IMG/VR virus record: IMGVR_UViG_3300027760_000064
Coordinates: 1 to 28,509 of that record
Strand: one strand, 5' to 3'
DNA from: a virus
Length of the DNA stretch: 28,509 nucleotides
This document shows positions 1-28,509 of this stretch, piece by piece. Under the pieces are notes generated by a model. The model saw only the letters and a program-made list of their open reading frames with translations, ran no database searches and was not told the DNA's origin. Positions within the stretch are counted from its first letter, which is position 1. Each line of letters begins with the position of its first letter. Made by a program: the position numbers and the translations under genes.

Positions 1-1
1 T

Positions 2-172
2 CCTGCTAAACCAGTAGAACCCACTAAACCTACTCCTGCTCCTGCTAAACCAGTAGAACCCACTAAACCTACTCCTGCTCCTGCTAAACCAGTAGAACCA
101 GTTAAAGCGCCAGAACCAGTTAAACTTACTCCTGCTCCTGCTAAACCAGTAGAACCAGTTAAAGCGCCAGAA
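2..172 (+). repeat. Proline-rich coding repeats (39- and 57-bp units)
   Basis: Two identical 39-bp units (2-40 and 41-79) encode PAKPVEPTKPTPA. A 57-bp unit (80-136) encodes the expanded version PAKPVEPVKAPEPVKLTPA, and a fourth, diverging unit starts at 137. They form an extended, probably rigid Pro/Lys linker in front of the hydrolase domain. The array may extend left of the window. Confidence 0.85.
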
Positions 173-1198
173 GTGGTTAAACCTCCACCGGAAGTTGTCA
201 AACCGCCCGTTAAACCAGTAGAGACTGCTAAACGAGTTTCTAAACCTGAACCTGCGCCTCCTTCGGCTGCACCCGCACCACCACCTGTTACTAAGCCACC
301 AACTGCACAACCATCAGCTACAAAAATAATTACTGGTGCCGCCACTGCAACAGCCGTTCTTACTGGAAGAGAAGCCTTAGCAACCAATATTTCAAAATAT
401 GAAAGTGGAGGAAAAGGATATAATGCATATAATAGAGGAGATTTTTGGCTTGCTAAAAAAGATGAAGGTAAGTACCTTCAAAAAAATGATATAGATTTCA
501 GTAAAATGACAATTACTGATTATTTGAAAAGAACGAATAAAAAATTAAAGGCTGGAGGCTTGTTGGATGCATCCGATCCAAATGTATTATTTGCTGTTGG
601 TAAATATCAACTTATTCCCGGCACAATGAAAGTTATGGCTGAAAAACTGGGCCTTGATCCAGATAAAACATATTTAAATAAAGACACGCAAGACATGTTG
701 TTTGCTAAAGGTTTAACCACCAAAGGTAGTGGAGGTCGAGGTGCGGTTGATGATTATATTGGCGGAAAACAAGGAGCAACAAGAGATGCCGCTATACTAG
801 CACTTGCAATGGAATTTGCATCTGTTGGTGTTCCTTATGACATAAAAGCAAAAAGTTTATTTAAAAATACATTACCTAATGTTGATTTAAAAAAAGGAGA
901 AACTTTTTATAAAGCGCCAGGTGGATTTAACAAAGCACACAACTCTCCTGAAGAAGTTGGTGCGGCTCTAGACGCTGACCGAACATCAAAAACAAAATTA
1001 CAAACAAATAATACTACTGTTGGATCTTCATTAAATGATTCTTCTATGAACAATGCCGACATGAAAAAATCATTAGGTCAAGGATCTGGCGCACAACCAG
1101 TTGTCGTGAATAATACAACAAATGTTTTAAACAAAGAAACAACAGTTGCGTCAAGTTCAGACAGAGGTTCAGATAATCCACAATACAAGAGACAATAA
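2..1198 (+). CDS. Tail-associated peptidoglycan hydrolase (lysozyme-like), 5' end outside window
   Basis: The frame is open from the left edge, so 398 residues of a longer protein are visible; the GTG at 173 is only an internal codon. The visible N-terminal part is a Pro/Lys/Ala linker built of repeats. It is followed by a lysozyme/transglycosylase-like domain: a candidate catalytic Glu in YESGGKGYNAYNRG (codon at 401-403) and the family signature GKYQLIPGTM. The C-terminus is Ser/Asn-rich and includes VVVNNTTN. The domain is typical of enzymes that cut peptidoglycan during infection or lysis. The next gene overlaps by one base (TAATG) and is structural-looking, so I infer a virion-borne tail/baseplate hydrolase rather than a free endolysin. 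The exact fold family is uncertain. Confidence 0.72.
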   Translation, partial: PAKPVEPTKPTPAPAKPVEPTKPTPAPAKPVEPVKAPEPVKLTPAPAKPVEPVKAPEVVKPPPEVVKPPVKPVETAKRVSKPEPAPPSAAPAPPPVTKPPTAQPSATKIITGAATATAVLTGREALATNISKYESGGKGYNAYNRGDFWLAKKDEGKYLQKNDIDFSKMTITDYLKRTNKKLKAGGLLDASDPNVLFAVGKYQLIPGTMKVMAEKLGLDPDKTYLNKDTQDMLFAKGLTTKGSGGRGAVDDYIGGKQGATRDAAILALAMEFASVGVPYDIKAKSLFKNTLPNVDLKKGETFYKAPGGFNKAHNSPEEVGAALDADRTSKTKLQTNNTTVGSSLNDSSMNNADMKKSLGQGSGAQPVVVNNTTNVLNKETTVASSSDRGSDNPQYKRQ

Positions 1199-2532
1199 TG
1201 GACTATTCAACAGCAAGTTCAATTAGAGGACAAAAACTATCATCATTGATCACTGGACGAATTATGTCCGGGCAAGGTGTTGGATCATCTATTAAAGGTG
1301 CAATATCAGATAGAATGAAAGCGAAAGCGATGGGTGCCAAAGAAAGATATGATCCATTGAACATTGCAAAGAAACTAACTGGTGGTAGTTCATTGGCGCC
1401 TGCATTGCTTGGTAGAATGATGGGTCGCAGTAAAGAAGATATTAGTTACTTTTCAGGTAAAGGTACTGCTACCGCATTAGGTAAAGAGACAGGCAACATT
1501 GGTGGTGGTTCTGTTGATGTTCTGAATAAAATTCTAGCATTTCTACAAAAGAGCCATGAAATTGATGTTAGAACTATGGAAGTTAAAAAGAACTTCCAAG
1601 AAGAGGCAATGAATGAGGATGAAAGAAGACATCAACAATTTCTAAAAGCATTAAAATCATTTACTTCTTCCACTGGTACTGCAACTTTAGTTGGAGGTAA
1701 GACTGGTGGATCTAGTTTTCTTGATATGTTGATGAGTATGTTAGATGGTATTCCTTGGTTATCAACTATAAAGAAAATGATACCATTCTTTGGTCGATTA
1801 GTGACATTCTTTACTGGACCAGTAGGTATGGCAATTCTGGGAATAACTTCAGTATTAGCTTTCGCAAGCTGGTTATCGGATCAGATAAAATTAGTACCTG
1901 ATATGAGTAAACTAACACCTAAAGATGCCGCTGCCGTGATTGCAAGTGGTGACGAGCGAATGATTATGAAATATGGTGGTATAGAATCATTAAAAAAATT
2001 AGCAGAAAGTGATGGTAGTGTTGCACCTGAACAAGGTGCATCTTCACTCGTAGGTGGTAATAATAATGCTAGACCAGGACATCCAAATCGTCCAGTGACT
2101 ACGACTGGAAATAAATTAAAATTAGAACAAGAAAAATGGGATAAAGAGAAGAGTCCTTTTTATAATGAAGATGGAACTTTAAAATCTTCATCTCCAACTG
2201 CACAAGTAATACCCAATAAATCATCATCACCTGGTGGTTCTGGATCTAGTATGTCACCTTCGGGATCATCATCTGGTGGTTCATCTGGTGCACCACCAAT
2301 GACTCCTATGCCAACATCATCTGGTGTATCTGAAACAACTAATCAAAATATTGATTTAAATATGGAACAATCATCAACATCAGGTGGTGGTTCATCTGGT
2401 CCTATTGTTACCAATACAACCAACAATATGGGTAATGAAAAGAGTGCTGCATCAACGACTGCATCACAAAGAGATAATACACCAGTATTGGTGCATATCT
2501 ATGATTCATTGAATCGCGCCGGATTTCTATAA
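1198..2532 (+). CDS. Putative tail/baseplate structural protein with membrane-like segment
   Basis: A 444-residue protein I do not recognise by family. Its ATG overlaps the preceding stop (TAATG), so it is probably co-translated with the hydrolase. A hydrophobic stretch around residues 180-225 includes PFFGRLVTFFTGPVG and MAILGITSVLAFASWL. It is followed by a long Ser/Gly/Pro low-complexity tail. Its end (PIVTNTTNNMGNEKSAAS) resembles the end of the preceding protein (VVVNNTTNVLNKETTVAS), which suggests both dock on the same partner. A membrane-interacting tail or tape-measure-like role is possible but inferred. It ends at the terminator at 2534-2555. Confidence 0.55.
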   Translation: MDYSTASSIRGQKLSSLITGRIMSGQGVGSSIKGAISDRMKAKAMGAKERYDPLNIAKKLTGGSSLAPALLGRMMGRSKEDISYFSGKGTATALGKETGNIGGGSVDVLNKILAFLQKSHEIDVRTMEVKKNFQEEAMNEDERRHQQFLKALKSFTSSTGTATLVGGKTGGSSFLDMLMSMLDGIPWLSTIKKMIPFFGRLVTFFTGPVGMAILGITSVLAFASWLSDQIKLVPDMSKLTPKDAAAVIASGDERMIMKYGGIESLKKLAESDGSVAPEQGASSLVGGNNNARPGHPNRPVTTTGNKLKLEQEKWDKEKSPFYNEDGTLKSSSPTAQVIPNKSSSPGGSGSSMSPSGSSSGGSSGAPPMTPMPTSSGVSETTNQNIDLNMEQSSTSGGGSSGPIVTNTTNNMGNEKSAASTTASQRDNTPVLVHIYDSLNRAGFL

Positions 2533-2533
2533 A

Positions 2534-2555
2534 AAAGGGAGCCGAAGCTCCCTTT
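2534..2555. terminator. Bidirectional intrinsic terminator between convergent operons
   Basis: GGGAGC-CGAA-GCTCCC (2537-2552) is flanked by A6 on the left and TTT on the right. Read on the minus strand it is a C(UUCG)G tetraloop hairpin followed by six U, the classic strong T4-type terminator, so it mainly ends the gene 32 transcript. On the plus strand it has only a short T run. Confidence 0.85.
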
Positions 2556-2575
2556 CAATTCAGTCAATAATTAAA

Positions 2576-3439
2576 TCATGCTTCTTCAGCGAGTTTGCTG
2601 AAGTAGTCCATGTCATCATCCTCATCAACAGTAGATGATTCAACACGTTTAGGTGCTGCCTTTGCCTGTTCAACCGTAGTCCGTGCAACAGGTGCACCAC
2701 CATCCAAACCTAATACTTTATTAAGTTTAGTTTTCAATTCATCATATGATTTAAAGTTAGATGGATCGAGATGCTCTTTCAAAGAGTGTTCCGATTTCCA
2801 AATCTGTTCAAGTTTGCCATCATCAGAAAGCAAAGGACCAGGTGCAGCAAACTCAGACTTATCATAATTCTGATAACCTTCGACTTTGCGAATCTTGAGT
2901 TTGAAATTGGCACCAGTCCAGAAGTCAAACGGATTCATTGCCTTCTCATCCTCAAATGCAGGATTCATTGCTTCATTGATCTTATCAAAGATCTTTGCAC
3001 CAAACTTAAAGAGAAAGACTTTACCTTCATTATCTGGATTCTTAGAATCTTCAACAATGTAGACGTTAGAGATATACGAAAGGCGACGTTTTTGTTTACG
3101 AGCAATCTCTTTATTTGCTTCTACGCCAGAATTCCAAAGTTGAGTATTGTACTCAGAGACTGGATCTTTCTGATTAAGAGTAGTAAGAGAGTTCTCAATA
3201 TACCAACCACCAGGACCTTGAAAGCCGTGATTGAATACTTTAACCCATGGAAGACCTTCTTCTCCATCTACTTCAGGTGCGGGAAGAAACCGGATAACTG
3301 CGTATCCGTTACCTGCTTTGTCAACTTCTGGTTTCCAGAACTTGTCATCTTTAGATGCAGGTGTTGCATTGAGTTGTTCAATGGCTTTGGTAAGTTTGTC
3401 AAAGTTACCAGATGATTTTTTAAGATTTGCGAAGTTCAT
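2576..3439 (-). CDS. 32: gp32-like single-stranded DNA-binding protein
   Basis: A 287-residue homologue of T4 gp32, the protein that coats ssDNA in replication, recombination and repair. The core matches T4: KAGNGYAVIRFLP (residues 41-53), HGF and GGWYIE (71-82), NPDNEGKVFLFKFGAKIFDKI (134-154). N-terminal LKKSSG resembles the basic/Ser-Thr 'LAST' motif used for cooperativity, and the acidic C-terminus (VDEDDDMDYFSKLAEEA) is the usual docking tail for replication partners. The protein contains no cysteine at all: the T4 zinc ligands are replaced by SLTTLNQKDPVSEYNTQLWN, so this is a zinc-free variant. The ribosome site AAGGAA lies upstream. It is the last gene of the 33-59-32 cluster. Confidence 0.95.
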   Translation of the reverse strand: MNFANLKKSSGNFDKLTKAIEQLNATPASKDDKFWKPEVDKAGNGYAVIRFLPAPEVDGEEGLPWVKVFNHGFQGPGGWYIENSLTTLNQKDPVSEYNTQLWNSGVEANKEIARKQKRRLSYISNVYIVEDSKNPDNEGKVFLFKFGAKIFDKINEAMNPAFEDEKAMNPFDFWTGANFKLKIRKVEGYQNYDKSEFAAPGPLLSDDGKLEQIWKSEHSLKEHLDPSNFKSYDELKTKLNKVLGLDGGAPVARTTVEQAKAAPKRVESSTVDEDDDMDYFSKLAEEA

Positions 3440-3473
3440 ATTAAATTCCTTATTAACGATATATTGCGATGTA

Positions 3474-4082
3474 TTAAACTACTGCACACATTTGTGACTT
3501 GAGTGCGTGTTTGTATTTAGTCACATCATAGTTCAAAAACGGTGCATATTTTGTGCATTTTTGAATAAAATCTGGAAAGATCAAATCATCATCAACCCTT
3601 TTGGTCCACATAGGAAAGAAGTTTAGGAATTGATTCATGATCATCACCGTCTCAAGTTTGATTCTCGACTGCACATAGTTATTATACAACAAAGGATACT
3701 CTCCGTCAACCACTTTCAGCAACTGTTGTGGAGAGTCTACACTTTCCATGAGAGTGGATAGATCTTGTTGGAAGATGTAGAAGAGAGACTGTTGTGTTTT
3801 TTGCCATACCTTAAAGGTAGACTCAGCGTCCTCAGAGAGGAGATCACCAGACCATAGTTTTGGTTTCTCTAAAAGATTAGAAACAAAGAAACCAAACATA
3901 TCATCTTTATTGTATTTACGAGATAACTTATAGAAAGTAAACTTGTCCTTTCTAATCATAAAAGAGTCTTGTGTTACATTTGTTTTACCAGAGTATTTTA
4001 CAAAATCATACTTCGAAGTAAAATGTAACTTCAATGCATGGAATAGTGCATAACATTCAAATCCACTGGATTCAACATTCAT
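3474..4082 (-). CDS. 59: gp59-like loader of the gp41 replicative helicase
   Basis: A 202-residue protein matching T4 gp59 in length and pattern: YALFHALKLHFTSKYDFVKY (11-30) parallels the T4 N-terminal segment, and RKDKFTFYKLSRKY (44-57) and FFVSNLLEKPKLWSGD (65-80) match the core. In T4, gp59 binds forked DNA and gp32-coated ssDNA and loads helicase gp41. It lies between 33 and 32 as in T4, and its ATG overlaps the stop of gene 33 (ATGA), so translation is coupled. Divergence from T4 is large, but position plus motifs make the call firm. Confidence 0.85.
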   Translation of the reverse strand: MNVESSGFECYALFHALKLHFTSKYDFVKYSGKTNVTQDSFMIRKDKFTFYKLSRKYNKDDMFGFFVSNLLEKPKLWSGDLLSEDAESTFKVWQKTQQSLFYIFQQDLSTLMESVDSPQQLLKVVDGEYPLLYNNYVQSRIKLETVMIMNQFLNFFPMWTKRVDDDLIFPDFIQKCTKYAPFLNYDVTKYKHALKSQMCAVV

Positions 4083-4303
4083 ATAGGTAGTCGATTAGTC
4101 TTTTTGATTAGATTAAGTGATTCCGCTTCTTCGGTAATCTTTGCTTTGAGTGATGCAGTCAGTAGAGTTGCAGCCATTTCGACTTCAAATCCAGTATTCT
4201 TGCAATGTTCTACGATTGCATCAATGTAAGTAATATCTCTATTGTTCTGAACTAATTCTTCAATGATTGCAGAGAACACTCTACATTCTTCTTTAGTAGG
4301 CAT
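4079..4303 (-). CDS. 33: gp33-like late-transcription accessory factor
   Basis: A 74-residue, mostly helical acidic protein. The pattern YIDAIVEHCKNTGFEVEMAA followed by LKAKITEEAESLNLI and a C-terminal LPI resembles the short gp33 proteins of cyanophage-type T4-like phages. In T4, gp33 bridges RNA polymerase and the sliding clamp so that gp55-bound polymerase fires late (TATAAATA) promoters. Placement immediately upstream of 59 and 32 supports the call. It overlaps the oxygenase stop by one base (TAATG). Sequence alone is weak; synteny carries the assignment. Confidence 0.75.
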   Translation of the reverse strand: MPTKEECRVFSAIIEELVQNNRDITYIDAIVEHCKNTGFEVEMAATLLTASLKAKITEEAESLNLIKKTNRLPI

Positions 4304-4893
4304 TATGATTTCCTTAGTGAGAGTGCTTTACGACCATCATACCGATGTGTCTTGCCATATTTGCCTTTTGCATCAACATAGTGTGTGAAGATTTGGCGAT
4401 GTTTTTGACCCTCGTATGCATTACGCCAATGAGGCAGAATAATACCAGAGTAAACAATCATATCACCATGATTCAATTCGACTTCAATTGTTTCACCATC
4501 GAGATTCTCAAAGTAAATTGGCCATGGTGTTTCATCTTTTTGCAAACAGATTGTTGCAGAGATTTCACAACTTGGTCGATCTGTGTGTCTTGCCAATACT
4601 GCACCATTATAATAAGTACGAACATAAGTGTATGACTCATTCAGTTCTTTACCTGTGATCTCTTCCATTAATGGCTTCAAATACACCATCAAAGACTCAG
4701 AGTAATTAGGTGAATAGTTGGCAAAACTATTCTTCACTTGTTCATCACCAAAAGGAAAGAAGTTCTTTAGTCCTTTCTTATACTCTGCCATATATGCAGA
4801 CTCAAGAATCTCTGCCGAGATCTGAATAAAACTAATCAAATCTTCGCTAATTGCATTCCGTACAACTTCATATTTGTCTTTCTGAAAAGACAT
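4303..4893 (-). CDS. 2-oxoglutarate/Fe(II)-dependent oxygenase
   Basis: A 196-residue double-stranded beta-helix dioxygenase. Iron ligands are visible as H103-T-D105 and the distal H155 (PHWRN), with R166 eleven residues later placed to hold the 2-oxoglutarate carboxylate. The surrounding pattern (YVRTYYNGAVLARHTDRPSC, GDMIVYSG) is that of prolyl-4-hydroxylase-like enzymes common in T4-like marine phages. The substrate is unknown; protein hydroxylation or nucleic-acid demethylation are both possible. A strong ribosome site (GGAGGTGA) precedes the ATG. It is co-transcribed with 33-59-32. Confidence 0.88.
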   Translation of the reverse strand: MSFQKDKYEVVRNAISEDLISFIQISAEILESAYMAEYKKGLKNFFPFGDEQVKNSFANYSPNYSESLMVYLKPLMEEITGKELNESYTYVRTYYNGAVLARHTDRPSCEISATICLQKDETPWPIYFENLDGETIEVELNHGDMIVYSGIILPHWRNAYEGQKHRQIFTHYVDAKGKYGKTHRYDGRKALSLRKS

Positions 4894-4905
4894 GATTCAC
4901 CTCCA

Positions 4906-5394
4906 TTATGCATAAAATATGTGTTTACCTATTTTGGTAATCTTCCGTTTCTTCCAGTGCGGATCAACGTATGTAGCATGATAATACAACGCATCGTTGA
5001 GTTTTGTCAAGCGGTATCCGTCGAACAGAACCTTTTCTGCTGCCGCTTTAGAATCAAGATATTCTTTTGAGTTTGTTGGTATTTGACGTTTATACTTAAT
5101 ACACACCCATGAGAATTGGCAAGTTTTGTTTGTCTTTTGATATACAGTTCTACAGATATTATTTTTGAATAGACCAGAATTAACTCTATTCAACGTGACC
5201 TGTGCAACTGCTAATTTACCTTTAAAAGGTTCAGACTCTGCCTCATAAAAAATATTGTTTGTTAGACAATTTAACTCTTTCTGTATGTTAGGAACTAAAG
5301 AGTATGTTTCTCGCACATTTGCTATTGTTGTAGCGTTCATTAAACCAAAAATGAGAAATGTTCCTAACAAGACTTTGATAGTCTTGTGTAACAT
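4906..5394 (-). CDS. Secreted SleB-type cell wall hydrolase
   Basis: A 162-residue member of the Hydrolase_2/SleB family. Residues 1-25 form a signal peptide (basic start, hydrophobic VLLGTFLIFGL, Ala-rich end). The catalytic region begins CLTNNIFYEAESE with E51 the likely catalytic acid, continues GKLAVAQVTLNRV, and ends with the family signature YYHATYVDPHW (H139) and GKHIFYA. Several Cys (43, 81, 92, 98) could form disulfides after export. Such enzymes cut peptidoglycan in the periplasm; here it is a candidate endolysin or lysis helper. It lies directly downstream of the tmRNA with ribosome site AAGGAAACGA. Confidence 0.85.
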   Translation of the reverse strand: MLHKTIKVLLGTFLIFGLMNATTIANVRETYSLVPNIQKELNCLTNNIFYEAESEPFKGKLAVAQVTLNRVNSGLFKNNICRTVYQKTNKTCQFSWVCIKYKRQIPTNSKEYLDSKAAAEKVLFDGYRLTKLNDALYYHATYVDPHWKKRKITKIGKHIFYA

Positions 5395-5414
5395 TCGTTT
5401 CCTTATCGAGTTTT

Positions 5415-5583
5415 GAAAGTGGTAGGTTATTCTGTTACGAGGAAACCTACCGAAACCCTAAGCAGTGTTTAGGCTGCTAATGCGTATTCGCTATCATTTG
5501 CGTTTACTTGATTTATTTTTAACGACTGATATGTCGAGTAGCCAATAATTGTACTTATTACTCCGTCGAATCTAGTCAGGCCC
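5415..5583 (-). ncRNA. ssrA: tmRNA coding piece
   Basis: It starts GGGCCTGACTAGATTCGACG, the canonical tmRNA 5' pattern with the TTCGACG D-loop-like sequence. It carries H2, the tag frame (5501-5469) and a closing hairpin GGTAGGTT...AACCTACC (5451-5421). The true 3' terminus is not determinable; 5415 is chosen just after the hairpin. Confidence 0.85.
5469..5501 (-). other. ssrA: tmRNA proteolysis-tag reading frame, ANDSEYALAA-stop
   Basis: Resume codon GCA (5501-5499) is preceded by TAAAC, comparable to TAGTC before GCA in E. coli. Ten codons encode ANDSEYALAA and end at TAA (5471-5469). The ALAA end is the degron recognised by ClpXP-type proteases. Confidence 0.92.
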
Positions 5584-5654
5584 ATCAGAAGCATACTGTT
5601 TGGAACTTTTATTATGAGCATTGTTATCTCATTCACCAGTAGACAATACACTTC
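5584..5654 (-). other. ssrA: tmRNA intervening segment removed on processing
   Basis: These 71 nt separate the CCA end of the acceptor piece from the GGG start of the coding piece. In permuted tmRNAs this segment is cut out by tRNA-processing enzymes, leaving two RNA chains held together by pairing. RNase P cutting before G5583 is inferred. Confidence 0.75.
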
Positions 5655-5725
5655 TGGTGGACCTGGTGGGATTCGCACCCACGTCCGAAATACCTTTCTA
5701 AAAATCAGTTTACTACCATTGAGAA
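5655..5725 (-). ncRNA. ssrA: tmRNA acceptor piece
   Basis: This roughly 71-nt segment holds the 3' strand of H2, the tRNA-like T-arm, the 3' half of the acceptor stem, discriminator A and CCA. Its 5' end is predicted from the promoter at 5732-5760 (start near 5725). The CCA end must be produced by cleavage at 5655. Confidence 0.85.
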
Positions 5726-5731
5726 GTATTT

Positions 5732-5760
5732 AGTATATCAGGACTTGGCGAAGTTGTCAA
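5732..5760 (-). promoter_or_regulatory. sigma70-type promoter of the tmRNA
   Basis: TTGACA (5760-5755), a 17-bp spacer and TATACT (5737-5732) predict a start near 5725, exactly where the acceptor piece should begin. The -35 box contains the TGA stop codon of the tail-fibre gene. Confidence 0.8.
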
Positions 5761-8165
5761 GCACCAGTTACTATTCTCAAATTAAATTCTTTAGAAATTT
5801 CCGACAAAGTTGTCTTGTTTCTGATATAAATTGTACCGCTTGCATTTCTAGTAATATCATCTTGCGTTACCGTGAAAGTAATATATAGACCAATTCCTAC
5901 AGTATAGTAGGCTGATTGTCCTGAACCTCCTTTATTAACGCCGTTAATATTGAAAGTCGTTTGACTACCTATAGCACCACCAGAAACAGAAACTTCATAA
6001 TTCGTTCCTATTCCAGGCGTCAAAGTGTTAACATATTGAGTTGAACCAGATAACTTAACTGTACCAGCTGCTGATGGATCGCCACTAAAATCTCCTGATC
6101 CATCAATTGATCCATCGCCTCCTATGTACCATTTTATAGATGTTGGTGATATATTACCCTGATCATTCAAATAACTAAATGCCGCATCACTATCAAATCC
6201 TAATGCTGGGCCCGCCGACGTTGTAGTTATTGAAGAACTGGCAGAACTAGGTGAACTATCACCAACGGCATTTGTTGCTTTAACAGTAAATGTGTATGTT
6301 GTTCCCGCAGTTAATCCAGTTACATTAAATGTACCACCACTTGCTTGTGATAGTGTTGCAGTGATACTACCAGGACTGGAAAGTATCGTGTATGATGTAA
6401 TAGGTGAGTTACCATTAGATGCTGGTGCAGAAAATGATACATCCGCAGTCGTTTGTCCTGTTGCTGTTGCACCTGTAATCGTTGGTGCACCAGGTACTGT
6501 AGGTATAGCATTCGTTGTCATTGAACCACTATCTGCACTATAAGAACCATTTCCAACAGAGTTAGTTGCTCTAACCTTAAAAGTATAAGATGTGGATGCC
6601 GTTAGTCCGGATACTGTAATTGGAGAACTAGATCCTGTACCAGTTATGTTGCCTGGTGTCGAGATTGCAGTATAACTAGTAATTGCAGCACCGCCATCGG
6701 AAGATGGTGCAGTAAATGATACTGATGCAGTTGTTGTTCCAGTAGGAATAGCAGCGCCAATAGTTGGTGCACCAGGTACAGTTGCAGCAGATGTTGTCGT
6801 TATTGAAGAACTATCTGCACTATATGAACTGTCACCAACAGAGTTAGTTGCTTTTACCTTAAATGTGTATGAAGTACCAGCAGTTAGACCGGTGATATTA
6901 ATTGTACCTGATCCCGATTGACTAATTGTTCCTGTAATATTACCTGGTGTAGATATGGCAGTATATGATGTAATTGCAGCACCACCATTAGATGCGGGTG
7001 CACTAAATGCTACAGTTGCAGTTGTCTGTCCTGTTGCAATAACAGAACCAATCGTTGGTGCACCAGGTACTGTTGCTGCTGATCCAGTAGTTATAGAAGA
7101 TGTTGAAGAACTATATGCGCTATCGCCAACTGAGTTAGTTGCTTTTACTTTAAACGTGTATGTTGTTGAAGGTGATAATCCTGTGACTGTAATTATACCA
7201 TTTCCTGCCTGACTTAATGTTCCAGTTATATTTCCAGGTGTAGATATTGCAGTATATGATGTAATCCCAGCACCACCGTTATTTGCAGGTGCAGTATATG
7301 ATACAGTCGCAGATGTTGAACCAGTTGATGTTGCAACACCAATAGTTGGTGCACCAGGTACTGTTGCAACAGCCGATGTTGTTATTTGATTACTTGACGC
7401 ACTAGAAGAACTATTACCAACAGAGTTTGTTGCATATACTGTGAATGTATATGGCGTATTCGAAGTCAATCCATTAACAGTAATAGTACCAGATCCTGAT
7501 TGACTTAGTGTACCTGTAATTCCTTCTGGCGAAGAAACTGCCGTATATGATGTAATCATTGCACCACCATTTGATGCAGGCGCCGTAAACGATACTGTTG
7601 CTGAAGTTGAACCAGTTGATGTTGCAACACCAATGGTTGGTGCACCAGGTACCGTTGCTGCCACTGATTGTGATGTATCTTCAATGGTGACTGTAACACT
7701 AGTGGCAACTATAGATCCAGATGTAGATCCAGTTCTAATATTAATAGTAAATGTTTGTGAACCTTCAGTTGAACTGTCCGCGACTGGTAATACTAAAAAA
7801 GAACCTATATTATTGTTAATCGTAAACGATCCACTAACAGAAGAAAAGTCTGCATCAGAAGTGGTTATATGATTTATTGTCCAATATAGTGTAGTTCCAG
7901 TTCCGACAAGTGTGGTTGCAATATAATATGCTCCAGAACCACCTTCGTTTATTGTACTACTATACGTCTGGAAAGAATAAGTTGGAGTTGGAGCAGGCGC
8001 ATTTGATTTACCATAGAAATCTGTGGGCATTATCTCAGTAGAACCTGGCGTTGTTTTACCAGATAGTGTACGGACAGCAGTATCATTCAGACTAATTGTT
8101 CCTGACTGAGTGAGTTCTGTTCTAATATCACTTAATGATATAGCACCAGACGATGGTAAAGCCAT
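5757..8165 (-). CDS. Tail fibre/adhesin with Calx-beta-like and five fibronectin III domains
   Basis: An 802-residue virion-type protein. Residues 1-53 (MALPSSGAISLSDIRTEL..., ending TDFYGKS) match the N-terminal head found on many tail-attached proteins of T4-like marine phages. Residues about 64-163 look Calx-beta-like (TINEGG, DFSSVSGSFTI, STEGSQTF). Five fibronectin III repeats follow at about 170-266, 267-363, 364-460, 461-554 and 555-651, each starting (A/P)TVPGAPTI and containing YTF(K/T)V(K/R/Y)ATN(S/A)VG. A 151-residue Gly/Ser-rich domain ends the protein. Such proteins bind cell-surface carbohydrate; receptor recognition is inferred. A late box AATAAATA lies 28 bp upstream of the start. 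Confidence 0.82.
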   Translation of the reverse strand: MALPSSGAISLSDIRTELTQSGTISLNDTAVRTLSGKTTPGSTEIMPTDFYGKSNAPAPTPTYSFQTYSSTINEGGSGAYYIATTLVGTGTTLYWTINHITTSDADFSSVSGSFTINNNIGSFLVLPVADSSTEGSQTFTINIRTGSTSGSIVATSVTVTIEDTSQSVAATVPGAPTIGVATSTGSTSATVSFTAPASNGGAMITSYTAVSSPEGITGTLSQSGSGTITVNGLTSNTPYTFTVYATNSVGNSSSSASSNQITTSAVATVPGAPTIGVATSTGSTSATVSYTAPANNGGAGITSYTAISTPGNITGTLSQAGNGIITVTGLSPSTTYTFKVKATNSVGDSAYSSSTSSITTGSAATVPGAPTIGSVIATGQTTATVAFSAPASNGGAAITSYTAISTPGNITGTISQSGSGTINITGLTAGTSYTFKVKATNSVGDSSYSADSSSITTTSAATVPGAPTIGAAIPTGTTTASVSFTAPSSDGGAAITSYTAISTPGNITGTGSSSPITVSGLTASTSYTFKVRATNSVGNGSYSADSGSMTTNAIPTVPGAPTITGATATGQTTADVSFSAPASNGNSPITSYTILSSPGSITATLSQASGGTFNVTGLTAGTTYTFTVKATNAVGDSSPSSASSSITTTSAGPALGFDSDAAFSYLNDQGNISPTSIKWYIGGDGSIDGSGDFSGDPSAAGTVKLSGSTQYVNTLTPGIGTNYEVSVSGGAIGSQTTFNINGVNKGGSGQSAYYTVGIGLYITFTVTQDDITRNASGTIYIRNKTTLSEISKEFNLRIVTGA
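6213..7658 (-). repeat. Five tandem ~290-bp fibronectin III-encoding repeats
   Basis: Repeat units of 97, 97, 97, 94 and 97 codons lie head to tail within the fibre gene. Units 1 and 2 share an identical GVATSTGSTSATVS segment, indicating recent duplication or recombination between units. Confidence 0.85.
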
Positions 8166-8188
8166 TATATATCCTTTAGAATTTTATT

Positions 8189-8848
8189 TTAATATTTATT
8201 TGATTTATAAAATTCAATGTGTTCATATAACGTATCAACATAGTCTTTTGTTTCTTTCACAAAGATAAGTGGTTGTTCATTCTCAACTGCCATCAAAACT
8301 ACAATCTGGTCGATAGGTGCACCAACACGTTCTTCATACATCATTGCATATGCAACACATTGTGCAAAGTAATCTTGAATCTTATCTTCTGTCTTGATAC
8401 GTTTAGAAGTTTTAAAGTCGATAACCGATAGTTTACCTTCCCACTCTGCAATCAAGTCAACACGACCTGCAAGACCAATCTTCTCAGACCATAGTGCCTG
8501 TTCCATGTAATGGATATTATTGATCTTATCGAAGTGTGGTACAATCGATTGAAACATCTCGATTGCATCAGGCATCTCTTTCTTCCACTCAATCGATTCA
8601 TTCATCAAATGCTTTTCAGCAAGTGTATGTACTCGATTACCACGACCGGTTGCAAGTTTAGAAACTCGATTCGCTTCTGCTTCACCAACTCTACGGCGCC
8701 ATGCCATGATTTCTTTCTTCTTCATGGCACCAAGAACAGTAGTAACAGATGGTAATCGTTGACCAGATGGTGTTACATAGTATCGTTTGTCATCAACAGT
8801 TTCGGTGTTTAGATTCTCAATCACCATCGGTGGGCAATGTGTAAACAT
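8189..8848 (-). CDS. PD-(D/E)XK (RecB-like) exonuclease
   Basis: A 219-residue nuclease of the PD-(D/E)XK superfamily. The visible core runs: GRGNRVH with H74, a helix Glu near 122, AGRVDLI with D131, VIDFKTSK with D144-x-K146, then Q163 and Y167 in the family's terminal helix motif. This matches the RecB-family exonucleases found beside phoH in cyanophage-like T4-likes. A role in recombination or host-DNA degradation is likely; the exact substrate is unknown. The start overlaps the phoH stop (TAATG), so the two are coupled. Confidence 0.82.
   Translation of the reverse strand: MFTHCPPMVIENLNTETVDDKRYYVTPSGQRLPSVTTVLGAMKKKEIMAWRRRVGEAEANRVSKLATGRGNRVHTLAEKHLMNESIEWKKEMPDAIEMFQSIVPHFDKINNIHYMEQALWSEKIGLAGRVDLIAEWEGKLSVIDFKTSKRIKTEDKIQDYFAQCVAYAMMYEERVGAPIDQIVVLMAVENEQPLIFVKETKDYVDTLYEHIEFYKSNKY
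8193..8200 (-). promoter_or_regulatory. Candidate T4-type late promoter for the tail fibre
   Basis: AATAAATA on the minus strand is one base off the T4 late box TATAAATA and lies 28 bp upstream of the fibre ATG. That leaves a short leader containing AAAGGA. It overlaps the end of the preceding gene. Confidence 0.5.
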
Positions 8849-9552
8849 TATATTCCTAAGTTTTGTTTTTCAGTTAAATATCTACGCACGAACCCCGATC
8901 TGACAATATCATCAATACCGAATTGAATGTGTGAAATATCCTCAATTTTATCTAAGATTCTGACTGCATCAATGAAGCCAGACTTCTCTTTTTTGTTGTT
9001 TAGATCATTCTGTGCAAAGTCACCACAAAGAATGAATCTACAGTTTTCTCCGATTCTTGTCAAGACAGAATCGATTTCATGAAATGTTGCAGATTGAAAC
9101 TCATCAAAGATAATAATACAATCTCTAAATGTCAATCCGCGTAGAAATGATGTAGTTTGAAATTCTAGAATTTCTTTGTTGTATAGAAAGTGCCATGCAT
9201 CGCCACGACCAACCAACTCGTTGACGATATTCATGTATGGTTCTTGATAGATCTTTGCTTTCTCTTCCAATGTACCAGGTACGAAACCTAAGTCTCTTGA
9301 TGGTACTGCTGAACGAATGATAACAATTCGTTCGTAGTAAGAGCCTGTAGCAAGAACATCTTTAAGAGATAGGTACAACGCAAGAAATGATTTACCGGTA
9401 CCAGCAGATCCTGCAAGAACTAGATGATTACCTTTATCATATTCTTCAAATGTTTTTGTTTGATTCTTTGTTAAAGGCTGAACTTGTTTCAGGGAAAAAT
9501 GTTGCGATTGAGCCTGTGCGGCTGCTGTTTTTCTTCTAACTGTCTTAGCCAT
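8848..9552 (-). CDS. phoH: PhoH-like ATPase
   Basis: A 234-residue P-loop ATPase of the PhoH family. Walker A is GSAGTGKS (48-55), Walker B is IIIFDE (D150, E151), and RSAVPSRDLGFVPG (80-93) and FILCGDFAQNDL are family signatures. PhoH is near-universal in marine T4-like phages; a role in RNA/phosphate metabolism is suspected but not settled. It carries a basic, Ala/Gln-rich N-terminal extension (residues 1-24). Ribosome site AAGGGAACTAA precedes the ATG. Confidence 0.92.
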   Translation of the reverse strand: MAKTVRRKTAAAQAQSQHFSLKQVQPLTKNQTKTFEEYDKGNHLVLAGSAGTGKSFLALYLSLKDVLATGSYYERIVIIRSAVPSRDLGFVPGTLEEKAKIYQEPYMNIVNELVGRGDAWHFLYNKEILEFQTTSFLRGLTFRDCIIIFDEFQSATFHEIDSVLTRIGENCRFILCGDFAQNDLNNKKEKSGFIDAVRILDKIEDISHIQFGIDDIVRSGFVRRYLTEKQNLGI

Positions 9553-9579
9553 TTAGTTCCCTTAGTGATTGTTATGGGA

Positions 9580-9852
9580 TTACCACTCCCTAGGCATCTT
9601 TGTTTTATGGGATAATCCAATGCTATTGCCAGGGACTGATTCTTTCATGCGCCCGATAACATATTTTTCGAATGTTGAATCGGGTTTTGCAACAGAATTT
9701 GACATACGCATTCCATCGCCAAATGGAACTGCTTCACCAATGTATGTTTCAAGGTGTGGATGTTCACGTTTGAATGCATCGAGTTCAGATATTCTCATAA
9801 CTTTCTCGACAACATCACCTGTCTTTCTATTCAAAAACGCATAAGTTGGCAT
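9580..9852 (-). CDS. FmdB-like small protein (cysteine-free)
   Basis: A 90-residue protein starting MPTYAFLNRKTGDVVEKVM, the pattern of FmdB-type phage proteins common in T4-like marine phages. The CxxC zinc ribbon of bacterial FmdB proteins is absent (no cysteine). The start at 9852 is chosen because GAGG sits 9 bp upstream; an in-frame ATG five codons earlier has no such site. Function unknown. Confidence 0.65.
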   Translation of the reverse strand: MPTYAFLNRKTGDVVEKVMRISELDAFKREHPHLETYIGEAVPFGDGMRMSNSVAKPDSTFEKYVIGRMKESVPGNSIGLSHKTKMPREW

Positions 9853-9869
9853 AGTTCTAATCCTCATTA

Positions 9870-10136
9870 TTATTCAGCGGGCAAATAGATATCAAGTTTC
9901 TTTTTCTTAGCATCTAATGCATCTTCTAAATCTTCGTTGTCAATATTTATATCAGTCTCAGTTAGTAAAACTTCAATAACTGCAAGAACATCACCAAGTT
10001 CACGCACAAATGCTTGTTTATTAGTTACACCTTCCCATTCTGTATCGAGACCAAATCGGTAAATCTTAGAGATGGCCTGAATAACTTCTGCACATTCTTC
10101 CTGTAGAATGAACATTACTTTTTCACGATTACGCAT
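9870..10136 (-). CDS. MazG-like nucleotide pyrophosphohydrolase
   Basis: An 88-residue all-helical NTP pyrophosphohydrolase-like protein. LQEECAEVIQAISKIYRFG (11-29) supplies the paired Glu (E13, E14, E17) and RELGDVLAVIEVLL (E46, D49) the second metal-binding motif. MazG-type enzymes hydrolyse (d)NTPs or possibly ppGpp-related pools; the substrate here is unknown. The start at 10136 overlaps the upstream stop (ATGCGTAA). A longer upstream in-frame extension is antisense-like shadow within the previous gene. Confidence 0.72.
   Translation of the reverse strand: MRNREKVMFILQEECAEVIQAISKIYRFGLDTEWEGVTNKQAFVRELGDVLAVIEVLLTETDINIDNEDLEDALDAKKKKLDIYLPAE
9944..9951 (-). promoter_or_regulatory. Exact TATAAATA late box inside a coding region
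   Basis: TATAAATA on the minus strand matches the T4 late consensus 8/8. It lies inside the MazG-like gene and would start RNA near 9931, upstream of the FmdB-like gene and phoH. Being inside a gene, it could be chance. Confidence 0.35.
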
Positions 10137-10647
10137 ATGATGCTCCATACCAAATTGGTTCTTCACGATGCTTCCATGCAGCAAGGTGTGTTTTATTCTT
10201 GTTGTAATAGTTGCGATATGATGCAATAGAGTCACCAGGAACTTTAACATCATCTGGCATTGCAGGTGTTGGTTCAGACCAACCTTCTGTGCCAATATTC
10301 TTGGGTACATTCTTATACAGAACATAACAGAGTCCGTCACGTTGTACTTTATGTGTTTTCTCATACCGATAGGTATATTCTTCACATAGTTCAATCAGAA
10401 GATTACATAACCAAATGTAATTCTCTTTTGATTTGCGACACCAAATGGCAGATGGATGATTCTTATGAGTTGCCTTATACATGATTGATTCATGTAACGG
10501 ATCAGCAAGAACATTATCAACACCATCTAGTGTGCGATGTGCAGTAGATAGTAGTTGTGCATATTCAAGAATCATTTTAACGCAATGTTTATCATTGTGC
10601 ATTTTAGCACATTCAATAACATCATTATCAAGATAAAAAATATTCAC
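10129..10647 (-). CDS. Conserved T4-like phage protein, unknown function
   Basis: A 172-residue protein with the pattern of a family widespread in large lytic phages: MNIFYLDNDVIECAKMHNDK, then KHCVKMILEYAQLLSTAHR, NHPSAIWCRKSKENY, LCEEYTYRYEK and ASYRNYYNKNK with Trp near the end. The conserved His, Lys and Trp residues suggest a nucleic-acid or nucleotide enzyme, but I know of no proven function. The ATG overlaps the upstream stop by four bases. Confidence 0.6.
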   Translation of the reverse strand: MNIFYLDNDVIECAKMHNDKHCVKMILEYAQLLSTAHRTLDGVDNVLADPLHESIMYKATHKNHPSAIWCRKSKENYIWLCNLLIELCEEYTYRYEKTHKVQRDGLCYVLYKNVPKNIGTEGWSEPTPAMPDDVKVPGDSIASYRNYYNKNKTHLAAWKHREEPIWYGASYA

Positions 10648-10934
10648 AGAATCATCCTAATGAGTCCAGTAAGGTCAATGGTGACCAACAAAATGTAGTT
10701 AGTGAGCATGCCAAATGAGCGCCTAGAATAAGCACACCAGGCATAGATAGAACAACCAGTAATCCAAGCGGGATAAAGAGCCATAAGTGGAGGGTCTGGT
10801 ACTGTTCCAGCCATGACAATAGCACACCCAACAGAAATAGCCCAAGCAAATAACTCCATAACAAACCTAAAACGATTTGATTTGTAATCATTTTTGATCC
10901 ATTGAAATGTTGAAAACAACAGGTCGTTTTTCAT
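10644..10934 (-). CDS. Small multi-pass membrane protein
   Basis: A 96-residue protein with three predicted membrane helices: FAWAISVGCAIVMAG, LYPAWITGCSIYAWCAY and NYILLVTIDLTGLIRMIL. It is preceded by a basic cytoplasmic-looking segment (KNDYKSNRFRF). Similar small membrane proteins occur in T4-like marine phages. Function unknown. It overlaps the downstream gene by four bases. Confidence 0.6.
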   Translation of the reverse strand: MKNDLLFSTFQWIKNDYKSNRFRFVMELFAWAISVGCAIVMAGTVPDPPLMALYPAWITGCSIYAWCAYSRRSFGMLTNYILLVTIDLTGLIRMIL

Positions 10935-10940
10935 GACACA

Positions 10941-11243
10941 TTACTCGTTGAATTCAACTCCAACTGATCCTGCACTTTGTGGTTTAATATTAACTGTTGA
11001 TTTAGTTGCTTTGGGGAATTTCTTTGCAATGTCTTCGGCAGTAACAGTTTGCATAACGAATTGTTTGAATGCGGTATAGTCATCCGAAACAGTAATGGTG
11101 CGAGTGGTGCCTGCTTCTTGTGCATTAAAGAAGATGATACAACCACCAGCCATAAGTGGTGCAATCTCGATAATAGAATCAAGATTGATGATTAGTTTGC
11201 AGTTCTTGGGACGAACGGAGTTGACTTCGACGAAAAGTGACAT
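10941..11243 (-). CDS. Hypothetical protein
   Basis: A 100-residue protein not recognised. The N-terminal half is beta-rich (KLIINLDSIIEIAPL, GGCIIFF) and is followed by YTAFKQFVMQTVTAEDIAKKF. It has its own sigma70-type promoter (11275-11303) and ribosome site GAGGTAAATT, suggesting it starts a transcription unit running left. Confidence 0.55.
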   Translation of the reverse strand: MSLFVEVNSVRPKNCKLIINLDSIIEIAPLMAGGCIIFFNAQEAGTTRTITVSDDYTAFKQFVMQTVTAEDIAKKFPKATKSTVNIKPQSAGSVGVEFNE

Positions 11244-11246
11244 AAT

Positions 11247-11384
11247 TTACCTCATTAAAAGATAGGTTAATAATAGTATACCACAAAAAAACGCCGATGT
11301 CAAGAGGTAGAATTTCTTGACTCGGCGTCTTGCAATTTCTTCGTATATCTTTATTTGTTCAAAATATAATTCATCATTATTCAT
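11247..11384 (-). CDS. 45-residue single-pass membrane protein
   Basis: The ORF encodes a charged N-terminal helix (MNNDELYFEQIKIYEEIA), a basic patch RRRVKK and one membrane helix (FYLLTSAFFCGILLLTYLL) ending MR. The topology obeys the positive-inside rule. GGAAG lies 6 bp upstream of the ATG. Its last third overlaps a terminator-like hairpin and the next promoter, which is odd. Function unknown. Confidence 0.5.
   Translation of the reverse strand: MNNDELYFEQIKIYEEIARRRVKKFYLLTSAFFCGILLLTYLLMR
11275..11303 (-). promoter_or_regulatory. sigma70-type promoter
   Basis: TTGACA (11303-11298), a 17-bp spacer containing T7, and TATACT (11280-11275). It lies inside the 3' end of a 45-codon gene, and its -35 is in the descending arm of the hairpin at 11292-11327. 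Confidence 0.75.
11285..11327 (-). terminator. Terminator-like hairpin with T7, inside a small ORF
   Basis: On the minus strand CGCCGA(G)TCAAG pairs with CTTGA(CA)TCGGCG across an 11-nt loop (11327-11292), followed immediately by seven T (11291-11285). It is a good intrinsic terminator, yet lies within the frame of the 45-residue gene, so termination there would truncate that gene's message. Confidence 0.6.
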
Positions 11385-11418
11385 AAAACTTCCAAAGGAA
11401 AAGAGATGCGGTATCTCC

Positions 11419-11426
11419 TATTTATC
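11419..11426 (-). promoter_or_regulatory. Possible late box GATAAATA
   Basis: GATAAATA on the minus strand, one base from the T4 late consensus, overlaps the stop codon of the 48-residue gene and lies 34 bp upstream of the 45-residue membrane gene. Confidence 0.35.
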
Positions 11427-11571
11427 AGTAATGTTTGTAGTATCCTCTGTCGAAGTTACGGATCAACGCTTCAACTTCTGCAGCGTTCGATGGTGATCTT
11501 GATGCAATATACGATTCAAGTAAGTCTGCATAAGATAGAGGACGGAAAAGATTTATTAATTTTTTAATCAT
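11425..11571 (-). CDS. 48-residue protein, DUF3563-like
   Basis: The ORF begins MIKKLINLFRPLSYADLLES and continues YIASRSPSNAAEVEALIRNF, ending DRGYYKHY. The order (basic amphipathic start, Y(L/I)A.S, then an E..L..R..D segment) resembles short DUF3563-type proteins; this is a tentative family call. The ATG overlaps the upstream stop (ATGA). Function unknown. Confidence 0.55.
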   Translation of the reverse strand: MIKKLINLFRPLSYADLLESYIASRSPSNAAEVEALIRNFDRGYYKHY

Positions 11572-11774
11572 GATTTTAACCAAGTTGTTGGTTTATAGAA
11601 AAAATTGTTTAAACTAGTCTGAATTTCTGTTAGTGATTTGACTAAAGATTTGCCAAATTGAGCTTCAGCGTCAACCAATTCCGTCAAGGATTTGTTGAGT
11701 TCCTTGTCTTTCACAAAAGAGTTAAGAAAAGTTGTTTTCACATGATGCACATTGTCAATAGTTTTTAAGTACAT
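11568..11774 (-). CDS. Small helical protein
   Basis: A 68-residue protein, almost entirely predicted helix (FVKDKELNKSLTELVDAEAQ, FGKSLVKSLTEIQTSLNNFF), of coiled-coil or phasin-like character. AGGAGA lies upstream of the ATG. It is not recognised. It is coupled to the 48-residue gene by a four-base overlap. Confidence 0.55.
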   Translation of the reverse strand: MYLKTIDNVHHVKTTFLNSFVKDKELNKSLTELVDAEAQFGKSLVKSLTEIQTSLNNFFYKPTTWLKS

Positions 11775-11831
11775 GGAATTCTCCTGTTAGTGTTTGTACC
11801 ACTTATTTAGACAATTCCATGTTGCAATGCG

Positions 11832-12071
11832 TCATTTCTTAATAGACTGTAACAATTTCTTTGCTTGAGAAAATGGCACTTCACATAGTGCTTCTTGAAT
11901 CATCAGATTGTATTCGATCAATAGTTCTACCGCATACTCTAAATCATCATCATCGGCCTGTGCTTGCCATTCTCTATATCCTTCAACAGAAACAGTCAAT
12001 AGAAACTCTAGATTATGGAAATCATTGTCATCTAATGAATCCGACAATTCCCTGAGTTTCTTAGACTTCAC
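11832..12071 (-). CDS. Small acidic helical protein
   Basis: A 79-residue protein rich in Asp/Glu (including ADDDDLEYAVELLIEY) with a basic start and end. Not recognised. It overlaps the upstream gene by four bases and belongs to the run of coupled small genes ending here. Confidence 0.55.
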   Translation of the reverse strand: MKSKKLRELSDSLDDNDFHNLEFLLTVSVEGYREWQAQADDDDLEYAVELLIEYNLMIQEALCEVPFSQAKKLLQSIKK

Positions 12072-12349
12072 GAGTCGTACTCGATTACATTGATAAATTT
12101 ATCACGTTTGGATTGCAGAGTCCAATCTTTAAGATAATCATTGTCTTTATCAAAGAGTGGTTCAAACTCTTCATTTTTGATTTCACGAATAGAAGTGATA
12201 CACTCATCAACATGATGTTGTGAAAACTCTTTGAAGTCGGAATCAGTCATATTGTATACAACTTCATCAGCAGCGTGTTCTTCTTTTTTCGCATCTACGA
12301 CATACCGATGGCGAAAGATAGATACAGTTTCAACTAGATATAGTGGCAT
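12068..12349 (-). CDS. Conserved phage protein, unknown function
   Basis: A 93-residue protein starting MPLYLVETVSIFRHRYVVDA, with AKKEEHAADEVV next: the pattern of a short, widely distributed T4-like phage protein. A beta-strand/helix start with a His/Arg-rich loop is visible. It overlaps both neighbours by a few bases. Confidence 0.6.
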   Translation of the reverse strand: MPLYLVETVSIFRHRYVVDAKKEEHAADEVVYNMTDSDFKEFSQHHVDECITSIREIKNEEFEPLFDKDNDYLKDWTLQSKRDKFINVIEYDS

Positions 12350-12606
12350 TATACACTCCCTTCTTTAACAAGTTTATTCAATCGATGGATATCCCAACCA
12401 CCAATCCATGAATCAGGTACTTGTGCTTCTTCGCGCCATTTGAAATAATTCTCATATGTCATATAAAAACTCATCATAGTTACGATGGCACGTTTAAGTT
12501 CTTCTGCATCTTCTAGTTCATCACCGATTGTTTCATAGTCACTCTTAAGGCGAGCAAGAACAACACCATCGATCCATTCATCATTAATATCCAATTTCAT
12601 TTCCAT
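12349..12606 (-). CDS. Hypothetical acidic protein
   Basis: An 85-residue protein, not recognised. The start is the ATG at 12606 (MEMKLDINDEW), which has GGAG 7 bp upstream; the in-frame TTG four codons earlier overlaps that ribosome site. Helical, with conserved-looking Trp residues (WREEAQVPDSWIGGWDIHR). Confidence 0.55.
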   Translation of the reverse strand: MEMKLDINDEWIDGVVLARLKSDYETIGDELEDAEELKRAIVTMMSFYMTYENYFKWREEAQVPDSWIGGWDIHRLNKLVKEGSV

Positions 12607-12621
12607 ATTATACTCCAAAAA

Positions 12622-12804
12622 TTATTTACTAAACTGATCTTTAATATACTGATCCACACGATTTGCATCTTCTGCAAACATTTCAAGTGGTGTTTTCATA
12701 TCAAATGCTTTGTTCTTAGAAACCCACCACCGTTCGACCAACGATTCTTTGCCTAACAAAGGCATTAACAATCTGTTGTATTTCTCCTTCATTTCAGATT
12801 TCAT
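12622..12804 (-). CDS. Small protein resembling the MbcA/ParS antitoxin C-terminal domain
   Basis: A 60-residue protein whose core (LLGKESLVERWWVSKNKAFD then KTPLEMFAEDANRVDQYIKD) follows the order of the toxin-binding domain of Xre/MbcA/ParS antitoxins: helix, W(L/W), N.AF, P.E, V..YI. It lacks the usual N-terminal DNA-binding part, and no RES-type toxin is visible nearby. The family call is tentative. Confidence 0.45.
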   Translation of the reverse strand: MKSEMKEKYNRLLMPLLGKESLVERWWVSKNKAFDMKTPLEMFAEDANRVDQYIKDQFSK

Positions 12805-13127
12805 CTGTTATACTCCAAAATAAACTTTGCTAAAGGAATATCTCTAATCTCTGCCGAATTAGCCCACCGATCAAAATCAGCAACTGGTTCTGATACATCA
12901 ACAACCCAAAGACCACCTGGTCCATTATTGCGAAGGCGATAGTACCGACCATTTCTGATAAAACAACCAGAACCATACTTCAATACTGTACGCCAACTTT
13001 CCTTATACATCAATCTAAATCCGTTCATCTTGAACCAAGTTTTCATGTCACTTTTGGACATTTTACTTACTATCATTTGCTGAACCTCTAATTCGTTGTT
13101 CAGTATATATTCATTGTCAGATTTCAT
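12801..13127 (-). CDS. Hypothetical protein
   Basis: A 108-residue protein, not recognised. Basic/aromatic centre (WRTVLKYGSGCFIRNGRYYR) followed by LRNNGPGGLWVVDV, probably a small beta fold. It overlaps the upstream and downstream genes by four bases each. Confidence 0.55.
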   Translation of the reverse strand: MKSDNEYILNNELEVQQMIVSKMSKSDMKTWFKMNGFRLMYKESWRTVLKYGSGCFIRNGRYYRLRNNGPGGLWVVDVSEPVADFDRWANSAEIRDIPLAKFILEYNR

Positions 13128-13372
13128 TCTTCAATTTCAAATCTATACTTGATCATTTCAATACACTTAGAAACAGTCCATGAAATATCACCATGATCAT
13201 CATTCTCAAAATTTGAAATACCAACCATTGCAATTTGTGAGAGACAATCTTGTATAATCAACTCAGCGAATTCCCTATCCCTAATCTCTTGCAAAATTAT
13301 TTGATCGGCTACATCCAGTGTGTCTGCATATGAAGTAGCATCATCAGCAAGTTTTTTAATTCGTTCATTCAT
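13124..13372 (-). CDS. Small phage protein of the MNERI...FAELI.C family
   Basis: An 82-residue protein. MNERIKKLADDA at the start and FAELIIQDCLSQI in the middle match the 57-residue protein at 23389-23562, and both match a short family common in T4-like phages. Function unknown. Its stop overlaps the next start. Confidence 0.6.
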   Translation of the reverse strand: MNERIKKLADDATSYADTLDVADQIILQEIRDREFAELIIQDCLSQIAMVGISNFENDDHGDISWTVSKCIEMIKYRFEIEE

Positions 13373-13593
13373 TTAATTTGTTCCCATGTCAATCGAAATG
13401 CTTTATAACAGAGCCACCGTTGGAATCGATTAGGTGGATTCTCAAGATATACATTGTAATGAATATTGTTTTTGATGCTATCGCCGAAATAGAATTTCCA
13501 ATTCGGTTCTGGTGGAAGTTCAAATCTATGAGATTTGATACCCATAGATTGTATTTTAGCCAAATCAACAACTACATCATTTTCTTTATCCAT
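13369..13593 (-). CDS. Hypothetical protein
   Basis: A 74-residue protein ending NRFQRWLCYKAFRLTWEQIK, an amphipathic basic/aromatic helix seen at the end of several short phage proteins. The first half is beta-like and contains WKFYFGD. Not recognised; it overlaps the next gene by four bases. Confidence 0.55.
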   Translation of the reverse strand: MDKENDVVVDLAKIQSMGIKSHRFELPPEPNWKFYFGDSIKNNIHYNVYLENPPNRFQRWLCYKAFRLTWEQIK

Positions 13594-13596
13594 GAT

Positions 13597-14226
13597 TCAA
13601 TCCCACAATGCACCGTAGTATTTACCGAACAACCGCATACCGTTGTCAATTTTTCGTTGGTGTGCTTCCATACCTTCACGATCAATCTTAAATGTATCAT
13701 TTGGTCCACGTTGCATTTCTTTGCAATCAGGATGATCTTTAGACTGTACCCAAATGAGGTCATGCACACCAGACTCGTATTGTTTTTCCCATTCATTATC
13801 TGGATGCAATTGTTGAAAAGACCAAATGATTTGATTTAGAACCCATTCCCACCGTGATTCTGCCATGGCGTCCATGTCATATTCATTCTCTTTCGGTGGT
13901 GCATTAGTAGACCGAATCGATTCAGGAACATCCTCATCATCAACGAGTGCATACCCATGCTTACATTCTTTTAACTTAATAAGCATAGGCAATGCAATCA
14001 TTGCAAGCGTATCATTCATGTTCCATACATCAAAGTTATCGATATGAATCGAAACTTTACGCTTACGCTTTGAATGGATCCACTCACATAGATCATTCAA
14101 TTTAGTATGAGAAAGATATTCACCGATTGATTCGCACCGTTTTTCAGATACGCCAACCTTTTGTAGAAGATCGGCAATCTGATACGGACCCCACCACTTA
14201 ATGAATGGACCAATATAGACTTTCAT
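13597..14226 (-). CDS. Conserved T4-like phage protein, unknown function
   Basis: A 209-residue protein starting MKVYIGPFIKWWGPYQIADL, with KRKVSIHIDNFDVWNMNDTL and then LAMIALPMLIKLKECKHGY, followed by an acidic loop DDEDVPE and WEWVLNQIIWSFQQ. This matches a family frequent in T4-like marine and enteric phages. It looks globular and cytosolic; I know no proven activity. Upstream (14227-14345) lie a TATACT box (14261-14256), a GTGC-GAAA-GCAC hairpin and a tandem repeat. Confidence 0.65.
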   Translation of the reverse strand: MKVYIGPFIKWWGPYQIADLLQKVGVSEKRCESIGEYLSHTKLNDLCEWIHSKRKRKVSIHIDNFDVWNMNDTLAMIALPMLIKLKECKHGYALVDDEDVPESIRSTNAPPKENEYDMDAMAESRWEWVLNQIIWSFQQLHPDNEWEKQYESGVHDLIWVQSKDHPDCKEMQRGPNDTFKIDREGMEAHQRKIDNGMRLFGKYYGALWD

Positions 14227-14300
14227 TATATTCTCCTATTTAAGATGAAACCTTTAGTATAGGCTAGAAGTGCTTTCGCACACCTAACCATTTGTGTAAG

Positions 14301-14344
14301 ATAATACTTACGATATGTTGTCATAATACTTACGATATGTTGTC
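14301..14344. repeat. Two exact 22-bp tandem repeats
   Basis: The 22-bp unit at 14301-14322 is repeated perfectly at 14323-14344, directly after the stop codon of the CobS-like gene and upstream of the 14226 start. It may be a protein-binding site pair (two turns apart) or a recent slippage duplication. Confidence 0.9.
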
Positions 14345-14345
14345 A

Positions 14346-15527
14346 TTAAAAGGGAATATCATTATCTTCAGTTTGAACCACTGAAGGTGTTGTATTTGCA
14401 GTCATTTCGACTTTAGCATCAACTTTGGAGTATAGATCAAGAAATGCATTCTTAGTTTCTTCATCAAATCGATTCACACACATTTTAATTGCTTTAGTAC
14501 GATCACCAAAGATTGCATATGCATGAGCAATATGGACTAGACGGCGAGTCGAGATGATCTCATCAACACCACCCTCAGCAAATGTCTTGCGAATAACATC
14601 TGCCCACTTAATAAGATTCTCTGCAAACTCATCATCATTCATCAAAGGCTTTAGAATCTTAGTCTCAACGGATGCAGACGGATACTCTTGTTCTACTGTA
14701 ATAGGAAAACGCTCAAGGAATGCATCATCAAGAATCTTTGCAAGAAAGCGACCCTCTTCAGATCCACGACCTTTAGTGTTTGCAGTTGCAACGATTTGAA
14801 AACCAGGTGCAGGTTTAATGTATTCACCAGATTTCTTGTTGAAATAAGACTTACCCTCTAGAATACCTTGCAGACACAATAGTTTCTCAGAACCACGATC
14901 CACTTCATCGATAAGTAATACAGCACCACGTTTCATTGCAGTAATGACTGGACCATCACGATACACCACATTACCATCAACAAGTGTATTAGAACCAATC
15001 AAATCTGATTCATCAGTTTCAATCGAGATATTGACACGGATACATTCACGTTGAAGTGCAGCACATACCTGTTCGACCATCATTGTTTTGCCATTACCAG
15101 AAAGACCAGTAATAAAAACAGGATAGAATTGTTTAGACTTAACGATTTGCATCAAGTCTTTATAGAAACCAAATGGAACATAGTTCTCATATTTCTCAGG
15201 AATTGCAGTATCAGCATCATCCTGTAGTTTCTTTTGTTTAAGAACCGTAACAGTAGCAACCATTTCAGGTGCCATTACGAAATTGCCTGGCACAGACACT
15301 ACTTTAGGTGCATTGAATATGGGTTTGTCTTTATGCATAGCACCAAAAATAGTAGGGACACGGTATTGCCCACGACCGGCGCGATACTCTTGTCGTTGTA
15401 CAATCCAGAAAGGATATGGAACATTCTTTTCATCAACAACACGTTGAATCTCATCCCGAGTGAGAATAGCATTCTCACCAAAGATTTCATTAGCAGCAAT
15501 AATAAACGCTTTAGTATTCTGTTTCAT
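14346..15527 (-). CDS. CobS/MoxR-like AAA+ ATPase
   Basis: A 393-residue AAA+ protein like the 'cobS' gene of cyanophages. An N-terminal region (1-115) is followed by the ATPase core: Walker A GLSGNGKT (141-148), Walker B AVLLIDEVD (D207, E208), sensor-1 ATANTKG, and the RF(L)AKILDDAFLERF arginine-finger region. C-terminal helices end TEDNDIPF. True CobS drives cobalt insertion into cobalamin with CobT; no CobT is visible here, so a chaperone-type remodelling role is at least as likely. It is the second gene behind the early promoter at 15673-15721. Confidence 0.85.
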   Translation of the reverse strand: MKQNTKAFIIAANEIFGENAILTRDEIQRVVDEKNVPYPFWIVQRQEYRAGRGQYRVPTIFGAMHKDKPIFNAPKVVSVPGNFVMAPEMVATVTVLKQKKLQDDADTAIPEKYENYVPFGFYKDLMQIVKSKQFYPVFITGLSGNGKTMMVEQVCAALQRECIRVNISIETDESDLIGSNTLVDGNVVYRDGPVITAMKRGAVLLIDEVDRGSEKLLCLQGILEGKSYFNKKSGEYIKPAPGFQIVATANTKGRGSEEGRFLAKILDDAFLERFPITVEQEYPSASVETKILKPLMNDDEFAENLIKWADVIRKTFAEGGVDEIISTRRLVHIAHAYAIFGDRTKAIKMCVNRFDEETKNAFLDLYSKVDAKVEMTANTTPSVVQTEDNDIPF

Positions 15528-15548
15528 ATATAACCTATTTATTAAGTA

Positions 15549-15638
15549 TTAAGCATTTCCAGTGAGAATCAAAACAATTACAGCAACCCAACCAATGATG
15601 ATGGTTGCAAGCACATAACTATCTGGTAACCTACGCAT
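15549..15638 (-). CDS. 29-residue membrane peptide
   Basis: MRRLPDSYVL followed by ATIIIGWVAVIVLILTGNA: a basic start and one membrane helix. It is the first gene after the early promoter, with AGAAGGAAATTGT upstream of the ATG. Hydrophobic peptides also come first behind the promoters at 25532 and 27984. Function unknown; membrane or inhibitor peptide is inferred. Confidence 0.6.
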   Translation of the reverse strand: MRRLPDSYVLATIIIGWVAVIVLILTGNA

Positions 15639-15672
15639 ACAATTTCCTTCTGTTTTCTCAGTCGATAGAACC

Positions 15673-15721
15673 ATTATACACACGGTCTTGTCAAGTGTCA
15701 ATCGTGTTGTTTTCACACAAC
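15673..15721 (-). promoter_or_regulatory. Early promoter P1 with GTTGT-N6-ACAAC dyad
   Basis: On the minus strand: dyad GTTGT-GTGAAA-ACAAC (15721-15706), 4 bp, TTGACA (15701-15696), 17-bp spacer, TATAAT (15678-15673), then a leader with GAGAAAACAGAAGGAAA. It is the only minus-strand member of the ten-promoter family. Confidence 0.85.
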
Positions 15722-15731
15722 AGTCGAAAAA

Positions 15732-15767
15732 AAAAGATAACCCTCTTTTATAAATAAAAGATAACCC
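15732..15767. repeat. 12-bp direct repeat flanking the late box
   Basis: AAAAGATAACCC occurs at 15732-15743 and again at 15756-15767, 24 bp apart, with the TATAAATA box between the copies. Confidence 0.8.
15749..15756 (+). promoter_or_regulatory. T4-type late promoter TATAAATA
   Basis: Exact match to the T4 late consensus, intergenic, 28 bp upstream of the kinase start. GAGGA in the leader serves as ribosome site. Confidence 0.85.
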
Positions 15768-15784
15768 ATCATCCGAGGACGCAT

Positions 15785-16504
15785 ATGTTATCATTTAAGT
15801 CTTTTCTAACAGAAGGTCTACATGACCCAGCCAAGTTAAAAGCGATCTTCTTGGCAGGTGGTCCTGGATCGGGTAAGTCCCATGTCGTTAATAAAGTAAG
15901 AGGTGACTTAGGATTTAAGATGGTCAATTCAGATGACCTATTTGAAAAGGGTATTAAAAAACATGGGTTAGATCCTAAAATGCCTGAATCTGAAACTGAA
16001 AAACGAGATGTTGTTCGTAAAAGGGCAAAAGAGTTAACCGCTAAAAAATCTCACCTATATCAACATGGTCGATTAGGAATGGTTATTGACGGTACCGGTA
16101 AAGACTTTGAAGAAATACATAAAAAGTCTGAACATCTAAAAACATTGGGTTATGATACTCATATGTTATTCGTCAATACATCATTAGCCGTTGCACATAA
16201 ACGCAATTTAAAACGTGATCGATCTGTACCTGCACACATTGTCGATAATGCATGGCATAAAGTGCAAGACAATATGGGTAAGTTTCAATCTCATTTTGGT
16301 CGCGACAATTTTACCGTTGTTGACAATTCTAATGACGGTGATGAATCTGGTGCATTAGATAACTTGCATAAACACATTCGCCGTATTGCAACAATGGATG
16401 TAAAGAATCCCGTAGGTAGGGATTGGATTCGCCGTAAAGAAAAGACCATTAAACGAGGCGAACACATACCAACCAATATGCCACAAAAACGCAAGGTTGT
16501 CTAG
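15785..16504 (+). CDS. Zeta-toxin-like P-loop kinase, probably packaged in the capsid
   Basis: A 239-residue P-loop kinase. Walker A is AGGPGSGKS (24-32), followed by a substrate Asp pair (D50, D51), GMVIDGTGKD (98-107) and a lid segment HKRNLKRDRSVP (138-149), as in zeta-toxin-like nucleotide/polynucleotide kinases. The first ten residues, MLSFKSFLTE followed by G, resemble the T4 capsid-targeting peptide (MKTYQEFIAE, then A) and fit the gp21 protease consensus (L/I)-x-E before G/A/S. With the late promoter just upstream, I infer an internal head protein injected with DNA. Substrate unknown. The C-terminus is strongly basic. Confidence 0.75.
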   Translation: MLSFKSFLTEGLHDPAKLKAIFLAGGPGSGKSHVVNKVRGDLGFKMVNSDDLFEKGIKKHGLDPKMPESETEKRDVVRKRAKELTAKKSHLYQHGRLGMVIDGTGKDFEEIHKKSEHLKTLGYDTHMLFVNTSLAVAHKRNLKRDRSVPAHIVDNAWHKVQDNMGKFQSHFGRDNFTVVDNSNDGDESGALDNLHKHIRRIATMDVKNPVGRDWIRRKEKTIKRGEHIPTNMPQKRKVV

Positions 16505-16507
16505 CCT

Positions 16508-16575
16508 GTTGTAACCATACAACGAGTGTTGTTTTTACACAACACGCTTGACTTTTCTTCGGACCAGAGTAGAAT
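16508..16575 (+). promoter_or_regulatory. Early promoter P2 with two dyads
   Basis: Dyads GTTGT-AACCAT-ACAAC (16508-16523) and GTTGT-TTTTAC-ACAAC (16528-16543), 20 bp apart; TTGACT (16548-16553), 16-bp spacer, TAGAAT (16570-16575). The leader has GACGAAAACCGACAGGAAA. Confidence 0.85.
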
Positions 16576-16608
16576 GGTACCTGTTGTGACGAAAACCGAC
16601 AGGAAAAT

Positions 16609-16806
16609 ATGAATCTCACCGAAGCCAAAAGAATTCTGGATGTTGCTATTGTCAACCTCAATGTTGATCCTAATATCTCTATGTGGGATGCAATGGATAA
16701 ATTGGTTGCTGTCGGTAAAAACAATTTGCGAGCGGATGTATATACCGCATATTGTATTGTAATGGATGAAATGTCATCCCAACGTGGTTTTAATGGTGGA
16801 TATTGA
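16609..16806 (+). CDS. Hypothetical protein
   Basis: A 65-residue helical protein (MNLTEAKRILDVAIVNLNVD...AMDKLVAVGKNN). First gene behind promoter P2, with AGGAAA upstream. Not recognised. Confidence 0.6.
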   Translation: MNLTEAKRILDVAIVNLNVDPNISMWDAMDKLVAVGKNNLRADVYTAYCIVMDEMSSQRGFNGGY

Positions 16807-16807
16807 A

Positions 16808-17044
16808 ATGGGTTTCGAAAAAAACATATTGAATAAGATTGCACCAATCCTAGAATCTGGTGATCATGCCGACTTTTTTAATGGTACTCTTTTTGTATCA
16901 TGTAATGATGTTAAGGCTAAATTGATTGCTCGCCAACTACAAGAGCAATGTTATGCTCGGATTGGTATTTCTAAAATAGAACCTGGCCAATACGCTTTTG
17001 ATTTTCAAGCGTCAAATAAGAATGCCAAATTCAATTATGTATAA
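16808..17044 (+). CDS. Hypothetical protein
   Basis: A 78-residue protein starting MGFEKNILNKIAPILESGDH. The start at 16808 is one base after the previous stop and has GGTGGA upstream. An alternating beta/helix pattern is visible (GTLFVSCNDVKAKLIARQLQ). Not recognised. Confidence 0.5.
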   Translation: MGFEKNILNKIAPILESGDHADFFNGTLFVSCNDVKAKLIARQLQEQCYARIGISKIEPGQYAFDFQASNKNAKFNYV

Positions 17045-17267
17045 ACTACCCATGGGTATATGCCCTGCTTGCAATGGCGATAAAACAGATTGCCACAATT
17101 GTGGTGGACAATATATGTACGGTACGCCAAAAGGCGAAGTACCATTGCGTCTCGATGGCACACCTTGTTTGCATGACTATGCTCATTCATTGTTGAATAG
17201 GCGCACCCTCCACAAATATACCTGTGAGTATTGTTTTGATTCTTTCACTATTGATTCGGGTGATTGA
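17037..17267 (+). CDS. Small zinc-finger protein
   Basis: A 76-residue protein with two Cys clusters: C9-x2-C12...C19-x2-C22 followed by GG, resembling a DnaJ-type zinc knuckle, and C63-x2-C66 near the end, with C44 and H46 between them. Probably two zinc sites. The ATG overlaps the preceding stop (ATGTATAA). A nucleic-acid or protein-binding role is inferred; no family name can be given. Confidence 0.55.
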   Translation: MYKLPMGICPACNGDKTDCHNCGGQYMYGTPKGEVPLRLDGTPCLHDYAHSLLNRRTLHKYTCEYCFDSFTIDSGD

Positions 17268-17269
17268 CC

Positions 17270-17317
17270 GTTGCGTGAAAACAACACGCTTGACACCCGA
17301 CGGAATCCGTGTAGAAT
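17270..17317 (+). promoter_or_regulatory. Early promoter P3
   Basis: Dyad GTTGC-GTGAAA-ACAAC (17270-17285), 4 bp, TTGACA (17290-17295), 16-bp spacer, TAGAAT (17312-17317). Unlike its relatives, the sequence after the -10 does not keep the ATTCTGTGGTCGAG leader. Confidence 0.8.
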
Positions 17318-17324
17318 GGATTAC

Positions 17325-17465
17325 ATGATGAAGACACACACCAAACCACTGATCGGCCACGTGCCGAGACCGCATTGTCGGACACCGATCAAACCTGGTG
17401 TGCGGCATTCTATTAAAACAAAATACAATCGTAAACCTAAACATAAGGAAGTTTATTGTGGGTAA
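17325..17465 (+). CDS. Small very basic protein, possibly leaderless
   Basis: A 46-residue protein with 12 Lys/Arg and a single acidic residue, rich in Pro and His (MMKTHTKPLIGHVPRPHCRT). A nucleic-acid-binding role is plausible. The first ATG lies only 7 bp after the -10 of P3, so the transcript would have almost no leader and no Shine-Dalgarno; alternatively this stretch is an untranslated leader of the next gene, which it overlaps. Confidence 0.45.
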   Translation: MMKTHTKPLIGHVPRPHCRTPIKPGVRHSIKTKYNRKPKHKEVYCG

Positions 17466-17697
17466 AATGTCTGCATTGGCATTGGATATTGAAGAGTCAC
17501 TATGTGCTGGTGATGATATTGGCGATATTGCAATTCGTTATGGCGTCACCGTTAATGATGTTCTTAATATTAAAGAGCATATGATGGATTCTATTGATGA
17601 TTATAATGATTCAATGGATGGTGATTTTGATACTGCCATGGCCTCTGCTGGTTATGGTACCGATGAAGATTATGGTTGTTATGGCGATGATTATTAA
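17458..17697 (+). CDS. Acidic protein with helix-turn-helix-like start
   Basis: A 79-residue protein from GTG (GGAAG 6 bp upstream); an ATG three codons later is possible. The first half (IEESLCAGDDIGDIAIRYGV, TVNDVLNIKEHM) looks like a short HTH; the second half is acidic, ending EDYGCYGDDY. Similar tails occur in T4-like phage proteins. Function unknown. Confidence 0.55.
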   Translation: MGKMSALALDIEESLCAGDDIGDIAIRYGVTVNDVLNIKEHMMDSIDDYNDSMDGDFDTAMASAGYGTDEDYGCYGDDY

Positions 17698-17901
17698 ATG
17701 AAGTATTGTTGGCCTAAGAAACTATATTATGTCCGATGCCGTTGGATTGATTATCCCAACGGTGGTGGTCGAAACTTTATTGCCACTCCGCACCTGGGTC
17801 GTGCTCGTTACTATGCCAAACGATTGCCTTTAAAAATACGGCAAATTGATGTCCGTATTCGTGGTAAAAAACCGTATGTACTAAAAAATAGTTGGTTATA
17901 A
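17698..17901 (+). CDS. Small basic protein
   Basis: A 67-residue Lys/Arg/Tyr-rich protein (MKYCWPKKLYYVRCRWIDYP, RARYYAKRLPLKIRQ), starting directly after the previous stop. Not recognised; RNA or DNA contact is possible from charge alone. Confidence 0.55.
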   Translation: MKYCWPKKLYYVRCRWIDYPNGGGRNFIATPHLGRARYYAKRLPLKIRQIDVRIRGKKPYVLKNSWL

Positions 17902-17902
17902 A

Positions 17903-17926
17903 ATGAAAAAGTCTTTTATTAAATAA
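17903..17926 (+). pseudogene. Seven-codon remnant of the 19515 gene start
   Basis: ATG...TAA encodes MKKSFIK. The gene at 19515 starts MKKAFIKQ, and the eighth codon CAA there is TAA here. It looks like a decayed copy of that gene's 5' end left on the left side of the halogenase insert. Confidence 0.5.
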
Positions 17927-17939
17927 GAGAGTATAATAT

Positions 17940-19499
17940 ATGAAGATAGTTATTGTCGGCGGCGGTACCGCTGGTTGGATTGCAGCACTAATGATCAGTA
18001 AAAGGCATCCATATCACGAAGTTGCTGTAATAGAATCTAGTAAAATAGGCATTATCGGTGTGGGTGAAAGTACCACAGGCCGAATGACGGATATTCTAGT
18101 AAATTTTGTTCAAGATTTCGGTTGCAATCATGATGAATTTATTGTTGAAACCGGTTCAACATTGAAATATGGCATTCGCCATAAGGGCTGGACAAACAAT
18201 ATCAATCGATCATATTTTGGACCTATTGATGGATCTGATACGAGAAATTCTGTTCCTGACCCATTATTTTCATGGGGATTAAACAGATTAAACAACAATG
18301 ATCTTAACACTATTTCCAAATGCGGTTATTGGGTAAACAACGGTCTTTCTAATTTTAACAAAAATTCAGGCAAATTTAATTCATACTGGCATGCTTTGCA
18401 CGTTGATGCTTTCCTCGTGGGCAAATATCTCAAAAAGATTACCCTAAAAAGTAAAAGCGTTTCTCATATCGATGATGAGGTTGTCAATGTATCATTAAAC
18501 AGTTCCAATGGTTGCATAAAATCAGTAACATTAAAAAGTGGTCAAGTAGTTGATGGTGATTTTTTTATAGATTGTTCAGGTTTTCATAAAGTTTTAATGA
18601 AACATTTATCCAATAATTGGATTAGTTATCAAAAAAACTTGCCGTTGAATACGGGTATGCCATTTCAAATAAAATATAAACGAAATGAAATGCCAGAACC
18701 ATACACTACTGCGTGGGCTCAAAAGAATGGATGGATGTGGCAGACTCCTCTAATGGATCGAAAAGGATGTGGATATGTATTTTCTGATGCGTACACTACA
18801 GCTGATAAAGCACAGGAAGAAATAGAAACTATCTTAGGCCATAAGATCGATCCTATTAAAGTTATTAAATTTGATGCAGGACGGCAAGAGAGTGCTTGGA
18901 TTAAAAATTGTCTAGTTATTGGATTAAGTAGTGCTCTACTAGAGCCACTAGAAGCCACTAGTATTCACTCCACTATTGTTCAATCGCAAAACTTTGTCTT
19001 TGAATATTTAAAGAGTAATATAGAAGATACAATGAATGAAGGGTCAAGACTTATTTACAATAAACGTACCGCAACATTGTATGATGATCTTAAAGATTTC
19101 TTAGTAATGCATTACATGGGAGGTAGACAAGATAGTGAATTTTGGCAAATGATTAACACTGGTATAACTAAAACTCCATACGTTGAAGAATTGTTGTTAA
19201 TGTCAAAATCTAAAGTACCTAGTGTAAATGATTTTCCTAGTTATCCAGGAAGTGCAGGATGGCCATTGTATAGTTTTGTTATGGCAGGTTTAAATTTGAT
19301 TAATCCTAAATGTGGTGAAAAAGACTTAGATATGGTATTACCTGGTAATCGAATAATGAGAGATTTAGCTCATAATCATTATTACGACTTACAAAGTCAA
19401 TGGGCTAATGAAGGACGCCAGTCTATGACATATAATGAGTTTATCTCCTACTTTAGGAATTTGCGACACAAGAACGGATTCTCAGATTTCAAGTATTGA
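17940..19499 (+). CDS. Flavin-dependent halogenase (tryptophan-halogenase family, VirX1-like)
   Basis: A 519-residue FAD enzyme. The FAD site is GGGTAGW (7-13) and GVGESTTG (40-47). The catalytic lysine position of the family corresponds to K76 in STLKYGIRHKGW. The family W-x-W-x-x-P signature is W265-M-W267-Q-T-P270, and EPLEATSIHS (335-344) is the C-terminal substrate/FAD loop. Such enzymes use FADH2, oxygen and halide to make HOX, delivered through K76. A cyanophage homologue (VirX1) iodinates many small molecules. The substrate and flavin reductase partner are unknown. It is the largest gene of the right half and interrupts a run of tiny genes; it is best read as a cargo (auxiliary metabolic) gene. 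Confidence 0.9.
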   Translation: MKIVIVGGGTAGWIAALMISKRHPYHEVAVIESSKIGIIGVGESTTGRMTDILVNFVQDFGCNHDEFIVETGSTLKYGIRHKGWTNNINRSYFGPIDGSDTRNSVPDPLFSWGLNRLNNNDLNTISKCGYWVNNGLSNFNKNSGKFNSYWHALHVDAFLVGKYLKKITLKSKSVSHIDDEVVNVSLNSSNGCIKSVTLKSGQVVDGDFFIDCSGFHKVLMKHLSNNWISYQKNLPLNTGMPFQIKYKRNEMPEPYTTAWAQKNGWMWQTPLMDRKGCGYVFSDAYTTADKAQEEIETILGHKIDPIKVIKFDAGRQESAWIKNCLVIGLSSALLEPLEATSIHSTIVQSQNFVFEYLKSNIEDTMNEGSRLIYNKRTATLYDDLKDFLVMHYMGGRQDSEFWQMINTGITKTPYVEELLLMSKSKVPSVNDFPSYPGSAGWPLYSFVMAGLNLINPKCGEKDLDMVLPGNRIMRDLAHNHYYDLQSQWANEGRQSMTYNEFISYFRNLRHKNGFSDFKY

Positions 19500-19514
19500 A
19501 ATAGGTAATATTAA

Positions 19515-19967
19515 ATGAAAAAAGCATTCATTAAACAAGTTCGTGATCTAGCGGATCAGAAGTTTAGCATTACAACGATTGCCAATAAACTTGGCAAACC
19601 TGTATTGGAAGTTTGTGAAGCAATTATGTTGCTCGACACGTTGCCTGCACCAAAGGTAAAACCACCGAAACCCGTAAAGGTTAAAGTCGTAAAACAAAAG
19701 TCTTATGTGCCAGTACCGCGCAAAGTTAAGAAAACAATTAGAGATGTTTTTACACCTAATATTTCTGAACAATCAAAGGCCACTCGGTTCATTGCAAAAC
19801 CATACAATGAGAATTTTCTTAAATCTGTTACCTTTGCCTCAATCGAAGAGGCAGTTAAATATTTGAATGAATTCACCGAGACTAAAATGCCTGCAAAAGA
19901 CTGGTCATTGGTCAATAAATTGTTTTTTGTAAAATCTAATGGTACCGTTGGTACGGTTGTATTATGA
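19515..19967 (+). CDS. HTH-type small protein with Lys/Pro linker
   Basis: A 150-residue protein. Residues 1-40 (IKQVRDLADQKFSITTIANK, LGKPVLEVCEAIML) form a resolvase-like helix-turn-helix. A Lys/Pro/Val linker follows (KPPKPVKVKVVKQK), then a C-terminal domain. Probably DNA-binding, possibly regulatory. No family name can be given. Confidence 0.55.
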   Translation: MKKAFIKQVRDLADQKFSITTIANKLGKPVLEVCEAIMLLDTLPAPKVKPPKPVKVKVVKQKSYVPVPRKVKKTIRDVFTPNISEQSKATRFIAKPYNENFLKSVTFASIEEAVKYLNEFTETKMPAKDWSLVNKLFFVKSNGTVGTVVL

Positions 19968-20299
19968 CAATACCTGAAAGATGGATTATGGTTAAGATAA
20001 CCATGGTTGAGGATGATGAAGTCTTATATAAGATCTTTGCATCTTGGAATGGTGGTTTCTTGGGTAGTAGTTCTTGGAGGATGAATTCAGGTGTAACCAA
20101 AGTTACTGAGGACGATAAGTTCTTTTATTTTGAGGGTCATTCCGGTTCACTTTATCAATGTGATAAACAATCATATGGATCCAATCCGTTTTGTCTTGAT
20201 GTATTGAAAGATTACATTGATCGCAGTAAACACCTTGCAGATATGCAGATTCTTCCTGATAATACTAATTTTATGGAGATAAACTATGGTAGCATTTAA
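19964..20299 (+). CDS. Conserved phage protein, unknown function
   Basis: A 111-residue protein with a pattern seen in many phages: PERWIMVKI, then YKIFASWNGGFLGSSSWRMN, SGVTKV and FEGHSGSLYQCDKQSYG. Predominantly beta. The ATG overlaps the upstream stop (ATGA). Function unknown. Confidence 0.62.
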   Translation: MTIPERWIMVKITMVEDDEVLYKIFASWNGGFLGSSSWRMNSGVTKVTEDDKFFYFEGHSGSLYQCDKQSYGSNPFCLDVLKDYIDRSKHLADMQILPDNTNFMEINYGSI

Positions 20300-20495
20300 A
20301 TTGCCAGACCAAGAATGGTTAGGATATGATCCAGAACGAGGTAATCTTCACGGTTATACTTTTGACCAGATGCATGAATTTGCAAAAGAAATAATCGAAC
20401 AATGCATCCGAATATGTGAATCGGGTAATGGAACTCAAATGACAAGCAATGGCGTGGCCGATGCAATTCGACAAAGATTTAAATCTGTTGCGTAA
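20286..20495 (+). CDS. Small phage protein related to the FAELI.C family
   Basis: A 69-residue protein. FAKEIIEQCIRICE and the end AIRQRFK follow the same order as the proteins at 13124, 23389 and 26620. The start overlaps the previous gene by 14 bases, preceded by GGAG. Its last codons contain the distal dyad of promoter P4. Confidence 0.55.
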   Translation: MVAFKLPDQEWLGYDPERGNLHGYTFDQMHEFAKEIIEQCIRICESGNGTQMTSNGVADAIRQRFKSVA

Positions 20496-20554
20496 AAACA
20501 ACAAGTGTTGTTCGCCAGCAACACGCTTGACGGTCGGCAGGACCAGTGTAGAAT
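20487..20554 (+). promoter_or_regulatory. Early promoter P4 with two dyads
   Basis: Dyads GTTGC-GTAAAA-ACAAC (20487-20502) and GTTGT-TCGCCA-GCAAC (20507-20522), 20 bp apart; TTGACG (20527-20532), 16-bp spacer, TAGAAT (20549-20554). The overlapping hairpin AACAAC-AAGT-GTTGTT (20497-20512) joins the two dyads. Confidence 0.85.
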
Positions 20555-20567
20555 AGTATCTGTGGTC

Positions 20568-20585
20568 GAGCGGTGGTACCCGCTC
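20568..20585 (+). promoter_or_regulatory. Leader hairpin of the ATPase gene
   Basis: GAGCGG-TGGTAC-CCGCTC begins about 13 bp after the P4 -10 box and is followed within 6 bp by a T-rich stretch (GTTTTATTA). It replaces the GAGAAAAC part of the usual leader and could act as a weak attenuator or mRNA-stabilising stem. Confidence 0.5.
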
Positions 20586-20626
20586 CGTCGTTTTATTATA
20601 TTATTGTTTTATTGAGAGAATATAAA

Positions 20627-21457
20627 ATGCCCCGTGGAATTCCCGCTGCTGGTTTTCGTAATACCAAAAACAAACTTAATGCTATCAATACGCAATTGAT
20701 GCAAATGGCTGAATCGTCCTTTTCAATCAATGAGCGATTCGGTTTCGTTTCTGATATGGTGACAATGCTCTCAAATGGTCATCAAGCGTCGGTTATTGTA
20801 TCTGGTCCTGGTGGACTTGGTAAATCGTTTACTGTAATGGATGCACTCCGCAAGTCTGGATTGCAGGACGTTACTCTATTGGACGAGGCTGATGTTGGTT
20901 CCTCAATCAATACGGCAAAGACCTTCCGTGTTATCAAGGGTTACTCTACTCCTAAAGGTCTGTATCGTATCCTTTACGAGAACCGTAATTCGGTTATTGT
21001 TTTTGATGATTGCGATTCGGTTCTTAAAGATCCAGTCTCATTGAACCTTCTTAAAGGTGCTCTCGATTCTTATTCGCGTCGTGTTATCTCTTGGCGCGCT
21101 GACTTTAAAGACGAGGATCTTCCTAATGTCTTTGAATTCAAAGGTCGTGTAGTGTTTATTTCCAATCTGCCATCCCATGCAATGGATCAGGCAGTTATTA
21201 CTCGCTCAATGGCCGTTGATCTTACAATGACCAATGCACAAAAGGTCGAGCGTATGCATCACCTGCTTGAGTTTGCCGATGACTTTTTGCCAGAGTTTGA
21301 AATGGAACATAAAGTCGATGCCGTGCTTCTTATTGAGAAATTGGTAGATCGTGTCAAAGAATTGTCGCTTCGGACTCTAATTCAAGTGACCAATATTCGC
21401 AAAGCGAATCCAAATGGCAATTGGAAGAAATTGGCAGAGTATTGTATCGCAAACTAA
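20627..21457 (+). CDS. AAA+ ATPase
   Basis: A 276-residue P-loop ATPase. Walker A is GPGGLGKS (60-67), Walker B is IVFDDCD (124-130), sensor-1 is FISN with N180, and R193 in VITRSMAVDL is a candidate arginine finger. The start at 20627 (MPRGIPAAGF) is chosen for the GAGAGAATAT spacing; an upstream in-frame start would read through the leader hairpin. A role in DNA or protein remodelling during early infection is inferred from the promoter. Distinct from the CobS-like ATPase. Confidence 0.78.
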   Translation: MPRGIPAAGFRNTKNKLNAINTQLMQMAESSFSINERFGFVSDMVTMLSNGHQASVIVSGPGGLGKSFTVMDALRKSGLQDVTLLDEADVGSSINTAKTFRVIKGYSTPKGLYRILYENRNSVIVFDDCDSVLKDPVSLNLLKGALDSYSRRVISWRADFKDEDLPNVFEFKGRVVFISNLPSHAMDQAVITRSMAVDLTMTNAQKVERMHHLLEFADDFLPEFEMEHKVDAVLLIEKLVDRVKELSLRTLIQVTNIRKANPNGNWKKLAEYCIAN

Positions 21458-21472
21458 TCGGTACCGACGGTT

Positions 21473-21541
21473 GTTGCTGGCATACGACACTTCCGTTGCT
21501 TGCCAGCAACACGTTGACAACCGACGGAACCAGAGTATAAT
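21473..21541 (+). promoter_or_regulatory. Early promoter P5
   Basis: Distal dyad GTTGC-TGGCAT-ACGAC (21473-21488, one mismatch) and proximal dyad GTTGC-TTGCCA-GCAAC (21495-21510), 22 bp apart; TTGACA (21514-21519), 16-bp spacer, TATAAT (21536-21541); leader ATTCTGTGGTCGAGAAAAAC. Confidence 0.88.
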
Positions 21542-21575
21542 AGATTCTGTGGTCGAGAAAAACGAAGGAAAAAAC

Positions 21576-21779
21576 GTGTCGAAAGTAGATTATACTGTGT
21601 TCTGTTCCGATGTTGCGGATGCCTTTGATAGTGGTTGGTCGCCCGAGGATGTTGCATCATTGTTTAAACTTCCATTGAAGGATGTCTTGTCCTTTTATGA
21701 GGATTACATTGATGCATATATGGTGGCTGTTGCCAATGATCCAGAAGTTGTGTTTGGTTTTGATAATTACCGGGAGTAA
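21576..21779 (+). CDS. Hypothetical acidic protein
   Basis: A 67-residue protein starting at GTG with AAGGA upstream, first gene behind P5. Contains SPEDVASLFKLPLKDVLSFY, a possible short HTH like that of the protein at 17458. Not recognised. Confidence 0.55.
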   Translation: MSKVDYTVFCSDVADAFDSGWSPEDVASLFKLPLKDVLSFYEDYIDAYMVAVANDPEVVFGFDNYRE

Positions 21780-21785
21780 TTGAGA

Positions 21786-22001
21786 ATGTTTGCGAAAACT
21801 GAAATTGATCTTTTGATTGAAGTCGTGGTTAAACGTGAAAAGGCTAAAGGTTATTCCGATACCGAAGCTCGTATTTTTGCGTTGGGTTACTTGTCTTCTT
21901 TTTGTCAAAAGCACTTTATTGATGCTGCACCGAAAGCAAGACAAAAACACATCCGAATGGATGTCCTTGAGCGTATTGCTTGTGTCGCAGGAGACCTATA
22001 A
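21786..22001 (+). CDS. Hypothetical helical protein
   Basis: A 71-residue protein (MFAKTEIDLLIEVVVKREKA...). The ATG at 21786 is preferred over an in-frame TTG six bases earlier because of the upstream GGGAG. It overlaps the next ATG by one base (TAATG). Not recognised. Confidence 0.55.
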   Translation: MFAKTEIDLLIEVVVKREKAKGYSDTEARIFALGYLSSFCQKHFIDAAPKARQKHIRMDVLERIACVAGDL

Positions 22002-22150
22002 TGATTGATGATACTAAACAAAAATTGATTGACCGTGTTATTGGTCAAATCGAATTGGATTTAGAAAATCGTGATGTAACGGCAATTATTGAATTGTTGG
22101 ATAAATTGTCTGTTTCTGTATTAGAATCCTATCTTCCTGAGGTTGAATAA
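22001..22150 (+). CDS. 49-residue conserved phage protein
   Basis: MIDDTKQKLIDRVIGQIELD, then LENRDVTAIIELLDKLSVSV and LESYLPEVE: matches a short acidic family recurrent in phages (IDRVIGQI...AI.ELL...P...L..YLPE). Coupled to its neighbours through TAATG overlap. Function unknown. Confidence 0.65.
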   Translation: MIDDTKQKLIDRVIGQIELDLENRDVTAIIELLDKLSVSVLESYLPEVE

Positions 22151-22152
22151 TA

Positions 22153-22572
22153 ATGGCTACTCGCTCTGCAATTGCAATTGAAACTGGTCTGCCTGAAATG
22201 GGCCCATGCGTTATCCATGCCGTATATTGTCATTGGGATGGGTATGTTGAAAACAATGGTGCATTGCTTCTAAAGTATTTCGATTCTTTGCCTTCGGCGG
22301 TTGAATTGATCAAGGGTGGTTCCATTTCATCCCTTGGTGAAGGTACTGATAATACTAAATTCTATTGCCGCGATATGGATCGTGAAATGGAACCCGCATC
22401 CGAATATGGGACTAGGGAAGAGTTTATTGAGGACTCTAATGGTCTTGAATATCTTTATATTCTAAATCAGAATGACGTTTGGGAAGTATTCAATATGAAT
22501 AAACCATGGCGTGGATGGCAACCAGTCAAAGATGCATTGGAGTATGCATTGAAGTTTGCAAAGGCAGCGTAA
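22153..22572 (+). CDS. Conserved phage protein, unknown function
   Basis: A 139-residue protein starting MATRSAIAIE, with AVYCHWDGYVENNGALLLKY, ELIKGGSISSLGEG and CRDMDRE: a family common to many tailed phages. Conserved His/Trp/Asp (YCHWDGY) suggest an active or binding site, but no function is established that I know. Confidence 0.68.
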   Translation: MATRSAIAIETGLPEMGPCVIHAVYCHWDGYVENNGALLLKYFDSLPSAVELIKGGSISSLGEGTDNTKFYCRDMDREMEPASEYGTREEFIEDSNGLEYLYILNQNDVWEVFNMNKPWRGWQPVKDALEYALKFAKAA

Positions 22573-22767
22573 ATGCTGACGCAATCCGAGATTAATGCAT
22601 TGATTGAATTCGGTAATGCACCTCGCATGGTCCAAATGCAGGTGCTTTTAAATGCTGTATTGAATCCTGCCGTATCCCATGAGTTGGTGGCATATTACCG
22701 AGAGGCGATGGAAATGTCAAGTGTTGCGTCGGAACAACAATCTGTTGCACAGGAACAACAGGGTTGA
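22573..22767 (+). CDS. Hypothetical protein whose end is read from promoter dyads
   Basis: A 64-residue helical protein (MLTQSEINALIEFGNAPRMV...). Its C-terminal SVASEQQ-SVAQEQQ repeat is encoded by the two dyads of promoter P6, and its stop codon is inside the -35 box. Not recognised. Confidence 0.55.
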   Translation: MLTQSEINALIEFGNAPRMVQMQVLLNAVLNPAVSHELVAYYREAMEMSSVASEQQSVAQEQQG

Positions 22768-22791
22768 CCTCCGGACGGACCAGTGTATAAT
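22723..22791 (+). promoter_or_regulatory. Early promoter P6 with two dyads
   Basis: Dyads GTTGC-GTCGGA-ACAAC (22723-22738) and GTTGC-ACAGGA-ACAAC (22744-22759), 21 bp apart; TTGACC (22764-22769), 16-bp spacer, TATAAT (22786-22791); leader ATTCTGAAGTCGAGAAAAC. Confidence 0.85.
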
Positions 22792-22826
22792 TGATTCTGA
22801 AGTCGAGAAAACACAAGGAAACGAAA

Positions 22827-23234
22827 ATGACACAAGCCAATCAAACCACCGCTGCGACCGAATACAAGTACACCCCATGGGATGAATTGTCCCGCCGTGA
22901 CCAATTGGCCTGTATCTATTCGGATGCATATAAGGATGCATATAATTTCCGTCCTCGTGGTGTGGATACGTCCAATTGGACTGAGGCAATGTTTGAGTCT
23001 GAATTGGCTTATTTGCAAACCGTTATTGAGCGGAATGAGAATGTTCGCCTTGAGGATGAGGCATTGGCCGCAATTCGGTTGGAAGAAACCATCGATAAAA
23101 TGATGGAATCCGGTTGTCGTAATCGTGAAATGGCAATTCGTTGGTTGCATGATATCTATGAAACCCATGGTGATACCGAATACCTTGAGTATAATCTCGG
23201 TGTCAATTATGGTTATTTTTCTGGTAAAAAGTAA
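22827..23234 (+). CDS. Conserved phage protein, unknown function
   Basis: A 135-residue protein. ELSRRDQLACIYSDAYKDAY then NFRPRGVDTS follows a pattern found in many phages of Gram-negative hosts. Mostly helical and acidic. First gene behind P6; AAGGAAACGAAA upstream of the ATG. Function unknown. Confidence 0.65.
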   Translation: MTQANQTTAATEYKYTPWDELSRRDQLACIYSDAYKDAYNFRPRGVDTSNWTEAMFESELAYLQTVIERNENVRLEDEALAAIRLEETIDKMMESGCRNREMAIRWLHDIYETHGDTEYLEYNLGVNYGYFSGKK

Positions 23235-23392
23235 TGAGTTTTTATATTAATTGTGCCGAATGCCAGAACCGGCATTTGGTTGATGAAGTCGAATTCGTTG
23301 ATGTCGAAGAGGATTACATTGGTCGGGACATTATGCATTTTGTATGTCCTGAAACTAAAATGTATTCCAAATCATTGGTGTATAAAGAATGA
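23234..23392 (+). CDS. 52-residue protein with CxxC motif
   Basis: MSFYINCAECQNRHLVDEVE...: C7-x2-C10 and a later C38 next to Pro, a possible half zinc site. Acidic. Overlaps upstream (TAATG) and downstream (ATGA) genes. Not recognised. Confidence 0.55.
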   Translation: MSFYINCAECQNRHLVDEVEFVDVEEDYIGRDIMHFVCPETKMYSKSLVYKE

Positions 23393-23562
23393 ACGAACGA
23401 ATTAAAGAACTTGCCGAACAAGTATATGGTTCAGCACACTATGATGATTTCAAGTTTGCCGAGTTGATTGTAAATGAATGTTGCCGAATGATGGTAGATT
23501 TGGAAATTCAATACCCTGCCAATCTTACGGTACTGGAGATTAAAAAGCATTTTGGAGTATAA
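23389..23562 (+). CDS. Small phage protein of the MNERI...FAELI.EC family
   Basis: A 57-residue protein: MNERIKELAEQ, FKFAELIVNECCRMM, IKKHFGV. Paralogous to 13124-13372 and, more distantly, to 20286 and 26620. Function unknown; the family is common in T4-like phages. Confidence 0.68.
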   Translation: MNERIKELAEQVYGSAHYDDFKFAELIVNECCRMMVDLEIQYPANLTVLEIKKHFGV

Positions 23563-23565
23563 TAT

Positions 23566-23760
23566 ATGAAAGTATGGGTTGATCCACCTAGTGGATGGCG
23601 ATATGGATTCCCTAAAGTATGGGATCAAGCATTGAATTCGGATTTTAATGCATGGCTTATTGCAGAAGGTTATCCGTGGAATGTAAAAGAATCTTATGGA
23701 CAATATTTTTATTGCAGGCAATGGCCAGTAGAAGATGATAATCAATTATTGAATGGATGA
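23566..23760 (+). CDS. Conserved small phage protein
   Basis: A 64-residue protein, MKVWVDPPSGWRYGFPKVWD...EGYPW: a short family widespread in phages. Aromatic-rich, probably a compact beta fold. GGAGTATAAT precedes the ATG. Function unknown. Confidence 0.65.
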   Translation: MKVWVDPPSGWRYGFPKVWDQALNSDFNAWLIAEGYPWNVKESYGQYFYCRQWPVEDDNQLLNG

Positions 23761-23767
23761 CAATACT

Positions 23768-23814
23768 GTTGTTTTTATACAACGTATTGACTTTCCACCG
23801 GACCAGCGTATAAT
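23768..23814 (+). promoter_or_regulatory. Early promoter P7
   Basis: Single dyad GTTGT-TTTTAT-ACAAC (23768-23783), TTGACT (23787-23792), 16-bp spacer, TATAAT (23809-23814); leader ATTCTGTGGTCGAGAAAAAC. Confidence 0.88.
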
Positions 23815-23846
23815 GGATTCTGTGGTCGAGAAAAACAGAGGATTTT

Positions 23847-24080
23847 ATGATTGAATACGTTTTGATTGATAAAGAGATGGTCAATTACCATTTTTCTAAA
23901 AAAGAATTGCTTGATATTGCAAAATACCATGACGATTGGGCTTTTGGTCCACGCCATGCCTATGCATATTATATCGGTCGCAATCCCGAGGATACTGCCG
24001 ATTTGAATACCTCCGATGTCGAGGATTTCATCATCCAATTCTATACCCAATTCAATGCCGAGTTTGGATTGACCTATTGA
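23847..24080 (+). CDS. Hypothetical protein
   Basis: A 77-residue acidic protein (MIEYVLIDKEMVNYHFSKKE...), only gene behind P7 before P8. AGAGGA upstream of the ATG. Not recognised. Confidence 0.58.
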   Translation: MIEYVLIDKEMVNYHFSKKELLDIAKYHDDWAFGPRHAYAYYIGRNPEDTADLNTSDVEDFIIQFYTQFNAEFGLTY

Positions 24081-24082
24081 TT

Positions 24083-24151
24083 GTTGCGTGAAAACAACGG
24101 AGGTGTCTCATCCATGCAACATCTTGACACCTCCCAGGATCCGAGTAGAAT
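24083..24151 (+). promoter_or_regulatory. Early promoter P8 with displaced dyad
   Basis: Intact dyad GTTGC-GTGAAA-ACAAC (24083-24098) lies 25 bp from TTGACA (24124-24129). A decayed proximal site ending GCAAC (24105-24120) sits 22 bp downstream. 16-bp spacer, TAGAAT (24146-24151). GGAGGTGT (24099-24106) can pair with ACACCTCC (24127-24134) across the -35. Confidence 0.82.
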
Positions 24152-24187
24152 AGATTCTGTGGTCGAGAAAACAACAGGAAATTTGGA

Positions 24188-24946
24188 ATGAAACTGCTAA
24201 CTGCTCCAGTCGGTAACCCTAAGGTTGCAAAAGGTCTTGCATCAAACTATGCAACATATATCTTGCACCTTGCACCCGCAAATTTGTCGGGTTATGAGGT
24301 TTGTGCTAAACGAACCATCGGTTGCACCGATGCTTGTTTAAACCTTGCTGGTCGTGGTGGTATGTTTAAACGTGGTGAAACCACCAATGTAATCCAACAG
24401 GCACGTATCCGCAAGACCAAATTGTTTTTCGAGGATCGTGTTGAGTTTATGCGGTTGTTGGTTGCTGATATTGAATTGGCAATTAAACAGGCGGCCAAGA
24501 AAGGTTTTACACCTGTGTTCCGTCTTAATGGTACCTCTGATATTGCATGGGAAAAGTATTCGGTGGTTCGCAATGGCGTTGCCTTTATGAATATCTTCCA
24601 TGCATTCTCGGATTGCATTTTTTATGATTACACCAAGATTCTTGGTCGTAAGATTCATGCCGCTTCCAATTACAGTCTGACCTTTTCTGCCGCTGATGGC
24701 AATGATGCCGACGTGACCAAAGCAATTGCTCAGGGTTATAATGTTGCGGTTGTTTTCGGTATCAAAAAAGGTACCGCATTCCCTGGTTCATATCTTGGTC
24801 GGTCTGTATTCAATGGTGATGATTCCGACTTGCGGTTTCTTGATCCTAAGAATGTTATTGTCGGTCTTTATGCCAAGGGTAAGGCAAAGGCTGATACCAC
24901 CGGTTTTGTAAAGTACCCAACAATCAATCTTAAACTTGCGGCTTAA
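24188..24946 (+). CDS. Conserved phage protein with cysteine cluster, unknown function
   Basis: A 252-residue protein of a family seen in diverse phages. Conserved-looking blocks: C39...GC46TDAC50LNLAGRGGMF, VFRLNGTSDIAWE, IFHAFSDCIFYDYTK, NYSLTFS, NVAVVFG, DLRFLDP and VIVGLYAKGKA. The C-x6-C-x3-C spacing could bind a metal or Fe-S cluster; repeating beta/alpha segments suggest a TIM-barrel-like fold. No established activity is known to me. First gene behind P8; CAGGAAATTTGGA precedes the ATG. Confidence 0.65.
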   Translation: MKLLTAPVGNPKVAKGLASNYATYILHLAPANLSGYEVCAKRTIGCTDACLNLAGRGGMFKRGETTNVIQQARIRKTKLFFEDRVEFMRLLVADIELAIKQAAKKGFTPVFRLNGTSDIAWEKYSVVRNGVAFMNIFHAFSDCIFYDYTKILGRKIHAASNYSLTFSAADGNDADVTKAIAQGYNVAVVFGIKKGTAFPGSYLGRSVFNGDDSDLRFLDPKNVIVGLYAKGKAKADTTGFVKYPTINLKLAA

Positions 24947-24958
24947 TAGGAATATATC

Positions 24959-25480
24959 ATGCCAAATTGGAATTCAAACCTTTTAACCGTCACTTCGGAT
25001 GATCCTGAATTGATGGCAAAGATTAAAGATGCAGCCGAGAAATCGGCCGAATCAGATTCGTTTTTTAATTTATTAGTACCTCGTCCTGAATCGGAAGAGG
25101 GTGATTGGTATTCGTGGAACGTCAACAATTGGGGTACCAAATGGGATACCAATGTTAATATCATCGACCAATCCGACAATGAAATTGTATTGTCTTTTGA
25201 TACTGCGTGGTCACCACCAATTGGTTTCTATGCTGCATTAGAGGAAATGGGTTTCGAGGTTGATGCATTTTATTATGAACCCGGTATGTGTTTTGCTGGT
25301 CGGTACATGGATGGTACCGATGATTATTACGAGTATTCAGGAATGAATTCAGAGGAAGTAAAAGAATTGCTTCCAATGGAATTAGATGAATGCTTTTGCA
25401 TTTCAGAATCAATGGCTGATTGGGAAGATGAGAATCAGGAAATAGAATTGGAAGACTATAATACAGAAGAGGAAGGGTGA
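24959..25480 (+). CDS. YubB/DUF1281-type ferredoxin-like domain protein
   Basis: A 173-residue protein. MPNWNSNLLTVTSDDPELMA, then FFNLLVPRPE and WYSWNVNNWGTKWDT match the ferredoxin-like domain of YubB/DUF1281 proteins found on plasmids and phages. The C-terminal third is very acidic (ENQEIELEDYNTEEEG). Function unknown. Probably co-transcribed with the preceding gene. Confidence 0.7.
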   Translation: MPNWNSNLLTVTSDDPELMAKIKDAAEKSAESDSFFNLLVPRPESEEGDWYSWNVNNWGTKWDTNVNIIDQSDNEIVLSFDTAWSPPIGFYAALEEMGFEVDAFYYEPGMCFAGRYMDGTDDYYEYSGMNSEEVKELLPMELDECFCISESMADWEDENQEIELEDYNTEEEG

Positions 25481-25490
25481 AGCAAGAGGT

Positions 25491-25559
25491 GTTGTGTCAA
25501 AACAACACCTTTGTTGCTTTCCAGCAACGTATTGACACCTCCCAGGACCAGTGTATAAT
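25491..25559 (+). promoter_or_regulatory. Early promoter P9 with two dyads
   Basis: Dyads GTTGT-GTCAAA-ACAAC (25491-25506) and GTTGC-TTTCCA-GCAAC (25513-25528), 22 bp apart; TTGACA (25532-25537), 16-bp spacer, TATAAT (25554-25559). The distal dyad is extended to a 9-bp stem, AGGTGTTGT/ACAACACCT (25487-25510). Confidence 0.88.
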
Positions 25560-25590
25560 AGATTCTGTGGTCAAGAAAACAGGAAATTTG

Positions 25591-25737
25591 ATGAAATACG
25601 TTGTTGTTGCGGTTGGTTCTTCGGTGTTCGGTGCATACTTCCATGAGACCGTCCTTGCGGTTTCGGCTGAGTCGGTTTCGATGCTCCATTCGATTACCGT
25701 ATCGCTTGCGCGGTCGATTGTTTCGGTCCTGTCTTAA
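25591..25737 (+). CDS. 48-residue hydrophobic peptide
   Basis: MKYVVVAVGSSVFGAYFHET..., Val/Ser/Ala-rich with only one Lys and one Arg, probably membrane-active or membrane-inserted. First gene behind P9, with AGGAAATTTG upstream. Not recognised. Confidence 0.6.
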   Translation: MKYVVVAVGSSVFGAYFHETVLAVSAESVSMLHSITVSLARSIVSVLS

Positions 25738-25753
25738 TTCTAGGGTTAATATC

Positions 25754-25999
25754 ATGCTTTGTAGTAATAAAGTGGTTTTTGCTAAGGTTGTTATGCTTCG
25801 TGAGGCATATGGTTCAATTGAGCGAATTGATCCTTCCAATGAAGGATACAAAGCGTTGGTCCAGTTCCTTAATCGCCAATCGATGGATACGTTGGTAGAA
25901 TTAGAACGTGCCAAGATTAAATGGGTTTCTGGTCTTGCCCGGAATCGCATTAACCGCATGAATTTTGCTCTGAAAAACCTCTCCGAAATGCCTGCTTAA
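25754..25999 (+). CDS. Hypothetical basic protein
   Basis: An 81-residue protein (MLCSNKVVFAKVVMLREAYG...). Helical, basic C-terminal half (ERAKIKWVSGLARNRINRMN). Start chosen at the ATG with AGGG upstream; the longer frame upstream is a shadow of the preceding gene. Not recognised. Confidence 0.58.
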   Translation: MLCSNKVVFAKVVMLREAYGSIERIDPSNEGYKALVQFLNRQSMDTLVELERAKIKWVSGLARNRINRMNFALKNLSEMPA

Positions 26000-26011
26000 T
26001 TGGTGATTATA

Positions 26012-26149
26012 ATGGATGATTTTGATTATTTTCCGTTTGTTTCTGGTGGTGATTTGGAAGCGAGTGATGCATGGTTTGAAAATGGTTGTCCTATTGACGA
26101 TATAGACAATGACGATTGGTACGATGACCAATATGAGATTGGAGAGTAA
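26012..26149 (+). CDS. 45-residue extremely acidic protein
   Basis: MDDFDYFPFVSGGDLEASDA...: 16 Asp/Glu and no Lys, Arg or His. The charge density and aromatic residues resemble DNA-mimic inhibitors in character only. Weak ribosome site (GGTGAT). Not recognised. Confidence 0.55.
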   Translation: MDDFDYFPFVSGGDLEASDAWFENGCPIDDIDNDDWYDDQYEIGE

Positions 26150-26153
26150 TGCA

Positions 26154-26324
26154 ATGGATTTTTTGATTCGTGCTCAACGGTATACTGAAGCGCGTGGTGA
26201 TGATAATTTCTTTTGTCATTATTATGTTATGTACCGTGAACATTTTTCTGTAAGGGAAAGCGTACGGAAAACAATTGCGTGGTTGTATGATGATGATGTT
26301 GCCGACTTGTTGGAGTTTCAATAA
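26154..26324 (+). CDS. Hypothetical protein
   Basis: A 56-residue protein (MDFLIRAQRYTEARGDDNFF...). GGAGAG lies 7 bp upstream of the ATG. Overlaps the next ATG by one base (TAATG). Not recognised. Confidence 0.55.
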   Translation: MDFLIRAQRYTEARGDDNFFCHYYVMYREHFSVRESVRKTIAWLYDDDVADLLEFQ

Positions 26325-26635
26325 TGGATAAAGTGATTCGTGATGGTAAAGTGGCGGTATTGTATTCGCCTGGATATGGTGCTGGTTGGTATACTTGGCA
26401 TGATGAAGAAAAGTTATTGTATGATCCGGTGATTGTCGGTATGGTTGAATCGCGCAAGTATTATACGGAAATTGTTCAGTATTGTCAGGAGCGATATGGT
26501 GACCATCGTTATTTTTCAGGTGCTGAGGACTTGACGATTGAATGGGTTGATGTTGGTCGCGAGTTTCGAATTACGGAGTATGATGGATCAGAGTCAATTG
26601 AATATAAGGATGAATTAGAATGGCACGTCGCTTGA
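26324..26635 (+). CDS. Conserved phage protein, unknown function
   Basis: A 103-residue protein: KVAVLYSPGYGAGWYTWHDE, DPVIVGMVE, then LTIEWVDVGREFRITEYDGS. This pattern recurs in many tailed phages. The Gly/Trp-rich start could be a ligand-binding loop; function unknown. Confidence 0.66.
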   Translation: MDKVIRDGKVAVLYSPGYGAGWYTWHDEEKLLYDPVIVGMVESRKYYTEIVQYCQERYGDHRYFSGAEDLTIEWVDVGREFRITEYDGSESIEYKDELEWHVA

Positions 26636-26889
26636 TTAAACGGTCACTCACCGAAAAAACGCGAGTGGACGAATTGATTGAAAGAGTGCATATGGAACTA
26701 TCGCGAGGTGGTACAATGTATTCGGTGCATGAATTCAATTATACTCTTGCAGAGTTAATTGTTGCAGAGTGTGCGAATCTAACACGGACGCAAATGTTAT
26801 CGTTTATGACAGAACCGAATGCATATACAGGTAAAGTCTTTTTAGAGGAAACAATTTACGATCATTTTAGTATGGAGAAAAAACAATGA
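26620..26889 (+). CDS. Small phage protein with LAELIV.EC motif
   Basis: An 89-residue protein with a basic start (MARRLIKRSLTEKTRVDELI). LAELIVAECANL and IYDHFSME match the order of the FAELI.EC...HFG family. It overlaps the upstream gene by 16 bases. Function unknown. Confidence 0.58.
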   Translation: MARRLIKRSLTEKTRVDELIERVHMELSRGGTMYSVHEFNYTLAELIVAECANLTRTQMLSFMTEPNAYTGKVFLEETIYDHFSMEKKQ

Positions 26890-27140
26890 AATATATTATG
26901 GCACCAGTATTGGTTATGACAGTATTGGCATCGGGTTGTGCATCTAGCCCATCACAACCACCTAAACATTATCCACGAGAGTTTACAGAACCAACTTCAA
27001 TGCATAGGACAGAAGTAATTCAGGCAGTAAGGCAATGCGTAAATGCAAAGCTAAAACCTCAGATTGAATATTTGCCAGTAAAAACAGACCAGGGTCGAGT
27101 AATTACACCAATTCAAGTGCATTGCGATAACCCATATTGA
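26886..27140 (+). CDS. Putative lipoprotein
   Basis: An 84-residue protein with a lipoprotein signal: MKYIMAPVLVMTVLASGC, lipid Cys C18. The mature part is short and Pro-rich (SQPPKHYPREFTEP), with IEYLPVKTDQGR and IQVHCDNPY. Attachment to an inner or outer membrane leaflet facing the periplasm is expected; spanin or superinfection-exclusion roles are possible but unproven. The ATG overlaps the upstream stop (ATGA). Confidence 0.65.
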   Translation: MKYIMAPVLVMTVLASGCASSPSQPPKHYPREFTEPTSMHRTEVIQAVRQCVNAKLKPQIEYLPVKTDQGRVITPIQVHCDNPY

Positions 27141-27149
27141 GATATTAAA

Positions 27150-27485
27150 ATGACGGTAGTAAATACACTCCAATCCCAAGGTATTACATTATCAATGGTT
27201 CAACTAGCAATTCTAGGTGTAATCGTGATATATATTATTGGGATGTTTTGGAAGATATTAGTTACAGGTGCAGCAGTAATAGGTATTGCAATGGTAATGC
27301 TTCATTCTGAGAATACTACACCATTACCGACTGCTAATGCGAATGCTAGTCCACCAGCAATAGTAGAACCAACAACCAATCACAATAAACCACCAACTGA
27401 TTTTATGGAAGATTGTACCAAAGGTGCAGAGTATTCCAAAGACCAATGCGAAAAGATTTGGATTGGTGAACCAGAGGAGACTTAA
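27150..27485 (+). CDS. Membrane protein with Pro/Asn-rich soluble tail
   Basis: A 111-residue protein with one or two membrane helices (MVQLAILGVIVIYIIGMFW and VTGAAVIGIAMVML). A Pro/Asn/Thr-rich linker follows, then a short end with two Cys (EDCTKGAEYSKDQCEKIW). Adjacent to the lipoprotein gene, so the two may act together at the envelope. Not recognised. Confidence 0.58.
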   Translation: MTVVNTLQSQGITLSMVQLAILGVIVIYIIGMFWKILVTGAAVIGIAMVMLHSENTTPLPTANANASPPAIVEPTTNHNKPPTDFMEDCTKGAEYSKDQCEKIWIGEPEET

Positions 27486-27487
27486 TA

Positions 27488-27763
27488 ATGTTTAAGGTAA
27501 CATGGAAATTCAAGAATGATCATATATGGGAGAAGTCTTTTGATACACCAGAATTGAGAGATTCTTTTATCAATTCAGTAGGATTAGTTTCACATCCAGA
27601 TATTGTGGAAGTTACATTAGTATATCCGGATTCTAGTATAAAGGATATAGTAATCAAGGATGTGAGGATTAATATTAGTCCAGATTATTCTAATATGGAT
27701 AGTATGGGTCATGTACCAATAGGAGTTCCAACATCACCTTTTTGGACCATAAGTCATATTTAG
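27488..27763 (+). CDS. Hypothetical protein
   Basis: A 91-residue beta-rich protein (MFKVTWKFKNDHIWEKSFDT...). GGAGACTTAATA precedes the ATG. Last gene of the operon; no terminator hairpin is evident after it. Not recognised. Confidence 0.58.
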   Translation: MFKVTWKFKNDHIWEKSFDTPELRDSFINSVGLVSHPDIVEVTLVYPDSSIKDIVIKDVRINISPDYSNMDSMGHVPIGVPTSPFWTISHI

Positions 27764-27768
27764 TCGAG

Positions 27769-27776
27769 CATAAATA
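27769..27776 (+). promoter_or_regulatory. Candidate late box CATAAATA
   Basis: One base from the T4 late consensus and intergenic, followed by AGAGG. The nearest downstream gene is 270 bp away and has its own early promoter. Confidence 0.4.
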
Positions 27777-27943
27777 GAGGTTATTTATTGTCGCAAACCT
27801 TGTCGCAATAGTGTAATTAAGTGTCGAAAAGTGTTTAATTGTGTGTGAATAAATAGGCGCATTCCGAGAATACCACCGGGACTAAACACCTGTTTCCGAT
27901 AAAGAAATTTTATATTATATCACGAATTTCCGAGACTGTCACC

Positions 27944-28011
27944 GTATCATTTCCGCAACACTTCCGTTGTTTCCATACAACGCTTGACAATTCTCTCCAC
28001 CAGAGTAGAAT
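27944..28011 (+). promoter_or_regulatory. Early promoter P10
   Basis: Decayed distal site GTATC-ATTTCC-GCAAC (27944-27959) and dyad GTTGT-TTCCAT-ACAAC (27966-27981), 22 bp apart; TTGACA (27984-27989), 16-bp spacer, TAGAAT (28006-28011); leader ATTCTGTTGTGAAGAAAAAC. Confidence 0.85.
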
Positions 28012-28048
28012 AGATTCTGTTGTGAAGAAAAACCTCAAGGGAAATTAA

Positions 28049-28135
28049 ATGGAAATGATTGAATCGGTCCTCTTCTTGGTAATCGATATTGTTTACCGTG
28101 TTGTATTGCTCCTGGTTGAGACCGGCGCAGTTTAA
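28049..28135 (+). CDS. 28-residue membrane peptide
   Basis: MEMIESVLFLVIDIVYRVVL followed by LLVETGAV: one amphipathic/membrane helix. First gene behind P10, with AAGGGAAATTAA upstream of the ATG. Too short for any family call. Confidence 0.55.
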   Translation: MEMIESVLFLVIDIVYRVVLLLVETGAV

Positions 28136-28164
28136 TCCATATACTCTAATAGGAATATAATATA

Positions 28165-28335
28165 ATGCAATCAGCTAATGGTGCCAGTATCGCACGTGCC
28201 ACTCAGGGTTTGGAATTGATCATTGCCCACCTTAAAGCAGGCAATGTAATCACCAAATTGCCTCCGCGTGGTCGTAAAGCGCGTCAATTCAAACCTCTAG
28301 TGGCAGCTAAACCTGTTACACCACGCGGAGTCTAA
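28165..28335 (+). CDS. 56-residue basic protein
   Basis: MQSANGASIARATQGLELII, AHLKAGNVITKLPPRGRKAR, then QFKPLVAAKPVTPRGV. Helical start and a basic Pro-rich end, suggesting nucleic-acid contact. AGGAATATAATATA precedes the ATG. Not recognised. Confidence 0.55.
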   Translation: MQSANGASIARATQGLELIIAHLKAGNVITKLPPRGRKARQFKPLVAAKPVTPRGV

Positions 28336-28336
28336 T

Positions 28337-28509
28337 ATGGCATATACCGTATTTCACCGCACACCATTGCAAGATTCGTATTCAGCAGTAAAGGGTCTAG
28401 AGGGTCCATTCCACTATGCCAATGGTATGACTCTATACTATGATCCAATTGAGGGTAAGTATTGGAATCCTAAGTCTGATATGTTCCTCGAATATGATGA
28501 ATATATCTC
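28337..28509 (+). CDS. Hypothetical protein, 3' end outside window
   Basis: The first 57 residues are visible (MAYTVFHRTPLQDSYSAVKG...LYYDPIEGKYWNPKSDMF) and the frame is open at the right edge. It starts one base after the previous stop. Tyr-rich, beta-like. Not recognised. Confidence 0.55.
   Translation, partial: MAYTVFHRTPLQDSYSAVKGLEGPFHYANGMTLYYDPIEGKYWNPKSDMFLEYDEYI

Follow-up and report, generated by a model that had tools for sequence, protein, structure and literature searches.

Why a lytic phage would carry an RNA for ribosome rescue is the question raised by the minus strand of positions 5414-5774 of the window (the whole stretch of viral DNA that was analyzed, 28,509 nt). This region encodes a complete circularly permuted tmRNA gene, made up of an acceptor piece, an intervening segment and a coding piece (Table 1). 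ARAGORN called a permuted tmRNA at 5378-5747 (minus strand) with the tag ANDSEYALAA. The covariance-model check was passed with both RF04321 (tmRNA_permuted; 5717-5469, 125.7 bits against a cut-off of 47, E 1.6e-24) and RF01850 (beta_tmRNA; 5774-5414, 113.3 bits against a cut-off of 84, E 4.6e-34), the latter matched from its first to its last model position (1-331). The beta model scored above the alpha model, and the loci of 14 tested relatives also passed the RF01850 cut-off. The order is permuted, i.e., the T-arm and the CCA (5657-5655) precede the GGG start (5583), separated by the segment 5654-5584, and the predicted folding of the gene lies 3.0 standard deviations below that of shuffled sequences. 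The preliminary description of this DNA had read it as belonging to a T4-like phage that carries a permuted two-piece tmRNA, and ARAGORN, Rfam, covariation and the T4-type neighbors bear it out; the T-arm, encoded CCA, H2, UUCGAC motif, tag frame and promoter that it named could all be located. The acceptor stem, which it called perfect, does have seven pairs, but the third is a G.U wobble, and the two strands lie 75 nt apart rather than 72, with an excised segment of 71 nt. The T-loop UGCGAAU (with G at position 55), the intervening-segment helix and the 3' hairpin were absent from that description. Chance resemblance or a misread tRNA is ruled out by the Rfam E-values together with covariation in 31 sequences.

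Table 1. Features of the permuted tmRNA gene and its surroundings, in window coordinates
Feature	Position	Strand	Basis or remarks
-35 hexamer TTGACA, sigma-70-type promoter	5755..5760	-	11/12 matches together with the -10, spacer 17; kept in close relatives
Extended -10 TGATATACT (TATACT)	5732..5740	-	Near-consensus; kept in close relatives
Acceptor piece: T-arm, 3' acceptor strand, encoded CCA	5655..5725	-	ARAGORN, Rfam; 5717 is the first modelled base, 5' end approximate
GGUAG, outer inter-piece helix, partner CUACU 5541-5537	5713..5717	-	Helix 1 covariation
UAUUUCG, acceptor-piece H2 strand, partner CGGAGUA 5565-5559	5686..5692	-	Helix 2 covariation
T-arm GUGGG-UGCGAAU-CCCAC; G replaces U at loop position 55	5666..5682	-	Helix 3; 55 co-varies with D-loop 18
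CAGGUCC acceptor 3' strand (5665-5659), discriminator A and CCA (A-CCA 5658-5655)	5655..5665	-	Helix 4
Intervening segment of 71 nt, presumably absent from the mature RNA	5584..5654	-	End helix co-varies
Coding piece, GGG start to 3' hairpin	5421..5583	-	ARAGORN, Rfam; 3' end approximate
GGGCCUG acceptor 5' strand with G3	5577..5583	-	Covariation
D-loop ACUAGAUUCGACGG with UUCGAC motif; A opposite T-loop base 55	5563..5576	-	Rfam, alignment
CGGAGUA, coding-piece H2 strand	5559..5565	-	Helix 2
Outer-helix strand CUACU and pseudoknot-1 stem CGAC/GUCG	5523..5541	-	Helices 1 and 5
Tag frame GCA AAU GAU AGC GAA UAC GCA UUA GCA GCC UAA (ANDSEYALAA, stop)	5469..5501	-	ARAGORN
3' hairpin GGUAGGUU/AACCUACC, conserved loop UCCUCGUAACAGAAU, as in beta_tmRNA	5421..5451	-	Helix 7, Rfam
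Cell wall hydrolase (Hydrolase_2, PF07486; endolysin PHROG), downstream neighbor	4906..5394	-	Pfam, PHROGs
gp33 late-transcription coactivator (PF16805)	4079..4303	-	Pfam
gp59 helicase loader	3474..4082	-	Pfam/PHROGs
gp32 single-stranded DNA binding protein	2576..3439	-	Pfam/PHROGs
PD-(D/E)XK exonuclease (8189-8848) and PhoH (8848-9552), upstream part of the conserved gene order	8189..9552	-	

Relatives were gathered by IMG/VR pattern scans for permuted genes and by protein searches with the neighboring genes, giving about 280 contig stretches. For the covariation test, the structure of the window gene (41 pairs) was applied to 31 aligned related phage genes, with shuffled and slid controls. 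Pairing was found in 95.1% of the cells, against 79.5% after shuffling and 30-53% when the partners were slid by 1-3 columns. Two-sided changes occurred at 29 of the 41 pairs and in 190 cells, against a mean of 54.9 in the shuffled controls and 7-32 in the slid ones. The outer helix (helix 1) and the T-arm (helix 3, with a loop of 7 nt) were 100% paired in the 31 sequences, the former with two-sided changes at 4/5 pairs, and H2 (helix 2), which joins both pieces, was 98.1% paired (two-sided changes at 5/7 pairs). The acceptor stem (helix 4) was paired in all 31, with compensatory changes at three of its outer pairs; the covariation of this stem and H2, on which the preliminary description had made its reading depend, is thus retained in the related genes. 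All 31 acceptor stems have G3.U70, which is an alanine identity element, and the ACCA end is present. The weakest helix was the pseudoknot-1 stem CGAC/GUCG upstream of the tag (helix 5, one stem only; 79.8% paired). In the window gene the D-loop is stemless and carries UUCGAC.

The ends of the intervening segment also form a co-varying helix (columns 66-81 with 166-181 of the predicted consensus), which carries on from the acceptor stem past the CCA. Individual pairs show two-sided changes in as many as 16 sequences, and the same helix was found in bacterial permuted genes. The intervening segments of three relatives (L018, L042 and L216) have a common internal hairpin, around GGTATCGGCAGTAGCCAAAAGG, despite otherwise different phage tmRNAs.

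The 3' hairpin of the coding piece was 93.5% paired, with two-sided changes at 6/8 pairs, and across the related genes the tag frame is open and ends in a stop. We did not find smpB in 28 long related contigs, most of them fragments, and the phage tmRNA therefore would depend on a host partner. This absence would also suit a decoy, i.e., a phage RNA that binds SmpB or occupies ribosomes and so blocks host trans-translation. Inhibition of this kind has been proposed for the tmRNA of mycobacteriophage DS6A, which consists of the tRNA domain only; host tmRNA can be inhibited by such a tmRNA-like domain (PMC4131195; PMC11915505). However, the DS6A RNA has no tag, whereas here the coding piece with its resume context, tag and stop is retained in relatives with the usual tag end, and a decoy would need neither the tag nor the co-varying hairpin. 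We consider a decoy quite improbable.

Searched with all codons, the tag ANDSEYALAA was absent from 84,980 bacterial and archaeal species genomes, so that the host could not be identified by an identical tag; it was present at 15 viral loci, some of which are overlapping stretches of one contig. Tags differ between the phages, and most keep the form AND-x-x-(Y/F)-x-L-A-A. A tag peculiar to phages might direct chosen proteins to host proteases, e.g., for amino-acid recycling or the removal of host factors, an idea put forward for phage Melnitz (PMC9004378), and both the absence of the window tag from species genomes and the variation between phages would fit it. Yet the general form kept by most tags resembles ordinary degrons, and no mechanism is known by which a tmRNA could select proteins, which leaves selective tagging very improbable. 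The end of the tag varies in one relative (L157 4370-4682, compared with window 5490-5450), where LAA has become LVA with compensatory changes in the stem (AGCAG/CUGCU to AGUGG/CCACU); in this stem, which overlaps the tag end, RNA structure may constrain the degron.

The contact between the D-loop and the T-loop provides a second line of structural evidence. In tRNAs, position 55 of the T-loop is U and position 18 of the D-loop is G. The T-loop of the window gene, UGCGAAU, departs from this with G at 55, and its D-loop has A18 to match. Among 75 distinct sequences, G18 occurred with U55 in 40 and A18 with G55 in 34, with one exception, i.e., a concordance of 74/75. D-loop base 18 changed at least nine times on a tree built without the 18/55 columns, and in seven independent pairs on that tree a mean of 6.7 were concordant and none opposed (median p 0.016). 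Bases 18 and 55 would end up on separate pieces of the mature RNA, and their co-variation is therefore evidence for the assembly of a two-piece molecule. A G in place of the usual U at position 55 counts against a functional reading, but this is offset by bacterial alpha-type genes, which likewise have G there.

The tRNA-like part is also what distinguishes very close relatives. In three of them (L192, L194 and L208), the acceptor pairs, D-loop and T-arm have been replaced jointly, on both sides of the intervening segment, in comparison with window 5414-5760, while H2, the tag and most of the remaining sequence are unchanged; in L192 and L194 the neighboring proteins are mostly 83-99% identical to those of the window. 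This pattern points either to exchange of the tRNA-like domain or to its rapid co-evolution. In another phage (L230 4865-5239) gp32 is 78% identical, yet the tmRNA matches the alpha model (80.4 bits), whereas similar phages carry the beta type; here the tmRNA type seems to have been exchanged between related phages. Because the tRNA-like part is what varies between near-identical phages, the most interesting rival explanation is a replacement serving counter-defense: the phage tmRNA would substitute for a host tmRNA that a host defense or the phage itself cuts or switches off, and would itself escape the cut through a tRNA-like part that is unusual in its G55, A18 and altered stems. The swaps in L192, L194 and L208, with the same tag and H2, are what an arms race predicts. 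However, drift or recombination with other tmRNA lineages accounts for them equally well, and no nuclease or defense target is known here, so that we regard this explanation as unlikely.

The gene appears to have its own promoter, a near-consensus sigma-70 sequence on the minus strand (TTGACA-17-TATACT with an extended -10, 5760-5732), from which transcription is expected to start near 5725. Of 71 distinct phage tmRNAs, 29 have a sigma-70 promoter with 10-12 of 12 matches ahead of them, a count that omits one row (L173) with too little upstream DNA, against 2 of 72 shuffled stretches; some related phage tmRNAs have no recognizable promoter. On the plus strand, the window carries a repeated promoter-like cassette between 16506 and 28023, with copies near 16540, 17282, 20519, 21486, 22736, 23759, 24096, 25504 and 27976. 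It consists of GTTGC/GCAAC inverted pieces, TTGAC, about 17 bases and GTATAAT or GTAGAAT, often continues with ATTCTGTGGTCGAGAAAA and a ribosome-binding-site-like AAGGA, and lies ahead of many small genes; the cassettes look like a set of early promoters. Among these small genes is one resembling tryptophan halogenases (PHROG 2928, 17940-19499).

Upstream of the tmRNA are genes for a protein with fn3 repeats, the PD-(D/E)XK exonuclease and PhoH, and downstream those for the cell wall hydrolase, a 196-aa protein, gp33, gp59 and gp32. The adjoining T4-type gp32, gp33 and gp59 place the gene in the genome of a T4-like phage. The 196-aa protein (4303-4893) has an HxD...H pattern like that of 2-oxoglutarate oxygenases; its PHROGs family is labelled "ferrochelatase," and Pfam gave no match. 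Over its first 11,439 bases the window is identical to a section of a contig of 88,946 bases, and it therefore represents a real virus population. DNA-level searches for relatives among cultured phages gave no match with megablast and, with blastn, chiefly short stretches of tRNA-like sequence. Several of the metagenomes come from what we take to be freshwater lakes.

All or part of the order PhoH, exonuclease, tmRNA, hydrolase, gp33, gp59 and gp32 is seen again in about 100 viral contigs. In a sample fetched through gp32 alone, 26 of the 27 T4-like contigs spanning exonuclease to gp33 have a tmRNA (20 by ARAGORN and six more by covariance models); L272 is the only one in which neither detected it. 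That a host ssrA gene had been picked up by chance, through an integration site or transduction, and sits here as a functionless passenger or relic could be imagined, given that ssrA genes are common integration sites (PMC9004378, PMC11915505), but a locus conserved among replication and late-control genes in so many contigs, no integrase seen beside the tmRNA in the window, strong covariation and an intact tag make it scarcely credible. The single locus in about 100 contigs, the phage-specific tags and the near-universal presence point instead to selection as a working RNA and not to stray capture.

As to the origin of the gene, a tree of 69 alpha- and beta-type tmRNA genes from phages and bacteria contained a beta clade of 56 rows (support 100/98), with 43 phage and 13 betaproteobacterial genes, separate from the alpha type, to which the genes of Pelagibacter phages Mosig and HTVC008M belong. 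The window gene falls in a phage-only group, and we infer from the tmRNA type that its host may be a betaproteobacterium. A second tag pattern matched only one Azoarcus genome, which was used as the center for sampling bacterial genomes; only 22 of 399 sampled genomes of the bacterial order passed the cut-off of the permuted model. The best tree places the main bacterial beta clade within the radiation of the phage genes and so suggests transfer from phages to bacteria, but the AU test did not reject monophyly for either the bacterial (p 0.43) or the phage genes (p 0.32) and thus does not decide the direction. The position of the bacterial clade and the 22 of 399 genomes led us to consider that T4-like phages might be an old reservoir of permuted tmRNA, from which scattered two-piece betaproteobacteria obtained theirs in replacement of a one-piece gene; this is a tentative and rather doubtful reading. 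The unsettled direction of transfer and the swaps of the tRNA-like part between close phages were the less expected outcomes.

Conservation of sequence and structure, a promoter-like site and a fixed locus in the T4-like group are established at the level of the genomes compared. Taken together, models far past their cut-offs, covariation, G3.U70, the 18/55 contact, the open tag, the promoter and the presence in 26 of 27 contigs argue for a functional, phage-owned permuted tmRNA of betaproteobacterial type, which probably rescues ribosomes during infection with host partners. Host RNA polymerase would transcribe it early from the sigma-70 promoter, and host RNase P and 3' nucleases would cut out the intervening hairpin, leaving two pieces held by the acceptor stem, H2 and the outer helix. 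The RNA would then be charged by host AlaRS via G3.U70, enter stalled ribosomes with host EF-Tu and SmpB, and add ANDSEYALAA to the unfinished protein for host ClpXP-type proteases, freeing the ribosome. The phage would thereby keep a constant pool of ribosomes available at a time when mRNA is being cleaved in the infected cell, and it might no longer rely on a host tmRNA that is in short supply, degraded or under attack. In T4 infection, when host tRNAs and most mRNAs are broken down, host SsrA is one of only four host transcripts to remain stable (PMC9697503), consistent with a tmRNA being useful to T4-like phages, and a two-piece tmRNA works in Caulobacter (Keiler et al. 2000, as summarized in the review PMC3985003). 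The supplementing or hijacking of ribosome rescue put forward in the preliminary description is plausible and close to the guess made for Melnitz (PMC9004378). The exact pieces are now defined for synthesis.

The preliminary description took such a gene to be rarely or never described in T4-like phages, but two-piece tmRNAs beside gp33 (Melnitz, Mosig) were published in 2022, so that genes of this kind have precedents. In Melnitz, which is T4-like, Buchholz et al. (2022) found a two-piece tmRNA adjoining the gp33-type coactivator gene; they also reported a permuted tmRNA in 17 of 47 Melnitz-like contigs and, in a set of 18,146 phage genomes, 53 two-piece tmRNAs, of which 50 were aquatic (PMC9004378). 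At the corresponding locus of Pelagibacter phage Mosig the GenBank entry has an SsrA annotation, and we found an unannotated permuted tmRNA in Pelagibacter phage HTVC008M (KC465899.1 145161-145370, 90.6 bits). All three resemble the window in being T4-like, with a permuted gene between exonuclease and gp33/gp59/gp32. In contrast, Melnitz (by its paper, PMC9004378) and Mosig (by its alpha_tmRNA match and the tree) are alpha-type, and HTVC008M groups with the alpha type in the tree, whereas the window gene is beta-type and lies in the beta clade. Tags also differ, GEDNFALAA in Mosig and ANFNEYALAA in HTVC008M (ARAGORN) against ANDSEYALAA. Melnitz has a predicted glutamine riboswitch (PMC9004378), while none reached the gathering threshold in the window or 14 related loci. 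A riboswitch search of the window to E 1 gave nothing credible, the Giardia U2 and rnk_pseudo rows being far below their gathering scores. In Mosig a manA RNA motif lies above the cut-off upstream of gp32 (L288 5264-5471).

Of the bacterial types, the betaproteobacterial permuted tmRNA (RF01850) shares with the window gene the order, the 3' hairpin with its conserved loop, the intervening-segment helix and the clade (100/98), but its intervening segment has 25-43 nt instead of 71, its loop contact is G18/U55 instead of A18/G55 and its tags are ANDERFALAA-like. The alphaproteobacterial type (Caulobacter type, RF01849) shares the two-piece form and the A18/G55 contact but forms a separate clade (100/98). 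Mycobacteriophages Bxz1, Wildcat and others and Bacillus phage G carry ssrA as the window does, but in one piece and not permuted. Older lists give ten phages with tmRNA, mycobacteriophages and Bacillus phage G, and the DS6A RNA, although phage-borne, is a tRNA-like domain only (PMC4131195); the tmRNA database holds 79 phage sequences (PMC11915505). Permuted tmRNA was already known in a few marine phages, whereas here, as far as the contigs compared indicate, it is a beta-type fixture of a whole uncultured T4-like phage group. What is new is the beta-type clade, the near-universal presence at one locus in the T4-like group and the covariation evidence.

Follow-up and report, generated by a model that had tools for sequence, protein, structure and literature searches.

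The tmRNA (ssrA) gene on a 28.5-kb IMG/VR virus sequence, the whole of which is called the window below, raises the question of whether a phage keeps such a gene as a working one, what it would be kept for, and whether the tag that it encodes can tell which bacterium is the host.

The permuted gene and its surroundings

A single RNA gene was called in the window by ARAGORN, a permuted tmRNA on the minus strand (5747-5378) with the tag ANDSEYALAA*. The whole of the Rfam model RF04321 (tmRNA_permuted; positions 1-213 of 213) was matched with 125.7 bits against a gathering threshold of 47, and RF01850 (beta_tmRNA; 113.3 bits, gathering threshold 84) was the best-matching subtype model. The permuted, two-piece form of the gene was absent from an earlier note on this DNA and was found here: on the minus strand, the 3' acceptor strand with its CCA (5657-5655) lies upstream of GGGCCUG (5583-5577), with 71 nt between them. 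The gene runs from the T-arm through the CCA, the 71-nt intervening segment, the 5' acceptor strand, the D-loop, the helix 2/pseudoknot region and the tag to a 3' hairpin. The tmRNA is also carried by a second assembly of the same virus (L002, 88.9 kb).

All features described here are on the minus strand. The upstream strand of helix 2, which belongs to the 3' acceptor piece, was placed at 5687-5719 by the RF04321 and RF01850 alignments. It is followed by the T-arm (5666-5682), with the stem GUGGG/CCCAC and the loop UGCGAAU, in which a G stands at the usual U55 (position 5676), and by the 3' acceptor strand CAGGUCC with ACCA (5655-5665). Next comes the intervening segment (5584-5654), the removal of which is expected from the permuted layout and would yield a two-piece tmRNA, and then the 5' acceptor strand with the D-loop ACUAGAUUCGACGG (5563-5583), which has an A at the usual G18 (position 5573). 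The downstream strand of helix 2 and the first pseudoknot region (5517-5564) were again located by Rfam alignment. The two acceptor strands (GGGCCUG, 5583-5577; CAGGUCC, 5665-5659) form seven of seven pairs with G3 at 5581 and U70 at 5661, which bears out the earlier reading of a preserved G3-U70 pair. The tag had been read at 5469-5501, and both ARAGORN and codon reading place it exactly there (5501-5469), from the resume codon GCA through a hydrophobic end to the stop UAA (GCA AAT GAT AGC GAA TAC GCA TTA GCA GCC TAA). A search of the window for the tag pattern yields one site; by 100 shuffles, none would be expected. A hairpin AGCAG/CUGCU (5461-5478) extends over the last tag codons and the stop, and the loop of a 3' hairpin GGUAGGUU/AACCUACC (5421-5451) can pair with the UUAGGG after the tag to form a pseudoknot.

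The window virus is a T4-like myovirus: its gp32-like single-strand binding protein is 60 % identical to that of Pelagibacter phage HTVC008M, and a gp59 helicase loader, PhoH and a tryptophan halogenase are also encoded in the window, the last in this T4-like phage by a gene at 17940-19499 (PF04820, 6e-90). No isolate phage is near the window at the DNA level, and by similarity the tmRNA gave merely short T-arm matches among isolate phages. Its neighbours, likewise on the minus strand, are a fibronectin-type-III tail protein upstream (5757-8165; Pfam fn3, 3e-50; PHROG minor tail protein) and a SleB-like cell wall hydrolase downstream, a probable endolysin (4906-5394; PF07486, 2e-24; PHROG endolysin), the gene of which starts about 27 nt past the last tmRNA hairpin. 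In four related contigs (L013, L016, L017, and L018) the neighbouring hydrolase gene is present and a tmRNA was not detected, so the tmRNA is either not essential to the group or located elsewhere in those genomes.

A candidate sigma70-type promoter (5727-5760, minus strand) lies directly upstream of the tmRNA, and its -35 (5760-5755) is overlapped by the end of the fn3 tail-protein gene. The match, TTGACA-N17-TGATATACT, agrees with the consensus in 11 of 12 letters and has a TG before the -10 (TGA, then TATACT at 5737-5732, followed by AAATA); it is a match to the consensus only, and shuffles of the region give about two such sites. TTGACA-17-TATACT is kept in relatives with the same backbone, and two relatives with other backbones (L050 and L057) have a perfect TTGACA-17-TATAAT. 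A T4-late-like TATAAATA is present upstream of the tmRNA in two more relatives with other backbones (L020 and L058), and in the 88.9-kb sister contig this motif precedes genes more often than expected. Of two candidates for a general late promoter, CTAAATA found no support and TATAAATA did.

Evidence for selection on charging, tagging, and structure

Relatives were collected by the neighbouring hydrolase, the acceptor pattern, the tag, and an alternative T-arm, which gave 39 non-redundant tmRNA cores. A stop or frameshift in the tag frame of related phages had been named earlier as the observation that would speak against selection on the tag; it was sought in all 39 cores and none was found, one core (L071) leaving its contig within the tag. 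Relatives found via the neighbouring gene alone had equally intact tags. The tags among the cores are ANDSEYALAA, ANDSEYRLAA, ANDSEYRLVA, ANDEVFALAA, ANDDYFGEVRLAA, and ANDDAFFGETRLAA. Codon changes in the tag are almost all synonymous, and the amino-acid changes are two, A/R at residue 7 and A/V at residue 9.

All seven acceptor pairs form in each of the 36 relatives with both strands readable. In a 29-sequence alignment, the acceptor stem and the T-stem are paired in 100 % of the cells, the T-stem with changes on both sides. The G3-U70 pair is constant (29/29), in contrast to pairs 4-69, 5-68, and 6-67, at which both sides vary; G3-U70 was not demanded in this set, except at nine loci that also came from the acceptor pattern, and CCACCA was required for the stem to be read. 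When acceptor, T-stem, stop hairpin, and 3' hairpin were taken jointly, 94.6 % of the cells were paired and both-side changes were seen at 18 of 25 pairs. The covariation score of the whole tested structure was 0.356, compared with 0.114 for shuffles and 0.075 or less for slid controls. The 3' hairpin by itself had 90.8 % of its cells paired and both-side changes at seven of eight pairs. The 3' pseudoknot was 94.3 % paired, mostly invariant, and showed weak covariation. The sequences with LVA in place of LAA are also those with GUGG/CCAC in place of GCAG/CUGC in the stop-codon hairpin, and thus the end of the tag and the structure change together. Mean pairwise identity was 0.54 for the excised segment and 0.85 for the tag, the latter value being inflated because the tag served to find most of the relatives. 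With G3-U70 constant amid covarying neighbours, 39 open frames, and a more divergent excised segment, the sequence comparisons support well the earlier proposal that charging and tagging are both under selection in these phage tmRNAs and not the remains of a relic.

Two features of the tags may be mentioned separately. Natural phage tags that end in RLVA, with the stop UGA, are present in L009, L012, L014, L045, L052, and L058; the LVA ending resembles that of an engineered ssrA variant (PMC9382460). In L004 and L026, the tag begins with one more Ala codon (GCAGCA or GCAGCT), which gives AANDSEY..., and the stop UAA is followed by a second in-frame UAA.

It is extremely unlikely that the gene is a relic, or an attachment-site copy of a host ssrA gene acquired by integration. 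Although integration into tmRNA genes is common (PMC11915505), no integrase is among the annotated genes of the window, the tmRNA gene is full-length with its flanking helix, tag, predicted pseudoknot, and promoter match, its pairs covary across many phages, and a bacterial source of the tag pattern did not turn up in the 84,980 genomes, as scanned without a positive-control pattern. An interfering decoy, in which the phage RNA would compete with host tmRNA and lower host trans-translation as has been reported for mycobacteriophage DS6A, is also very improbable. There is a precedent in that the tag-less tmRNA of DS6A inhibits the endogenous tmRNA, according to the passage of PMC11915505 in which that work is cited, and the elbow loops of the window tmRNA are noncanonical. 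The window gene, however, keeps a tag frame, a stop hairpin, and a predicted 3' pseudoknot, none of which a decoy would need. Both the decoy and the relic are poorly supported.

At the sequence level, the gene is intact, with its charging identity, tag frame, conserved structure, and promoter match, and SmpB was found in none of the 13 phage records searched, control genomes being positive. The window very probably carries a tmRNA (ssrA) gene that is circularly permuted, encoded by the phage, and functional. By analogy with the established tmRNA pathway, it would be transcribed during infection by the host RNA polymerase, starting at the sigma70-type promoter of the gene. The 71-nt segment would be excised by tRNA-processing enzymes of the host to leave two RNAs that the acceptor stem and helix 2 hold together, and the CCA end would be charged with alanine by host AlaRS via G3-U70. 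Host SmpB, which is probably the one used since none was found in the phage contigs searched, would together with EF-Tu bring the charged tmRNA to ribosomes stalled on broken messages. Translation would resume at GCA, append (A)ANDSEYALAA, and stop at UAA, after which ClpXP-type host proteases would destroy the tagged product. The likely benefit would be ribosome recycling once takeover breaks host mRNA and host ssrA is no longer replenished.

Known phage tmRNAs and the question of the host

Fifty-three two-piece tmRNAs have been counted in isolate phage genomes, and 50 of these are aquatic; that of phage Melnitz was described, and the phage-borne two-piece form was reported to be commoner in aquatic phages (PMC9004378). 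A tmRNA database of 2025 contains 79 unique bacteriophage tmRNA sequences (PMC11915505). When two patterns (T-arm, CCA, 5' acceptor) were run on viral contigs, at least 236 non-redundant permuted tmRNAs were obtained, nearly all with a readable tag; the G3-U70 pair in 236 of 236 of them follows from the construction of the search pattern and was not used. Phage two-piece tmRNAs are a kind already reported, of which the window gene is a further member. Less expected are a phage-only tag family, the natural RLVA tags, and the cassette mosaicism described below.

The Methylophilales phage Melnitz and the pelagiphages Mosig and HTVC008M (PMC9004378; L081 and L082) are, like the window virus, T4-like myophages with a permuted ssrA. 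The tmRNAs of Mosig and HTVC008M best match alpha_tmRNA, whereas that of the window best matches beta_tmRNA, and their tags as read by ARAGORN (GEDNFALAA and ANFNEYALAA, respectively) differ from ANDSEYALAA. SmpB was not found in Mosig or HTVC008M, and the glutamine riboswitch of Melnitz was not found in the window virus. With the betaproteobacterial permuted tmRNA (RF01850) the window gene shares its gene order, its domain layout, and a 10-residue tag of the AND...ALAA style, but it has a UGCGA/AG elbow, leaves the final hairpin of the model unmatched, and carries in its tag an SEY that was not found in the bacterial genomes scanned. Mycobacteriophages, annotated tmRNAs of which were among the matches, resemble the window virus in that their tmRNA is phage-encoded; the standard mycobacteriophage tmRNAs are one-piece and unpermuted.

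In the earlier note it was suggested that the composition of the tag may identify the host lineage, a suggestion that found no support. The pattern AND-[S-like]-E-Y-x-L-[AV]-A had no site in 84,980 bacterial and archaeal genomes, which were scanned without a positive-control pattern, as against matches in 38 viral contigs. A broader tag pattern combined with a required tmRNA core had no match among the prokaryote genomes, again without a positive-control pattern. In addition, the tRNA-like and tag domains appear to recombine independently of each other (see below).

Further evidence comes from cultured phages. The Pseudomonas phages SM1, PaMx31, UF_RH6, PA_L9, and FBPa45 have one tmRNA region in common, which in SM1 (L332), UF_RH6 (L333), and PaMx31 (L334) reads as a permuted beta-type tmRNA with the tag ANDTSFDVRLAA. 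Xanthomonas phage Rb1 (L335) has a permuted tmRNA with the tag ANDDNFRPALRLAA. SM1 and its relatives (Samunavirus) and Rb1 thus share the permuted form with the window, and beta_tmRNA is also the best-matching model for the tmRNA of SM1, the acceptor of which likewise contains G3-U70; they differ from the window in their tags and in having hosts known for a one-piece tmRNA. The isolation hosts of these permuted-tmRNA phages are Pseudomonas aeruginosa and Xanthomonas campestris, and Pseudomonas and Xanthomonas, both gammaproteobacterial, are known for a one-piece tmRNA. Since permuted phage tmRNAs are found on such hosts, neither tag nor gene form follows the host. The window tag cannot name the host bacterium, and phage tmRNA tags are an unsafe guide to it. 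With the SM1-group Pseudomonas phages, a phage tmRNA of the two-piece form can be studied in culture alongside a one-piece tmRNA of the host, so that direct tests become possible of what phage trans-translation is for and of what happens to the tag that the phage itself encodes. The permuted tmRNAs of L332, L333, L334, and L335 are apparently unannotated in their records.

The main rival to the reading given above concerns why the tmRNA is kept. In counter-defence, it would free ribosomes when an mRNA- or tRNA-cleaving defence toxin acts, or it would replace host tmRNA lost in the course of infection; the biochemistry would be the same and the selective reason different. A tag unseen in the bacterial genomes scanned would fit an RNA that works beside or instead of host tmRNA, and the tmRNAs of phages are many and varied, with every tmRNA function retained. 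At the locus, however, no defence-related neighbours were recognised, the tmRNA being flanked by a tail gene and an endolysin gene, and counter-defence is a possible but rather unlikely explanation.

Apparent exchange of the tRNA-like domain, and the elbow loops

Relatives of the window tmRNA differ in a mosaic fashion. In pairs such as L043/L060, L046/L061, and L001/L005, helix 2, the pseudoknot region, the tag, and the 3' domain are 0.92-1.00 identical, while the T-arm (0.68-0.88), the D-loop stretch (0.70-0.85), and the excised segment (0.41-0.48) are less alike. The reverse is seen in L012/L045 and L001/L068, in which the tRNA-like domain has an identity of 1.00 and the excised segment of about 0.95, and helix 2 with the pseudoknot region of 0.39-0.57. 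The cassette pattern was present in 88 of the 357 pairs, themselves non-independent, with both flanks at least 0.8 identical. In many cassette pairs the class of the T-loop and that of the D-loop switch jointly (UUC with GG; UGC or GGC with AG). On the simplest reading of these comparisons, phage tmRNAs appear to trade the tRNA-like domain as a cassette, which the permuted gene order would allow by making that domain contiguous. We consider the chances about even that there is a host-independent, recombining pool of phage two-piece tmRNAs. In such a pool, a tRNA-like cassette of about 130 bp (T-arm, acceptor strands, and D-loop) would be swapped against helix-2/pseudoknot backbones and tag/3' domains, and tags of the ANDSEY[A/R]L[A/V]A type would be phage-specific and serve hosts that differ in tmRNA sequence or gene form.

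The elbow of the window tmRNA, with UGCGA in the T-loop and AG in the D-loop, departs from the canonical UUCGA/GG and from the subtype elbow in the consensus of RF01850 (UUCGA with GG), and we therefore do not propose that the gene is strictly betaproteobacterial in origin. Positions 18 and 55 switch together across the at least 236 phage tmRNAs (109 A18-G55, 106 G18-U55, 18 G18-G55, and 1 A18-U55 among the matches listed), an association that is inflated by the location of both loops within one exchangeable cassette. The noncanonical elbow could weaken SmpB binding or modification; the alphaproteobacterial consensus elbow is similar. An A18/G55 elbow as an invention of phages was ruled out, as the Rfam alphaproteobacterial consensus has GGCRG with AGG. 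A 23-residue tag family, ANAFKPEVTVPxSxFADxELVAA (L218, L226, L229, L230, L260, L265, L270, L272, L280, L291, and L307), occurs with both the canonical UUC/GG and the GGC/AG elbow.

Follow-up and report, generated by a model that had tools for sequence, protein, structure and literature searches.

An uncultivated T4-related phage from freshwater has, in its early-type gene region, an 18-bp palindrome, often doubled, immediately 5' of all ten strong promoters of the window (the whole 28,509-nucleotide stretch of DNA analysed here). The full site, TGTTGY-N6-RCAACA, recurs in many other uncultivated phages, most of them T4-like, and is helically phased to the -35 element. Comparison of these sequences supports one coordinated operator system in which a symmetric, presumably dimeric, protein would recognize each half-site separately. 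In its most specific form, which in our judgement has about an even chance of being right, this interpretation posits a multi-operator early regulon of a T4-like myophage in which dimers of one regulator, possibly host-encoded, would touch RNA polymerase and would probably activate rather than repress transcription. T4-like phages are usually thought to use plain strong sigma70 promoters for early genes; a phased operator that is shared by many freshwater phages, and is at background in the named T4-like phages tested, suggests that an entire group of abundant phages has an additional layer of control at first transcription.

The window contains 14 perfect GTTGY-N6-RCAAC dyads, all located at ten near-consensus sigma70 promoters, versus a mean of 0.115 and a maximum of 3 in 400 dinucleotide shuffles, and the control pattern, read backwards, has no matches in the window. 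When the window was scanned with the promoter pattern TTGAC-N16-19-TA[TG][AG]AT, the dyad was present at all matching promoters but one, which lies on the minus strand at 3709, within a coding region. The ten promoters, with the positions and strands of their dyads, had been listed in the initial annotation, and all are found in the sequence as described; the range given there, 16508-28011, encloses P2-P10 but leaves out P1, the dyad of which is on the minus strand at 15706-15721. All ten promoters contain TTGAC, with a spacer of 16 bp in P2-P10 and of 17 bp in P1, and are followed by a leader of about 22-31 nt, a Shine-Dalgarno sequence in 8 of the 10 cassettes, and one or a few small genes.

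Single perfect dyads are found at P1 (15673..15721, minus strand; -35 TTGACA at 15701, TATAAT) and, on the plus strand like all the remaining promoters, at P3 (17270..17317; dyad 17270-17285, promoter 17290-17317) and P7 (23768..23814; dyad 23768-23783, promoter 23787-23814). Intact tandem pairs, with the spacings that had been reported for them, are present at P2 (16508..16575; dyads 16508-16523 and 16528-16543, 20 bp apart; promoter 16548-16575, TTGACT/TAGAAT), P4 (20487..20554; dyads 20487-20502 and 20507-20522, 20 bp apart; promoter 20527-20554), P6 (22723..22791; dyads 22723-22738 and 22744-22759, 21 bp apart and overlapping the 3' end of the ORF 22573-22767; promoter 22764-22791) and P9 (25491..25559; dyads 25491-25506 and 25513-25528, 22 bp apart; promoter 25532-25559, TTGACA/TATAAT). 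The imperfect copies are likewise in place: at P5 (21473..21541; promoter 21514-21541, TTGACA/TATAAT), the upstream copy described as near-perfect is a dyad with one mismatch (21473-21488) located 22 bp from a perfect one (21495-21510); at P8 (24083..24151; promoter 24124-24151), the distal dyad 24083-24098, 25 bp from the -35, is intact and the proximal copy 24105-24120 is decayed; and at P10 (27944..28011; promoter 27984-28011), a decayed distal copy (27944-27959) lies 22 bp from a perfect dyad (27966-27981).

A contig of 88,946 bp from the same phage (G047), which contains positions 1-26408 of the window at 99.996% identity, has 13 dyads, all at 78.2-88.1 kb, and no dyads in its first 78 kb. 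Close relatives retain the dyad at each alignable orthologous promoter, namely P1 in G027 and G029, and P7, both dyads of P9 and the proximal dyad of P10 in G028, in which P8 is in the identical state, with the distal dyad intact and the proximal one decayed. Recombination between cassettes is apparent at two promoters: in G027, a 20-bp deletion at P2 merges both dyads into one perfect dyad, and in G029, replacement at P3 has changed the dyad loop and the promoter spacer but retained the dyad arms.

Twelve long contigs and the window together (750 kb) contain 123 dyads and 5 matches to the reversed control, and a sigma70 promoter (score of at least 10 of 12) is located near 107 of the 123 dyads versus 1 of the 5 controls. 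In 21 contigs selected via gp32, that is, independently of the motif, 56 dyads and 5 controls were counted. Thus, neither of the two observations that had been named at the outset as arguing against a regulon, loss of the dyads in related phages and an equal frequency of dyads away from promoters, was made. More than half of the strong promoters of dyad-bearing phages have no dyad, and in the named T4-like phages tested (T4, KVP40, Melnitz, S-PM2 and others), dyads occur at background only. Beyond the T4-like phages, the contig G042 has variant GT[GTA]GY half-sites, many with mismatched arms, 2 or 13-14 bp 5' of most promoters, and the podovirus-like G005, with almost no proteins in common, has one tandem-dyad promoter; the relatives of G005 contain 17 dyads versus 16 controls in 861 kb, 11 of the dyads with a promoter, so that these dyads are mostly background and use of the dyad there appears to be occasional. 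The system is therefore not confined to this one phage but is shared by many T4-like phages of freshwater and by some unrelated ones; the remark in the initial annotation that it matches no known phage regulator is in line with our literature search, which found no description of the motif as written in the papers covered.

The distance between the dyad and the -35 peaks at 4, 14 and 24 bp in the 12 long contigs and the window. Tested against a period of 10.5 bp, the distal sites have a phase of 3.7 (R 0.58, p 2e-4); these sites are not fully independent because some are tandem partners of proximal ones. The constant two-turn spacing of tandem dyads that was originally emphasized is real in the window but is a local feature, given that elsewhere single sites predominate and tandem periods are mainly 16-22 bp; the phase relative to the -35 is the stronger general regularity. 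With an assumed start site, the modal gap of 4 bp and the 16-bp spacer place the operator centre near -46. Among 153 distinct sites, arm positions 5 and 12 vary independently (Fisher p 0.84), which, together with the promoter linkage and the absence of sites elsewhere in the same phage, upholds the original proposal of a coordinated regulatory system.

The presence of the same palindrome at promoters of many freshwater phages, some of them unrelated, points to one dimeric regulator. Under the model we favour, each cassette would comprise one or two 18-bp TGTTGY-N6-RCAACA operators, a near-consensus sigma70 promoter, a leader and one or more small genes, probably expressed early. Dimers of a single sequence-specific protein would occupy the operators in one-turn steps 5' of the -35, always on one face of the DNA, with centres near -46, -56 and -66 relative to the presumed start, and would contact the host RNA polymerase. 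Activation seems likelier than repression in view of the position of the sites, immediately beyond the promoter core and in helical phase with the promoter, although the near-consensus promoters weaken the case for needing an activator. Since the motif occurs not only in many T4-like freshwater phages but also in some unrelated ones, a host protein has to be taken seriously as the binder, and unrelated phages of the same freshwater hosts may have converged on its site. When some 85,000 species of bacteria and archaea, each represented by one genome, were searched with a strict dyad plus consensus-promoter pattern, only 5 matches, scattered among MAGs, were obtained, so that a host regulon of the same architecture is not visible. 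A broader proposal, which we advance tentatively and with less than even confidence, is that the site marks early promoters of several unrelated freshwater phage lineages because a single conserved regulator of the host reads it; lytic phages would thereby gate the first wave of transcription on a physiological signal of the host. The motif can serve as bait for pulling out the binding protein and for finding early promoters in uncultivated phages, and perhaps for linking phages to hosts that possess the regulator.

Alternatively, the dyads could be operators of a phage-encoded repressor or autoregulator, involved in early shut-off or superinfection control, which we consider rather unlikely. 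The candidate here is a family of small proteins (108-178 aa) with a predicted winged-helix fold, for which the best structural alignment is with the DNA-binding domain of BirA (Z 8.1, rmsd 2.4 over 66 residues), a Z of about 8 not being specific for winged helices; named phages contain no match to the family, and sequence comparison finds no closely related solved structure. Among the long contigs chosen via gp32, these proteins are present in those with 3 to 11 dyads (G048, G049 and G051) and absent from those with 0 or 1 (G050, G052 and G053); they were not found in Melnitz, Mosig, HTVC008M or S-PM2, and the 62 loci fetched via the protein, independently of the motif, contain 157 dyads versus 6 controls. 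A winged-helix protein common to T4-like dyad phages would fit a phage-encoded regulator and speak against a host binder. However, the family was not detected in the 88.9-kb contig from the window phage or in loci sampled from close relatives of this phage, nor in G005, G010 and G042, the dyad phages that are not T4-like, and a dyad lies at most 400 bp upstream of the winged-helix gene itself in only 4 of the 62 cases. Moreover, specificities of phage repressors usually diverge quickly, whereas this site is common to unrelated phages.

Several other candidates were considered. The HTH-like ORFs of the window (17398, 19515 and 21414) have no Pfam family match supporting DNA binding, and the distribution of another family of small winged-helix proteins (G010_48670) is patchy and does not follow that of the dyad. 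No dedicated transcription factor appears in the top 25 Pfam and PHROG families listed for the 127 small proteins of the long dyad phage G011. Fis, LexA and NtcA were set aside as binders because the geometry or sequence of their known sites, as generally described, does not fit.

A protein operator, rather than a terminator hairpin, is indicated by the independent variation of the two arms and the lack of a U-tract after the dyad, which is present at 0.7% of the sites. It is very improbable that these are ordinary T4-like cassettes with PeSLs (promoter early stem-loop), elements mentioned in PMC4503421, such that the palindromes would be RNA stem-loops terminating upstream transcripts and would have no protein reader. 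The layout is similar, with a strong sigma70 promoter and palindrome repeated between small genes of a hypervariable region and recombining between copies, and the weak folding of 24-mers around the dyads (median -5.5 kcal/mol) fits a stem-loop. Pairing covariation is nevertheless missing, with C..A mismatched arms at chance frequency and inner positions pairing less than shuffled ones; a terminator would not be expected to keep helical phase with the -35, and many arms are mismatched in G042. Less credible still is a passive origin, in which duplication and recombination spread the cassettes and only recent descent has conserved the palindrome: the window cassettes are clearly homologous, with a common spacer GGACCAG and leader GATTCTGTGGTCGAGAAAA, but the arms do not vary, whereas the 14 window sites have 13 distinct N6 sequences (the P1 row being offset by one base in this comparison), identical arms are retained in the very different cassettes of unrelated phages, and a perfect dyad survives both the collapse at P2 and the replacement at P3.

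Among known systems, the regulated operator favoured here can be compared with several classes of phage elements. The Methylophilales phage Melnitz EXVC044M (MZ577097) is an isolated T4-like relative with similar genes (PhoH, PDDEXK nuclease, tmRNA and gp32) but only background dyads (2 GTTGY-N6-RCAAC matches in 141.5 kb, no perfect 18-bp site); within the 49 kb tested, its strong promoters have no dyads. The T4-like PeSL cassettes, reportedly described by Arbiol et al. in 2010 and Comeau et al. in 2014, resemble the window system in the strong sigma70 early promoters, the palindrome directly 5', the repetition in a hypervariable region of small genes and the recombination between copies, and the window indeed has ten such promoters and recombining cassettes; its palindrome, however, is a fixed 18-bp operator of the protein-binding type, phased to the -35, with neither the U-tract nor the pairing covariation expected of an effective intrinsic terminator. 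The middle promoters of T4, in which a MotA box at -30 replaces the -35, are also a coordinated T4-like class read with a regulator, but the window promoters retain a good -35 (TTGAC in 10 of 10), have no box near -30 in its stead, and carry the site 5' of it. NtcA-dependent cyanophage promoters show that promoters of T4-like phages can contain sites for a host regulator, GTA-N8-TAC in that case. The TTG-N8-CAA core of the window motif shares, by definition, the 3-N8-3 half-site geometry of CRP/FNR/NtcA sites but differs in sequence (GTTGY), in the presence of a near-consensus -35, and in its centre near -46 rather than at -41.5, the standard position of class II activators. Finally, the conserved inverted repeats of phiC31 and the stoperators of mycobacteriophage L5 are found in temperate phages whose repressor is known, whereas the window phage is T4-like, a repressor is only a candidate, and the site is common to unrelated phages; the shared principle would be one operator present at many promoters or intergenic sites of a single phage and read by one protein, in agreement with the 14 sites in the early-type region versus 0 in the other 78 kb.

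The window was scanned for GTTGY-N6-RCAAC both exactly and with two mismatches allowed; all 14 perfect dyads are accounted for by ten sigma70-type promoters (P1 on the minus strand, P2-P10 on the plus strand), each consisting of TTGAC, a 16-bp spacer (17 bp in P1) and TATAAT or TAGAAT. Dinucleotide shuffles of the window yield a mean of 0.115 exact dyads and a maximum of 3. The arms are constant, whereas the N6 stretch is represented by 13 distinct sequences among the 14 sites. The only strong promoter without a dyad lies on the minus strand within a coding region. The dyad spacings in the initial annotation are correct, with intact tandem pairs at P2, P4, P6 and P9, a partner dyad with one mismatch at P5, and decayed copies at P8 and P10; P1 falls outside the range 16508-28011 assigned there to the regulon. 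The cassettes are tightly packed: 8 of the 10 have a Shine-Dalgarno sequence and a start codon 22-31 nt past the presumed transcription start. The leaders have GATTCTGTGGTCGAGAAAA in common downstream of the -10 element, and GGACCAG recurs in the spacers; both may carry further signals.

Judging from sequence, gp32, PhoH, CobS, tryptophan halogenase and the gene order mark the phage as a T4-like myophage. Its gp32 is closest to those of pelagimyophages and cyanophages, and its gene set resembles that of the isolated phage Melnitz. The halogenase gene (17940-19499, plus strand) is located within the early-type region and has homologs in cyanophages, e.g., S-RIM44 and S-PM2 (~37% identity). The phage tmRNA (5378-5747, minus strand, tag ANDSEYALAA) is permuted and of the betaproteobacterial type, which suggests a betaproteobacterial host. 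A large protein (5757-8165, minus strand) contains fibronectin-like TVPGAPTIG repeats that align with relatives in several registers. A longer IMG/VR contig of this phage (G047, 88,946 bp) covers positions 1-26408 of the window with 99.996% identity. Joined, the two span 91 kb, of which the first 78 kb is free of dyads and the last 13 kb holds all 14, so that the equal frequency away from promoters named in the initial annotation as evidence against a regulon is not observed.

Conservation of the dyads, the other check proposed there, holds at every alignable orthologous promoter in three close relatives (G027, G028 and G029) that are ~90-96% identical to the window phage over long stretches. 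In G027, a 20-bp deletion merged the two P2 dyads into one perfect dyad; in G029, the P3 arms are intact but the loop and spacer differ; in G028, the proximal P8 copy is decayed but the distal dyad is still intact. Thus, the arms are under selection and the cassettes recombine.

Among the IMG/VR matches listed for the dyad plus promoter, the majority are T4-like contigs and some are not. Sites are numerous in whole contigs: G011, e.g., has 14 in its 150 kb, G012 has 20 in 39 kb, and G010, which is not T4-like, has 14 in 110 kb, against 0-3 for the reversed pattern in such contigs. Among 21 contigs selected by gp32 similarity to avoid selection by motif (1.40 Mb), there are 56 dyads versus 5 controls in total; G047, G048 and G051 are clearly positive, and G052 and G053 clearly negative. 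Named phages remain at background: none in T4, S-PM2, P-SSM2, HTVC008M and Limnohabitans phage DC31, 1 each in Mosig and Delftia phage phiW-14, 3 in KVP40, and 2 in Melnitz (0 perfect over 18 bp). In one genome each for ~85,000 bacterial and archaeal species, only five contigs contain the strict dyad-plus-consensus-promoter pattern.

The consensus of 253 promoter-linked sites is T-GTTG[T/C]-W-T-W-W-A-W-[A/G]CAAC-A, i.e., TGTTGY-N6-RCAACA. Across 12 long contigs and the window, the dyad occurs 123 times and the reversed control 5 times; for 107 of these dyads, a promoter with at least 10 of 12 matches lies no more than 60 bp away. The gap to the -35 element peaks at 4, 14 and 24 bp. Distal sites follow a 10.5-bp period (phase 3.7, R 0.58, p 2e-4; some are tandem partners, so not all are independent) and occupy the same DNA face as the proximal ones. 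Tandem pairs, described initially as two helical turns apart, are frequent across IMG/VR, with periods mostly of 16-22 bp rather than 20-22 bp alone. In the non-T4-like contig G042 (L304-L306), many promoters have a dyad that resembles this one but differs in sequence, GT[GTA]GY-N6-RC[CAT]AC, a natural specificity variant; most promoters there have its GT[GTA]GY half-sites in mismatched combinations, with 2 or 13-14 bp separating them from the -35 element.

Under the proposed mechanism, a dimer would bind dyads placed in one-turn steps upstream of a near-consensus -35 element and touch RNA polymerase from a fixed face. We favor activation over repression because the sites leave the promoter core uncovered and are phased to it; hexamers this close to the consensus speak against a strict need for an activator.

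Two candidates for the binder remain. A host regulator would explain the same site in unrelated phages; in the podovirus-like G005, with almost no proteins in common, one tandem-dyad promoter heads the gene set. Alternatively, the binder could be phage-encoded, with a small winged-helix family as the candidate (predicted structure, pLDDT 80.8; its fold best matches the BirA DNA-binding domain, with Z 8.1 and rmsd 2.4 over 66 residues). Among the long contigs picked by gp32, this family occurs in those that carry dyads and is absent from the dyad-free ones, and loci retrieved with it contain 157 dyads versus 6 controls; however, neither the 88.9-kb contig of the window phage nor the sampled loci of its close relatives nor the non-T4-like dyad phages yielded a member. 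The family (e.g., L161:5028-5351) is limited here to uncultivated phage contigs, with no match among named phages.

As far as sequence can tell, the dyad is a protein site and not a hairpin: variable positions of the two arms are independent, C..A mismatches included (153 distinct sites, Fisher p 0.84), pairing at inner positions is rarer than in shuffles, and a U-tract follows 0.7% of the sites. The mismatched half-sites of G042 and the constant arms around varied N6 stretches in the window fit this reading. P4 has a strong terminator-like hairpin directly past the presumed start (20568-20593, plus strand; -10.7 kcal/mol, first 40 nt), a possible attenuator; none of the other nine cassettes has one.

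The written motif has no match in the literature searched. The layout resembles the promoter early stem-loop (PeSL) cassettes of T4-like phages, but the dyads lack the terminator property. The system would function much as the multi-operator regulons of phiC31 and L5 do, each of which has a known repressor.
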